Source: Bryoerythrophyllum caledonicum
Lineage: Eukaryota > Streptophyta > Bryopsida > Pottiales > Pottiaceae
Direction of reading: 5' to 3'
NCBI GenBank assembly: GCA_963971425.1
Contig: OZ020517.1
Span: 10,852,501-10,916,500 of the forward strand
DNA length: 64,000 bases
In this document: positions 1-64,000 of the stretch, in pieces
Layout of the letters: each line of letters begins with the position of its first letter
How positions within the stretch are numbered: position 1 is the stretch's first letter
The notes under the pieces: model-generated
What the model was told of the DNA's origin: nothing
The model's input: the letters and a program-made list of their open reading frames with translations, nothing else
Database searches by the model: none
Program-made: the position numbers and the translations under genes

Positions 1-1157
1 GTTGTAGAAACGCGGCAGTCGCTAGAAACGCGCCGCGCCATCGCAGGCCTGGAAACAATCCCAGCATCCCTACGCAGCGCTCGTCGCGGTGGCCCAACGA
101 CTTCACGATATCCTTCTCGCTCGTCCAGGACACGTAGCGCCAGTTCAGGTTCAAAGACATCTGCAAAAAACACCGCATGGGTTGATGTGAAAAACGCCTC
201 TCCTACTTAATCTTCCAAGCGACGAAGACCAGGAGAAGCAGTGGGCGCACCTTATTTGTAGGATACTGCTTCCATCCTTCGACGATCGGATCGCGCGACG
301 CCTTGAGCATCCAATTGTGGTCGAGCTTGTAGTTGCACTCCTGCAAGCAGCGCTCGAAGGACGCGACGCGCGTGAAGCGCGACAGCGAGGATACTTCGTA
401 TCGATCCTCCCACCGTAACCCTGACAACACGCGCCCTGCGCCGCGCACCCACACCTTAATCTCAATTTCTAGGAATTCACGAGGAATCATGATCTCTCTG
501 CTCTCACGTACCGTTGTGCCGCCTCGGGCCGGGGAAGAATGGAGCTAAGCAGTAGGTGCGGTTGAGCGCGCGCGCTATCACGGCGCCCGACATGTACTCC
601 ATCATCTGGTTGCCTGCTCCCACTTGGTAGCTCAGCAACGGCGCTAAGAATTTCTCCCTAGCATCAACCTGAAAATCAATCGAATCTCATCAGCTCCCCT
701 GCAAATCTCGAATGTTAACAAAGTAATCCGCAGACATGGTGAACGTCAGACTTACAACGATAGAAGGAGCCGGCGCGGGAGCAGGTGATGGAGCAGGTGA
801 TGGAGCCTCTGCACCTGTTGCACTTGTGGCCGAATTTATCTCCGGAGCCAACGAAATTATAGGCGATCTTCCATTTCCTGCACTTTCTGGAGGGCTCACT
901 GGCGATGAAGGATTCTCAGAAGTGACTTGCCACGACGAAGAATTTTCATGGACGCCGGAGCTGCTGGTGAAGTTGTGAGCTTGGACTGTGGTGGTGAGGC
1001 CGAAGAGCAGCTTGTCGAGGTTGGCGCTGTTGGGCAGCGTCTGGAAGCCGACGGTGGAGATGAGGACGACGAGGCTGACGAACAGGAGCGCCACTTGCAC
1101 GAGCACCGGCAGGCGGTCCGAGAATCCACGCCACTCAAGCTTCGAGGAGATGCCCAT
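1..1157 (-). CDS. O-fucosyltransferase-like type II membrane protein, 5' part (exons 1-4)
   Basis: This is the N-terminal part of a GDP-fucose O-fucosyltransferase-like enzyme, which in plants sits in the Golgi or ER and glycosylates proteins or wall polymers. Exons read on the minus strand are 1157-756, 668-512, 420-251 and 160 to beyond base 1; all use GT/AG junctions and their phases agree (0, 1, 0). Exon 1 starts at the ATG at 1157 and encodes a short cytosolic tail, one membrane segment (about residues 18-40, LPVLVQVALLFVSLVVL) and a Ser/Pro/Ala-rich stem ending in APSPAPAPAPSIV. Exon 2 holds the best family signature, GAGNQMMEYM followed by ARALNRTYCL and a PPF-like APFFPGP, which matches the GDP-fucose-binding start of plant O-fucosyltransferases. 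Exons 3 and 4 continue without stops (KLDHNWMLKASRDP; RWRGAFLATAAF). The catalytic C-terminal part is outside the window, so the exact subfamily is open. Confidence 0.7.
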
Positions 1158-2514
1158 GTCGTACTATGATACAATCAATCTGTCAGTCCGTCCGCACAGC
1201 CGAGAATGCCACCATCTCACGTTTCAGCACGACTTCAACAGCCACCACGGTGATCACGGTCACGACCAATGCAGATCACGTTCAAATGTACGTCCCTGCG
1301 TGCTGCCTTTCATCGTTACAAGCTGAAATTCTGTATCAAATCCTCCACTACAGCTTTGTTTCTGGGAGCTCACGAATCATTAGCGCCACTCTCTGGTGGG
1401 AGCGTTACACTAGTCGAACCAAGCGAAGGCCCTACTCGAGATTCAAAGAATGAAAACACACCAGATTCAAGAAGTGTTTTCTGCCTCACCACGTTGTAAT
1501 GGCCATCCGCCGTCAGCTTGGTCTCCACATTATCAACGACGACGAATCCACCGCACCCGAAATAATCCTTCACCCAAAGAAGGCCACACTCAATCTGGCA
1601 GTGACGCAGTCGAGAGAATCGATTTCAAAGCTTCGAATCAACACATGATCTGCAGACTTACGGAGAACCAGATCAGAAGATCGAAATCTCGCACTGAAAC
1701 CATAACTAGCTAGATAACAAAAAAACGTTGCCTCTCTCCCATACAATCGGCTGAAGCACTGTCCCCTAACCTAAATCGTTACAAAACCAGCAGCATGAGA
1801 TCCCCACCTTGCTCTCAAGATCCACCAGCCACAGCTCTGCCACAACTACTCTCCCAGAGTGAGAAGAGAATCTGGGTTTGTTCTCAAACGGTTGAATGAT
1901 CCGCGGTGCCCTGTTTGCTTGCAAAGTGAGAGAGCGCGCCGAGGAAGCTGTGGCTTTGACGCTGCGAGTGCTGTACAGTGCATATACTGTAAATAAACAT
2001 GGGGGGGGGCGATGGTGGGCGTAGTGGGTGCCCATCCGCGATGTGGGATATCGCCTCGGTGGTAAATTTAGCTGGGAGTGTGCTGGCTATGAAAGACAAG
2101 GTGTAGTTTCCGCCACGCGCCACGACTGAGATCCCGCGGGGCGGACAGCTGCAACTTGAAATTTTTCTCTTTCGCGATTCTCGCCCCACACACCCACCGC
2201 TCTCCCTCGTCTCAGACGTCTGTCTGCTGCCACCAAACGCTCCCGCACCCGGACAACTCCGACGCGAAGCGCGTCTCGTGCATCAAGGTGTTCTGGTTTG
2301 TTCGCGGTTGAGGGAGATCCGGGGTTTGGCGTGCACCACGGCTCACTCGCGGGGTTTTTGGTTCACCGGCTCGTAGCATTCTCGCGGGAGAGCACGGCAG
2401 GCTAGGCACTGGGTCGTACCAGTTGTGTTGCATCTTCTTCCCCTCCAGTCAATAGTCCGTTTCGTGAGGACTTTGCATGCACTTATGTTTGCGCTCACTA
2501 AGGTTGGATAACCT
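1158..2514. other. Upstream region of the O-fucosyltransferase-like gene, no gene recognised
   Basis: This 1.36-kb stretch lies 5' of the minus-strand gene and should hold its promoter and leader. Short open frames occur on both strands but none resembles a known protein. A run of ten G sits near 1999-2008. No clear TATA box or second gene is supported. Confidence 0.4.
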
Positions 2515-3269
2515 AAGGTTGGATGACCTATAACCACCAACTTAAGCTTGCTGACCTATTTATAGCGTTTGTATACGTGGTAAGACCATTTTTTGGGAAT
2601 TCAAAATAGGATTTCATGAATATTGCAATTGTCGTGACCATTTATTTCTTCATATTGAAATTGCTACAAATTTTCAAAGTGGATAGTAAGCCGTGACCCA
2701 TTCCTCGACATACAAAACTCTCTATTTCCACACTAAGTTGTACTAATGACCACTTCTGCATTGACTAAAAACCGGTAGCTTTGAACCAATCATGAACTGA
2801 CACCCAATTATAATTGACTTCCTAAAATTTCGGAAATGGGGTGGGTGGGTGGTGGTTTTGGTCCACTTTAGCTTGTTGGTTTTGGGGTTCGTGGTGGTGA
2901 TAGGTCATCCAACCTTATGTGGGCCAAAACCACCAGCCGCCCACCCCATTTCTGAAATTTTAGGAAGTCAGTTATGATTGGGTGTCAGTTCATGATTGGT
3001 TCAAAGCTGCCGGTTTTTAGTCAATGCAGAAGTGGTCATTAGTACAACTTAGTGTGGAAATAGAGAGTTTTGTATGTCGAGGAATGGGTCACGGCTTACT
3101 ATCCACTTTGAAAATTTGTAGCAATTTCAATATGAAGAAATAAATGGTCACGACAATTGCAATATTCATGAAATCCTATTTTGAATTCCCAAAAAATGTC
3201 TTACTACGTATACAAACGCTATAAATAGGTCAGCAAGCTTAAGTTGGTGGTTATAGGTCATCCAACCTT
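2515..3269. mobile_element. Fold-back (giant palindrome) element with about 350-bp arms
   Basis: The left arm (about 2515-2866) and right arm (about 2922-3269) are near-perfect reverse complements. They begin and end with AAGGTTGGATGACCTATAAC and its complement, and share blocks such as GTCGAGGAATGGGTCACGGC. The loop (about 2867-2921) contains a third copy of the terminal sequence (GATAGGTCATCCAACCTTAT near 2900), and a partial copy sits just outside the left end at 2500-2514. No coding capacity is visible. This is the form of a fold-back transposon or a large MITE dimer, and its transcript would fold into a long double-stranded hairpin. Confidence 0.85.
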
Positions 3270-3590
3270 ATATCCATGAATTCAGGTGCATTGAAATGTT
3301 GACAATCTGGATTGATCTAAGTAAGTTAACCGTATCTTTACTACAATACAACACACGTCTGCTTCTTTTATAAACAAAGTTGTACATAGCAACAACCACT
3401 TTATTGGGAGTGCTCAGTGATTCTTTTTGTAATGAATTGGACATGATGGCAATTAATATCATAACCAAAATCAGTCATCAACACGTTGTTTCTTCAAGTG
3501 ATAACTGTGAAGGCTTCAAAATATTGCACTCAGTCGCTACAATCAAGGTGCTTCATTGCTCATCCAAAGTGTACAAGTGAAAGATTGTGT
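3270..3590. other. Spacer between two inverted-repeat elements
   Basis: AT-rich sequence with only short, unrecognisable open frames. It separates the fold-back element from the first TTAA-flanked element; nothing else can be supported here. Confidence 0.3.
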
Positions 3591-3594
3591 TTAA

Positions 3595-4537
3595 CCCCTA
3601 AAAGCCCAAGAGTCTCCTTGGGGCACTCTTGAAGGTTTGAGTAGGTTCCTATGGTGTCAATTTATAACATTCCTTCTTGAAATTTCTACTGTAGATGGAC
3701 ATTATTGAAAGCTTCGGGTGTCAATTTTTTTTGCTTAATCCGACATTTTATGAAAAAGTTACAGGGTTTTGAATTTCATATGGGGGGAGTGGGCATGTTG
3801 GGGCAACTCCAAAACTTTTGCTAGGACACTCTATTGAATGTGAGATTTTCAATCCTAGCGAATAATATCATTTCCTTTCATATTGTCAAAAAAAATCTCT
3901 TGTCTTTAGTGGAAAATAGCATAATAATCTATGTCAAACATTTTCACACATTGTCACACTTTGTCGGGCAAGGTACCAAAAAAACTTCTTCTTTTCCACA
4001 TAAAGCTTAGAGACCTTCATATTTCTTACATTTTGTTTCATCTACTACGAGATGGGGTCTAAACCTTCTTATTGACCATTCGGATTGTCATTCTAAAACA
4101 TCTATAGTTCACAAAAAAATAAAACGTGAACTGGCAATTTTTGAACCATTACTCCTTGCACGTTTGTTTTGAGTACGTTAGACCCCTTCTCTACCTCTAA
4201 TAATTGGTGTACAAGGAAACAACATCATGATTAACATGATGGTAATTTTTTCAGACCTTCTATAGTGCAAAATTTGACACCAAGTGTAGTCAAAATCTGT
4301 TGATCCATTTAACGTTGGGAAGAATATGAACAATTTTCTCTACTTCAAACACTGTAATATTTCAATCTGTGTGGTCAAAGTTTATGAAATTTTGTGAGGA
4401 CATCAATCAACAAGTCTTAATTGAGATCCTACGGCTTGATGTAGAAATTAAAGGTTTTGGATACCTCATTACTCATTGCACTAGAACGAGCAATTTTTAT
4501 ATGTTTTTGGTATGAAAATGCCTTGGGCCTTTAGGGA
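3595..4537. mobile_element. TTAA-flanked inverted-repeat element A (943 bp)
   Basis: The element is flanked by TTAA at 3591-3594 and 4538-4541. Its ends are inverted repeats of about 20 bp: CCCCTAAAAGCCCAAG on the left and CTTGGGCCTTTAGGGA on the right. Target duplication of TTAA plus CCC-starting ends is the signature of piggyBac-type elements. There is no transposase, so this is a non-autonomous copy. A diverged copy lies in reverse orientation near 62750-63290. Confidence 0.7.
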
Positions 4538-4686
4538 TTAAACACGAAGCACACTAATGTCCCTCACCTAATTTGAGGTGATAGAGCTTTCGCCATGACA
4601 ACAATGCTAATGATGACTGGAAAAGTACGTTGTAGTCTTTACTAGAGGTCAAATAAAGCAAAAGACTCTCATATCTACATGGTTAA

Positions 4687-5388
4687 CCCTTAAACATCGA
4701 GGTGACCAAAATGTGGTTGATGAAAGAATGTAAAATGCTCCTACGTGATGATAAAACATTACTTTCATCCAAGTTTTTGTGAAGGTATTGTCAATGAGTG
4801 CATGTACCACATGCACTGTAGATACCCTTCATAAAGTGTGTAGCTTATTCTTTGAACAAGAAAATGTTTGTGTCAACGTAGTGTACTTTCGAAACTTCTA
4901 GCTTTAGCTCTCAATCTGAATTTGAGTCATTAAAATAATATTTAAAAAAATTGAGTCTTACAAATGAAACAAAGTTTATCAAATCTAGTTTCCAATCCAA
5001 TTTGAAAATTCGAAAAATACATAAAATTGAGTAAGTTATTGCAATTTGAACTTTGGGCCTTGTACCATGAATGACCAATTTTCTAATTTTATTTGAACAC
5101 GGAAGTTTCATCTACACCACAAGTTTCAGCACAATAATGTACACCTTCAGTGAAATTTTCATATTTTTATGCAAAATTTGTATATGATATGAGTATTCTT
5201 CCAATTTTCTTCAGAAAATCACAATAATTTGAGTCTTCACAAAAAAATCTTGTGTTTTTGGTGACGTGTCATGTCATCTCTGCAAAATGAAACAAAAATA
5301 TTTCCGCTTATATTTGATGAAGAATTAGAGCACATATTAGAATGAAAATCGGAATTGATGCCATGGTCAAAGCTCCGTCCTTTAAGGG
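4687..5388. mobile_element. TTAA-flanked inverted-repeat element B (702 bp)
   Basis: TTAA at 4683-4686 and 5389-5392 bounds a 702-bp segment that starts CCCTTAAACATCG and ends CCGTCCTTTAAGGG. The inverted ends are about 13 bp and of the same CCCTTAAA type as elements A and D. The interior is AT-rich and non-coding. Confidence 0.6.
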
Positions 5389-5606
5389 TTAAGAAGAGAG
5401 AGTGCTGGTGACTATATTGTTTGGACAGAGAACAAAAAAAATTCAAGTTGCACCTGCCCGTCTACGGACACAGCCCGCGGGAGCTCAATTGTGGCAAGCC
5501 TAGCAGTCGCTTCTGGAGATCCGAGTTGTTCGGTGTGGGCTAATTTGGGCTAATTTCTTGGGGCGTGTAAAGTGCTCGGATGGTGAGTACAGTCAAAACT
5601 CTTTAA
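5389..5606. other. Spacer between TTAA elements B and C
   Basis: A short, somewhat more GC-rich stretch (around 5450-5600) with no recognisable gene or repeat. Confidence 0.25.
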
Positions 5607-6857
5607 TCCTTTGATCCTTAAATGTCAGTTGGGAACAGGATATACAAGGACGTATTTTACTCTAGAAAATGTAGTAAAGTCTAGCAAGACTGACACCTTC
5701 GGATTGAAAATTCTTCAACTAACATCTTTCATTTGGGAGTCATTTCAATATTTCAACCTTATCATGTTCAAATACAACACTGTACATGTAGCATACGGTG
5801 GCCACCAATGGCACCTTTTGACGTTTAACCCCTAAAGGACCATGGCAATTTTTCCTCAAAAACACTCCAAAATTGCCATTTTCAGCACATTCAGCACAAA
5901 ATGATACAAAATCATTTTTTTGAAAATTAAACCGTAGGATCTTGTACTAGGCTTGTATGAGAGTGTGTGGTACAAATTTTGGTAAGTTTGACCGCATAGA
6001 TTGAAAGATATTAGCCTTTGAAGTGCAACATAATCTCTTTTTCAGGTCATACTATACACCTTCAACAAACTTCGACCACCTTCTATGGCAACTTTTTGCA
6101 CTACGGGCCGTGAATTTATTGTGTTAACTTGAAAAGGATCATGTTAGGCACATGTGCACCAAATTTTAGAAGTAGAAGAGGTGTAGAAGATGTCCTAAAA
6201 CATCCTGCAATGCAACTATGTGCCGAGAATCAACAATACACTTTATATTTTGCATATATCATATCCTTCTCAAATATTTGAAATTCACAAATCCGTACGG
6301 TAGATGCAAAAATCTCAATTTCCTTTCCAAGAGGACATTTTTTTTCTTTTAAATGGACAAAAACTCGAATTTCTATTGAATTTAGAAGTTATTAAAGTTT
6401 GGTGACAGTATCTGTGATATGTCACACTAAACTGCTGCACTATTTGTATATGTAAGTGAAAATAAATTGTAACTTTTGAAACGTAAGTCGGAATTCTACG
6501 AAATTTGTGTCTAGGCAAAGCTAATCACAAGTTGTTCATTCAATAAAAAATCTTAGAAAATAATGCCTAGAATTGAGAACGTGGTACCTCACTCAAACCC
6601 AAAATGTCCCCCAAGGGGACATTGGTCCTTTAGGGGTTAACCCTTATACGTCAAAAGGTGCTGCTGGTGGCCATAGTATTCTACATGTACAATGTTGTAT
6701 TTGAATATGATAAGGTTGAAATATTGAAATGACTCCCAAATGAAAGATGTTAGTTGAAGATTCTTCAATCCAAAGGTGTAAGTCTTGCTAAACTTTACTA
6801 CATTTTCTAGAGTAAAATACGGTCCAATATATACGGTTCCCGACGGACGTTTAAAGG
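5607..6857. mobile_element. TTAA-type element C with about 210-bp inverted arms, split by element D
   Basis: The left arm (about 5616-5824) and right arm (about 6641-6850) are diverged inverted repeats; for example CATCTTTCATTTGGGAGTCA on the left corresponds to TGACTCCCAAATGAAAGATG on the right. TTAA lies at 5603-5606 and 6858-6861, and the outer ends resemble CCTTTAAA. Element D is inserted at its centre, where the flanking arms meet at GACGTTTAA and TTAACCCTTATACGTC. Joined without D, the arms would form a long hairpin. Confidence 0.6.
5829..6636. mobile_element. TTAA-flanked inverted-repeat element D (808 bp), nested in C
   Basis: TTAA at 5825-5828 and 6637-6640 flanks an element that begins CCCCTAAAGGACCATGG and ends GGTCCTTTAGGGG, giving about 16 bp of inverted terminal sequence. 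Internal motifs such as TTTGACCGCATAGATTGAAAG recur in element A and near 62900, which shows one family. No coding region is seen. Confidence 0.7.
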
Positions 6858-6868
6858 TTAAATGTTAC

Positions 6869-6951
6869 CACTTTTACGTGTTAGAATCTCATATATGTTA
6901 TGAAAATTACGCTAGATTCACATATATGAGATTCTAACATGTAAAAGGTGG
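6869..6951. mobile_element. Small hairpin element (about 83 bp)
   Basis: Two arms of about 28 bp (6869-6896 and 6921-6951) are almost exact reverse complements, sharing GTTAGAATCTCATATATG and its complement. They surround a 24-base loop. It is too short for a gene and looks like a miniature inverted-repeat element. Confidence 0.6.
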
Positions 6952-7231
6952 GCCCCGTCTTTATCGCATGGGGTCATTTTTCTGGCCCTCTTATTTTGGG
7001 GGGTCTAGAGGCTTTTTTTGGATTTTTTGGGGACAAATTTGGAGCCTATGGCCATTGTTCACCTTCGAGGCCCCTCCCTTGCTATAAATAGGACCCCATC
7101 CAAAAATAAAATAGGGACCACGTTTGGCCCCACCACCTCGTGGCCCCCTCGGGTAAGTACCAACGAGGGGGTCAATTCGCCCTGGGTGCCTTTGGTGGGC
7201 TCTTTTGGAAGAACTATTCATGGTGATAACT
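6952..7231. repeat. Dispersed repeat fragment with GCCCTCTTATTTTGG motif
   Basis: The word GCCCTCTTATTTTGGGGGGTC at about 6977 recurs with small changes near 8525 (GCCCTCTTATTTTGGAGGGTC). The intervening DNA is non-coding. These are probably pieces of one repeat family, but full ends cannot be defined. Confidence 0.35.
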
Positions 7232-7771
7232 TAGGGCCGCTTCACACTTGGTGGCCAAGTGGAGTGGCCGTCGATTTCCACCAATGAGATTGCTAGAATG
7301 GCCAAAGTCCGGACTTTAGGCCTGCACACTTGTGCCCAGACTCCAAAGGCCGTCGTCCTACATGGCAACACTTTTGGGTTGTTTTGGCCCCAAAGCGACG
7401 GCCTCTCGAGCAAAATATGGGTCGCCCATTATAGCGGACCCAAACTACAATCGAGAGTCCGTCGAATTTTTTAATCAAATAATAAAAAACTGACAAGATC
7501 TGGACCGTTAGATGAAAGAGGCCGAATTATTTAGCTCATTTTTTTTGGCTCATTTTTTTGGCTCATTTTTTTGGGCTAATTTTTTTGGCGTAATGATATG
7601 GGATTTGGACTTTGGATTTGGCCTTTGGGACTTCATACCACAGTTGGCCAAACCTTCAATCTATATTATTAAATGTATTTTTTTGGCAAAAAATTTGGCC
7701 TCTTGCCATAGTTTGGCCACTCATTTTGACGGACGGTCACTCGACTTGGGCATAGTGTAAAGCGGCCCTTA
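7232..7771. mobile_element. MITE E of the GGGCCGCTTTACACTA family (about 540 bp)
   Basis: The left end TTAGGGCCGCTTCACACTTG and the complement of the right end (TAAGGGCCGCTTTACACTAT) match over about 40 bp with few changes. The interior has no recognisable protein. Related ends occur at 13020-13161 and 13723-14105. The ends do not clearly name a superfamily. Confidence 0.6.
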
Positions 7772-10420
7772 TAAGCCTCGTTCGGGTGTCCCCACAAGCC
7801 ACTTGGTCAAGACACTACACTAATAAAAACAAATGAAATATCCAACGCGTTGGTCGGATTCGTACATAATTAATTCAAAATAGAGAGTTGTACAAAGTTT
7901 TGGAAAATATAAAGTATTTGTCTAAGGTGATACCCATGTAATGCCAAGGTCATACCCTTGTAATATCTAGGCAATACTCATGTACACCTAGGTGATACCC
8001 ATTGTGTTGGAACCACGGCATTAAAAAAAATTGGTTTGTATTGGAGGTGTCTGAACCACACCGATGTGAACAGTATGGTGTTTCCTCCAGTTATTATACG
8101 TGAAAAGACAACTCAAAGAGAAGAAATTGTCTCTAGAATTTGAGCTAAGGTATACCCCTAGACTAAGCAATGTGCATATAAAGAGAACCCAAATAACAGT
8201 ACATTTATTTTTTAGTGATAGCGAATACAACTACAATTTCAATCCAGGTGATTTCATGTTTTTCCGATGAAATGTGAAATAGTTATCAATTTTCAAAGTG
8301 ATCAGCCATGTTTAGCTTAATTATGCCACTTGGTACCCCCGTTAGTGTTGACCAAGAATCAGGGGTCTTGACCAATAATAAGCCTTAATTTGGAGCTGAC
8401 AAAGAGTAAATGGGTGGAAATCGGGCGGATAAGGGGTAGTCCGGCCCATCACCACCCACCTTCTTATTACTGTCACTCTATATTTGGGTTTGTGAGCCTT
8501 AACAAGACTCACAACCTCATTTATTGCCCTCTTATTTTGGAGGGTCCAGATACCTTTTTGGCAAATTTTATGTCAAATTTAGGACATGCAGCTCAAAAAT
8601 AAGCCAATGTTTTCGAATGAGGTCTTATTTATAGAAAGGCCCTGTAAACATTAAATTTTTTAAAGTAAACCTTTTTTCAAATTGACAGTGTAAATAGGGC
8701 TTCAAGTTAAGTTGTTTTAGAAATAAACTAGTAAAGTAACCTATGGCGGCTAGGAGATTTGAAAAGGTGTTTAGTTATACAAACGGTTAAGATTTGGGTA
8801 GTTTTTATAGTTATATGGCGGCTGTGACTTTTGAGATCCAGATTTGAAGCGGTGTCAACTAGACCTCCCAACCAGGGATAAGTAATGGCTGTGAAGAAAG
8901 AAGTGTACCACACAACATTGCATTTTTCATATTTTGAGTGTGTGAGTCCTTGATGGTAATTTTGAGTGATAGTATTTAGAGTATGCTGAATTATTGCAAG
9001 TCTGGTTGATGTTCAAATCAAGTCTGATGAATTGTACTTTAAAAGAATAGCAATAAAAATAATATCCATTATCAAACTGCTGAATTAAAAGGATGATATC
9101 AAGTGAGAGAAGTACAGTCAATTAGACTAAGTAAAGGTGAGGTTCTGAGGCATAATTGGTAGAAGTACAGTGAATGTGATTCAAGTCAAGTAGACTGAAC
9201 ATGTGATGGAAAACCATGGTGGCACATGAATGTGGAGTGAATAGAAGGGAAACTGTCAAGTCGACATTGTTAACTGGAGCACAACACATGTCAAAGTAAA
9301 GTGTCACAGATGGGATTGAGAGTTATTTTTGGGAATTAAATTGTAGTTGAGTCAGTTGTATAATGAAGCAAACTGAGCAATGCATTTTCCCTGTTAGAAA
9401 ATTATTTACTGTGCACGGTAGAATAATTTGAATTATAAATTAAATTAGAATGATGGCATTTTTAGATGCATCATTGGAAGGCATGGCGGGGAGCATGGCC
9501 TTGAAGAGTGTTAAGATGATCCTAGAGAGAAGAGTCTTAGTTAAGTGACATCATTGTGTAATTGTGAAATAGAAACCAATTGGATTCTATAGATTAGTAG
9601 GCCTAACTAATTTATTGGAAATCTATTTGAAGGACTGGATAAAAAAATTAAGAAATTGGACTAATGTATGATTGATGAGAGATTCTTTGAGGATTGATCT
9701 CCCTCATTTAAGTGTCAATTCTTGTCGTTGTAATAATTTAGTTTTGTTTCTTCTTGTAAGTCCATAAACGGTATTTACAATTAAGAGAGAATGATGTGAG
9801 AAAGAAATATATATGTAAATCCATGGTATTATTATTAATATGAAATAGGAATTTGAAAAAGAAACGAGGAAGATGTAGCAGAAGAGAGGGAACGGATATT
9901 GCTTGAGATAAGTAGATATCTTTATGTGAATGCTTTGAATAGATTTTGATTCATATATATAAATTATAAGTTATATGAAATGGAAAGCATTATGATATTG
10001 GATCTTGTCTATTGGACCAGAGCACTGTCTATTTGACGAGGCTATAACCGCCTAAGGGTGATACCCCTAGATACTGTCAAATTGAATTACCCCATAGCCA
10101 TTAAAAAATGGGATATGATAAGAGTGAGATCTAGATAACTTACAGAATAGCTTTGGGTTTATTTGGAAGAATACTTTGTGTATTAAGGAATTATTTTCTT
10201 TGTAATCTACGAGTGACCATTAATTACACTAAAAACGCTAAACGAAAAGACCTTTTCCCGAACCAACCTTTTTATGTAGCTTGGAGTTAATTAAAGGATT
10301 ACAAAATTTAACACTATAGGCCCTACCAACAAAATTATAGGGGACATGTTTAATCCAAGCCCCACCTTGTGGTCCCTTGTCGTTTTGACAAGGGTGAGAT
10401 ATGTTGTCAAGGTGGACAAT
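7772..10420. other. AT-rich DNA with no recognised gene (2.6 kb)
   Basis: Only short open frames occur on either strand. Between 7920 and 8000 there is a loose repetition of 'GGTGATACCCATGTA / GGTCATACCCTTGTAA' words, again near 8145 and 10060. From about 8730 to 10220 the DNA is purine-rich on the plus strand with no coding signal. I see no RNA gene. Confidence 0.35.
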
Positions 10421-10555
10421 AGAGTTTTTATGGAAATAAAAGAGGGCGACACTGTATGTCACCTCAAATCCTAGGGTCTTATGTTAGTAATTGGGACCAC
10501 ATGGATATGGTGACTTGGCCTAGGAAAGGTGTGGAGGAACTACCCATTAAATTTT

Positions 10556-10955
10556 TGGGAACTTACGATACTACGGGGAAGCTTTAGCTTGCATGGGGTA
10601 GGGCCCAAGAGCATTGATTGCCAAGCATCGCATTGGTGTAGAAAAAGGGAGTATGAGATTATTAGAAGTCATAATTTGTACATATTTTTTGTCATGTTTG
10701 GTACCACTGTCATATTGGCTTTCCCCTTCACAAAGCACTTTCAAGAAAACTCAAATATAAGAGAGTTTTCCTGAAAGTGTTTCTCTAATGTGAAAGCCAA
10801 TATGACTATGGTGCTAGACATGACGAAATTTTTCATGCACCAAATTAGAATTCCAAAAATCTCCCATTTTCTGCCCCAAAGAAATGCTTGGCAATCAATG
10901 CTCTTGGGCCTACCCCATGCAAGCTACAACTCTCCCATAGTACCCCAAGTTCGCA
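10556..10955. repeat. Fold-back repeat with about 190-bp arms
   Basis: The left arm (about 10556-10757) and right arm (about 10764-10955) are reverse complements over most of their length, including GCTTGCATGGGGTAGG and CAAGAGCATTGATTGCCAAGC. The centre is CAAATATAAG near 10754-10763. A diverged single arm of the same repeat (TAGGTAGGGCCCATGAGCATTG) lies at about 14160-14220. Confidence 0.75.
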
Positions 10956-11589
10956 AAAAGCTGACCGGTGGTTACCTCACACCTTTGCCAAGCCATGTCA
11001 CCAAGGGCTCGGGAGAAACTACACCCATGCTGGTACCTCTCATGGATGAGCATGTGATGAATGGTGGGTAACCCAAGTTCGCAAAGCCGTGTAAGTTACC
11101 CAATGCAATACGTACCAAGACGTATTGCAATGGTGCGAAGTCAACAACTCCTGACCGACGCCGCCTTCAGCATCCAATGTTGTGGCGATTTAGGGTGAGA
11201 GCCGTTGGGCTGTGGGTTTGGAGCACTTTTTATATCAATCATGGCCATTCAAAGTTAACTCAATCAACCATCCACATCACTCTTATGATTAAAAAATTTC
11301 ATTTTGAATGCACATCACTAATCCATGGATTTTGAATCATACCTTCTATTTCAAATGGCATCTTGTATTCATTTGAATCCATATCTTACATAGTTAGAGG
11401 AGATCGTACTTTTGAAGGTTTTAGGGTTTTTCTCTTTTTTGCTTGAATGGAAGGTATGCTGCAATATGTGCTTGTACGTATTAGTGCAGAAACAAAGCCA
11501 TATTATGATACAGTCCGACATTTTGATACGTATTGTACTTCTTGCTTTACGTAGCAACACGTATTGCTAGCTTAAAAATACATATCGTG

Positions 11590-12012
11590 ATGGCGTCGTA
11601 TCTCTCTAAGCTCAACTACCTCGCCAACCCGGTCACCACGCACGTCCAGAGCGCTGAGCAGTACAACCAGGACGTGAACTCTCTGGGGCTCGTGTCCGAG
11701 CGCAAAACCGAGGAGGCCATGGAGATTCTCAAGCTCATGAGCTCGTCGTTCCTGGTGGTGCTCTGCCAGGCCATCGACCTCCGCCATGTGGAGGAAACCA
11801 TGCAGGCAACCGTGAAGCAAGTCGTCTCGCAAGCAGCCAAGAAGACGATGTTCATTAGCAAGGACAGCACGCTCATCCCGTCGCGCTTCTCCGAGAAGGA
11901 CCTCCTGCTCGTCGTCGAGCGCCAGCCCGTCTTCTCCTACATCGACGATGCCGCCTATGAATCCTACCCCTTGATGGAGAAGGCGCCTGCGCCTCCTCTT
12001 CACGCCGCCTGA
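11590..12012 (+). pseudogene. PAL: Phenylalanine ammonia-lyase fragment (C-terminal region)
   Basis: About 140 codons match the C-terminal third of plant phenylalanine ammonia-lyase, the cytosolic enzyme that opens the phenylpropanoid pathway by deaminating phenylalanine to cinnamate. Diagnostic stretches are [47 protein letters not shown] and [11 protein letters not shown], in the family order. Full PAL has roughly 700 residues; the MIO active-site Ala-Ser-Gly and the N-terminal two thirds are absent. The open frame (11533-12012, ATG at 11533 or 11590) ends soon after SYPLMEK in a low-complexity tail made by a local tandem duplication, so the natural C-terminus is lost. The frame has no stops, which suggests recent capture. 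It is GC-rich against AT-rich flanks and lies inside a pair of long inverted repeats. Confidence 0.85.
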
Positions 12013-12237
12013 TCCTCCTTTGCACGCATCCCCTCGCTCCTCTCGACCCCCTCTGTTGCACCTCCGCGCGCCTCTCGTCCCTCTTCTCCCGCGCACCTAT
12101 GAATCCTACCCCTTGATGGAGAAGGCGCCTGCGCCTCCTCTTCGCGCCGCCTGATCCTCCTCTGCACGCATCCCCGCGCTCCTCTGGACCCCCTCCGTTG
12201 CACCTCCGCGCGCCTCTCGCCCCTCTTCCCCCGCGCA
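11954..12237. repeat. Tandem duplication of 142 bp (two copies) at the PAL fragment end
   Basis: The block starting CCTATGAATCCTACCCC at 11954 repeats at 12096 with small differences. Each copy includes the PAL 'YESYPLMEK' codons plus about 90 bp of GC-rich downstream DNA. The second copy has no upstream PAL sequence of its own, so the duplication followed the truncation or capture. Confidence 0.8.
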
Positions 12238-12710
12238 CCTGTCATCCCACCTTCCTCCGCACGGATCTTCAGAACTTGATCCCCCACACGCCTCTAGCCC
12301 TCCAAACCGCGTGATCTCCCCCACTACTCGCCTAAAACCCTAAAACCCTACCACATTCCAGATCGCACCTCCTACCTCTCACACATAAATCCTTTTCCTT
12401 TACAAACAACATCAAGAAACTTAGTTTCAAACATACCAAGACAGGCGGGCAAGAAGATAGACAAGAACCAAGAACGAGGGTGCATGGAGAGGAAGGACTA
12501 ACCCAACCCTAAACAAACCCATGGTTAACCATGGGTTAAAGTTGCCGATGGGATGAAGGGGGCTTGGTCTCCTTCCATCCAGTTGGTACAAGCATGGTTG
12601 TAGTTTCGCCCAAGGGGTCACCAAGTACATGTGGTCCCTGTTACTAACATAGGCCCTAAGATTTGGGGTGACAGGTGGGGTCACCCTCCTTTACTTTCAA
12701 GAAAACTCTC

Positions 12711-13019
12711 ACAAGTTATGATTTCAAGCTGTACGTGAAAAAAGCAAAAAAGGACAAAGTGAAGTACTTAATATATTTGACATAACTTCTGGGCAAATTC
12801 TATTGGAGGTTAAACCGTACAATTAGACAATCCAGGGTCACTTCTATTTATGATTTGTACTTGTTGGGTCTGTGATTCACCTACAGAGTAAATTCTTTTC
12901 AAAATTAACAATATTATGCTTCCAAGCTCAGATTGGGCTATCCATGTCATTACAAAGTCACCTATTCTTACAAATAGAAAGATGACTCCACACCTAATTC
13001 TGCCACCTACACCCACACC
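12711..13019. other. Non-coding spacer
   Basis: About 300 bases of AT-rich DNA without a recognisable gene or repeat. Confidence 0.3.
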
Positions 13020-13161
13020 TAAGGGCCGCTTTAGACTACGGTGGAGAAGAAACTAAACCACAGGAGAAGAGCAACTCATCGTTGCTTCAAATAACCATGT
13101 CTTGGCCAAAACTTCTTGACCAACGGGTGCACTTCTCCACCGTAGTCTATAGCGGCCCTTA
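13020..13161. mobile_element. MITE F of the GGGCCGCTTTACACTA family (about 142 bp)
   Basis: The ends AAGGGCCGCTTTAGACTACG and CGTAGTCTATAGCGGCCCTT are inverted repeats of about 29 bp, extending into GGTGGAGAAG / CTTCTCCACC. The interior includes TAACCATGTCTTGGCC, which recurs in element G. This is the most compact family member here. Confidence 0.7.
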
Positions 13162-13690
13162 GGTAGAGGCACCCAATTCCAATCACTTAAGCCAATTGGG
13201 GACTCAAATGACACTGTATGTCAAAAACATTTATGTAAGAAGATGCAAAATTAGGAATGAAACTCAATAAATATTTTTTCAAAATTTATCTCAAAGATTT
13301 ACAATTGATATAGAATCTAGGAGCCCAGAAACCACCGGAGCCCATAATCAAACTATAGAGTAGGTGAGATTTGGTGCCCTCCTTTGCCCAATGCCAATAA
13401 GTGAGAGTGAGTAAAAAGAGAGAAGACATGCCATGGATAATCAACTCATGGAGGTACCAAATGTTGATCGGCCTTGTTCGACTTTCGAGGCAAGGCCACC
13501 AATGAGAGCTCAATTGAGGTGGAGCAACCCAAAATTGCACACTCCGTGACCCAATGCCGATGATGACTAGAATTTTCAGATTTTGAGTTATTGGTTTAGG
13601 GTCGCTTCATGCACCATTTCATACATTTATCATTTTCATGCACCATTCCATACACACTCTACTGATCGGAATTGGGTGCCTCTACCTTAA
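13160..13690. repeat. Unit bounded by a 20-bp inverted repeat (AGGTAGAGGCACCCAATTCC)
   Basis: The words at 13161-13180 and about 13669-13688 are perfect reverse complements about 500 bp apart. MITE F abuts the left copy and MITE G begins 35 bp past the right copy. This may be a further miniature element, but no target duplication is clear and the interior is non-coding. Confidence 0.45.
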
Positions 13691-13722
13691 TTGGTTTCAA
13701 TAGGTTATAATCTGGGCCGCTT

Positions 13723-14105
13723 TACACTATGGTGGAGAAGTTCACCCGTCAAGAATTCAAGGGAAATGGAGCAATATGATTGGAGAAAAAATTGTTCTTC
13801 ACCGGATTGGGTTTACACTACGGCCAAGACTTGACCGGTGGAGAACTTCAAGCATGGATGATAAAATGACATGGCCACCTATGTGGCAAAACTTTTTTGA
13901 AGAGTTCTTCTCCGGTGGGCTCGTTTCTTGTCCGGCCTCAAACCCCCGGACAAGAAACCAACCCACCGGAGAAGAGCAACTTCTTCATGCATTACTTTAT
14001 TCTTTTTTTGTCTTGTCCAACATCCACCGCTCGCCTCAAATAACCATGTCTTGGCCGAGACTTCTTGACCAGCCGGTGGAGTTCTCCACCATAGAGTAAA
14101 ACCCC
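13723..14105. mobile_element. MITE G of the GGGCCGCTTTACACTA family, internally rearranged
   Basis: The left end GGGCCGCTTTACACTATGG and the right end CTCCACCATAGAGTAAAAC are inverted. Internal half-copies (TTTACACTACGGCCAAGACT near 13810; AACCATGTCTTGGCCGAGAC near 14042) suggest nested insertion or internal duplication of the same family. It is non-coding. Confidence 0.6.
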
Positions 14106-15615
14106 CCTCTGTTGGAGTTTTTTTGAAAGCGAAATGGGGTAACCGTGCATGAGCATGTATTAGGTAGGGCCCATGAGCATTGATTGCCATGCATTTTCAT
14201 TGGTGAAAAAAAAGAAGGGAGCATATAATTTCAATTAGGTCACACCAAGATAATTCTCACTGAAAAACAGAAATGTCCGACATGAAATTTGCAATAGTGT
14301 ACGTACACAACACTGATAAAATAAACCGCTACACAAATCATAGTAACCAGACAGTGATCAACCAAATGAATTTCCCACACCCAACACTTTTACACCACTC
14401 CTCAACATCGTCGCTGAAACTAGAACACCACACCTCAAAGTTGAAACAGCTCCGTACATCTTCAAACAAATTCGAAGTTCATTTCAACACAACAACAAAT
14501 GCTAGACCGAGAAGCTTATCTGAATCACGACGGCAGACACGATTGAAGGTCGAGATGCAATGCAAAGGAAGAGTGAGATAATACACCAACAATCTTTAGC
14601 ACATGAGACACCGCCTATTGAATTGCTTCAAAATCAACCTCTTCAAAATTCTAATTCTAGTTGGTTGTCATTGTCCATTTCAAATAAGCCATGGTTGATT
14701 CAAACACACCAATCCTCCAATGCCTTCACATACTATTATGAACTAAAGGAATGATCACTTCTCGCAACTATACCCTTTCCGAACAAGGTCTCAGAAGATC
14801 ACAACCATCTACAAACTCATATACCAACATTCTGCGGTCTCCATGGAGCTGAAACCTTTGAGTCTCACCAAATTTCAATGCTTTGCTTGAGTGAGAAGAG
14901 CAACCTCATTTGAAAATTTGTCCATGCTCTTTTGCTCTCTGAGGAGAAGTTGCTTCACATTAGCATCCGGAAGGACTCCTGCATGCATGCCCAAAGATTA
15001 GCGACCCCTTCACAAACCAATAGCAAAGATAGATGGATTGGGTCTGGCTAATTTTGGATAAGAGTAAGTATGCAACAACTATCAAGAGAATGGGATATGG
15101 GAATACCTTGAACACAAGCAAGAGCAATGGATAGGAATCTTTGCACTTCGCCCTCCCGAGCATGGCTCGCTTCCACACTCTCGCAGACCCCATTAATTTG
15201 TGGCTATCTAGTGTCACTCGGCCTGCAACAAGCAACTGATTAATGGTCAGTTTCTACTCCCAATCTCCCAGAGCTAGAGCTCCTGCTCTTTTCTACTGTT
15301 GGCAGACATCTCAACAAGAAACAATCAAGAATTTTTTTTGACGTGTTAGTTGGAACCCAAAACCCAAAATTTGATCCAAAGCGGCTCATGACTTTCGGTG
15401 TTACAATCAATGTAATCTACAGCAATTACAGAATTCACTGATCTAACTCGAAGATTTGGTGATGAAGCAAGACTGGCAGCACTGTAAAACAGATATCAAG
15501 AAAAGCTCTATGTAGCGTGTCTAGCAAAGTAACGAGGCATAAATCAAAGGCAACTCAAAGTGATCAGATAAAGAGTTGTCTCTTCCTAAAGCACACACTG
15601 TATGTAGCGATGGTG
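14106..15615. other. Intergenic DNA downstream of the kinase gene
   Basis: The stretch contains a single arm of the 10.6-kb fold-back (about 14150-14220) and otherwise short open frames with no resemblance to known proteins. It lies 3' of the minus-strand kinase gene, so polyadenylation signals would be expected just below 15616, but none stands out. Confidence 0.35.
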
Positions 15616-17209
15616 TTACCGAGCGTTGATTGCTGCGTTAGCGCCGTACTGGGGATCAGAGATCATAGTTTCTGACTGAGGGGTGTTGAACCTGAAAGCG
15701 GGCGCAGGGTCTTGACCAGGTGCTGCAGCGGCAGGGAGGGCGATGCTGGACGAGGACTCGTTGTTCTCGATGACGACGACGGACCGGAGCTGCTGCACGA
15801 CGGTGCTCATGTTGGGGCGGTGCGTGCCCTTGGACTCCAAGCACTGCATGGCCAGGTTCGCCACCTTCCACAGCGCATCCAGGTTGTACTGCCCGCGTAT
15901 CGCCGGGTCCACGATCTCCTCAATGGCGCCGTTCATCAGGTGTGACCTCACCTGATGTCATTGGAGAAACATTGAGAATTCTATGGTAATTTTAGTACAA
16001 AGTCAGGTCGAGTTTCATTAGTTATTGCACATACCCCTTCAACAATTCGGTGACGGCCCCCAAAAGGTCTCATAATTGGCGATCGTCCACAAACCAGTTT
16101 CAGTAAGAAGAAGCCGAATCCATAGACATCGCTCTTGACTGTGAGCTGGTTTGTTCTCAAATACCTGCAATGCAATCAAGTGGAGATTGTGTTACATGAT
16201 GTCCCGGGAAACTGGAATGAACAATAGAAAGAATCTTCTGTTACTTTCGGACATGGCACACTAGGTCAGAAGCAGATTCTTGTTCTCTAGCAGAAGAGCA
16301 TCATGGGTACTCACTCAGGGTCAAGGTAATCAATGCTGCCCCGCGGAATTGTGCTTTCCAACTCAGACAGACCAAAATCCGCAACTTTCGCAACCAGTTT
16401 GTGATTTAGAAGAATGTTGGCGCTCTTGACGTCACCGTGAATGATTACTCGCCTGCGCCCCACGTGAAGGTACTCCAATCCTGGCCCAAAATGAAGGTAA
16501 ATATCAAGACAGTGGCAAAAACAACTCACTTCATATACAAGATACGTCACAAAGCCAATCAAAAAATTTGGAAGTACAGGTCACCAGCACAGAATTTCAA
16601 ATTTGTAGTCTTCAGTACTTACCTATAGCAGCATCGAGTGCAATCTGAAGCCGAGTCTTCCAATCCAAAAAGAAGTCTCCCCTCCGATAACCCTCTTCTG
16701 CAATTAAGCGTTCACGTGCCCACATGACAATTAGATGACCAACTCAAAACACTTGAGTAAAACTGAGAGAGCGATGAAGTAAGAATAGAGCAGTTAACTC
16801 ACCGTGCAGATGCCACTCCACACTGCCATTCGACATGTATTCGTACAGCAGGATCAGGTTGTCTCCTTCGTCACAGTAGCCGACCAAGGATACGAGTTTC
16901 TGATGACGAACCCGTGTTAGTAGTTTAACCTGCCAAGGAGGAGACCGGATCCATCAAAACCTCAATCAAGAACCACTAGCGACCGGAAACAGCAGGCGAG
17001 CAGACCTACCTTATTCATGAACTTCTTGGCGTCTCCCATTGAGAAACGGTCATCAACTTTCACAGCCACCTCCTGTCCACTGGCCAATCTGCCGTAATAA
17101 ACATGACCATATCTTCCTCTTCCCAGCAATTTGGCGTAATGGTTTGTGGCAGTCAAGACCTGCGCCAGAGTGTATCTGCTTCCCCGAGTCAATGTTCCAT
17201 CCTCCATCC
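15616..17209 (-). CDS. Exons 3-8: receptor-like-kinase-type catalytic domain (kinase 2)
   Basis: The six exons are 17209-17010, 16929-16803, 16697-16623, 16480-16315, 16164-16035 and 15951-15616. They encode a kinase domain of the plant RLK/Pelle group: the P-loop [47 protein letters not shown], the HGDVKSAN catalytic loop, [23 protein letters not shown] and SDVYGFGF, then a C-terminal tail rich in Ser and Ala ending NAAINAR. HGD instead of HRD marks a non-RD kinase. The activation segment is somewhat short. No extracellular or membrane segment can be placed upstream, because exon 2 joins in phase to the TKL kinase gene. Confidence 0.75.
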
Positions 17210-17584
17210 CTGTCCACAAAAGCACCTCCCACTTATAGACTGGTACAACGAAAAAGACCACTGGAACAAATGATGGTTTAGAGGTGGATCAGCTGGTGCG
17301 GTGAGAGACCGACTCTGCTTCAACTCAAGTACCATATTCCGAACTTGAATCGGGAGACTGACAACTTCTATAAGCCAGCTAAACCGTGTGCCCTTATAAT
17401 ATACAGATCTAATGAAAACATCGTTCAGATTGCCGAAAGGATTCTATCAAAACATTGAGATGATGCAAATGTAAGGATATGATACATGTGCTCATCAAAG
17501 AGCCCAAAATGTCGACAATTCAAAATGCAGCCCAAACAGATTCACTCACGCATTTTAATTCCGGAAGACTTTCGTGACTTTGCA

Positions 17585-17745
17585 CTGCCGTCCGCTCCAC
17601 TTGCTGGAGGCTTCTGTGACGACTTCAAACTGCCCACCGCTCCACTTGGTGCAGACTTCTGTGACTGTGACTTCGAACTGCCCACCGCTCCACTTGGTGC
17701 AGGCTTCTGTGACTGTGACTTCGAACTGCCCACCGCTCCCCGCAA
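17585..17745 (-). repeat. Coding minisatellite, 45-48 bp unit, in the inter-kinase linker
   Basis: The word CCGCTCC recurs at 17592, 17637, 17685 and 17733, giving spacings of 45, 48 and 48 bp. On the minus strand the units encode GAVGSSKSQSQKPAPS-like 15-16-residue repeats. All spacings are multiples of three, so the frame is kept. The linker is Ser/Lys-rich and likely unstructured. Confidence 0.8.
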
Positions 17746-17929
17746 ATTGTACCATATTGAGCCCAATATAGATCTGTATCCACAGTGTCCGTTATCTCAC
17801 AATCTCATGATATGTTTCATACTTTAGCAGCTCCGGCCTAGAACATAATCTGACACGTGCATCCTATGGAGGTCATATTCTCAATCCACTGAATCCAACT
17901 GAAGCGTTTCGAAACTTCATCTTACATAC

Positions 17930-19569
17930 CGTGACTTCTTTGCATCCTCTTGTGTTTGCATCACTTGTACACCGCCCTTCAGCACACCTGCAGAAGTTTG
18001 ATACCAGAACAAACATTTGACGTCCACCACATCCATCAGCCCCAAACTCATTAACTTCGCATGCCTCAGCATCTTGCACAGCTCGGAGAAGCTCGGACGA
18101 TTCTGTGGACGCAACTCCCAACAACTCCTGATGCAAAACTGCAAATACTATGGACAATCATCTGGTAGATTTGGTCTCAGGCCATCCTTTATGATCCTCG
18201 CGTGCAAACTTGGACGAGCTTCCCCAGCAAATGGAACTGCTCCGGTCAGTATCTCCGAGCATGTCATCCCAAAACTCCAAACATCAGCCTTCGGAGGGAA
18301 GTTCCTCTCTCGTACAACCTTCTCCTTTTCAAATATCTCCGGAGCACCATACGCTGTCGTACCTTGATTGCGAGTGAGATCCGCCGTTTGGGAGGTGTTA
18401 GCACACGTTTTGGCTGATCCGAAGTCTGCCAGTTTCACCTCCAAATACCCTTCACTGTGCAGCTCCAAGTAGCCCTCATGCACTGGCTTCACAAGAATGT
18501 TGGAGGTCTTCAGGTCTCTGTGCATCAAACCCTTCTCATGGAGTTCCCGCATGGCTTGCGCTACTTGAAGCATGGTGTCGATTGCCACAGGCAACAAGAA
18601 TGGCATAACACCAGCCACTCCCTCCCTTGTCGTCGAAGCCACCTCTGATCGCTGTCCCATCGCCCTCACAATGTGCTTTTGTAGGTCCCTAGGCATCAGC
18701 TCCATTACAATGCAAGAGCATGGACAATCTGCAACATACTCCCAATAGTGGAAAAGCCGAATGATATTTGGATGCTGCAGCTTACCCAAAACGGTGGCTT
18801 CCGTCGGGTCAATATTCTCTTGTATCTTCAATGCAACTTCCTGACCCAGCCACTTGCCTTTCAAAACCGACCCACTGCCACCCCTTCCCAATTTTACGCA
18901 TTCTATATCTCCCGCAATATTGTGAGCTTTCAACTCCTCGACATTCTGTAGGTCGCCTTCGGCAGGGTTTAGCCAGGCCTTCAAATATACTCCACGCAGG
19001 TAGTCGTCACCACGTTGATCCTCTGTTGGCAAATTCTCGATCATCTCAAGCAACTCCTCCCGATCCTGATGAGCTGCATCTCCAATCTCATTCTGCATCT
19101 TCGAGTTCTTCTTTGACAAACTCTGGTAACCCTCTTCTCCTGTTTCCCAAACCTGCTGTAACTGTGCCCTCTCAGAAACCCCCGCTGAAGCACTCATGGC
19201 GGCGATACCGACCACAAACTTCCACTGCTGGAGATCTAAAAGAATGGCAATGAACTCTTCCGTAGTGTCTCCCATCGTTATTCCCGTGGCAAGCCAAGAA
19301 GATTTCACACAACAACACCCCTCCACCATTAGTTGCGCCCGCTTCACAGTCGCATGCAAGTGGAGAAGCGCCGTCCTTCGAATGCCCTCCTGCAGGCCCA
19401 AGTGATGGACTTCCCTGTCCTGCAAGAACTGTGATACTTTCAAGAGTTCATCAGCCAAGTATTCACATTGGCGTCTGTTCAGCAGGATTTGTGCTGTGCC
19501 ATCTCCGCCTTGCACCTTAGCTCGCACATACTGTATGCACTGCATTGTACGCGAAAAGTAGTCCGCCAT
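17930..19569 (-). CDS. Exon 1 of the kinase gene: N-terminal helical domain and TKL-type kinase domain
   Basis: The ATG at 19569 opens MADYFSRTMQ, a predicted helical N-terminal region of about 220 residues. A Ser/Thr kinase domain follows, with the glycine loop (GRGGSGSVLKG), the lysine in VALKIQ, the HRDLKTSN catalytic loop, DFGSAKT, the APE motif in YGAPEIFEKE and the WSFGM segment. The uninterrupted part is 473 codons, ending at TAG 18148-18150. In the same frame the domain resumes at once as YLQFCIRSCWELRPQNRPSF, subdomain XI, and runs to a GT donor after 17930. Without readthrough the product would lack subdomain XI and everything after it. Confidence 0.7.
18148..18150 (-). other. In-frame TAG interrupting kinase 1
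   Basis: The codon lies between DDCP and YLQFC, where related kinases have one ordinary residue. The frame is open on both sides for hundreds of codons. A TTTGCAG acceptor-like word lies just downstream, but removing the TAG by splicing would need an upstream donor that I do not see at a fitting position. It is most simply a recent nonsense mutation. Confidence 0.75.
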
Positions 19570-21943
19570 TGCTGTTGTTTCAGACTCTCGCTGGACTAAA
19601 CACGAGGTAGGCGCACACCCGTTCTTCTACGCTGATGACCCGTCCAAGTGAAGCCAGCATACGATGAGACGGATCCATCTTTGGATGGCGAGTTTCTTCA
19701 AAGCGATACACGGCACACCACACCATCAACTGTAGTGCACAGTCGAGAATGAATTCCTTTCAAATATACGTCAATCAGCTATGTGATAGAAATATCAGGA
19801 AATATGCGAAGCACCATGGTGTACTGCCAGTATTCGAGAATCAGCATATACGTAGGACGGAGCCAGGCGCATTCGTCGAGTAAGCCTCCTTCAACATTGA
19901 ATTGTGAGACCATATGTCAGACAGAGGGGAGACATTGAGTCGACGAATGATTCACCGAAGCCGCGCGTACTGCCGCAGAGAAGGCAATATCAGAAGCTGT
20001 GTTACATGTGCAAGTAAGCTCTACGTTGGTATCGGGGAGGAGTCCTCACATACCTCACATAACACCACCTAAGAACATTAACGGAAAAAGAAGAGAAGAA
20101 AACACATCCGTATCTGAGATCTCTGCAGCCTCACAACATCTACGTCATCCTACAACGCATGATCTGGAAATTTATGGAAGGTAATGGCAGCTCCACGGTT
20201 TCACTGGAAATGAAGCCACAGGTATGATTTTACATACTAAATTTTGAGGTAAGTCTCCACCATGAGCTCCAGGGTAATCCAAGTGCGCGCCGTCACCGCC
20301 AGGCTCCACAAGAGGCAGAAGCTCGCCGGCACTTCAGGGGACATGTTGCCGTTCTGAGTAAAATCCAGGCAAGTGATCTCAACAACTGATCGAGAGCCAC
20401 GCTCATGTTAGTCATGCGCATGCCCAGGAGGACCTCTGATGGAATCCCTGGCGGTGTCGAGAAAGTTCTACTCGATCGGAACTCAATAAGTTGTAAATCT
20501 TCCTGTGGACAGTACTACTCGCAACTCTACTTAAGTAGATACTCTTCTTCCAACCCTCATACTTAACAAGAACACAGGAATGAAGCCAAATTTCATCTTA
20601 CACTTGCAGTCACCACGCACGAAAACACTGCGCCAACACTCTCTCCAAAAAATACAGTAATCAGATACAAACAACTGCATTAGAGATCACTCCAACCTTC
20701 AGACTCACGCCACCAAGACCCCTCCGACAACTCCAGTAAGCCTCAAGAGCTCACCACACCATGACTGCAACTCACCAGCACTTGACGTCACACGCATAAA
20801 TCCACATATCACCAGGACCTAAACATAACGAAGAGATGTAACCACCACACCGCATCCTGAGCGCATTCAATTTGATCAGTTCACAGCCACATGTGAGTTA
20901 ACACGCATATCGACAGGAAGAGCATTAGAGCCTACACAAAGAGATGAGAGAGAGGAGGCACGTACAGGATGGAGTAGTAGTAACGAGGCGCTGGCTGTAG
21001 CGATGGTGGAGAATACAAAGGCGAGCAATGGCGAAGAAGAAGCTCCGACGCCTGCTGCATTGACATTCTCGAGACGATGACATATTCTGTGGCGGAACGG
21101 GCGTAGAGAGTGTCATCAGTCCGTACCGGTCGATTCCTCGACCGGAACGGGCGTAAAGTGTTCCAATTCGAGGACGGATTTGTCGTCCGTGTTCTGACCT
21201 TACTCCCTTCGTGTTGATTACGAGCACAGCTTGGTTCTGTGTTGTAACTGTCCTGTGGTGTTTGGCTTACCATGAGAGGATGCCATATTCTGTAGCGGAA
21301 CAAGCGTTGTGAATAAAGAGAATTACTGCTTCTGCATATTTTAGTGGAGTACCAATTTTGAACGAATGAAAACATGTACGAGTCTCCTTTTTAGCACAAT
21401 CTTGATTCAGGGTTCCTTGATGCTACAGAAAAGGTGACGTAAAAGAGGTAACACATCAAAAGTTGACTCAAAAGAGGTCTTTCATCCATGAGAATATTCC
21501 TTATGTCAGGGGAAAAACAGAGGCTAATATCCCAGGTACAAGGAAGCAACAATCAAGTCCATGAACATAAAACAAACGACAGCACCAGAAGGATAATTCA
21601 GTCTTCGCATGAAGAATTCAATGTAAAACACACACGTCCCTTGTTCACAAATCATGTGGAATCCTCACCATTTGAAGGCTCTCCAACTGCTTCTTCTGTG
21701 ACAATTCTTCCATCTTTTAAGGAGGATTTGACGTTCCGGAAGCTCTTTGACTCGATCCCGTAGACACTGGGCCCACACCTGAGGATTGTCCAAATCCACA
21801 ACCGGAGCCAACTTTTCCCGAATGGAACTCGGTAAAAGTGGCTCCCTCCATCTTTGGCAACATGGAGATGCGGGTATAGTACGTGCACTTTTTTAATTTA
21901 GGGTTTAGGGCTTGGTTTGGGGGAGGATGCAGGAATGCTATCT
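19570..21943. other. Upstream region of the kinase gene, no gene recognised
   Basis: About 2.4 kb holding the expected promoter of the minus-strand kinase gene. Short open frames occur on both strands. A stretch near 21650-21890 has a minus-strand frame of 78 codons plus a second open frame, and could be a lost exon. I recognise no family in it. TTTAGGGTTTAGGG (telobox-like) is near 21898. Confidence 0.35.
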
Positions 21944-21974
21944 TGTGAGCGGTGAGCGGTGAGCGGCGAGCACT
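21944..21974. repeat. Heptamer array (GTGAGCG)n, copy 1
   Basis: Four consecutive heptamers of the type RTGAGCG / GCGAGCA follow the word GCTATCTT. The same arrangement, reversed, occurs at 56223-56263, and a longer version with GCTAGCGT in front occurs at 63311-63383. It probably marks one end of a dispersed element. Confidence 0.7.
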
Positions 21975-22787
21975 GAATTCATGACAATTTTTACCATTGT
22001 TTTTATTGTGAAATTAAAAAGAACACCTATTGCCGTGAGTGTAGGTGGATTGTGCTTAAAAAAATCGAAATAAAAACATTAACATAAGAGAAATTTTGGA
22101 CTTGCAATTGCTTTAATTTATCGTTTATTTAATAGAGGCACCTATAGCCATGGAACTATTTTTAGAATTTTGGGGAAATTTTACATCCAAATGGAAAAGG
22201 ATAAGAGATAATGAAACATATATTACAATGCAAACTATTATTCCAAATAATAACGATTTCATATATGATTAATGGGGGACAAGTACATCTATAATATGGA
22301 GATGAAGTACATCTATTCAACAATCAAAATTATTTTACTGCAAATGTCTTAAGACCATGGATAAGCTTTGCTTGAATAACTCTGCGACTTGCAGTAGAGG
22401 AATTCTCTTGGATGTGTATTACTATTCAAATTAAGCCAAATACGTAGTATTATTTCTAATGATTGTTAAGGTTAAAGGTAACTCCTGTCTGAAGGTTTAG
22501 GGTGGTGAATGGAGAGAATGATAGTGATGGACCATCTAAAAATATTCAAAACTTCTTATACTATTCATGATGCGATAATTGTATAGTTCTAAATTCAAAT
22601 ACGCATTATTAAAAATGATTAAAATCCATCCGAGTATGATAATTCAATATCTATTAGATTATCTAACTAGAGTAAAAACATTTATGAGGATGAAACAAAT
22701 AATCAAATAAGACATGCAAGGGTGATATATATCCATAAATCCAAAGCCTTATATCAGGTCAATACGGCATACAAAATAGAGGAATCA
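21975..22787. other. AT-rich DNA next to the heptamer array
   Basis: No gene is seen. The words CACCTATTGCCGTGAG (about 22026) and CACCTATAGCCATGGAAC (about 22138) resemble words found next to the other two heptamer arrays, so this stretch may be the body of a repeat element. Confidence 0.4.
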
Positions 22788-23390
22788 CTACTCCTCAGAT
22801 GTGAAGTCATCGTCACTGCCCTGATGGATAAACGGCATACTGCTATCAGAACCACTATGAGAATCAGTATTAGCCTCCTCAGCCTCGTCACCCACAAAAA
22901 CCTTCGCTTCGGAGCCGGATCGAGCAGTCGGTGGACGTCGTGGAGGCGACGGCTGCGCTACGGATGCAGTAGCAGCAACTTCAGCATACTCAGGCAAAAT
23001 ATGCGGCTGCTCCGGACTGACAACCTTCCCTGCCAAGCGAGCCAGCACTCCAACGGGAAGTGTTGACAGAGAAGCCATCAACGACGTCGAGAACCGTTTG
23101 CAACTAATTTACATTAGCAAAATACCAATGATAGAATAAGATAACGAAAAAAAAATCAATGAAGAGAACTTACTTACAAGTTCTCTTCGGCGTAGTCTTT
23201 ATCTCTGGTTCATCATCACCAAGCTCCAAAGGGCGCTTGAGAGAAGTCTGCTCCATGGGCTCAACAGTCGCAGAATTAACCTCCAACATCTGTGGAATCA
23301 TGGGTCGAAGCACCTCGTCTACCAAGTCTTTGTTTGCTTCCAAGGCAAGAATATGACGCTTGAGGGCTTTGCAAGCCTTGATAGAGGCAC
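22788..23390 (-). CDS. Last two exons: motif I region and acidic C-terminus
   Basis: Exon 23390-23174 continues motif I (GASIKACKALKRHILALEAN), equal to the glycine loop and the acidic residue that binds the ribose in AdoMet enzymes. The final exon, 23103-22788, has a proline/serine-rich stretch and ends SDDDFTSEE before TAG. The junction uses TGTAA|GTAAGT and ATTAG|TTGC. The C-terminal tail is unlike any domain I know. Confidence 0.5.
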
Positions 23391-23478
23391 CTGGAAAAAG
23401 AGTGGAATACAAACAGTAATAAGTAAGAATCAGTTTTGGCTAATCAAAAAACAAAATGTTTAAATGAAATGCAAATAC

Positions 23479-25117
23479 CAATAGAAGCGGTGAGGTCCAT
23501 GACGATTTCATCCTCCTTAGTGCAAAGATCAATAAGAGCCTCCAATAGATTCTACGACTTCTTTCTGGCTCCTCGCCATGGCATCCCGGTGGAAGCCCTC
23601 ATCGTCAGTGACTCTTGGGTGATGTAGTTGGTCGCATGACCGTCAGAAGAAAGCTCAATCCCATCCGCCAAAAGCTCCACTCTGTCATTGAAGACAAATG
23701 AAATTGGAGGATCCCTCTTCCGAACGAAGCACTTGACCATGAAAGTCTTGTGTACGCGGCCGGGGCGACCATTAGAGAAGAGCGGAAGTCCATTGATGGC
23801 GAACCACTTCGCCTCTTCGTCAAATCTCGACCACTGAGCCCAGGAAACCAGTTCATTTGAAATGAACCTGGAATCTGGATAGAACACGATGATAGCTCCT
23901 CCATCACGAAGAAACGACTCTGTCAACTCGAAGTTAAATCAAATCCACAATGATTCTCTCCGACCCTTGGGGGTCGACACTGTAGGTAGTGTATTCCATG
24001 GTGGAATCACAGTACCACCCTGAATGCCTGGGACTGGCAAGTCCTCTGGAATGTCAAATATGAACATATCCGCCAAACCATCCTCAGTCAACTCCCCCTT
24101 CATATACTGCGACTTGGATCCGCTGTGGGCCATCAACCACTGTGCTATATCCCTCCAAACTGGGAGAATGTCATCCTCAGCAGTAATTGAATCATACTCA
24201 GTAAAGATAGAGTAGGCGCTGATATTGCTTACCTCAACAGCTACAATGGACTCTGTCTGCTCCACTACATGAATCGAATAGATGGTCTACGTTGGTTTTG
24301 TAACGAATGCTCCTGGGCGGCTGCCGGCGGATGGAGAAGCGCCAAATGTTGTCAATACAGGTGCTGGCTGCGAGAACGATCCAAGATCCACGGCAAACAA
24401 CAATTTCTCGAGCCCCTCCTTCGCCACCAGAGCTGTCAAGTCCTTGTTCCTTACTCGAGTCTCTTTCCTCTCCTTCCTGGCAGTCTCCTTCTCCAATCGT
24501 GCCGCTTTACGCTCTGCTCATCTGGCTGCAATCCTGGCCGCCTTCTGTTTTGCCCTCTCCTTGGCCTTTTCAGAGAGCTCAAGCTCAGGCTCAATCTGGA
24601 ATGGAGCTGAAGCTTGTAAAGGTGGACCCGCTCCTGAATGTGTTGCAAAGGCATCACAAGACTCCCGAAGCTTCACCTTGTCATCTGGAGTTGGAGCTGA
24701 ATGCCAATGCTCCAAGTACCAAGGACACTGAGCAAAACGATCCCGAGTAAAACAGCGCAACTGAGACTCTGTGAAGATGCACTCAGCGCTAACTGTGGTA
24801 TCACACCACTTCTTCAGCCGGATTGACAACTCTCGAGGCTGCAAAGCTCCGTTTGCAACGAGCTCTCTCCAAAAATATCGGAGCACCACTCTCTTGACAG
24901 TTTGAGGTGTCTCTGGCTCCTTGAGAAACTCATCAGACTTCACGAACGGCTTCGTCCCACTAAAATGGTTCTTAAACGCCTTCTTCCAGAACGTGAGAGA
25001 GTTGGCTTCAACCCATGAGCCAATATCCAGTACGGGGTTCGGGAGACCCTCCATCCTAATGGTGATATTGTCTTCCTTCATGACCTGGGCAAATAACTTC
25101 TCAGCCTCCTTCTCAAA
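23479..25117 (-). pseudogene. Large exon: linker and first part of the methyltransferase-like domain
   Basis: One frame runs 1639 bases, starting FEKEAEKLFAQVMKED and ending at DLTASI|G, and is broken only by TGA 24518-24520, TAG 24287-24289, TGA 23939-23941 and TAG 23552-23554. No frameshift separates the pieces and the exon keeps phase 1 at its 3' junction. Composition changes from a charged coiled segment (about 24380-24560) to a mixed alpha/beta segment (24265 onward). Substitutions only and no indels suggest young or methylation-driven decay. Confidence 0.65.
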
Positions 25118-26173
25118 CTATAAAATTAAAAAAATAATGTTACAAAACATACCTCACAACTGATGGAAAATTAATACAAAAAATGCGAACACGATGATTG
25201 TACTTACCACTGCCCAAAATGAAGCCACGTCAAGCCAGGGTTTGAGACTAATCTCCGAACATGGTGCTTTTGGGAAATTGTATTCATCTCTGCCTTCTTT
25301 CGACAAATTCCACCAACGCATCCATCTACCTTTGAACCTCGCAAAAACCTTGGAAGTGCAAAGGAGTTACAATTTCTCTTATGTGATTTCTGGCTTGTTC
25401 TGATAAACATCGTAATGATGTAGAATCTGAATTAGAGGACAACAATTTTAAATTAATACTATTAAAATAAGTATATGATGTTGAATGAACTAGTACGATG
25501 AATTGCACAAACGATTACCTCTTTGAAAAACTCTTCACCATTACGAGGGTCAACAATGGCAAGAAGTCGCGTGAGTAAGGTGCCACATTGAGTCTTCTTC
25601 TTTTGCACCGCTTTGGAGCACAGAGTGACCAAATCCGCCGAGCTCCCAACACGATCAGCCCCAACACCGGTCACAAGTGTGTCACGGTAAGTTCGAATAC
25701 AATCCTCTTGAGCTGCAATAAGCTCCCGCTACACGAAAAAATCAATTAAGTGAGTATGAGAATAATTGCCAAAATAACACACAATAACATATCATAAACG
25801 TATTCAGGACCACACATAATAGCATATAGTATGAAAGCTAGAGCCAAGTTAATTATCAAAACGTATCTCATAAAGTAACTTCAAGAATGAATCGAAGGTC
25901 ATATGGTACCACTTTTTGGTCCCCTTTCTAGCCCACTCCGCCACACTAGCATCGTGATCCTCCTCACTAATGAGACCCTTGAGCTGATCGAAGTCCAACA
26001 ACCCAAAATGTTGAACTCTCTTCACATCATGTGACAGTTGTTGTGTCACATGGTCCGAGTCTTTTTGCCTGAGTGACAATATTCATGAACATCAAAGAAT
26101 TGGAGAATAACCAAAGAAATACAAACAAATGTTAAAAAACCAAACAAAAAAAGAAATAAAGAAAAGAACTCAC

Positions 26174-26850
26174 TTGTTCCAGTCCGTCATGGCGTTTAGT
26201 AATATATGGCGGTTCCCCAATGTGGGCTCTAACAAAACAGCCCGAACCGGAATATGAAACGCAGAATCGTTCTTATGCATGGTGGATATGACATCTATCC
26301 ATGTAAGATTGCGGTGGTTGCCATCCCATACAAAAAAATAGCGATCAGAATGGCAATGTAACTCTGGCCTACTCGCAATCAAAGCTTCGAACTTGTGGTT
26401 TTCCTCACGCCAAATGTTTGACCATCCTGAGCGCTCCTCAGGAAGAACTTCCCGTTCTACCATGGAAAAGTTTCTCAAAGCAACATAGAAACAAGCAAAT
26501 CCTGGGTGGTAGCCTTTGACAAACTCACTCTTCAGCTTCTCGATGTCCGGCTTGACTGGAATACGCACCTCAGTCATTGGCAACATTCGGTAGAGTGGGA
26601 TGTACAACTCCCCGATAGTTGGAGAATGAGACTTCTGCAGCACATCGTAGGAAGTCTCACGAATGGACTTCCTTAATGAAAGCTCTATAGTATCCAAACC
26701 AGGGTCAACCCCCAACGCCGGTACAACTTGCAGGACTAAACTCGAATCCGCATGTGGAGATCCCAAAGCTTCAAAAGCAGAAGTAGTGTCCTTATTGGGC
26801 TGCTCTGAGTCCTCAGTTGGTGTGACCATGTCCCCATGCTGTGATGCCAT
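26174..26850 (-). CDS. Exon carrying the ParB-like DGNHR domain
   Basis: This 226-codon frame opens with MASQHGDMVTPTED and is free of stops up to a consensus donor (AA|GTGAGT) at 26174. The IPVKPDIEKLKSEF stretch corresponds to the ParB helix that sets out residues to try, and YFFVWDGNHRNLTW to the G-x-R/HR catalytic or nucleotide-binding motif shared by ParB and sulfiredoxin folds. Assignment rests on motif reading, not on a search. Confidence 0.6.
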
Positions 26851-27110
26851 CTACACACATCCATGGTACATAATCTTTTGTTACATACATGAGCATGAGA
26901 CTGGGGCTAAAATAAAATCCAGGAGAAGAAACATAAACAACAGATCATGAATATAGCAAATATCGAATGAGGTCGTATGAATCCAGCAAGTAGGTATCAT
27001 CCAAGATGTTAGAAACATCAAATTAAAACGCACATATAAGCAGCTAAAAAGAATGTTTGTGAGACCAAATGTTAAGTTGTCAATATAAAAAAACGCCAAG
27101 AACTCGTGTA
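26851..27110. other. Sequence immediately upstream of the ParB-like exon
   Basis: A splice-acceptor-like GTGTGTAG sits directly before the ATG at 26850. Otherwise this is AT-rich DNA leading into the tandem palindrome array. It is either promoter/leader or the 3' end of a long intron. Confidence 0.4.
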
Positions 27111-29980
27111 CCTCGGATCCGAGGCATCAACAGACCATCACAACGAACTTCATGCTTTATTCTAAGTATGAAAACATATAATTCAACTCCACTAAGTAAA
27201 CAGGCCAGCAATCAAGCCATGCAAGTTAAAAACCTCATAATCATACATGCGTCTCAAGAAAATGAAGGTTCTCATGTAGAGAGGACGACTTGATCTCACA
27301 CCAGAACTTACACGAGCATCAAAAGAGCATTAGATCGAGAACAACATAGGTGAATTCACTAAAGGAAACAACAAAGTCTACCCAAGAATACTGCGAATGT
27401 GTATCCACTACGACTTGATCTCACACCAGAACTTGCACGAGTTCAACACAATTGGTTCCAAGAACGTGCATAAAACAAACGAGTAGCATGCAGCATAAAA
27501 ATCGCATACTGAAGAGAATGCGAATCATACAACTTGGACGTGCAATCGCCTACCTCGGATCCGAGGCACCTGAAGACTTCTACAAATGTCATTTGAGAAT
27601 TTACACAGGCCACAGGAATGCGTGTGTGAGATACAACAATTCAAAAGCTTGAAGACCTCAGAAAGAAACGGCAAAGCTAAACCCACATCGACCCAAAAAA
27701 AAATTCAGAATGGTGCTCTCCATGAGTCCCTCGGATCCGAGGGACCCTTAGTTCTCTCGAAATCTAATCTCATTCTGGTGGGTACATCATTCATATCTAA
27801 ACTTAAGCAATAGAACATGAACAAACAAAGATGATCTTAGCAACTATCGCGTGAGGTCGCATGTCTCCAGCAAGTTAGTATCATTCAGGATGTAAGAAAA
27901 ATCAACTTAAAACGCACATGTAAGCAGCTGAAAAGAATGTTAGTGAGATCGAATGTGAATTTGTGAATATTAAAATACCACTACCACTAGTGTACCTCGG
28001 ATATGAGGCAACAACAGACCATCACATCACACTTCAAGCATTATTCGAAATATGAAAAAAAGAATTAAAATCTACAAAGAAAACAGTCCAGCAGGAAGAA
28101 TATACGATTCTTGCATGCACAATCTGCATGAACAATCAAAAGCCTACAACTACACAAATTCAATACGTATGTGGTTAATGAATAAGCATGAAAGTTAATG
28201 ACCACATAATCACACATGCGTCTCAATAGGAATGACCCCAACACTTGCAAGAGGACAAATGAACGTTCACATGCAAACAAGACGACACGAATCTCACACT
28301 AGCACGATGAAGAAATCATCACTTTTGATTCTCAAAACTTGCATAAATCAATCGAGTAGTATTTAGCATTTAAATAGCGTCATCATGAGAATGCGAAGGA
28401 TGCAACCTGGACCTGCAATCACATACCTCGGATCCGAGGTACCTCCAGACTTCTTCTAAACTCATTTAAGAATATACACACGCCACAGGAATACTTGATT
28501 GAGATTCAACTAATCATAAGCAAGAAGACCACAGAAGGAAACGGTGAAGGTGAACCCACATTGACCAAAAAAAATAAAAATAAAAAAGGTGCTCTCCATG
28601 AGTCCCTCGGATCCGAGAGACCCTCTGTTCTCTCGAAATCTGATCTCATTCCCGTGGGTAGATCATACAGATCTAAACTTATACAATAGAGCATGAACAA
28701 CATAGATGAATTTAGCTACTATCGAGTGAAGTCGCATCATGCCAGCAAGTTTGTATCAATCAGCATATTAGACTCATCAACTAAGAACGCACATGTAAGC
28801 AGCTGAAACGAATGTTAGTGAGACCCAATGTTAATTTGTGAATATTAAAATACCACTACTACAAGTGTACCTCGGATCCGAGGCATCAACAGACCATCAC
28901 AGAACACTTTAAGCATTATTCTAAGTATGAAAACACATAATTCAACTCCAATTAGTAAACTGCCCAGCGATCAAACCATGCAAGTAAATGACCTCACAAT
29001 CATCAATGCGACTCAAAAAAACGAAGGTTCACATGCAAAGAGGACGACTTGATCTCACACCAGAACTATTACGAGTTCAACTTTATTGGTTCCAAGAACG
29101 CGCATGGAACAAACGAGTAGCATGCAACATAATCAGAGCATCATGAAGGTCATGCGATTCATGCATCCTGGACGTGCAATCGCCTACCTCGGATCCGAGG
29201 CACCTTAAGACTTTTACAAATCTCATTTGAGAATTTACACACGCCACAGGAATGTGTGTATGAGATTCAACTATTCAAAAGCTTGAAGACCACAGAAAGA
29301 AACGGTATAGCTAAACCCACATCGACCAAATAAATAAATTCAGAATGGTGCTCTCCATGAGTCCCTCGGATCCGAGGGACCCTCAGTTCTCTCGAAATCT
29401 GATCTCAAAAACGATAGTACTTCATACAGATCTAAACCTAAACAATAGAGCATGAACAACAAAGATGAATTTAGCAACTACCGATCGAGGTAGCATCAAA
29501 CCAGCAAGTTTGTATCAATCAGCATGTTAGACGCATCAACTAAGAACGCACATGTAAGCAGCTGAAAAGAATGTTACTGAGACCGAATGTTAATTTGTGA
29601 ATATTAAAAAACGACAAGAACTCGTGTACCTCGGATCCGAGGCATGAACAGACCATCACAAAGAACTTCATGCTTTATTCTAAGTATGAAAATACATAAT
29701 TATAATCCACTAAGTAAACAGTCCAACAATCAAACCATGCAAGTAAATGACGTGATACTCATAAATGCGTCTCAATAAAATGATGTTCACATGCAAAGAA
29801 GACGACTTGATTTCACACCAGAACTTGCACGAGCATTAAAAGAGAATAAAACCAAGAATAGCAAGGTGAATACAATAATGCAAACAGCGAAGTCTACTCA
29901 AGAAAACCGCCAGTGTGTATCCACTTCGGTATTAAAAAAACGAAAGAATGGTGATAATCATCAGTCCCTCGAATCCAGAA
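27111..29980. repeat. Tandem array of about 0.88-kb units, each with three CCTCGGATCCGAGG palindromes
   Basis: Units repeat with periods of 884, 875 and 759 bp (anchors 27111, 27995, 28870, 29629). Each holds an A site (GTACCTCGGATCCGAGGCA, followed by ACAGACCATCAC), a B site (27553, 28426, 29187) and a C site (27729, 28605, 29364, 29967) extended to GTCCCTCGGATCCGAGGGAC. Eight sites are perfect 14-bp palindromes; 27995, 28605 and 29967 are damaged. The DNA between sites is repeated too (TGAGTCCC, CGCACATGTAAGCAGCTGAA). No protein is encoded. The array lies directly 5' of the ParB/methyltransferase-like gene. Confidence 0.85.
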
Positions 29981-31054
29981 TCTTAGAATCATTAAAACCC
30001 AAATTCTAATACACCAGTAGGGATGAGTAATCTTGTGCCGCGGTTCCGAGGCACATTTACACATGATTGATCCCACAAGCGAATTCCACATATGAAAGTG
30101 CGACATGAAGGATTCAGTTCAGAGTAGAAATATAACTCACGAGAAGCGCCAACCGGTTCGGAGCGGCCTCGCTAACGTCAATGAGAGCAACGGTAAACCC
30201 TCCTTCGGCACGACTCACTGCAGCGCACACCTGATAAAGACACAGAAATTTAGGGTTTACCAAACCTTTGGAAATACCACTCACAGATTCAGGGTTTAGG
30301 AGATGAAGTAATTAGGTTTTGGGTGTTGGGTTTATTGGTATTGACTAGGGTTTAGACTACATAACATCAGTATTGAACATAAATAGAAGACACGGGACAA
30401 AATGAACGAGCAAATGAACAAGCATTCAAATGAAGAAAATGGAAACGAGCCGGTGATAATTTCGGGTATTCACCTGTCTAGTTTGAGTCTGCAGCACCTT
30501 GTCGTCGTGTGTCGTCCACTTCCTTCTCCAACCTCAACAAGTCCAGCCTGCAAGTGAAAGCGATAACATGTTATGAAAATCGTCTCATGCAATTCCACAT
30601 ATGCATCTAACCTAATCTCCAAGGACAAGTTATACCTGCGATGCAATGGAAGAAACTAAAGCCCAAGTATTTTCATTCACCAAAAGTAGACTTCAAACTG
30701 AAATTAGACGAACTAAATGGTAGGTGTAGGAATGTACAGTGACCCTTAAGAGTAGCAAGGGCTTCTGCACGAGTAAGAAATAAAGTAGTAGTTTTGACTC
30801 AACTCTGAGAGATGATCCAAATGCCCTAAAACTAACGCATATTGAATCCATCAATCTCTAGGAAGTTAAAATATACGGTTCTAAATACCTAATTTTCTAG
30901 AAACCATAACGCACAATATAGTTGGAGATTCATTGCGATAAATATGAAACCATGAATAAGATGCATATTGTTAAACATTTAGAAGATATCGTACCTGTGT
31001 CATTTGGGCCCGCTCCGCATCCAACAGTATTGACCCACTTTCCCCCGCGCTACC
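29981..31054. other. Mostly non-coding region with possible minus-strand exons
   Basis: A clean candidate exon lies at 30230-30141 on the minus strand: TTTATCAG acceptor, 30 open codons (VCAAVSRAEGGF, ALIDVSEAAPNRLALL), then a GTGAGT donor in phase 0. A second possible exon is near 30478-30551. They could be 5' exons of the ParB-like gene, with the palindrome array lying in an intron. TTTAGGGTTT-like words occur at 30250-30345. Confidence 0.35.
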
Positions 31055-31595
31055 TCAATCGGTCCTTGGTCGACCAATGGTTGCCCTAGACGAGGACCGA
31101 TTCCTATTTCTTGTGGATTGTGATGAATTTACTCGGCTCTTAGGGTCCATACTAGAGTCCATGATTTGGCAGTCATTGTCGTCAACAACACCGTTGGCAC
31201 CCTTACTCCCATGCATCGAGCTTACTGATGCATTAGGTCCCGTGAAATCACTCGTCACGGTAACTTGTATAGACTCTTCTTCCCCCCTTTCTCTATGTTG
31301 CTACATCAAATTGCTGGACGACTACACATTACAAATTTTAAGTATGACCAATACATCATTGTAGAGTAAAAACTAACTAAGCATATGAATATGAAGCATG
31401 CACTCGAACAGAATAGTGAGCCGCCTCTTCCGCTTGGAGAATACTTGACAAATTCCTGAATCGAACAGGCCCTTCAGATGACAGGTCCTCACGACTCTCC
31501 TCAGAAGCCAAGGCCTTGTGCTGTTGTGGCTGCGTAGGGGACCTCCTGGGCTTAAACATCATATTCATTATATTGGGAGATTGGGAGCCTCCCAA
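31055..31595 (-). CDS. Hypothetical two-exon serine-rich coding segment
   Basis: Two open minus-strand frames, 31595-31377 (MGGSQSPNIMNMMFKPRRSP, ends HYSVR before a GTGCAT donor-like site) and about 31300-31055 (QHREREEGESIQVTVTSDF then Ser/Arg-rich to RPRTD), could be exons of one gene. Composition is polar and probably disordered. I recognise no family. They may belong upstream of the ParB-like gene, or be unrelated. Confidence 0.3.
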
Positions 31596-31787
31596 AATAT
31601 TATATGAAGCTTATGTCGACCTAAATATGCAAATATTTAGTGAATTTACACAATGAATTTTGTCCTATATGTACAATATGGGTACATATTCAGCTCGAGT
31701 CGAGCTGAATGTGCACAATCATTTTCTATTGGGAAAACCATTCATACCTTTCAAAGTCCTGGAAATCTCCCAATATAATGAATATGG
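31560..31787. repeat. Perfect 21-bp inverted repeat around a 186-bp spacer
   Basis: The word at 31560-31580 (starts CATATTCATTATATTGGGAG) is the exact reverse complement of 31767-31787. Similarity continues a little further outward. It may be a small inverted-repeat element or a hairpin close to the retrotransposon insertion point. Confidence 0.6.
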
Positions 31788-31866
31788 TGTTCTTAGGATT
31801 TGAGTAGTGTGTTGTTCTTCTCTTCCGGCCACCCTTGCTTCTCATCCTCTGTAAGTCGTACTACTT

Positions 31867-31870
31867 GCGT
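31867..31870. repeat. Left copy of the 4-bp target-site duplication GCGT
   Basis: GCGT at 31867-31870 directly precedes the first LTR, and the same four bases follow the last LTR at 51072-51075. Integrase of Ty3/gypsy elements makes 4-5-bp duplications, so the whole array behaves as one insertion. Confidence 0.7.
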
Positions 31871-34185
31871 TGTCGTGTAGAGAGGGGAGCGCTTTGAGAA
31901 TTCACGGGGAATCTGGCTGCAACCGGAATAGATGGCAGGAGAGTCCAGTCGTGTCTTCAATTCTTCAAATCTTCATATCTTCATCTCTTCGACTCTTCAA
32001 ACAGCTCCCCGTTGGCCTATCCTGTGGTGGCTCTAAACGGGTTTAGGGTAAAGGTAAGGTGATAAGAACCCACGGCCTCGGACGGGTAAAACGGGACGGC
32101 CAGACCACAAGCTGAAACCGTCCGAAAGATTGGCTCCTAAAATTCAAACCCACGGTGACCAGCAATCGCGCCTCACCGGTGGGAACAACATAAATACGAC
32201 CGTGTGGGTGATCAACCCCACTTCGCCGCAACAAAATTTACGAAGCAGAATTGAAAAGAACTAGCCTCCAAATCCGGCTGGGAATAACAAAAAAAAGACA
32301 ACGAGCCTCCAAATCCGGCTAGGAATAACAAGCCACAAGCCACAACACACGAGTCTTCATGTCTTCTTATCTTCTAGTCTTCAAGTCTTCAAGTCTTCAA
32401 GTGTTCAAAAACACTAAGAAACTCAAAAGAAGTGTTCAAAAACACAATGGAAAAATTTCCATCAAGGCTGTAACCTTCAAACAAGTGCCATAGATGACTC
32501 AAAACTCCAACTACTAAGTTTAATAACTTTCTGTAAAGCTAACACAAATAACTAACACTCCTCCAAATTTCAAATCATTCTAAACTACTGTCCGAAAGTT
32601 ATGTGAGTTCAAAGTTCCGCCCTTCTAGAAATTCAATCGCTCATAACTTCTTTTTCAAAACTCCAAATCTTAATTGTAATAGCTTTTTGGAGAGCTATAA
32701 CAATGGTGCACACACCTTCCAAATCTCAAACCATTCTAAACTACTGTCCAAAAGTTATGGCTTGTTGAAACCTCTGCCCTCTCAATGGATGGCCTCGGGT
32801 TTTTACAATTTCAAACCTTCATAACTTTTGCAATTCAACTCTAATCAACTTGAATGATAAATTTATGGAAAGCTAAACAAAAGTTATATAACTCCTGAAA
32901 TTTTCAAAGAAAGACGCAAAAACTACAAACTTTGGTGGCCGCCCGAATCTCTGCTCCTCTTCGTTGGGTGGCAGCAGACCCTCCTCCACTCACACGCTTG
33001 TAACTTTTTGTCCACAACTCCAAATCAAGCGAAAATAATCTCTCTGGAAGCGCATCTCAAAGAGGAAGAAACCCTCAAAATTTCATTCAAAAAAATTGCT
33101 TACAACCAGAGTTCTCGCCCATCAAACTCTCGGCTCTCTACACACCCACACACACTTTCTCTCCAAAGCACACTAACTTCTTTTTCCCCCAAAACCCGAC
33201 TAGGAGGGAGAGAGAAGATGCCTACCTACCCTCTAGACCCCTAAGGTGGATAAGATCAGCCCATGTGCATATCACATGGGCCTCAAAACACCCATTGGCT
33301 CTAGGAAAACTCAAAAGATAAGTATCTACTTATCTTTAAAGGTCAACAAACCTTTAGAGTTCTAACTAGGAGGTAAACTACCCTCTATCTACCATCTTTT
33401 AACTTCTAACATTCAAATGAAACACAAAACACAAAAATTTAGTACAAAGCTTCAATCAAAAACAAGTAGAGGTAAAAACTAAAGTCAAAGAATAGTGCTA
33501 CTCCATCTGCAAGAACTTGAGGATGCGCTTGATAGTACTTGCAATGTAATCTGCACGTTGAGTCTTTGTCAAAGGATTCACTGGCCCTTCTAACCAACGA
33601 TGGTGGCCAGTGCTTAGCTCGATTGGCCTAGGTATACAGAAATAATGGTCTTCGTTCAGGCCCTCGAAACTGCCTTCAAATGTCACTTCACGGGTGCCTG
33701 GTTCAACACATCCAGTTTGAAGTAAGATTACTAAAACACGCGCGTCCTTTTGGAGATTACCATGCCAACGCTGCTCAACACGAGGCTGCTTTAGCGGACG
33801 AGAAGATCCAGCTTCATCTTGCGGGTGAAATGGCAATGGTGAAGAAACCGCCGGCTGGGATGGTTGAATTGGCAACTGAGACAAGGAAAGCTGTAAATCT
33901 ACCTCCGGTTCAGACTCTTGATCTTGTGACTCCATAAAAACCCTCCAGTTCGACATATTAGTCCGAACTTCAAATCCAAACACAAACTCTAAGAACGTAA
34001 AGGAATACTTCGAATTGGTGAATATTGTTTACGGCTTTCGCCTTTTAAACAATTCCATGAGCAATAAGCGTCACCTTGAAGCTACTGGAAGCGTCACCAA
34101 TAAGTTTCGTCCTTCTAATCAAAGATCTTTCCAAAAAGGTAAACAAGTAAATATTTTATACACTGAAAATATTTACATCAGGACA
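31871..34185 (-). repeat. LTR 1 (3' LTR of copy 1)
   Basis: The LTR begins TGTCGTGTAG and ends ATCAGGACA on the plus strand, so it carries the TG...CA ends in either reading. It includes CTTC-rich imperfect repeats (31950-32010 and 32350-32405), a duplicated GCCTCCAAATCCGGCT block (32264 and 32306) and a 161-codon minus-strand ORF. Confidence 0.95.
33498..33983 (-). CDS. LTR-encoded 161-residue protein of unknown function (LTR 1)
   Basis: An intact ORF lies about 200 bp inside the LTR, in the same orientation as gag-pol. It starts MFGFEVRTNMSNWRVFMES and ends IKRILKFLQME. The first third is acidic and Pro/Ser/Gln-rich (QLPIQPSQPAVSSP); the rest looks globular (RWHGNLQKDARVLVILLQTG, HYFCIPRPIELSTGHHRW). 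It lacks a signal peptide and membrane segment. I recognise no family. Plant LTRs rarely keep a long ORF, so it may be a captured host piece or an accessory protein. Translation is not shown by the sequence. Confidence 0.5.
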   Translation of the reverse strand: MFGFEVRTNMSNWRVFMESQDQESEPEVDLQLSLSQLPIQPSQPAVSSPLPFHPQDEAGSSRPLKQPRVEQRWHGNLQKDARVLVILLQTGCVEPGTREVTFEGSFEGLNEDHYFCIPRPIELSTGHHRWLEGPVNPLTKTQRADYIASTIKRILKFLQME

Positions 34186-34201
34186 TTCACCCCCTCTAAA
34201 C
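34186..34201 (-). other. Polypurine tract, copy 1
   Basis: Read on the minus strand, TTTAGAGGGGGTGAA directly precedes the TGTCC start of the 3' LTR. This is where plus-strand DNA synthesis is primed in LTR retrotransposons. Confidence 0.8.
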
Positions 34202-34228
34202 CTGCACATCCTTTGGTATGTGCCAAAC

Positions 34229-37200
34229 TCAGGGGTCTTCATTATCTTGGTGATCATGTAGTGCATCTTCGAATGTTTCATGATCTTCTTCGGTCTCATC
34301 TTCCTCTGTATCTTGGTCTGGGATCATGAAGCTATTCAAGTCCTCATCATTGAATCTGCCATCTCTTCTTCTGAATGCTTTGATCCTCTTTCCAGCTATT
34401 GGTACACGCAGAAGAGTCCCGTCTAATTCCCGAAGTGAATAAGTGCCATTTTCATAGACTTTGACCACAATATAGGGTCCAAACCATCTTTTGGCAAATT
34501 TACGCACTGTAATGTGTTGGTGTTCCAAGGTACTATCAAAGACAAGTACACAATCACCTTCTTCGATTTTCTTCACCCTCAGCCGGTGTGTCTTGTCAAA
34601 GCGCTCTTTGTTGCTAAGCCTTGCAGTCTTTAATTTTTCCAATGCCACCTCCAGGTCCTCAGGCAATCTTTCAAGTTGTTGAATGCGAAGTTCTAACAAC
34701 CTTTCTCTGGTAATTCCATCCTCCCATGAAAGAAACATCCATGTAGGAATGTTTGCTTCCCCTGGCATCATTGGCTTCTGACCATGCATAAGCTCCACAG
34801 GCATGTAACTAGTCACAGTACTATGTGTGGTTCTATCAGCCCATAGAGCAAATGGAAGTAGTTTCGGCCACACACTAGGCTTTCCTTTGCAGGCCTTGAC
34901 TAGAGCATGAATGATTGGAGGATGACCTCTCTCAATTTTGCCGTTGGCCTCAGGATTGTAAGCCGTAGTCAGCTTCAACTGCACACCATATCGCTTGAAG
35001 AATTCTTTGGCTTCACTAGCATTCAATTCTCCTCTGTCAGCTCTCATCCGACCAATACTCCCATACCGACTAAAAATGTCTTCAAGTATAAATCGGCACA
35101 CATTCTCTGTTGCCTTGGTCTCCAAAGCCCTTCCTTCGACAAAGTTTGAGAGCTCTTCCCGGGCGAAAACAAGGTACTTCATTCCCCACATTGTACTTGG
35201 CATGGCAACCAAATCAATCATCCATTGAAAATGGAGTGCAACGGGGTAAGTGGGATGTAATTCGTCTCTGTGCCGCACCTTGGATTGTAATTGGCATATT
35301 GCAGAGGAAGCTACATACTCTTCAACATCTTTATATAGCCCTTTCCACCAATATCTCTCCTTAATTTTTGTATACGTGGCCCACACTCCTCTGTGACCAG
35401 CCCAAAGTGTATCATGAAACTCTTGTAGAACTTGGGTCTTGGTTTCAGAGTCTCCCACCACTCTTAACGGCACTTCACTAGCTATTTTTGCCCTCTTCCA
35501 TAGAAATCCATCTTTCAACAGATATCCATAAGACTGATGTCTGATGTCTTTGAATGTCTTATCCATCCAACTTCTTTGTCGCTCCATTGTGCTCAAGTAG
35601 AGCCCAATATCTCTCAGCTTTCCTTCGTACAACTCAGACTTGAAAGGCAATACTCTAGTAGACGAACTTTTACCATCTATGTTCATCACATAGCCCCCGT
35701 GTAACAATTCTTCACCATGTTCATAAGCCATCATCTCTTCTTCATTGAAATACCTTGCTCTAGACAACATATCCGCTACAGAATTCTTTCTGCCTTCAAT
35801 GTGAACAAGAACAGGGTTCAAAGACTTGATGTAGGCTATCCAGCGCAGCATCGCAATGTCTGGTGAAGAACAATTTGCTATCATCCCCAGCAAAGGCAAG
35901 CAGTCAGTTTCTAAAACTACCTCCGCACCAATCAAGTAGTTTCTGTCCACTTTTAGAGCAGTAAGGGCACCCCAAAGTTCTCTTTTTACTTGTGGGTAAA
36001 CCCTCTGCCGCTCTGTCAAGATCCTTGCTCCAAATCGGATAGCAAATCTATTCCCTTCTTCATCATCCTGTCCAACAGCCCATCCAATTGCAATTGGACT
36101 CGTATCAACAGTTACAATCACCGGTCTTCCACAAGTATAACTCACTTGTTTAAGAACCGATGGTGATTCCAAGATTCTCTTCAGCTCCATCATAGCTCGG
36201 TCTTGCTCACGCTGCCAAACAAATTTGTTTCTCTTGCGCAATAGCTTGTAAAGAGGTTCTGATATATGAGCAAAATGAGGGATCCAAATTTGGTAGAAGA
36301 CACAGGCTCCTAAAAACCTCCTTACTTCAGTGATATTGCTACAGGCCTTCATTCTCCCAATAGCATCCACCTTCTCAGGGTTAGGTTTTCTTCCATAAGA
36401 ACCACATAAGTGTTCAACCACCAAAATCTCATCAACCCCAAACTTGGATTTCTCAATGGAGAGAGTCAAATTGACCTCCTCCAATTTGTTCAAGATTTTG
36501 GCTACATCTTCAATATGATTACTCACAAAGGCTTTGCAACCATCATCTTGAATGGTTAAGTCTCTTCCTTTCTCCTCGCACCCTTTCATGGGAATGTCAT
36601 CCACAAAAGGTATGGTTTTCTCAGGCACAAAGTCTCTTAGGATTTGATTCATGGCGCTCTGCATATGTGCCACCGAGTTGGTAGCACCTTGAGGCAATGT
36701 ACACATGCGCACTAATCCAAGTGGAGTCTTCATGGTTGTTAAATCTCTACTCTCAGCAGCTAGTTGAAATTGATCATAACCAGAGTATAGATCTCCAATG
36801 GAATAAATTGCATGCCCCGCAAATGCTTCAGCTACTTCATCAACAATAGGCCCTGAGCCCTTGTTTCTGATTGTCACTCCATTTGCTGGCTGCATATCTT
36901 GAATGAACCTCAATGCTCCCGATTTCTTTGGCACTGTGAACCATCGATTTGAATATGGAGCCATTGAAGGTTCAAGTATGCCCATGCGTGTCTTTTCTTT
37001 GAGCAACTCTACAAGCTTCGGAAGTAGAGCTCTAGGCACAGGTATAGGCTTCAAATCCCATGGTACATGCGGTACCGTAAAAATAACCATTGGTGCCACA
37101 ATAGTTGGATGTACACATCCAATTTCATCTGGCGAAGAAGCAAAGGCCTTTCCATGCTTCGAAAGCATATCTTGAAATTTCTTCTTCTCCGGCTCAGTTA

Positions 37201-37789
37201 AAAAATCATCTCCACCAATCTTCAAGTTTGCCAAAGTCTCTTTGGTGAACTTGTGTCCAATCCTCCTTGCTTCTCTCAAACTTGGCTCTTTCTCAGCTTG
37301 TCTGATATGATCATCAGTGTCAGGTGGTAGCTGAGTAGCCACTGGCTTCACCTTCTTGGCCACAGTTTTGTATCTTGTATGAACTGAAGCTTCCGGTCTC
37401 TGCCCATCAATTCTTGAACTATCAAAGCTTGTTATTGCTGTGGAAATCTCATGATACATTGCACTTGTATGCACATTGACAAAGCAATGAGTAGCTCCCT
37501 TCGCATCCGTGTTTGTTTTTAGATCTTGCAAAGTCTGCAAGATATCATCTGGCATTCCATTCTCTTCATAAATACCAGAAATAGTCTCATCTTCTTCTAA
37601 AACCTTCATCTTTTTTAGATTTTTCTCCATCTTTTTCACAAACTTTCTATATACAGGGTCCAAATCTTTGACACCCGTAAAGCTCACAAAGCCGCACTCT
37701 GTCACACTTAAAAATCCACACCTAATGTTGGTGTGTACATTGGGGAACTCGCCAATCTTAATTCCCTTAGCACCCGTGGATCCCCACAT
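34229..37789 (-). CDS. pol: Pol: reverse transcriptase, RNase H, integrase, copy 1 (1186 residues from ATG)
   Basis: Pol copies the RNA to DNA and integrates it. Reverse transcriptase (about residues 200-470) has DLYSGYDQFQL, LPQGATNS and the catalytic FVDDI near residue 396. RNase H (about 555-680) has VTVDTSP, KRELWG, LETDC and NSVADMLSR. Integrase has a zinc region H-x-H (EFHDTLWAGHRG) with SSAICQ (one Cys replaced by Ser), then the D,D-35-E residues in WMIDLV, RADRGEL and NGKIERG. A GPY/F module (WFGPYIVV, about 1103) and an acidic tail follow; there is no chromodomain. The frame is open upstream to TGA 37868-37870, overlapping protease by about 60 nt in the -1 frame, so frameshifting is likely. 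Confidence 0.95.
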   Translation of the reverse strand: MWGSTGAKGIKIGEFPNVHTNIRCGFLSVTECGFVSFTGVKDLDPVYRKFVKKMEKNLKKMKVLEEDETISGIYEENGMPDDILQTLQDLKTNTDAKGATHCFVNVHTSAMYHEISTAITSFDSSRIDGQRPEASVHTRYKTVAKKVKPVATQLPPDTDDHIRQAEKEPSLREARRIGHKFTKETLANLKIGGDDFLTEPEKKKFQDMLSKHGKAFASSPDEIGCVHPTIVAPMVIFTVPHVPWDLKPIPVPRALLPKLVELLKEKTRMGILEPSMAPYSNRWFTVPKKSGALRFIQDMQPANGVTIRNKGSGPIVDEVAEAFAGHAIYSIGDLYSGYDQFQLAAESRDLTTMKTPLGLVRMCTLPQGATNSVAHMQSAMNQILRDFVPEKTIPFVDDIPMKGCEEKGRDLTIQDDGCKAFVSNHIEDVAKILNKLEEVNLTLSIEKSKFGVDEILVVEHLCGSYGRKPNPEKVDAIGRMKACSNITEVRRFLGACVFYQIWIPHFAHISEPLYKLLRKRNKFVWQREQDRAMMELKRILESPSVLKQVSYTCGRPVIVTVDTSPIAIGWAVGQDDEEGNRFAIRFGARILTERQRVYPQVKRELWGALTALKVDRNYLIGAEVVLETDCLPLLGMIANCSSPDIAMLRWIAYIKSLNPVLVHIEGRKNSVADMLSRARYFNEEEMMAYEHGEELLHGGYVMNIDGKSSSTRVLPFKSELYEGKLRDIGLYLSTMERQRSWMDKTFKDIRHQSYGYLLKDGFLWKRAKIASEVPLRVVGDSETKTQVLQEFHDTLWAGHRGVWATYTKIKERYWWKGLYKDVEEYVASSAICQLQSKVRHRDELHPTYPVALHFQWMIDLVAMPSTMWGMKYLVFAREELSNFVEGRALETKATENVCRFILEDIFSRYGSIGRMRADRGELNASEAKEFFKRYGVQLKLTTAYNPEANGKIERGHPPIIHALVKACKGKPSVWPKLLPFALWADRTTHSTVTSYMPVELMHGQKPMMPGEANIPTWMFLSWEDGITRERLLELRIQQLERLPEDLEVALEKLKTARLSNKERFDKTHRLRVKKIEEGDCVLVFDSTLEHQHITVRKFAKRWFGPYIVVKVYENGTYSLRELDGTLLRVPIAGKRIKAFRRRDGRFNDEDLNSFMIPDQDTEEDETEEDHETFEDALHDHQDNEDP

Positions 37790-37803
37790 CCCACGTGTGC
37801 CCT

Positions 37804-38235
37804 TTAGAAATCCGGAAAGTTCGTAGAAGTTGGTAGAGGGATCTCTCTGAGTTGAAGCCGATGCCTCTCATTGTCAGGCCTCACCGTTAAGAACTGCACT
37901 GACCTCTTTCCATCAACACTTCGAATCCGGGCATAATGAGACCCGTCATCCAACACCTTGGTCTCCATTCGTGAAGCGGTGATAAATGGTTGGCCCAAAA
38001 TTATCGGATAGGCACTAAGGTTTTGAACACAGAAGTTTTGCTCAACCTCCACATCTCCAATTTTTGTGAGTACTGCTGGGCAAGCTCCATGCAGCCGGGT
38101 CCGTCCGCTATTGGCTGCTCTCATAATCCACCCATGGTCCGTATCAATCGGCCATTTGCCCCTTTCATAGACACTCCGAGATATAATGTTGATCTCAGAA
38201 CCATGATCAACAAGAGCTAAAATGTGGTCATCCAC
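37804..38235 (-). CDS. pro: Aspartic protease, copy 1
   Basis: This domain cuts the polyprotein. The active-site stretch is ALVDHGSEINIIS, with DHG where retropepsins normally have DSG or DTG, and the downstream hydrophobic flap/ILG region reads YPIILGQPF. The frame is the same as gag and is open from the UAG at 38275 (13 codons before this ATG) to TAA at 37804. The natural product is therefore probably a gag-protease readthrough protein rather than one started at 38235. The DHG form is in both copies. Confidence 0.8.
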   Translation of the reverse strand: MDDHILALVDHGSEINIISRSVYERGKWPIDTDHGWIMRAANSGRTRLHGACPAVLTKIGDVEVEQNFCVQNLSAYPIILGQPFITASRMETKVLDDGSHYARIRSVDGKRSVQFLTVRPDNERHRLQLREIPLPTSTNFPDF

Positions 38236-38274
38236 CCCTCCGAGCTTTATCTTCGTCTCAGTGGTGGCCCTAGC

Positions 38275-38277
38275 CTA
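38275..38277 (-). promoter_or_regulatory. In-frame UAG between gag and protease, copy 1 (candidate readthrough)
   Basis: The frame reads TTACCGTTC-TAG-GCTAGGGCC and stays open on both sides, with gag and protease in the same frame. Suppression of a single UAG followed by G is a known way to make gag-pol in some retroelements. Both copies keep it. Confidence 0.7.
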
Positions 38278-40275
38278 GAACGGTAAATCAAACTCCGTTC
38301 TTTCTTCGTTCTCCGTCCTCATCATTTGATCGTACGAGAACTCAAAGGTTCGCGCTTCCTCCCGAAGATCTTCTTCTTCTTCAACCACTGATTCACTCAT
38401 CATGGCAAATACCTCGCCAATCTCGGTTTCTTCATCTTTGGTCATGTGAGTGTCCAAAGCTCTGATCATTACAGTCTCAGCTGTCATCTGCCGCTTTCGC
38501 TTAATGATGTCAATAATCAGCTCATGGAAATCTTTCTTGGCTATACCAAGTGCTTCCCTCAAAGTGAATTCGATTTTGGCATCCAAAATCCTTTCCTCCA
38601 ATACTCCCTTCAGATCAATGGAAGTCTCAACGTCTGACTGAAGCTTATAGGCAGGTGCCTTTCCCTTGGCCTTGTTGGAGTCTCCTTTCTCTTCTCCTCT
38701 TTTACTGTCACTGGATTGCCTGTTTGGTCCATCCTTCTCTTTCTCTTTATTCTTCTCCCACCATTCTTTTGGTAATGGTGCATCACTAGGGCGCTCAGTA
38801 CTAGGGTCCGATGGCTTTGAACGTGTAGGAACCCTCTTTCTCATCTCCTTTGCAGGCTCATTTTGCATCGGAGATCTTCTCTTTGCTTCTGGCTCAACAC
38901 CATCGTCAGCATCAAATCTTACACGCTTTTCCTCGACAGAGGCTGCGTGCAACTCATCATAGTCTTTCTCTTCATTCATAAAAGCCATGATGCTACTTGC
39001 ATCCACAGGATCTTCCCACCCAGTTGCCTTTCTGATGGATTGAGCTCCTCTCTTCATCAACACTTGTTTTTGAGCATTGAAAACACCAATTGAGTGTTGA
39101 TCCACTTGAATGTGATATGAATCAGTCTCATGCATTTGAACATAGCTTGATCTTGTTGTCTTGTCTTCCATGAGCTTCTTCATTCCTCCTCTCCCATAAT
39201 TGGTCCCCATTGGAGAGCCAGTAGAGGCATCGTGAATTTTCCCGTCTTTGTAGAAGACAAGAACATTCTTGAGTGCCTCTTCGTAGGATGCACAGCCCCT
39301 GAGACTATGATCAGTCTCCTCATCGCACCAAACACACCTTCTTGAATATTTTCTTGCACTTTCAAGTGGCTGAGAAGATGAAGCTCCTCTGGCTTTCTTC
39401 AATTCACTAAATTCCACCCTTAGCTCGCGGAAACCCTTGATAAGTTCATCAAGAGCATTTTCATCCGTGGTCTTAGTGATCTTCGAGGTAGAGCCCAGAT
39501 TCGTTGACGGTGATGGAGCAAAAGACACCTTAGGAGACTTTGGTGTATGAATAGGCTCAGAATCAATTTTTGTTTCTTCTCCTCTTGACCTCACACGTCG
39601 TTGTTTGGCCAAAAGAATTACTGTCTCTTCAACTCTCCTCCAATCGTTTGTAAAGCCACCTTCTGTAGTCCGATCTCCGAGAAGTAGAAGAAGTCGGTCT
39701 TCAAGTGCAGCATCAGTTGCTTGAAGGAAAAGCTCAGTCTTCCTGGATTCAAGAAGACGCCTTTCTGCCAAAGGTAACTGGCCAAATTTCTTTTCAAAGT
39801 CTCTCAACAACTCGTTGGGACCCATAGTGTTCCCAGGCCGTTGCTCAATCCATTCCAAGAAAGATCGCTTGGTCATCCTCTCCGAGTCTTCATCGAAATA
39901 CTCATCTCGAAGTCGCTCAACAAAATTTGCCCACGAGATGACCAATTCTCGAATCTCTTGCACCCTGTCACGAATATCAGGTACAACCGCCATGTCAAAT
40001 GTGTGCATCATTTGATTGTCTCCAACTTGATGCACCTCCATCTCACAAATGTACGTTCGCAAGAATTTGGAAATGTTCTTGCCGTTGAACCTTCCAATCT
40101 TGGAAACAACAGCCTTCAGAGCCTTGGTGGCACCTTGTCCACCTTGATTCGCTCTATGCTGCTCCATGAACAGGGCCAATGCCCCCAAAATGTCCTCCAT
40201 CGGCAATTGAACTCCACCGGTACGTCCTCCACCGCCACCGGCAGCTCCTTCGGAGTCTCCCATACCAAGAACCAC
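38275..40275 (-). CDS. gag: Gag polyprotein, copy 1 (666 residues)
   Basis: Gag packages the element RNA into cytoplasmic particles. The protein begins MVLGMGDSEGAAGGGGGR and has a retrotransposon-gag-like helical region (about residues 55-200: IGRFNGKNISKFLRTYI, FVERLRDEYF). At about residue 313 it has one zinc-knuckle variant, CVWC-DEETD-H-SLRG-C (C-x2-C-x5-H-x4-C rather than x4-x4). A long charged region follows (PSTERPSDAPLPKEWWEKNK). It ends FDLPF at UAG (38275-38277), and the same frame continues into protease. The ATG at 40275 is the first in frame, about 40 bases after the primer site. Confidence 0.9.
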   Translation of the reverse strand: MVLGMGDSEGAAGGGGGRTGGVQLPMEDILGALALFMEQHRANQGGQGATKALKAVVSKIGRFNGKNISKFLRTYICEMEVHQVGDNQMMHTFDMAVVPDIRDRVQEIRELVISWANFVERLRDEYFDEDSERMTKRSFLEWIEQRPGNTMGPNELLRDFEKKFGQLPLAERRLLESRKTELFLQATDAALEDRLLLLLGDRTTEGGFTNDWRRVEETVILLAKQRRVRSRGEETKIDSEPIHTPKSPKVSFAPSPSTNLGSTSKITKTTDENALDELIKGFRELRVEFSELKKARGASSSQPLESARKYSRRCVWCDEETDHSLRGCASYEEALKNVLVFYKDGKIHDASTGSPMGTNYGRGGMKKLMEDKTTRSSYVQMHETDSYHIQVDQHSIGVFNAQKQVLMKRGAQSIRKATGWEDPVDASSIMAFMNEEKDYDELHAASVEEKRVRFDADDGVEPEAKRRSPMQNEPAKEMRKRVPTRSKPSDPSTERPSDAPLPKEWWEKNKEKEKDGPNRQSSDSKRGEEKGDSNKAKGKAPAYKLQSDVETSIDLKGVLEERILDAKIEFTLREALGIAKKDFHELIIDIIKRKRQMTAETVMIRALDTHMTKDEETEIGEVFAMMSESVVEEEEDLREEARTFEFSYDQMMRTENEERTEFDLPF

Positions 40276-40292
40276 ACCAGTTGCCTCAAAGC

Positions 40293-40313
40293 TCTCTCAG
40301 TGGAAGCACCAAA
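40293..40313 (-). other. Primer-binding-site region, copy 1
   Basis: On the minus strand TTTGGTGCTTCCACTGAG follows the 5' LTR after ACGACA. TGG near the LTR edge is expected to pair with the CCA end of a tRNA primer. I cannot name the tRNA with certainty; it is not the common initiator-Met site. Confidence 0.6.
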
Positions 40314-42628
40314 TGTCGTGTACAGAGGGGAGCGCTTTGAGAATTCACGGGGAATCTGGCTGCAACCGGAATAGATGGCAGGAGAGTCCAGTCGTGTCTT
40401 CAATTCTTCAAATCTTCATATCTTCATCTCTTCGACTCTTCAAACAGCTCCCCGTTGGCCTATCCTGTGGTGGCTCTAAACGGGTTTAGGGTAAAGGTAA
40501 GGTGATAAGAACCCACGGCCTCGGACGGGTAAAACGGGACGGCCAGACCACAAGCTGAAACCGTCCGAAAGATTGGCTCCTAAAATTCAAACCCACGGTG
40601 ACCAGCAATCGCGCCTCACCGGTGGGAACAACATAAATACGACCGTGTGGGTGATCAACCCCACTTCGCCGCAACAAAATTTACGAAGCAGAATTGAAAA
40701 GAACTAGCCTCCAAATCCGGCTGGGAATAACAAAAAAAAGACAACGAGCCTCCAAATCCGGCTAGGAATAACAAGCCACAAGCCACAACACACGAGTCTT
40801 CATGTCTTCTTATCTTCTAGTCTTCAAGTCTTCAAGTCTTCAAGTGTTCAAAAACACTAAGAAACTCAAAAGAAGTGTTCAAAAACACAATGGAAAAATT
40901 TCCATCAAGGCTGTAACCTTCAAACAAGTGCCATAGATGACTCAAAACTCCAACTACTAAGTTTAATAACTTTCTGTAAAGCTAACACAAATAACTAACA
41001 CTCCTCCAAATTTCAAATCATTCTAAACTACTGTCCGAAAGTTATGTGAGTTCAAAGTTCCGCCCTTCTAGAAATTCAATCGCTCATAACTTCTTTTTCA
41101 AAACTCCAAATCTTAATTGTAATAGCTTTTTGGAGAGCTATAACAATGGTGCACACACCTTCCAAATCTCAAACCATTCTAAACTACTGTCCAAAAGTTA
41201 TGGCTTGTTGAAACCTCTGCCCTCTCAATGGATGGCCTCGGGTTTTTACAATTTCAAACCTTCATAACTTTTGCAATTCAACTCTAATCAACTTGAATGA
41301 TAAATTTATGGAAAGCTAAACAAAAGTTATATAACTCCTGAAATTTTCAAAGAAAGACGCAAAAACTACAAACTTTGGTGGCCGCCCGAATCTCTGCTCC
41401 TCTTCGTTGGGTGGCAGCAGACCCTCCTCCACTCACACGCTTGTAACTTTTTGCCCACAACTCCAAATCAAGCGAAAATAATCTCTCTGGAAGCGCATCT
41501 CAAAGAGGAAGAAACCCTCAAAATTTCATTCAAAAAAATTGCTTACAACCAGAGTTCTCGCCCATCAAACTCTCGGCTCTCTACACACCCACACACACTT
41601 TCTCTCCAAAGCACACTAACTTCTTTTTCCCCCAAAACCCGACTAGGAGGGAGAGAGAAGATGCCTACCTACCCTCTAGACCCCTAAGGTGGATAAGATC
41701 AGCCCATGTGCATATCACATGGGCCTCAAAACACCCATTGGCTCTAGGAAAACTCAAAAGATAAGTATCTACTTATCTTTAAAGGTCAACAAACCTTTAG
41801 AGTTCTAACTAGGAGGTAAACTACCCTCTATCTACCATCTTTTAACTTCTAACATTCAAATGAAACACAAAACACAAAAATTTAGTACAAAGCTTCAATC
41901 AAAAACAAGTAGAGGTAAAAACTAAAGTCAAAGAATAGTGCTACTCCATCTGCAAGAACTTGAGGATGCGCTTGATAGTACTTGCAATGTAATCTGCACG
42001 TTGAGTCTTTGTCAAAGGATTCACTGGCCCTTCTAACCAACGATGGTGGCCAGTGCTTAGCTCGATTGGCCTAGGTATACAGAAATAATGGTCTTCGTTC
42101 AGGCCCTCGAAACTGCCTTCAAATGTCACTTCACGGGTGCCTGGTTCAACACATCCAGTTTGAAGTAAGATTACTAAAACACGCGCGTCCTTTTGGAGAT
42201 TACCATGCCAACGCTGCTCAACACGAGGCTGCTTTAGCGGACGAGAAGATCCAGCTTCATCTTGCGGGTGAAATGGCAATGGTGAAGAAACCGCCGGCTG
42301 GGATGGTTGAATTGGCAACTGAGACAAGGAAAGCTGTAAATCTACCTCCGGTTCAGACTCTTGATCTTGTGACTCCATAAAAACCCTCCAGTTCGACATA
42401 TTAGTCCGAACTTCAAATCCAAACACAAACTCTAAGAACGTAAAGGAATACTTCGAATTGGTGAATATTGTTTACGGCTTTCGCCTTTTAAACAATTCCA
42501 TGAGCAATAAGCGTCACCTTGAAGCTACTGGAAGCGTCACCAATAAGTTTCGTCCTTCTAATCAAAGATCTTTCCAAAAAGGTAAACAAGTAAATATTTT
42601 ATACACTGAAAATATTTACATCAGGACA
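40314..42628 (-). repeat. LTR 2 (shared: 5' LTR of copy 1 and 3' LTR of copy 2)
   Basis: It starts TGTCGTGTAC and ends ATCAGGACA. It matches LTR3 wherever I compared and differs from LTR1 at the tenth base and at the TTGTCC/TTGCCC position (41454). One LTR serves two internal regions, so this is not two independent insertions. Confidence 0.95.
41941..42426 (-). CDS. LTR-encoded 161-residue protein (LTR 2)
   Basis: The predicted protein is the same as in LTRs 1 and 3. In this central LTR the ORF lies both downstream of pol of copy 2 and upstream of gag of copy 1. Function is unknown. Confidence 0.5.
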   Translation of the reverse strand: MFGFEVRTNMSNWRVFMESQDQESEPEVDLQLSLSQLPIQPSQPAVSSPLPFHPQDEAGSSRPLKQPRVEQRWHGNLQKDARVLVILLQTGCVEPGTREVTFEGSFEGLNEDHYFCIPRPIELSTGHHRWLEGPVNPLTKTQRADYIASTIKRILKFLQME

Positions 42629-42644
42629 TTCACCCCCTCTAAAC
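42629..42644 (-). other. Polypurine tract, copy 2
   Basis: Same sequence and position relative to LTR2 as in copy 1. Confidence 0.8.
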
Positions 42645-42671
42645 CTGCACATCCTTTGGTATGTGCCAAAC

Positions 42672-45600
42672 TCAGGGGTCTTCATTATCTTGGTGATCAT
42701 GTAGTGCATCTTCGAATGTTTCATGATCTTCTTCGGTCTCATCTTCCTCTGTATCTTGGTCTGGGATCATGAAGCTATTCAAGTCCTCATCATTGAATCT
42801 GCCATCTCTTCTTCTGAATGCTTTGATCCTCTTTCCAGCTATTGGTACACGCAGAAGAGTCCTGTCTAATTCCCGAAGTGAATAAGTGCCATTTTCATAG
42901 ACTTTGACCACAATATAGGGTCCAAACCATCTTTTGGCAAATTTACGCACTGTAATGTGTTGGTGTTCCAAGGTACTATCAAAGACAAGTACACAATCAC
43001 CTTCTTCGATTTTCTTCACCCTCAGCCGGTGTGTCTTGTCAAAGCGCTCTTTGTTGCTAAGCCTTGCAGTCTTTAATTTTTCCAATGCCACCTCCAGGTC
43101 CTCAGGCAATCTTTCAAGTTGTTGAATGCGAAGTTCTAACAACCTTTCTCTGGTAATTCCGTCCTCCCATGAAAGAAACATCCATGTAGGAATGTTTGCT
43201 TCCCCTGGCATCATTGGCTTCTGACCATGCATAAGCTCCACAGGCATGTAACCAGTCACAGTACTATGTGTGGTTCTATCAGCCCATAGAGCAAATGGAA
43301 GTAGTTTCGGCCACACACTAGGCTTTCCTTTGCAGGCCTTGACTAGAGCATGAATGATTGGAGGATGACCTCTCTCAATTTTGCCGTTGGCCTCAGGATT
43401 GTAAGCCGTAGTCAGCTTCAACTGCACACCATATCGCTTGAAGAATTCTTTGGCTTCACTAGCATTCAATTCTCCTCTGTCAGCTCTCATCCGACCAATA
43501 CTCCCATACCGACTAAAAATGTCTTCAAGTATAAATCGGCACACATTCTCTGTTGCCTTGGTCTCCAAAGCCCTTCCTTCGACAAAGTTTGAGAGCTCTT
43601 CCCGGGCGAAAACAAGGTACTTCATTCCCCACATTGCACTTGGCATGGCAACCAAATCAATCATCCATTGAAAATGGAGTGCAACGGGGTAAGTGGGATG
43701 TAATTCGTCTCTGTGCCGCACCTTGGATTGTAATTGGCATATTGCAGAGGAAGCTACATACTCTTCAACATCTTTATATAGCCCTTTCCACCAATATCTC
43801 TCCTTAATTTTTGTATACGTGGCCCACACTCCTCTGTGACCAGCCCAAAGTGTATCATGAAACTCTTGTAGAACTTGGGTCTTGGTTTCAGAGTCTCCCA
43901 CCACTCTTAACGGCACTTCACTAGCTATTTTTGCCCTCTTCCATAGAAATCCATCTTTCAACAGATATCCATAAGACTGATGTCTGATGTCTTTGAATGT
44001 CTTATCCATCCAACTTCTTTGTCGCTCCATTGTGCTCAAGTAGAGCCCAATATCTCTCAGCTTTCCTTCGTACAACTCAGACTTGAAAGGCAATACTCTA
44101 GTAGACGAACTTTTACCATCTATGTTCATCACATAGCCCCCGTGTAACAATTCTTCACCATGTTCATAAGCCATCATCTCTTCTTCATTGAAATACCTTG
44201 CTCTAGACAACATATCCGCTACAGAATTCTTTCTGCCTTCAATGTGAACAAGAACAGGGTTCAAAGACTTGATGTAGGCTATCCAGCGCAGCATCGCAAT
44301 GTCTGGTGAAGAACAATTTGCTATCATCCCCAGCAAAGGCAAGCAGTCAGTTTCTAAAACTACCTCCGCACCAATCAAGTAGTTTCTGTCCACTTTTAGA
44401 GCAGTAAGGGCACCCCAAAGTTCTCTTTTTACTTGTGGGTAAACCCTCTGCCGCTCTGTCAAGATCCTTGCTCCAAATCGGATAGCAAATCTATTCCCTT
44501 CTTCATCATCCTGTCCAACAGCCCATCCAATTGCAATTGGACTCGTATCAACAGTTACAATCACCGGTCTTCCACAAGTATAACTCACTTGTTTAAGAAC
44601 CGATGGTGATTCCAAGATTCTCTTCAGCTCCATCATAGCTCGGTCTTGCTCACGCTGCCAAACAAATTTGTTTCTCTTGCGCAATAGCTTGTAAAGAGGT
44701 TCTGATATATGAGCAAAATGAGGGATCCAAATTTGGTAGAAGACACAGGCTCCTAAAAACCTCCTTACTTCAGTGATATTGCTACAGGCCTTCATTCTCC
44801 CAATAGCATCCACCTTCTCAGGGTTAGGTTTTCTTCCATAAGAACCACATAAGTGTTCAACCACCAAAATCTCATCAACCCCAAACTTGGATTTCTCAAT
44901 GGAGAGAGTCAAATTGACCTCCTCCAATTTGTTCAAGATTTTGGCTACATCTTCAATATGATTACTCACAAAGGCTTTGCAACCATCATCTTGAATGGTT
45001 AAGTCTCTTCCTTTCTCCTCGCACCCTTTCATGGGAATGTCATCCACAAAAGGTATGGTTTTCTCAGGCACAAAGTCTCTTAGGATTTGATTCATGGCGC
45101 TCTGCATATGTGCCACCGAGTTGGTAGCACCTTGAGGCAATGTACACATGCGCACTAATCCAAGTGGAGTCTTCATGGTTGTTAAATCTCTGCTCTCAGC
45201 AGCTAGTTGAAATTGATCATAACCAGAGTATAGATCTCCAATGGAATAAATTGCATGCCCCGCAAATGCTTCAGCTACTTCATCAACAATAGGCCCTGAG
45301 CCCTTGTTTCTGATTGTCACTCCATTTGCTGGCTGCATATCTTGAATGAACCTCAATGCTCCCGATTTCTTTGGCACTGTGAACCATCGATTTGAATATG
45401 GAGCCATTGAAGGTTCAAGTATGCCCATGCGTGTCTTTTCTTTGAGCAACTCTACAAGCTTCGGAAGTAGAGCTCTAGGCACAGGTATAGGCTTCAAATC
45501 CCATGGTACATGCGGTACCGTAAAAATAACCATTGGTGCCACAATAGTTGGATGTACACATCCAATTTCATCTGGCGAAGAAGCAAAGGCCTTTCCATGC

Positions 45601-46232
45601 TTCGAAAGCATATCTTGAAATTTCTTCTTCTCCGGCTCAGTTAAAAAATCATCTCCACCAATCTTCAAGTTTGCCAAAGTCTCTTTGGTGAACTTGTGTC
45701 CAATCCTCCTTGCTTCTCTCAAACTTGGCTCTTTCTCAGCTTGTCTGATATGATCATCAGTGTCAGGTGGTAGCTGAGTAGCCACTGGCTTCACCTTCTT
45801 GGCCACAGTTTTGTATCTTGTATGAACTGAAGCTTCCGGTCTCTGCCCATCAATTCTTGAACTATCAAAGCTTGTTATTGCTGTGGAAATCTCATGATAC
45901 ATTGCACTTGTATGCACATTGACAAAGCAATGAGTAGCTCCCTTCGCATCCGTGTTTATTTTTAGATCTTGCAAAGTCTGCAAGATATCATCTGGCATTC
46001 CATTCTCTTCATAAATACCAGAAATAGTCTCATCTTCTTCTAAAACCTTCATCTTTTTTAGATTTTTCTCCATCTTTTTCACAAACTTTCTATATACAGG
46101 GTCCAAATCTTTGACACCCGTAAAGCTCACAAAGCCGCACTCTGTCACACTTAAAAATCCACACCTAATGTTGGTGTGTACATTGGGGAACTCGCCAATC
46201 TTAATTCCCTTAGCACCCGTGGATCCCCACAT
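42672..46232 (-). CDS. pol: Pol: reverse transcriptase, RNase H, integrase, copy 2 (1186 residues from ATG)
   Basis: Domains and motifs are as in copy 1: FVDDI, VTVDTSP/LETDC, HDTLWAGH, WMIDLV/RADRGEL/NGKIERG and WFGPY. Four residue differences are visible: LKINTD for LKTNTD, SAMWG for STMWG, TVTGYM for TVTSYM, and LDRTLL for LDGTLL. None touches a catalytic residue. The frame is fully open. Confidence 0.95.
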   Translation of the reverse strand: MWGSTGAKGIKIGEFPNVHTNIRCGFLSVTECGFVSFTGVKDLDPVYRKFVKKMEKNLKKMKVLEEDETISGIYEENGMPDDILQTLQDLKINTDAKGATHCFVNVHTSAMYHEISTAITSFDSSRIDGQRPEASVHTRYKTVAKKVKPVATQLPPDTDDHIRQAEKEPSLREARRIGHKFTKETLANLKIGGDDFLTEPEKKKFQDMLSKHGKAFASSPDEIGCVHPTIVAPMVIFTVPHVPWDLKPIPVPRALLPKLVELLKEKTRMGILEPSMAPYSNRWFTVPKKSGALRFIQDMQPANGVTIRNKGSGPIVDEVAEAFAGHAIYSIGDLYSGYDQFQLAAESRDLTTMKTPLGLVRMCTLPQGATNSVAHMQSAMNQILRDFVPEKTIPFVDDIPMKGCEEKGRDLTIQDDGCKAFVSNHIEDVAKILNKLEEVNLTLSIEKSKFGVDEILVVEHLCGSYGRKPNPEKVDAIGRMKACSNITEVRRFLGACVFYQIWIPHFAHISEPLYKLLRKRNKFVWQREQDRAMMELKRILESPSVLKQVSYTCGRPVIVTVDTSPIAIGWAVGQDDEEGNRFAIRFGARILTERQRVYPQVKRELWGALTALKVDRNYLIGAEVVLETDCLPLLGMIANCSSPDIAMLRWIAYIKSLNPVLVHIEGRKNSVADMLSRARYFNEEEMMAYEHGEELLHGGYVMNIDGKSSSTRVLPFKSELYEGKLRDIGLYLSTMERQRSWMDKTFKDIRHQSYGYLLKDGFLWKRAKIASEVPLRVVGDSETKTQVLQEFHDTLWAGHRGVWATYTKIKERYWWKGLYKDVEEYVASSAICQLQSKVRHRDELHPTYPVALHFQWMIDLVAMPSAMWGMKYLVFAREELSNFVEGRALETKATENVCRFILEDIFSRYGSIGRMRADRGELNASEAKEFFKRYGVQLKLTTAYNPEANGKIERGHPPIIHALVKACKGKPSVWPKLLPFALWADRTTHSTVTGYMPVELMHGQKPMMPGEANIPTWMFLSWEDGITRERLLELRIQQLERLPEDLEVALEKLKTARLSNKERFDKTHRLRVKKIEEGDCVLVFDSTLEHQHITVRKFAKRWFGPYIVVKVYENGTYSLRELDRTLLRVPIAGKRIKAFRRRDGRFNDEDLNSFMIPDQDTEEDETEEDHETFEDALHDHQDNEDP

Positions 46233-46246
46233 CCCACGTGTGCCCT

Positions 46247-46678
46247 TTAGAAATCCGGAAAGTTCGTAGAAGTTGGTAGAGGGATCTCTCTGAGTTGAAG
46301 CCGATGCCTCTCATTGTCAGGCCTCACCGTTAAGAACTGCACTGACCTCTTTCCATCAACACTTCGAATCCGGGCATAATGAGACCCGTCATCCAACACC
46401 TTGGTCTCCATTCGTGAAGCGGTGATAAATGGTTGGCCCAAAATTATCGGATAGGCACTAAGGTTTTGAACACAGAAGTTTTGCTCAACCTCCACATCTC
46501 CAATTTTTGTGAGTACTGCTGGGCAAGCTCCATGCAGCCGGGTCCGTCCGCTATTGGCTGCTCTCATAATCCACCCATGGTCCGTATCAATCGGCCATTT
46601 GCCCCTTTCATAGACACTCCGAGATATAATGTTGATCTCAGAACCATGATCAACAAGAGCTAAAATGTGGTCATCCAC
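46247..46678 (-). CDS. pro: Aspartic protease, copy 2
   Basis: Same sequence as copy 1, with DHG at the active site and YPIILGQPF downstream. It lies in frame with gag across the UAG and overlaps the upstream extension of pol. Confidence 0.8.
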   Translation of the reverse strand: MDDHILALVDHGSEINIISRSVYERGKWPIDTDHGWIMRAANSGRTRLHGACPAVLTKIGDVEVEQNFCVQNLSAYPIILGQPFITASRMETKVLDDGSHYARIRSVDGKRSVQFLTVRPDNERHRLQLREIPLPTSTNFPDF

Positions 46679-46717
46679 CCCTCCGAGCTTTATCTTCGTC
46701 TCAGTGGTGGCCCTAGC

Positions 46718-46720
46718 CTA
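46718..46720 (-). promoter_or_regulatory. In-frame UAG between gag and protease, copy 2 (candidate readthrough)
   Basis: Identical context to copy 1. Confidence 0.7.
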
Positions 46721-48718
46721 GAACGGTAAATCAAACTCCGTTCTTTCTTCGTTCTCCGTCCTCATCATTTGATCGTACGAGAACTCAAAGGTTCGCGCTT
46801 CCTCCCGAAGATCTTCTTCTTCTTCAACCACTGATTCACTCATCATGGCAAATACCTCGCCAATCTCGGTTTCTTCATCTTTGGTCATGTGAGTGTCCAA
46901 AGCTCTGATCATTACAGTCTCAGCTGTCATCTGCCGCTTTCGCTTAATGATGTCAATAATCAGCTCATGGAAATCTTTCTTGGCTATACCAAGTGCTTCC
47001 CTCAAAGTGAATTCGATTTTGGCATCCAAAATCCTTTCCTCCAATACTCCCTTCAGATCAATGGAAGTCTCAACGTCTGACTGAAGCTTATAGGCAGGTG
47101 CCTTTCCCTTGGCCTTGTTGGAGTCTCCTTTCTCTTCTCCTCTTTTACTGTCACTGGATTGCCTGTTTGGTCCATCCTTCTCTTTCTCTTTATTCTTCTC
47201 CCACCATTCTTTTGGTAATGGTGCATCACTAGGGCGCTCAGTACTAGGGTCCGATGGCTTTGAACGTGTAGGAACCCTCTTTCTCATCTCCTTTGCAGGC
47301 TCATTTTGCATCGGAGATCTTCTCTTTGCTTCTGGCTCAACACCATCGTCAGCATCAAATCTTACACGCTTTTCCTCGACAGAGGCTGCGTGCAACTCAT
47401 CATAGTCTTTCTCTTCATTCATAAAAGCCATGATGCTACTTGCATCCACAGGATCTTCCCACCCAGTTGCCTTTCTGATGGATTGAGCTCCTCTCTTCAT
47501 CAACACTTGTTTTTGAGCATTGAAAACACCAATTGAGTGTTGATCCACTTGAATGTGATATGAATCAGTCTCATGCATTTGAACATAGCTTGATCTTGTT
47601 GTCTTGTCTTCCATGAGCTTCTTCATTCCTCCTCTCCCATAATTGGTCCCCATTGGAGAGCCAGTAGAGGCATCGTGAATTTTCCCGTCTTTGTAGAAGA
47701 CAAGAACATTCTTGAGTGCCTCTTCGTAGGATGCACAGCCCCTGAGACTATGATCAGTCTCCTCATCGCACCAAACACACCTTCTTGAATATTTTCTTGC
47801 ACTTTCAAGTGGCTGAGAAGATGAAGCTCCTCTGGCTTTCTTCAATTCACTAAATTCCACCCTTAGCTCGCGGAAACCCTTGATAAGTTCATCAAGAGCA
47901 TTTTCATCCGTGGTCTTAGTGATCTTCGAGGTAGAGCCCAGATTCGTTGACGGTGATGGAGCAAAAGACACCTTAGGAGACTTTGGTGTATGAATAGGCT
48001 CAGAATCAATTTTTGTTTCTTCTCCTCTTGACCTCACACGTCGTTGTTTGGCCAAAAGAATTACTGTCTCTTCAACTCTCCTCCAATCGTTTGTAAAGCC
48101 ACCTTCTGTAGTCCGATCTCCGAGAAGTAGAAGAAGTCGGTCTTCAAGTGCAGCATCAGTTGCTTGAAGGAAAAGCTCAGTCTTCCTGGATTCAAGAAGA
48201 CGCCTTTCTGCCAAAGGTAACTGGCCAAATTTCTTTTCAAAGTCTCTCAACAACTCGTTGGGACCCATAGTGTTCCCAGGCCGTTGCTCAATCCATTCCA
48301 AGAAAGATCGCTTGGTCATCCTCTCCGAGTCTTCATCGAAATACTCATCTCGAAGTCGCTCAACAAAATTTGCCCACGAGATGACCAATTCTCGAATCTC
48401 TTGCACCCTGTCACGAATATCAGGTACAACCGCCATGTCAAATGTGTGCATCATTTGATTGTCTCCAACTTGATGCACCTCCATCTCACAAATGTACGTT
48501 CGCAAGAATTTGGAAATGTTCTTGCCGTTGAACCTTCCAATCTTGGAAACAACAGCCTTCAGAGCCTTGGTGGCACCTTGTCCACCTTGATTCGCTCTAT
48601 GCTGCTCCATGAACAGGGCCAATGCCCCCAAAATGTCCTCCATCGGCAATTGAACTCCACCGGTACGTCCTCCACCGCCACCGGCAGCTCCTTCGGAGTC
48701 TCCCATACCAAGAACCAC
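46718..48718 (-). CDS. gag: Gag polyprotein, copy 2 (666 residues)
   Basis: The protein shows no residue difference from copy 1, including the C-x2-C-x5-H-x4-C knuckle and the UAG end at 46718-46720. Being closest to the outer 5' LTR (LTR3), this copy has the usual promoter arrangement of a single element. Confidence 0.9.
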   Translation of the reverse strand: MVLGMGDSEGAAGGGGGRTGGVQLPMEDILGALALFMEQHRANQGGQGATKALKAVVSKIGRFNGKNISKFLRTYICEMEVHQVGDNQMMHTFDMAVVPDIRDRVQEIRELVISWANFVERLRDEYFDEDSERMTKRSFLEWIEQRPGNTMGPNELLRDFEKKFGQLPLAERRLLESRKTELFLQATDAALEDRLLLLLGDRTTEGGFTNDWRRVEETVILLAKQRRVRSRGEETKIDSEPIHTPKSPKVSFAPSPSTNLGSTSKITKTTDENALDELIKGFRELRVEFSELKKARGASSSQPLESARKYSRRCVWCDEETDHSLRGCASYEEALKNVLVFYKDGKIHDASTGSPMGTNYGRGGMKKLMEDKTTRSSYVQMHETDSYHIQVDQHSIGVFNAQKQVLMKRGAQSIRKATGWEDPVDASSIMAFMNEEKDYDELHAASVEEKRVRFDADDGVEPEAKRRSPMQNEPAKEMRKRVPTRSKPSDPSTERPSDAPLPKEWWEKNKEKEKDGPNRQSSDSKRGEEKGDSNKAKGKAPAYKLQSDVETSIDLKGVLEERILDAKIEFTLREALGIAKKDFHELIIDIIKRKRQMTAETVMIRALDTHMTKDEETEIGEVFAMMSESVVEEEEDLREEARTFEFSYDQMMRTENEERTEFDLPF

Positions 48719-48735
48719 ACCAGTTGCCTCAAAGC

Positions 48736-48756
48736 TCTCTCAGTGGAAGCACCAAA
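48736..48756 (-). other. Primer-binding-site region, copy 2
   Basis: Identical to the copy 1 site, adjacent to LTR3. Confidence 0.6.
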
Positions 48757-51071
48757 TGTCGTGTACAGAGGGGAGCGCTTTGAGAATTCACGGGGAATCT
48801 GGCTGCAACCGGAATAGATGGCAGGAGAGTCCAGTCGTGTCTTCAATTCTTCAAATCTTCATATCTTCATCTCTTCGACTCTTCAAACAGCTCCCCGTTG
48901 GCCTATCCTGTGGTGGCTCTAAACGGGTTTAGGGTAAAGGTAAGGTGATAAGAACCCACGGCCTCGGACGGGTAAAACGGGACGGCCAGACCACAAGCTG
49001 AAACCGTCCGAAAGATTGGCTCCTAAAATTCAAACCCACGGTGACCAGCAATCGCGCCTCACCGGTGGGAACAACATAAATACGACCGTGTGGGTGATCA
49101 ACCCCACTTCGCCGCAACAAAATTTACGAAGCAGAATTGAAAAGAACTAGCCTCCAAATCCGGCTGGGAATAACAAAAAAAAGACAACGAGCCTCCAAAT
49201 CCGGCTAGGAATAACAAGCCACAAGCCACAACACACGAGTCTTCATGTCTTCTTATCTTCTAGTCTTCAAGTCTTCAAGTCTTCAAGTGTTCAAAAACAC
49301 TAAGAAACTCAAAAGAAGTGTTCAAAAACACAATGGAAAAATTTCCATCAAGGCTGTAACCTTCAAACAAGTGCCATAGATGACTCAAAACTCCAACTAC
49401 TAAGTTTAATAACTTTCTGTAAAGCTAACACAAATAACTAACACTCCTCCAAATTTCAAATCATTCTAAACTACTGTCCGAAAGTTATGTGAGTTCAAAG
49501 TTCCGCCCTTCTAGAAATTCAATCGCTCATAACTTCTTTTTCAAAACTCCAAATCTTAATTGTAATAGCTTTTTGGAGAGCTATAACAATGGTGCACACA
49601 CCTTCCAAATCTCAAACCATTCTAAACTACTGTCCAAAAGTTATGGCTTGTTGAAACCTCTGCCCTCTCAATGGATGGCCTCGGGTTTTTACAATTTCAA
49701 ACCTTCATAACTTTTGCAATTCAACTCTAATCAACTTGAATGATAAATTTATGGAAAGCTAAACAAAAGTTATATAACTCCTGAAATTTTCAAAGAAAGA
49801 CGCAAAAACTACAAACTTTGGTGGCCGCCCGAATCTCTGCTCCTCTTCGTTGGGTGGCAGCAGACCCTCCTCCACTCACACGCTTGTAACTTTTTGCCCA
49901 CAACTCCAAATCAAGCGAAAATAATCTCTCTGGAAGCGCATCTCAAAGAGGAAGAAACCCTCAAAATTTCATTCAAAAAAATTGCTTACAACCAGAGTTC
50001 TCGCCCATCAAACTCTCGGCTCTCTACACACCCACACACACTTTCTCTCCAAAGCACACTAACTTCTTTTTCCCCCAAAACCCGACTAGGAGGGAGAGAG
50101 AAGATGCCTACCTACCCTCTAGACCCCTAAGGTGGATAAGATCAGCCCATGTGCATATCACATGGGCCTCAAAACACCCATTGGCTCTAGGAAAACTCAA
50201 AAGATAAGTATCTACTTATCTTTAAAGGTCAACAAACCTTTAGAGTTCTAACTAGGAGGTAAACTACCCTCTATCTACCATCTTTTAACTTCTAACATTC
50301 AAATGAAACACAAAACACAAAAATTTAGTACAAAGCTTCAATCAAAAACAAGTAGAGGTAAAAACTAAAGTCAAAGAATAGTGCTACTCCATCTGCAAGA
50401 ACTTGAGGATGCGCTTGATAGTACTTGCAATGTAATCTGCACGTTGAGTCTTTGTCAAAGGATTCACTGGCCCTTCTAACCAACGATGGTGGCCAGTGCT
50501 TAGCTCGATTGGCCTAGGTATACAGAAATAATGGTCTTCGTTCAGGCCCTCGAAACTGCCTTCAAATGTCACTTCACGGGTGCCTGGTTCAACACATCCA
50601 GTTTGAAGTAAGATTACTAAAACACGCGCGTCCTTTTGGAGATTACCATGCCAACGCTGCTCAACACGAGGCTGCTTTAGCGGACGAGAAGATCCAGCTT
50701 CATCTTGCGGGTGAAATGGCAATGGTGAAGAAACCGCCGGCTGGGATGGTTGAATTGGCAACTGAGACAAGGAAAGCTGTAAATCTACCTCCGGTTCAGA
50801 CTCTTGATCTTGTGACTCCATAAAAACCCTCCAGTTCGACATATTAGTCCGAACTTCAAATCCAAACACAAACTCTAAGAACGTAAAGGAATACTTCGAA
50901 TTGGTGAATATTGTTTACGGCTTTCGCCTTTTAAACAATTCCATGAGCAATAAGCGTCACCTTGAAGCTACTGGAAGCGTCACCAATAAGTTTCGTCCTT
51001 CTAATCAAAGATCTTTCCAAAAAGGTAAACAAGTAAATATTTTATACACTGAAAATATTTACATCAGGACA
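48757..51071 (-). repeat. LTR 3 (5' LTR of copy 2)
   Basis: This is a full-length LTR with TG...CA ends. It is immediately followed at 51072 by GCGT and then unrelated DNA. On the minus strand it is the promoter-bearing 5' LTR of the whole array. Confidence 0.95.
50384..50869 (-). CDS. LTR-encoded 161-residue protein (LTR 3)
   Basis: Identical predicted protein to the other two LTR copies. Here it is the first ORF of the array on the minus strand and would precede gag in a transcript starting upstream of it. Function is unknown. Confidence 0.5.
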   Translation of the reverse strand: MFGFEVRTNMSNWRVFMESQDQESEPEVDLQLSLSQLPIQPSQPAVSSPLPFHPQDEAGSSRPLKQPRVEQRWHGNLQKDARVLVILLQTGCVEPGTREVTFEGSFEGLNEDHYFCIPRPIELSTGHHRWLEGPVNPLTKTQRADYIASTIKRILKFLQME

Positions 51072-51075
51072 GCGT
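51072..51075. repeat. Right copy of the 4-bp target-site duplication GCGT
   Basis: Matches 31867-31870. Five bases do not match (TGCGT versus GCGTG), so the duplication is 4 bp. Confidence 0.7.
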
Positions 51076-51941
51076 GACATTAAACATTTTCACAAGAGTA
51101 CGGCTGCTATGATATGGCAAGACATGGTTAAACCTGACCTACCCAACCGTGAGGAAATTTACTATTTCAAGCAGTTGCCAACGGGATGGCCCATGATCTC
51201 TAACTAATTTTTCAGTTGTTGTCAGCCTTAATTTGAATTTGAAACTCAAAGTTAATCGTGGCTATAGCATCTCTATTATTTGCTTCTGCCGTCACAAGCA
51301 TTGCTCTTTTTTGGATTTACCATTCGTCTTAAGTGAATAACGACAACACCGGGGATTAATTAACTTTAAGCAAACTTGGTGCCTTAGCGGATACAACTAA
51401 TACTTATCTATTTGTAAATTGCTGACTGTGATCATGACCTCTAGATTGGTTTCTACTTTGTCGTGTTCAATAAAGATGTGTGAGATTGTGTGCAAGTCGT
51501 ACTGGCAGACTTAAAATGTATTATTCTACCGTAGTAGAGATACTGCGTGCTCTCCATCTCTTCTAGTATACCAAATATTTAACTCTCTTCCAAATAATCA
51601 TCTCTTATCACTCTTCTCATTGGGTATTTGTTGTTCATCTAGTGGAAAACTACTGTACACGTCGAATATCTACGTCATGGTATACTCCGCCTTAGTCGGA
51701 TCAACCTTTAAAATTCTAGGATCAATTTAGAAAGTGTCCATTTTCATTGAAGCGCCGTCAGGGAGCGTGCCTGGGCATCTGACAGAAGGCGTTAAATATT
51801 TTCGCCAATTATGAGCACGATGCGTTTCCGTAATTGGACGTCTTCACTGAGATGTTTAGGCAAGCAGTTGATTTCTTCAATATACAACCGCTACATAGAC
51901 CACATGCATTCCATATCCTATGCTGTGGAGTGCTCTTGACT
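51076..51941. other. Right flank of the array and upstream region of the MULE relic
   Basis: AT-rich DNA without a recognisable gene. The open frame containing the MULE ATG extends upstream to 51834, but the first ATG with family-like sequence is at 51942. No long terminal inverted repeat for the MULE could be identified here. Confidence 0.35.
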
Positions 51942-54900
51942 ATGGCGTCGCTTACATCTCAGAATGGTGGTGTTCCACTTGTCGTGTCCGTTGGTGAAAA
52001 TGGCTCTACTAATATTCCAGAGGCAGTCCTCAGTAGTCGCTTCGGGTTTAGACTTGGAACCGTTCATATTGAACAAGAGGTGTTTGATAGTTCAGGAGTA
52101 TTAGAACATTCAATATACCAAGTGAAAGATCGAGACGATTTAGGCTTTCTGTGGAATCTATGTCGTGGTTCTTTTAAAGTTTATGGTGTTAAGGATACTC
52201 AAACGTCCGCTAATTTGTCGTGTGCCGTGATGATCCCTTCTACCGATTCCGATGATACAATACCCGTGCCCGGTTTGGGCACACGGTCTAACCCAAGCGT
52301 GCAGCTTCTAAGTGACACTGACGAGGACCTCTCTGATGTGAATTTAGGGGAATCATCGTTCACCTTTAAGTCACAGGACTCTATCTGTCCCGATGCTTCT
52401 ATCCATACCCCAAGTAGGTCGCACATGTCTCTGTCGCTTTCCTTTAGGAAACCACCTGTCCATCCAAAATCTAAAAGTATCCGCAGTATCATTCCATATA
52501 TTCGCAGGACCTGTTCTAGAAAAGGATCCCGTTCTGAGTTGACACACGTGGATTTCGATAGCATTGAGGTTTCACGTCTGAAGTATTTGCCTCCATCTTA
52601 CAACGGGGATGTGATGTTTGAGTTGCCTCCACTTCCAGAAGGCATACCAACTCACTTCGGAGGAGGTCTCGATGGTATGACCAAGCAACACGATGGTCAC
52701 ACATGGTGCAAGACAATGACTACAAATATCATGAATGATTTTAGCCTGACATATCGAAAGTCATCCTGTACTGGCCATCTTCAATGTCCTAACCTTCATT
52801 GTGACTATAAGTGCAGGAATGAAGGTCGCACTAATCAAACGGAGTGGAGTGGTCTCGCTATTTCCCCCTGGCCTGTCAACGGCGCTCCGCCAAGAAAGTC
52901 AATCTTAGCTTGTAAGGTTTGTCAAACCCCGCCTATTTGTCTAGCTCTATGTGATGCACGTATTTATTATGTGACGTGTACCGATTCGGAGCGCACCCGA
53001 CTTGCCATTCATCTTGGTATTCACCAGCATCCTATCTCAAATGGAGTTGACCAAACCGCCATGGACGTGATGCATGAGTGCGTTGCGAAGGAAGTTGAGC
53101 ACACACCCAACGCCACTAATTTTTCAATCATTATGGCTACCAGTAAGAATTACATGTTTGATTACTTGATCCATCCCGGATCGGGATCATCAAACCTTGA
53201 AGGAGCATCCATGGATGTTGTCTTGGATAAGTTCCAGACTCTATCATCCCCTAACATAAGGAACTTGGTGTCGACATGCAAGCGCTTCTACAGTGGTGGG
53301 AAGGGTGTCATGGACAACATCATGGAGCTGAAGGAGTCGTCCAAGTTTGTCTTCATCCACGAAAACAAGTTCACGGGCCAATCTAAAGGTAAGGTGTTTG
53401 TATTTAAAATGTCTGTTGATCGTCCTGGTAGTGGTGTTGATCTTGTTTGGCTTATGCAACCTGGTGGAGACCTCCAAGATTGTTGATTGATGTTTGGTCA
53501 TGTCAAGCAGGTTAAAGATTGGACTATCATGGCATGCCATGTATACGACAGTAAGTATTGTAAAGTTATGACGATAGCTATGTGTGACATGCAATCGGAG
53601 GATGCTCAAGCACAACAGTTGTTTTGGGAGAACCTGAATGACACGATGTTGAATCACGGAGTAGAGAACATGAACTTCAAAGGATTCATGGCTGATAGTG
53701 CCGGAGCGAATTGGCACGCTGTTCGGCGAGTGTATGGCAATGGCGACAAGGACGTCCCGATCGAAAACAAAGAATGGACCTGTTTATTCCATTGGACCAA
53801 GTGCCTTCAACGAGCCACCACAAAGAGCATTCTACCAGCATTCCAAGATCAACACATTGCACTTTGCAAGATATGGAAGAATGCGAGATCGCAAGAAGAG
53901 GTTGAAGTACAATACAACGTCATTCGTGGATGGTGGATTTCATCTGGAGCCACTACCGAAAGCGGGCGTCGTGCCCTAGAAGATTGGATGGCTTTTTGGC
54001 ATTTCTGATATAGACAATGGGGTGGAGCAATGCAGCTAGTAAGTTCTCACAATGCCTTTTCTAAATATTCAATTTGTTGAAAAGTGGGTTGTGAACGCAG
54101 TACTGATATTTGCTGTATGATATTAGGACCTCACACTCGACGAGCGAGCTGACATGCCATCATGTAATCTTGCGGAGACAGTCGACAACCGCTGGCTTCA
54201 ACAGTCCGGGAATACCATGACATGTTTATATGCGACTACCGTGGATGGCCTAATTCGGGCTTTCATGGAAATCACTTCGTACCGGGCATGGATCAATGGA
54301 GGGACCTCCGGAAAAGGTCCAGACAAAGGTACGCTTTGATTAAGATCTGTCCAACGTTCTAGTGATCCAAGACTCATTGCAGAAGTTGTGCGGAGTTTCC
54401 CGGAGGCGGAGGATCTCTTGACAAAGACTGGCGGACTCGAAGGAGCTGAGATTTTTGGGTCTACCAAACGGAAACTTGACATGCCACCCAGGTCCAGCAA
54501 CGACTCCCACCAATCCGATACGGTGAACTATTCGATTCCACGTGATGGCAGAAAGGTGACTCGGGCGCGGATTGAAGAGGCCCTAAATGAACAAGGTTCC
54601 GAGGTCCGTCACACAACTGCAGTATTGGAATTGGAGTGTGATCCGTCAAAGTGGCACATTGGTTGACTTCCGAAGACCTCCCATCGAAAGTGCTAGGCAT
54701 TGCAGGCCTACACCGGTGAGAGGTGTGACGCTAGAATTGGGCGTGGGAGTCAGGGAACACCTGCTCCAACATATATTGGCAAGAAGAAGGAATTCAGGTC
54801 GCCCCGAAATACTTCTGTCGAGATTTGGTTTTGTACTGATGATATTAGCTGATGCGTGATGGGTTCGAAGAAACCGGTTGTAGTAGACTGGCCATCAGTC

Positions 54901-55494
54901 CCAATGACATGGCCAATAAAGTTTGGCACAAACCTAACGATGCAAGAAGTTTTATCATTAGAAGAAGCAGGTTTTTAGTTAGAGCAACGTGGTGCTTTGT
55001 CGCCTCGTAGACAGTTTCAGGTAACATTGAACATGCCTCTTCCGCGATCGAACTTCCCGCTTCTAGAGAATCCGGACTCGTACCATAATTTCCGCAACGA
55101 CTACGTGATTTGCCGAAGTTCAGATGTGCCTTCTGTTGAGCACCGAAACAAGTGGTCAAGCGCAACGTTGATGAAGAATTGCTATGTTACGAATGTCACC
55201 GCCATGCCGTATCCGGGATTTGGATGCGTTATCACTCTTCTAACGGAGAAGGAGAAGTTGTATTTCATAACCTTCACAGACTACCCGGCGTGTACATGTC
55301 CAGATTTTGTGAAGATGTCAGTGGAGGCGTTGGGGAAGAAAGGGGAATGGAAGTATTGCAAGCATGTGTACTACATCTTACGCTATTTATGTAAGATGGA
55401 CTACAAGGAGGACTTATTCATGCATGCCCCAAGCTACAGCTTTAACGAAGTCATGCGCATTCTAGAGCTTGTTAATATTGCCGAGCAAGCATGA
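51942..55494 (+). pseudogene. Mutator-like (MULE) transposase-type gene, SWIM zinc finger, decayed
   Basis: The start MASLTSQNGGVPL begins a long frame. A FLYWCH/WRKY-GCM-like zinc region follows (CTGHLQCPNLHCDYKC ... HLGIHQHPI), then a transposase core: MTIAMCDMQSEDAQAQQLFW, FKGFMADSAGANWHAVRRVY and WTCLFHWTKCLQ. After an intron (about 54039-54126) come NLAETVDNRWLQQSG and, at 54997-55494, the SWIM motif CTCPDF...YCKHVYYI. MULE transposases cut and paste DNA; domesticated relatives act as transcription factors. Breaks are TGA 53484-53486, TGA 54006-54008, TGA 54337-54339 and several stops and shifts at 54664-54980. The first 550 codons and the last 165 are clean, so decay is moderate. Confidence 0.7.
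53484..53486 (+). other. In-frame TGA in the MULE transposase core
   Basis: The frame stays open directly before (GGDLQDC) and after (MFGHVKQVKDW). One base change would remove the stop. No splice junction fits here. Confidence 0.75.
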
Positions 55495-56222
55495 AAATTG
55501 CAAGGAAATATCTTCTGAATAGTAATATTTGTATTTTCCGGTAGCTCGTATTTGAACATGTGAAATTGGTCTTGCTTGTCACGAGGATGGCTAATAGTCA
55601 ATGCATGAGTGAATTTCTCACTCGTACTTCTCTTGAATATACTAATTTATATTACAATGTATTATTCTTTCTGATACATTATTTTAACCGACTTGAGAGG
55701 TGCTATGTTTGCAACATGCAGAAGTTATGTCATGTATTGGCAGCATACAACATCTTCAAATTTGAACCACGCCTAACTCCAATTGGAGAGATGGGATATC
55801 TTAAATCATTGGACAATAGTTTAGAATCTAATATTAGAACATCAAAATATTATTTGTTCCAAACACTGTGTAATATAGCTATCATGATGAAATTATATGA
55901 CTCCACATCCCCTACTGTTGGACTTCATATTCATTATAAGTTTTATAAAATTTTATTCAAATTTTTTATTTGATTGTGGACTCTGTAATTTTGAGGTTTT
56001 AATAAATGAAAATAAAACCGCGAGTTGATAGTCGTGGACATTAGCGACGAAAGGAAATCCGAAAAAATGTCCATGGTTAGATATTCCACGGCTATAGGGT
56101 ACATTCTAAGTTTAGAAAATTCTTTGAATTTTCCACCCAAAGTTTGAGAGACTTATCATTACTTTCCAAAAAAAAATTGCTAGAAAAAAACAACTTTTTT
56201 TTCCCGTTTTCAGACTATTTTC
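55495..56222. other. AT-rich DNA downstream of the MULE relic
   Basis: A 137-codon open frame at 55560-55973 has low-complexity AT-driven composition and no recognisable motif, so I do not call it a gene. The sequence near 56070-56110 (CCACGGCTATAGGGTACATT) matches, in reverse, words found beside the other heptamer arrays. Confidence 0.35.
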
Positions 56223-56263
56223 TGCTCACCGCCCGCCGCTCATCGCTCACCGCTCACAAGATA
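56223..56263. repeat. Heptamer array (CGCTCAC)n, copy 2, reverse orientation
   Basis: Five heptamers (complement GTGAGCG, GTGAGCG, ATGAGCG, GCGGGCG, GTGAGCA) end in CACAAGATAGC, the complement of GCTATCTTGTG at copy 1. Confidence 0.7.
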
Positions 56264-58388
56264 GCGTCGCTAGGGGAAGATGTGGGAGTTTCATGAAATT
56301 TTGTTGTGTTTATGAGCTTGGTTTTTTTTAATCTGGATGTTATGGATATAAGATTAGACTTTATTGTAGCTTTCTTGGTGTTTTTATGTGTCTTCAAAAT
56401 TTGCAAATACAGGGTGTTTGGGTAGAAACCCTGCAAATAGGGTTTGGTGGTCTTTAAGGATAAACCATATGGAGGATCAAGGGTTTGTGTTTCGGGTGTT
56501 GAATTGTTTGTGAGTTGTTTGCAGATTATTTGATTTGAAAATCCTCTTGATAGGTTAAACCCTGAAGCCAAATGTTGGACATGATGAGTTTGTAGAAATG
56601 GATGGACGTTGTGTGGGTTGACTTATCTGTTTTCAAAAAAGTTCTATGACATGAAAGTTATTTGTAAAGCCATCACAGTTGTTATAAAATATTGGTCTTT
56701 TGATATATATTCCTACTCTTACCTCAGTTGTTAGATCAATGGAAGAGCTTGGTGGCCTCTTATTTAGGATCCTTCAATGGAAGAGCCTGGTGGTGTCGAA
56801 ACTCAAATTAGTTTCGGTTGTATCATGGAAGAAGGAAGATAGAAAGATCATGTTATACCCTGAATCTTAGCCGCCTTTTTCTTCTTTGAGGTGAATGTTC
56901 AATTCTTCTCCATGAATCATTGGTTGTACAACTCGGTGTCACCGGACGTGGTTTCGAGGGCCTCTCCATATTGTAGTGTTTTAGCGTAGATTAGTTTCTT
57001 ACGAATCTATGGGTTTAGAGACGTCCGATGGCATACCACATTCTTCTGCGGATGATTTCCATCCACTTAGAATTGTGTGTGTGTGCGAATAGCGCCGCAC
57101 ACGTGTTTGACTTCACGTCTTTGTCAAGTCAGGCTTGAGCTTGAGAGTGTTTGGTGATTGCCTTTGCTTGTAAGTAATTGTTTACCATTAATAAAGGCTC
57201 CGCATTTTCTTATACTACTTGCATTGGTTGATTCTCCCTTTGTGGAGTGCAAGACGCTTGACTATTCTTGTGATTCACTACTTATTTACTTGACAAAGAC
57301 CCTCCCACGTTCCTCAATTTGGTTCTAGAATTTGAGCATGGGTGAGTTTAGAAAAATTTAGGTGCTTAGATTGATGTTGTAAAGCGCGTCAAGATGAAGC
57401 CAATGCAACAAACGACGCTCGTATCGGACAATTTTTGAGCAAAATGTGAGCGGCACAAGAATTCAAAGATGAAGAGCTGCTAGACCAGATTCTGCATTTT
57501 TTCATCCACTCTGCAATTATCATCCGCGATCAATTTTCATCCTTTTCTTGCAAATTCATTCGCTGCGGGAAGTATTCATCCACTATGGATGAAACTGTAA
57601 TGTCGCAAAATTCACTTAACTGTGAGTTAATATCTTCCAAATGTTTTTTTTTAAATTCAAACTTTGGATTGAGCTCTCCATTGGGGTTTCTATCTTGTGG
57701 GAAGGAAAAAATTTAGTGGGAAAAGTTCATCCAAAACCACATATTTGTCGGTTGTTAAAAAAAAGTTTTATTTGAACTTTGGAGGTATATAACTAGGGCA
57801 ATTTAACTCGATTCTGAATGAAATTTGTGCCTATATTTAGGGCATTTTTTTGTCAATCCAATTTTGGTATCGGATTGATGTTGAGCGCATTTGGCACCCA
57901 ATGTGTAATTTTCATTGGAGGGACTTGTGTTTGTAAATATCGCGACCGCATTAGCTCGCTACCACCGTAGTTTTAGACTTTGGGAAGGACAACTTTGGCT
58001 ATTTTCCTTGTGTTGTTTCAAGTTTTGCGACTAGTGACCATCCACTGCAGGTGTGTCCCAGTGGCTCTAGTCATTTCTATTTACCACTTTCATGCTGTTG
58101 GGGAGAGGATCAGGTTTTGATTTCTGGATTTTTGTGCAATACCTCCCCTGTGTTGCGGGCTTGTTGCCGGTGTTTTTCGGTGGCCCCATTTTTTGTTGTC
58201 TTAGATTGTGATAGGGTATCGTAAGTATGAAGTCGGGTTTGTGGCTGGCAAGACCTTTTTACGTGAAGGGTTGTGGTTGAACCTGTGCTAGCCGGAGGTG
58301 ATGACCGGTGAACCACAAAGTTTGGTGGTTTTGTAGATGCTCGTTGCCCATTTGTACCCTTATATTTTAGATAGTACCCGTAGATAGG
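56264..58388. other. Non-coding region (2.1 kb)
   Basis: No gene is recognised. Purine-rich and T-rich stretches alternate, and open frames are short. The interval 56740-57300 has moderate GC and transcript-like features but no coding motif. I see no RNA gene. Confidence 0.35.
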
Positions 58389-59679
58389 TCCGAAGGTGGT
58401 TTTATTTATAGTCAGTACCCGAAGACGGTATAACCGCTCCCCTTCACGAGACCACTCAGAGAATGCTTCTACTAGAGACTTTGGGCCAGAGTCGAATACC
58501 GACGAGGCTTTTGAGCTTATTTTGGCGTTGGATATCGACCGTAGGCTTTGGGTCTGGGGCGTGGGCACGTTTGACAACATGGACGATGATCTTTGTCAAA
58601 TTGTCATGTCGTGTGAGACAGGTTATGTGGACGGGCTGGAGGCATCTCCCCGCCCAATTGACGGCTCCGATTCTAGACCTGGATGAAAGAGAAGTACCAA
58701 CGGACGCCGTCGTTTAACAGCTGGTATGTGTTCTAGCTCTTACTCCAGCATTTGGAGCTAGAAGCCTTTCAGAGATATGAGAGGTGGACTACGTAGCACG
58801 AGGCACGGTTACGTCCGATTGACGAGTACTAGCGCCAACGTGTAGAGTGGTGACTGCGCTCAAGGAGAATGCCGTTGCCCAATTCTCGACTTCCACCAAG
58901 GAGCCCAAGGTGGAAGATAGTTTCCTCGGTGAGGACTCCAAAGACAAGGGTGTTGCCGTTGTGGCCGAACAGTCTGGCATGGGGGCCATGTCTCGTTTGG
59001 CTATGGCAACACGTGCGACATTAATGGCGGTTGGCAATCCGCGAGCCTTTGATCCTCTAGCACAGTTCATGGCGCATTCGAAGGTGGAGTACGAGGGTTC
59101 ATGCGTGATCAGATGCAACACATCCAGGAATTTCACCGGGAGAAGGAGGATATCCCTTACACTATATATACCCGGTTGGCACAATTGTCAGCAGAGGCCG
59201 GTGATGTATTTACAAAGCGCCTGTTGGTGAAGATCTTCATCTCCAAGTTGAATAAGCGGATGGTAGAGTTGATTAGTTCGCATCTTTTATTTTGATATGA
59301 CGAAAATGCCATTTTGGCGTAGGCGTTAACCAAGGTGGAGGCGCTTGATAGAGCGTTGGGCGTGAGCGAGGCCACGGATTTGGTCACGGCGCTGATGGAC
59401 GTTCCTCAGCCCAAGAAACTTGCCACCGCAGCTGACAGCTTGGCGGAGGCACAACCTGAAAAAGTTGTGCATTGTTGGACTTGTGGGGAGGCGAGTCACA
59501 TCAAGAGGGACCCCAATTGCTTGAAGAGGAAGGAAACAAGCATGGTGAAGGCCAAGCCCAAGACCGAGACAATCAAGCATGTAGAGAAGGCTAGGGGCAA
59601 GAGGAAGAAGATCGTGACATGTTTCCATTGTGGCAAGAGTGACTACGGTGATGAGAACTGCTTTTCTCTTTATCCGTAG
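58389..59679 (+). pseudogene. Decayed retrotransposon gag with two zinc knuckles
   Basis: Plus-strand fragments in shifting frames end in two knuckle-like motifs: CWTCGEASHIKRDPNC (extra residue between H and last C) and CFHCGKSDYGDENC (Tyr in place of His). Upstream is a gag-like helical stretch (QMQHIQEFHREKEDIPYTIY, TKRLLVKIFISKLNKRMVEL) with stop codons near 59293 and 59321 and frameshifts before 59101. No pol follows, so this is a truncated relic unrelated in sequence to the intact array. Confidence 0.6.
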
Positions 59680-59739
59680 AAGCGCCCAGGGTCTTCAGGC
59701 TTCAGCTGCTGGATCGGATGCGGTGAAGACAGGGTTACC

Positions 59740-60160
59740 AATCCGACGTCCTTGGGGATCTGAGAGCGTCCTAGGGCGTCCTAGGACGAGGACGTCCTGA
59801 CGTCACGTCGGACGTAGCGTCCGGGGGGGATAAAATGCATTTACGGAAGGCCGTAGTAAGTTTTCTGGACCGTCAGATTCGACGCGGCGAGATCTCAGCC
59901 GTCGAAATGCATCACGTCGTCCGATCGGACCCTACCGTCGGAGAGATCAGACGGCACTTTGGCCGTCCGCGTGATCGGACGGCCGATGGACAGATCGTAC
60001 GGCCCCGATTTGATCGCGGGGGCGCACGACGGCCATCCGATTAGGCCGACGACTTTAGGGCCGACCGATCGGGCGGACGGCTGAAACAGCGGACGGCCGT
60101 CGTGGCGGTTGGCCTCATGGCCGTCCGCCACCCTATAAAAGGCCGTCCGCCAACCTTTCT
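59740..60160 (+). promoter_or_regulatory. CpG-rich promoter-like region with CGGACGGCCGTCCG-type words and a TATA box
   Basis: The words GGCCGTCCG / CGGACGGCC recur many times in direct and inverted form (for example near 59966, 60077, 60120 and 60143). A consensus TATAAAAG lies at about 60133, some 400 bases before the kinase-like ATG. GC content is far above the neighbouring DNA. The arrangement looks like a plant promoter, but it could be a mobile-element end. Confidence 0.5.
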
Positions 60161-60304
60161 CTCTCACTTTTTCCTTCCCCTCTCAAAATATATTTTTGAG
60201 TGGATGCGGAGTGGCTTTGGCTGGCATTTTTCCATCCATTGGCTCCTCATCTTTGGGAGGGAGAAAGTGATTCACATTGGGAGGGAGTTTTTGCGGTTTT
60301 TAAA

Positions 60305-60502
60305 AAAAAAATTTAAACTTGTTCGAAAACTGTTTTTTTCATAGTTTTTTTTAAAACTTGTTCCAAACTAGTTTTTTTCTTGAACTTTTTTTTAAAACTT
60401 GTTGTAAGAAGTTTTTTCTCATAGTTTTTTTTAAAACTTGTTCCCATCTAGTTTTTTTTCTTGAAATTTTTTTAAAAACTTGTTCTAAAAAGTTTTTTTT
60501 TT
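60305..60502 (+). repeat. Minisatellite of TTTTTAAAACTTGTT units
   Basis: The phrase TTTTTTTAAAACTTGTT recurs about five times at intervals of roughly 40-50 bases (60310, 60351, 60388, 60430, 60470), separated by AGTTTTTTTC-type T-runs. It lies in the presumed leader of the kinase-like gene. The open frame through it (from 60358) is phenylalanine-rich and probably not translated. Confidence 0.7.
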
Positions 60503-60531
60503 ACACTTCAAACGGCGGCGGGTTCAAGAAG

Positions 60532-61970
60532 ATGCCGAAGGACAAGAAGAAGCAGAAGGTTGCGGACTTCGGAGTGAAGCTTCATCCAATCCACGACGTT
60601 CCATTTGAGGCTTGCAAGAATTTCCTCATAGAACTGACCGTCAGATTCTATGAGGAAAATTCTATTCGATCATTGGAGAGCAAATACGTCAGATATAGAG
60701 ATGAAGGCCCCGAAAAGTTCCGGACGGACATGCGGCAGCACATGATGGACGCGCTTCAAGCCCCGATGTGGAATACGGAGACCCAGAAGCGCGGATTTTT
60801 GAAGTTCTTGGATGCCAGAGTGCACGATTCACTCTGGAATGCCAAGAACTTGTTGACCAAGTTTGGGAGGTTCAATCGCGTGGCGGATGAAGTTTTCAAT
60901 GACGTGCTATTGAAGGCGGATTTGTTCGTGGCCCAGATGAAGCCATTCGCCATGAATCGAAACCGGCGTGGCTCCGTGGGATGGTGGAACTCAATAGAGG
61001 GGCACCAAGAAGACCTGCTGCGTAAAGTCCATCTCATTGCTATTCCGCCAACAGCCGCGGTTATACGAATGGACAATGCGAACAGGAGAGGTGGATATGC
61101 CACCATTCGCAAAGTCCGCATTGAGGGTGCTCCGGGCATTGAACCATTCTGGGAATTTGCCGCCAAGTTGTCCAACCAATCGGAGACACGGCCGGATTTG
61201 GCAAAAGTTGAGCATCAGAATGAGTCGATGGCGGTGAGGATTCCACATCCGGGTGTCATCCGTTTCGTGGCCATTCATCCGGACAAGTACGAAGGCTATG
61301 TGTATTGGTGGAATGGCGGGACAGTTCGAGAGATGTTGAATCGGGATATCGAGTTTGGTGACGATGTCATCACACATTTGAACTATGGGAGATTCCCGGA
61401 TGATGAGATTATTTGAGTTCAACAATTGGTTCGTTTGCGCAAAAAACGGACCGAGCTTGCGTGGGCGTTGTTGCGCATCATGAACGAGGTCCACAAGAGC
61501 AACAATCTCCACAATGACTTGTCTCCGGACAATATCCTCCTCCACTTCCCTCCAGATGAATCGCGAGTGTATATTGGAGTATGCGATTGGGGCATGATCA
61601 CGAACCAATGCAGTCTCTTTATACGTTCACAAAGCGTGAAGACATGGCCGAGACTCTACGAAAGCGATGGTGGGTCGATCCGCGGGTTGCGTACTTGCAC
61701 AAACCAGATGCGGATGTGCAAATGATTCCGAAGTTATCCATGGCTTCGGAGGAGTTCGCTACGGCCCGAATAGCGCAACGAATCAACGCGCGGACAATGT
61801 CCATAGACTACGAGAATCTGCAACGGGAATCTCGGAGTTCCGTAGTATTCTCAAATCAAGAATTTGCGGATACATTTCATATGTACATTGAGAGAGTCTG
61901 CAACGAAAACCGAGAAACCGCTGGAGGGTTGTTTTATATCATTACACGCTTCAGCGACACATACAACTAG
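60532..61970 (+). pseudogene. Protein-kinase-like gene (HNDLSPDN catalytic loop), stop plus frameshift
   Basis: The ATG at 60532 opens MPKDKKKQKVADFG. An N-terminal helical domain of about 165 residues (WWNSIEGHQEDLLRKVHL) is followed by a kinase fold: glycine-loop-like NRRGGYATIRKV, EFAAK with the lysine, HPGVIRFVAIHPD, YVYWWNGGTVREML, HNDLSPDNILLHF (catalytic loop, no Arg), CDWGM in place of DFG, and RWWVDPRVAYLH in place of the usual WVAPE. TGA at 61414-61416 interrupts the frame between the hinge and catalytic loop, and a frameshift near 61620 moves the rest to another frame (61581-61970). It has the look of a lineage-expanded kinase family of unknown substrate. The damage suggests it is no longer functional. 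Confidence 0.65.
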
Positions 61971-62749
61971 CCCACGCCTCATGAGCATTCTCGGTCAACG
62001 TATTAGTAATACATAGGTTTTACTTTATTCCTTTTGGCATTATTAGACTATACTAGATAGCATGCACATTTTGAAGTGACTATAGCAATAGTCTTAGATT
62101 AATATGTATTGCATGCCTTTAAAATTTGGGCACAAGAAGTAAAAAAACCTTATTTCATATAGCCGTGCAAAGAGCGACATTTTTTGAATTTTATATGGTT
62201 TAGGTTGTGGCATAGTTCCGATTTTTTAACTTATCAACGTGTTCTATTTCAAAATTCTTGTATTTCAGAATTTTTGTTAAAATTACCTCAAAATATCCTA
62301 ATCCAACCTTATGATGAGATTTCCCTACATACCAATTTTTAGAGGTAGAAAAGAACTGTAGCATATTCAAATCAAGTACACAAATACTGGAGTTTAAAAA
62401 TTTCCATTCCATGTTTTATTTTTTAGTAAACAGAATAAGATTTCAAATGATAATCCAAACCCAGGTTTAGGAAGGTTTTCAGTGTTCACTACATGTTGAA
62501 AAAGCAAAATGTGTAAAATATGATGATCTCTAGGTTTTATGTAGAGAAGACGTATATCAAATTTTACGAGTTTGGGTTCGAACTTTTGGGATAGATCATA
62601 GTGCCCATGGCTCAAAATCATACATAACCTCAACCATTTTATGTTTCTTGAATACAATTTAGCATTTATAGGAATTACCCCCATTTGAAACGCCTCCTCA
62701 TGCCCGACTCCCTACTCATACAACATGTCTCCTATATCCCCAAAAATAT
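61971..62749. other. AT-rich non-coding DNA
   Basis: No recognisable gene or defined repeat end is visible; open frames are short. Confidence 0.3.
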
Positions 62750-63290
62750 AGTGGCAGTTTTGATCCGGAAACACTTCAAAGTTGTTGGATTCTAGTGCAA
62801 TGACCATAGAAGGAAACCAAAAGTTTGATTTCTAGTTGTGACCGTTGGAACTCAATTAAGACTTATTAAAAAATATGTTTACAAAATTTCAGAAACTTTG
62901 ACCGCACAGATTGAAAGATTATAGTGTGTGAAGTGAAGCAAATGGTTTAGGGTCTTCACTGCGTTTAGTGGATCCGCAGACTTTGACTTTACCTGGCGTC
63001 AAAATTTTGAACTAGGCAAGGTCTAAATCCACTACCTGAAACATGATGGTAGTTCGTTAGACAACAATTTCTTGAGGTAGAGGACAGGTGTAGCGTATTC
63101 AAAACAACCATGGAAGTAGTGGAGGTTCAAACTTTGCCAATTAAAACTTCTTTTTCTTGTGAACTTCATGTGTTTTGAATTACTAATCCGAATGGTCAAT
63201 AAGAAGGTTTACACCACATATTAATGTAGAGAAAATAAAATGTAAGAAATACAAAGATATGTAGGTTTTATGTGAAAATTAATAAGATCT
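62750..63290. mobile_element. Diverged inverted copy of TTAA element A
   Basis: Reading forward here matches the complement of 3960-4480. Shared words include CTCAATTAAGACTT, AACTTTGACC(A/G)CACAGATTGAAA, AATCCGAATGGTCAATAAGAAGG and AAAATGTAAGAAATA. The TTAA-flanked ends are not clear, so the copy is degraded or truncated. Confidence 0.6.
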
Positions 63291-63310
63291 TTTGGTACGG
63301 ACGAAGCTAG

Positions 63311-63383
63311 CGTGTGAGCCATGAGCCGTGAGCCGTGAGCCATGAGCCGTGAGCCATGAGCCGTAAGCCGTGAGGCATGAGCC
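63311..63383. repeat. Heptamer array (RTGAGCC)n, copy 3, about ten units
   Basis: Ten heptamers alternate GTGAGCC and ATGAGCC, with GTAAGCC and GTGAGGC variants near the end. The array follows GCTAGCGT and precedes AT-rich DNA with CCTATGACCGTGG at about 63483. It is the longest of the three arrays. Confidence 0.75.
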
Positions 63384-63777
63384 ACATAACAAAATTTGCT
63401 AATTTTAAAAATAATTTACTAAAAACAGAATAAAATATAATATTTTTAAGCAATATTTACTAAAAAAGGCATGCACAAAAGGACCTATGACCGTGGAGTA
63501 GGGTTCATGTACGGTTTAAGAAAGACTTATAACCGTAGGTTTATGGTATGGCTTTAGGGTTTTTGGAGACAGTGCTATTCAACTTTATATTGACTTGAGT
63601 ACAATAAATATTCATGGATGAAAACTAGAAATGAAATAGAAGAAAAAAACAACATTTTAAAGCAAGTAAATTCTGTACACAAATGTAACAAACTCGAGTG
63701 GTGGCCCTTGTAGTCTCACCACATTTTCATTACAATTGTTAGATGATCATACAATCTACCTCCAATGTAGTCTACTA
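63384..63777. other. Non-coding stretch beside the heptamer array
   Basis: The words GACCTATGACCGTGGAGTAGGG (split: GACCTATGACC, GTGGAGTAGGG) and CTTATAACCGTAGG echo sequences beside the other arrays. Otherwise nothing is recognised. Confidence 0.35.
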
Positions 63778-64000
63778 CTAATAGAAGATTGTATGCTTCA
63801 CAAAAAGGATTTGTAAAACTCGCTTAATCTCGTTGAAGCTGAAACTAGGGGCATGCATGAAGACATCCATATCAGGATCTAAACCGCAAACTATGGTGAA
63901 GACATAGTACAAATGCTTACAATATATCCATTGTCCATGTTTGCCAAGTGACTTGTTGTTCATGTCGATGAAAGATGGACAATCACAACTGGGGAATTGG
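63778..64000 (-). pseudogene. SWIM zinc-finger end of a second MULE transposase-like gene (runs off the right edge)
   Basis: On the minus strand the frame entering from the right edge reads SCDCPSFIDMNNKSLGKHG then WIYCKHLYYV and ends near 63778. CxC...CxH is the SWIM motif, and HAPSFSFNEIKRVLQ parallels HAPSYSFNEVMRILE of the gene at 51.9-55.5 kb. The two are diverged paralogues in opposite orientation. The visible frame is open; whether the gene is intact cannot be seen. Confidence 0.65.

Follow-up and report, generated by a model that had tools for sequence, protein, structure and literature searches.

The minus-strand gene at positions 26850 to 22788 of the window, by which we mean the whole 64,000-nucleotide stretch of DNA analysed here, is an accessory gene within a DNA transposon of the Mutator-like kind, which has inverted repeats and a divergently oriented transposase. 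We think it somewhat probable that the gene encodes a methyltransferase-derived reader of the element's own palindromes, which would control or de-silence the element. The first-pass annotation had labelled it a eukaryotic ParB-methyltransferase gene; the methyltransferase-like part of that label was supported, the ParB part was not supported by sequence, and the label misses the main point, which is the role of the gene as an accessory to a transposon.

The whole element spans positions 21930..56272 and is interrupted by a nested tandem of LTR retrotransposons. The cores of its terminal inverted repeats, GCTATCTTGTGAGC, are located at 21937 on the plus strand and at 56252 on the minus strand, and the repeat on the 3' side of the ParB/methyltransferase-like gene covers 21930..21976 (plus strand). 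The flanking target-site duplications, GGGGAGGATG at 21920..21929 and GGGGAAGATG at 56273..56282, agree at 9 of 10 positions; such duplications range from 9 to 11 bp in MULEs. The transposase region, which is divergent from the ParB/methyltransferase-like gene (51939..54044, plus strand), contains conserved blocks and matched copy A1 at 74% in tblastn. It is followed by a C-terminal transposase region (54103..55488, plus strand; 75% to A1 in tblastn) with a SWIM-type CxC...CxH finger that was read by eye in the window frame and in the copies. Both regions were present in the window and in seven of the eight copies examined, and the Transposase_mut profile (PF00872) matched copies A1 and C1 weakly (E = 0.055 and 0.067). 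A fragment of a third gene, small and basic (31055..31860, minus strand), was matched in A4, C2 and D1 and is interrupted in the window at 31555-31791, where a short insertion with inverted repeats divides it. The nested Ty3/gypsy tandem (31871..51074, minus strand), which is not part of the element proper, has three LTRs of about 2318 bp and two shared internal regions, with a unit of 8443 bp. No Rfam match at the gathering score and no tRNA gene was found.

The same gene order was recovered in copies A1, A4, B2, B3, C1, C2 and D1. The copies have sharp ends in common, and their main blocks are about 97-99.6% identical, with one B3 block at 92%. Exact 10-bp target-site duplications were identified in seven of the eight copies for which both ends were read (A1-A4, B2, B3 and C2) and none in C1, while those of B1 and D1 were unreadable.

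An array of about 3.4 degenerate repeats of 760-880 bp is located upstream of the gene (26947..30060) and contains the palindrome CCTCGGATCCGAGG eleven times: eight times exactly, once with a single mismatch and twice with two mismatches. The core CGGATCCG is iterated upstream of the gene in all four subfamilies examined (A, B, C and D/W). A 20-kb stretch was read for each of seven copies, and in all seven the core was confined to the element within its assumed borders. The four arrays share a single 10-mer, TCGGATCCGA, an outcome obtained in 0 of 200 single-base shuffles, and the other similarity between arrays consisted of matches of at most 48 bp around it. The TCGGATCCGA palindrome forms a 16-bp invariant run in B1, where the units are 44% invariant and the next longest run is 5. 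For the W units, two of the three site classes were fully invariant in units 1-3, and the third did no better than many windows (257 of 889).

Genome-wide, the pattern CYTCGGATCCGARG was present at 1388 sites as compared to 0 for the reversed pattern, a single control without CpG. On contig C1, five of the listed exon-1 matches fell within the range for which sites were listed, and three of these had sites 0.9-5.7 kb upstream. B1, on the same contig, has a T/A-flanked site variant that falls outside the CYTCGGATCCGARG pattern, and the gene copy at 10039924 had no exact site nearby among those listed. One site cluster with no listed gene was found to be a decayed copy with remains of both the gene and the transposase.

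We propose that this conserved accessory gene encodes a protein ending in a beta-class methyltransferase-like fold, and that the protein would most likely be a sequence-specific DNA binder recognising the palindrome TCGGATCCGA. The TCGGATCCGA array lies between the two divergent genes, a few hundred bases from the start of the accessory gene, and its occupancy could regulate the element's transcription or leave the element unsilenced, as VANC does for VANDAL. We infer both that the accessory protein is what binds the palindromes, in preference to a host factor or the transposase, and what such binding does. It is possible, although we would not expect it, that the transposase or a host factor is the binder and that the accessory protein does something unrelated: one site cluster (L049) has transposase remains with no gene in the 6 kb examined. 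However, the array lies by the accessory gene start in four subfamilies, and beta-class methyltransferase folds naturally read short palindromes.

A role for the protein as a transposition co-factor, pairing the ends or feeding the transposase and using the array as an internal docking site, seems unlikely. TnpA of Spm/CACTA is such a co-factor, and the association of the accessory gene with the transposase in seven of eight copies (those with the gene order above), together with the alignment of A2 and A3 with A1 along their whole length, is consistent with a role of this kind. The array is nevertheless placed at the gene start and not at the element ends, which carry GTGAGCGGC-type repeats of their own, and B1 has the gene and the array but no transposase match within the 10 kb upstream that was examined.

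The closest parallel to the preferred reading, a reader of the element's own palindromes, is found in the Mutator-like VANDAL elements of Arabidopsis, which pair the transposase VANA with VANC, another protein specific to the element (PMC5735166, PMC10398659); VANC proteins carry DUF1985 and DUF287 (PMC5735166). The two systems share a transposase accompanied by a second protein and a short motif iterated in fast-changing tandem repeats within noncoding DNA of the element. They differ in that the VANC21 motif, YAGTATTAY, lacks palindromic symmetry, whereas the four subfamilies here have a palindrome core in common, and in that the protein here is methyltransferase-like whereas VANC has DUF1985 and DUF287. 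Pfam searches of the window and of the aligned copies gave no match to DUF1985 or DUF287, and the gene is apparently unrelated to VANC. Among the open PubMed Central papers listed by the literature searches, none describes the gene in its title or the start of its abstract. Transposons with anti-silencing or regulatory proteins of their own are known from few cases, VANDAL with VANC being one; here the family is present in high copy number and the candidate protein is of different descent, with a methyltransferase fold from which the catalytic motif is gone in every aligned copy, and its putative palindromic target is conserved. If our reading is correct, it would represent a second route for DNA transposons to sequence-specific self-recognition, by which a spliced gene of a eukaryote would have turned a methyltransferase fold usual in bacteria and phages into a reader of DNA.

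The seven coding exons proposed in the first-pass annotation are real, their place and motifs were borne out, and the exon pattern recurs in relatives from this genome, but six in-frame stops leave no read-through in the window copy. All exons are on the minus strand, and the predicted protein is about 1150 residues long. Exon 1 (26174..26850) contains a putative ParB-like region with WDGNHR (in VWDGNHR), and LRDGGAIIVFY followed by MDLTASIGAS is located about 600 codons downstream. Exons 2 (25867..26068), 3 (25519..25728) and 4 (25208..25426) precede exon 5 (23479..25117), which encodes the middle region, a charged region and the larger part of the methyltransferase-like domain, with DIPE at the motif IV position. 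The rest of the motif I region and a charged tail are in exon 6 (23174..23390), and an acidic C-terminal tail is in exon 7 (22788..23103).

Two of the in-frame stops are in exon 4 and four in exon 5, and two splice sites are damaged. The exon-2 donor is AT instead of the GT present in five of six relatives, the sixth, C2, being frame-broken before the donor. No AG is present at the exon-7 acceptor position used by D2 and the L036 copy, the two nearest relatives shown, and since that acceptor is lost here the start of exon 7 is uncertain, at 23103 or 23097; an in-phase AG is located a few bases upstream of the lost site. A phase break between exons 6 and 7 was rejected since the donor seen in relatives preserves the phase. 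Reassigned stop codons were rejected because the lesions include all three stops, TAA, TAG and TGA, and the neighbouring long frames are open in the standard code. An intact host gene was also rejected, given the decay of the window copy and the mobility of the family.

The ParB-like half of the protein was not recovered in any profile comparison. The PF02195 profile had no match in the whole host genome, in a search for which the control was detected in 10 of 14 genomes, and no match at E <= 10 among 12 aligned exon-1 proteins. The hhalign comparison of exon 1 with ten phage ParB domains yielded 0.07% and a score of 9.75, below the controls (15.5-19.0 for the top eight among 60 shuffled decoys and 12.45 for the reversed control). 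An hmmsearch of solved structures with exon 1 returned no ParB and ribosomal eL24 alone (E = 0.02), and two single-sequence AlphaFold models were of unusably low confidence (mean pLDDT 33.5 and 38.0). Exon 1 had no significant relative in phages (best E = 0.3), none in plasmids or viral contigs, and none in prokaryote genomes searched with patterns from two conserved stretches; ORF47 of Vibrio phage VHML was dropped as a chance match (E = 5). The sole hint was a match to phrog_1033, 'ParB-like partition protein', over the GNHR stretch in one of the 12 exon-1 proteins (E = 0.4). By eye, GNHRHxA in six of seven copies (GNHRNLT in the window copy) resembles the ParB motif GxxRxxA, a motif too short to prove kinship, and the ParB half would be a motif resemblance only.

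A true ParB-like clamp, with a ParB/sulfiredoxin fold in exon 1, parS-like palindromes and the methyltransferase part as a DNA-binding module, appears improbable in view of these profile, decoy and structure comparisons, to which the motif, the phrog_1033 match and the iterated palindromes beside the gene are to be opposed. The palindrome is, as in ParB-parS systems, repeated beside the gene of its presumed binder, but no ParA was noticed in the element, and the resemblance to ParB is confined to the motif. Phage fusions of ParB with N6/N4 methylases are known (PMC12704722), and our phage hits carry methylase names. As in these fusions (L043, L044, L045 and L047), a GxxR-type motif is located ahead of a methylase domain in mobile DNA; the gene here differs by about 600 extra residues between the two parts, seven exons, loss of the catalytic motif and lack of a ParB profile match. 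We find it doubtful that transposons adopted such a phage-type protein and turned its methyltransferase into a palindrome reader, with the array serving for parS-like loading, from which the protein would spread along the element and shield it from silencing; if true, this anti-silencing system would be centromere-like and switched by nucleotides.

In its C-terminal part the protein is methyltransferase-like, and the alignments support a beta-class fold. The PF01555 profile (N6_N4_Mtase) matched six of six aligned copies at E <= 1 (best E = 4.8e-7); one copy (member 1) scored 28.5 bits against a cut-off of 26.7, over profile positions 38-218 of 221, and the window copy scored 26.6, just under the cut-off. 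The best match among solved structures was DpnA (E = 2.2e-4), and hhalign yielded 95.6% against eight phage methylases. For this part, 50 phage records were matched at E <= 10, the 20 listed being all methylases; none of the viral contigs searched was matched. The order of motif IV before motif I, the beta-type permutation that had been read from the letters, was upheld by the alignments, DpnA and hhalign. Together with the Pfam matches and a conserved motif I block, this order is shared with beta-class enzymes such as DpnA and CcrM, from which the seven exons, the length of the protein and both key motifs set the gene apart.

The catalytic (D/N/S)PP(Y/F/W) motif IV is missing, and D[VI]PE replaces DPPY in 7 of 7 copies at a position that we assigned; the domain is therefore probably non-catalytic. 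The SAM-binding FxGxG motif I is also missing, its glycine pair being reduced to one glycine: it reads TASTG in D2, the L036 copy, C2 and B2, and likewise in A4 if spliced at the homologous place, and TASIG in the window copy, while F1 was not resolved. It is quite unlikely that the domain remains an enzyme that modifies the element's own palindromes (core GGATCC/GATC) and so marks the element, although the fold is recognisable over nearly the whole profile, the acidic residue after motif I is retained (ALE) in the aligned copies and the GATC core is target-like; the changes in both motifs oppose it. METTL14-type inactive methyltransferases, in which the catalytic motif is changed and the fold kept for nucleic-acid binding, resemble the protein that we propose, but they differ in fold class (MT-A70) and act on RNA.

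At least 151 exon-1 matches (E <= 1e-3) were found in the 437-Mb host genome. All seven exons were matched in 13 of 13 relatives from this genome, and exon junctions were compared in six relatives, with some F1 junctions not resolved. Over exon 5, the longest exon, identity to the 13 relatives ranges from 48 to 86%, and Ka/Ks was 0.11-0.24 in the nine pairs of copies with measurable Ks. These ratios show purifying selection on the copies and, with the exon 5 identity, place the exon pattern beyond chance. Mutator-like elements are known to capture genes, but a captured host gene carried as a Pack-MULE-type passenger is very improbable given this selection, the number of matches, and the same gene in the same place and orientation across subfamilies whose transposases are 43% identical. 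Copy A4 was rejected as intact since its exon-6 acceptor is damaged, unlike those of A1-A3, and the L036 copy alone, the one of 13 relatives scanned that looks sound throughout, is therefore put forward as a sound copy.

Seven coding stretches make up the ParB/methyltransferase-like gene, which runs from 26850 to 22788 (minus strand). Their limits were set from GT/AG sites, with further copies from the same genome as a guide. The exons and motif strings of the first-pass annotation, including LRDGGAIIVFY and MDLTASIGAS at the methyltransferase end, are right; the claim of a readable gene did not hold. There are six in-frame stops, two in exon 4 and four in exon 5, the frame of the latter being unbroken over its full length despite the stops. 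Two splice sites are damaged as well: exon 2 has a donor other than GT, and exon 7 lacks an acceptor AG at the position used by the nearest relatives, with an in-phase AG a few bases upstream. Because of these stops and damaged junctions, the window copy is decayed.

The gene belongs to a Mutator-like element, copies of which were grouped into subfamilies A, B, C and D/W, the window copy being W. Within groups, the aligned length was fixed, with sharp stops, and the main aligned blocks were about 97-99.6% identical, apart from one block of B3 at 92%. Inverted repeats form the element ends; their core reads GCTATCTTGTGAGC in the window element as well as in groups A and C, and GCTAGTTTGTGAGC for group B. 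Seven of the eight copies with both ends read (A1, A2, A3, A4, B2, B3 and C2) are flanked by exact target-site duplications of 10 bp, C1 being the copy without one; for B1 and D1, no left end could be located. The window element ends at 21930 and 56272, and its flanks, GGGGAGGATG and GGGGAAGATG, are equal at 9 of 10 positions. The terminal 40-60 bp of the elements contain short repeats of the GTGAGCGGC/GATGAGC type, which vary in number among copies. A TIR-like repeat with a TGAGCCG-type end near 63306 and a second SWIM-region fragment at 63808-63996 (minus strand; 51% to copy A1) probably mark the border of a further element of this kind.

Seven of the eight copies inspected singly (A1, A4, B2, B3, C1, C2 and D1) also have a divergently read gene, coding for about 740 plus up to 480 residues; B1 had no match to it within 10 kb upstream. 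Its conserved blocks (HVKRV..WTTMACHVYDS.YC.VMTIA.CDMQSED...MADSAGANW...TCL.HW and a CxC...CxH finger) resemble those of Mutator-type transposases carrying a SWIM finger, and in Pfam PF00872 was matched no more than weakly, in two copies. The window transposase gene (51939-55488) is 74-75% identical to that of A1. The transposases of B2 and B3 are about 43% identical to the latter, so that the association of transposase and accessory gene is old. A third gene, for a small basic protein (RGRRRTTHYSN...), is found between the transposase gene and the array in A4 (contig C10 of the host assembly, about 3371.7-3373.8 kb), C2 and D1, and at 31860 to 31055 on the minus strand of the window, where it holds a short insertion with 28-bp inverted ends (31555-31791). 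It could be a separate gene or the first exons of the same transcript.

To the 437-Mb host assembly, in which the window is on contig C4, exon 1 gave at least 151 matches at E <= 1e-3, a lower bound with 150 of 1817 candidates scored; scores were equal within several groups. We sampled the 20-kb surroundings of ten copies (A1-A4, B1-B3, C1, C2 and D1) and a further 5.5 kb each of D2, the L036 copy and F1. When these 13 relatives were scanned exon by exon, A4, C2 and the L036 copy were free of stops in the matched parts, but the exon-6 acceptor of A4 is damaged and the frame of C2 is broken in exon 2, so that the L036 copy alone looks sound at all junctions read. The same exon-3 codon is a stop in A1, A2, A3 and D1, from two subfamilies, but A4, D2 and the window lack this stop; such a pattern is recurrent decay at one place. 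Ka/Ks ratios (Nei-Gojobori, six exons) were 0.106 to 0.238 in the 9 of 21 pairs with measurable Ks; in the remaining twelve, silent sites were saturated and pN/pS was 0.32-0.40.

The methyltransferase half of the fusion proposed in the first-pass annotation was supported by profile searches. PF01555 matched the C-terminal 300 residues in all six aligned copies (best E 4.8e-7), one match reaching 28.5 bits against a cut-off of 26.7 over profile positions 38-218 of 221, and the window copy 26.6 bits. The best solved structure for this part was DpnA (E 2.2e-4), with a weaker match of the window copy to CcrM (E 0.096), and hhalign against eight phage methylases gave 95.6% over 54 columns. Motif I reads DLTASTGAS (DLTASIGAS in the window), and the DPPY position, after a [VA]DM[IVF][IL][FI] strand, is occupied by D[VI]PE in all seven aligned copies. 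From these residues, we interpret the C-terminal part as a methyltransferase fold that lacks the usual catalysis.

The ParB half fared less well. Exon 1 is conserved, with 72 invariant columns among 12 copies, and its WDGNHRHxAW block does resemble ParB GxxRxxA. A PF02195 profile search of the genome gave no match, the 12 exon-1 proteins had nothing ParB-like in Pfam or NCBIfam, and a profile search of solved structures yielded only ribosomal eL24 (E 0.02) and no ParB. The hhalign score against ten phage ParB or ParB-methylase proteins was 9.75, lower than for a reversed control (12.45) and for the eight highest-scoring shuffled decoys out of 60 (15.5-19.0). The phrog_1033 "ParB-like partition protein" matched one of the 12 proteins, at E 0.4 and in the WDGNHRHxAW block alone. 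Two AlphaFold models of the window sequence by itself had mean pLDDT values of 33.5 and 38.0. The resemblance of exon 1 to ParB is one of motif only, with kinship a possibility.

Upstream of the start codon, the window contains degenerate repeats of 760-880 bp with eleven copies of CCTCGGATCCGAGG, eight of them exact; at up to 3 mismatches there were 12 matches in the window versus 1.2 expected. Arrays in the same place in the other subfamilies have unit lengths of 126-127, 117 and 243 bp, and every unit holds a palindrome around CGGATCCG: ACCTTCGGATCCGAAGGT in A, TTTCGGATCCGAAA in the four regular B units and ACCCTCGGATCCGAGGGT in C, where it is 14 bp long in one C1 unit. The 20-kb stretches examined for seven copies (A1, A4, B1, C1, C2, D1 and the window) had no palindrome cores beyond the assumed element borders, those of D1 and the window being drawn generously; one additional core lies in exon 1 of both C1 and C2. 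Only one 10-mer, TCGGATCCGA, was shared by all four arrays (A, B, C and the window), with none in 200 single-base shuffles, and the best array-to-array matches were short (at most 48 bp) and contained the palindrome or half of it. In B1, 44% of the unit is invariant and the 16-base invariant run centred on the palindrome compares with a next longest of 5. Of the three site classes in window units 1-3, two are fully invariant and the third is unremarkable.

Genome-wide, CYTCGGATCCGARG occurred at 1388 places, as compared to 0 for its reversal, a control without CpG. Five exon-1 matches on the contig labelled C1 were in range of the listed sites, and three had sites 0.9-5.7 kb upstream. B1, also among the five, carries a T/A-flanked form of the palindrome outside the CYTCGGATCCGARG pattern, and the match at 10039924 had no site nearby among those listed. 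Two site clusters lacked a listed gene; one contained a decayed gene and transposase remains, the other a transposase remnant with no gene within the 6 kb examined.

Since the accessory protein has a methyltransferase fold without catalytic signature, is kept by selection and is preceded by an array of one palindrome, it is best read as a putative DNA reader of the palindrome arrayed before its own gene. Such reading may serve autoregulation, anti-silencing or transposition. The nearest functional parallel is VANC of the Arabidopsis VANDAL elements: VANC21 is described as binding a 9-base motif arrayed in the element's noncoding tandem repeats and inducing loss of DNA methylation (PMC5735166; PMC10398659). 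No VANC domain was found in the accessory protein. Phage ParB-methylase fusions are already known (PMC12704722), and the main text of that paper, which surveyed eukaryotes, has no words beginning with "plant" or "transpos". A search of the open papers in PubMed Central listed none that describes a gene of this sort in a Mutator-like element. We regard the system as a Mutator-like element that carries a presumed reader protein of its own together with an iterated target.

The window element is split in two by a Ty3/gypsy tandem (31871-51074) of three LTRs of about 2318 bp and two internal regions, forming near-identical 8443-bp units, which is probably why only one gene had been noticed in the first-pass annotation. 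With the borders as set here, the bases adjacent to the tandem show no clear duplication; retrotransposon tandems of this type have been described in plants (PMC11899658). Elsewhere, the window contains an open frame with a protein kinase domain at 18148-19626 on the minus strand (PF00069, E 1.6e-36) and a 353-residue plus-strand open frame at 60355-61416 with no Pfam match, the start of which overlaps a T-rich tandem repeat. Nested inverted repeats are located at 2514-3270, the longer one being 289 bp and 97% complementary, with arms 34 bp apart.
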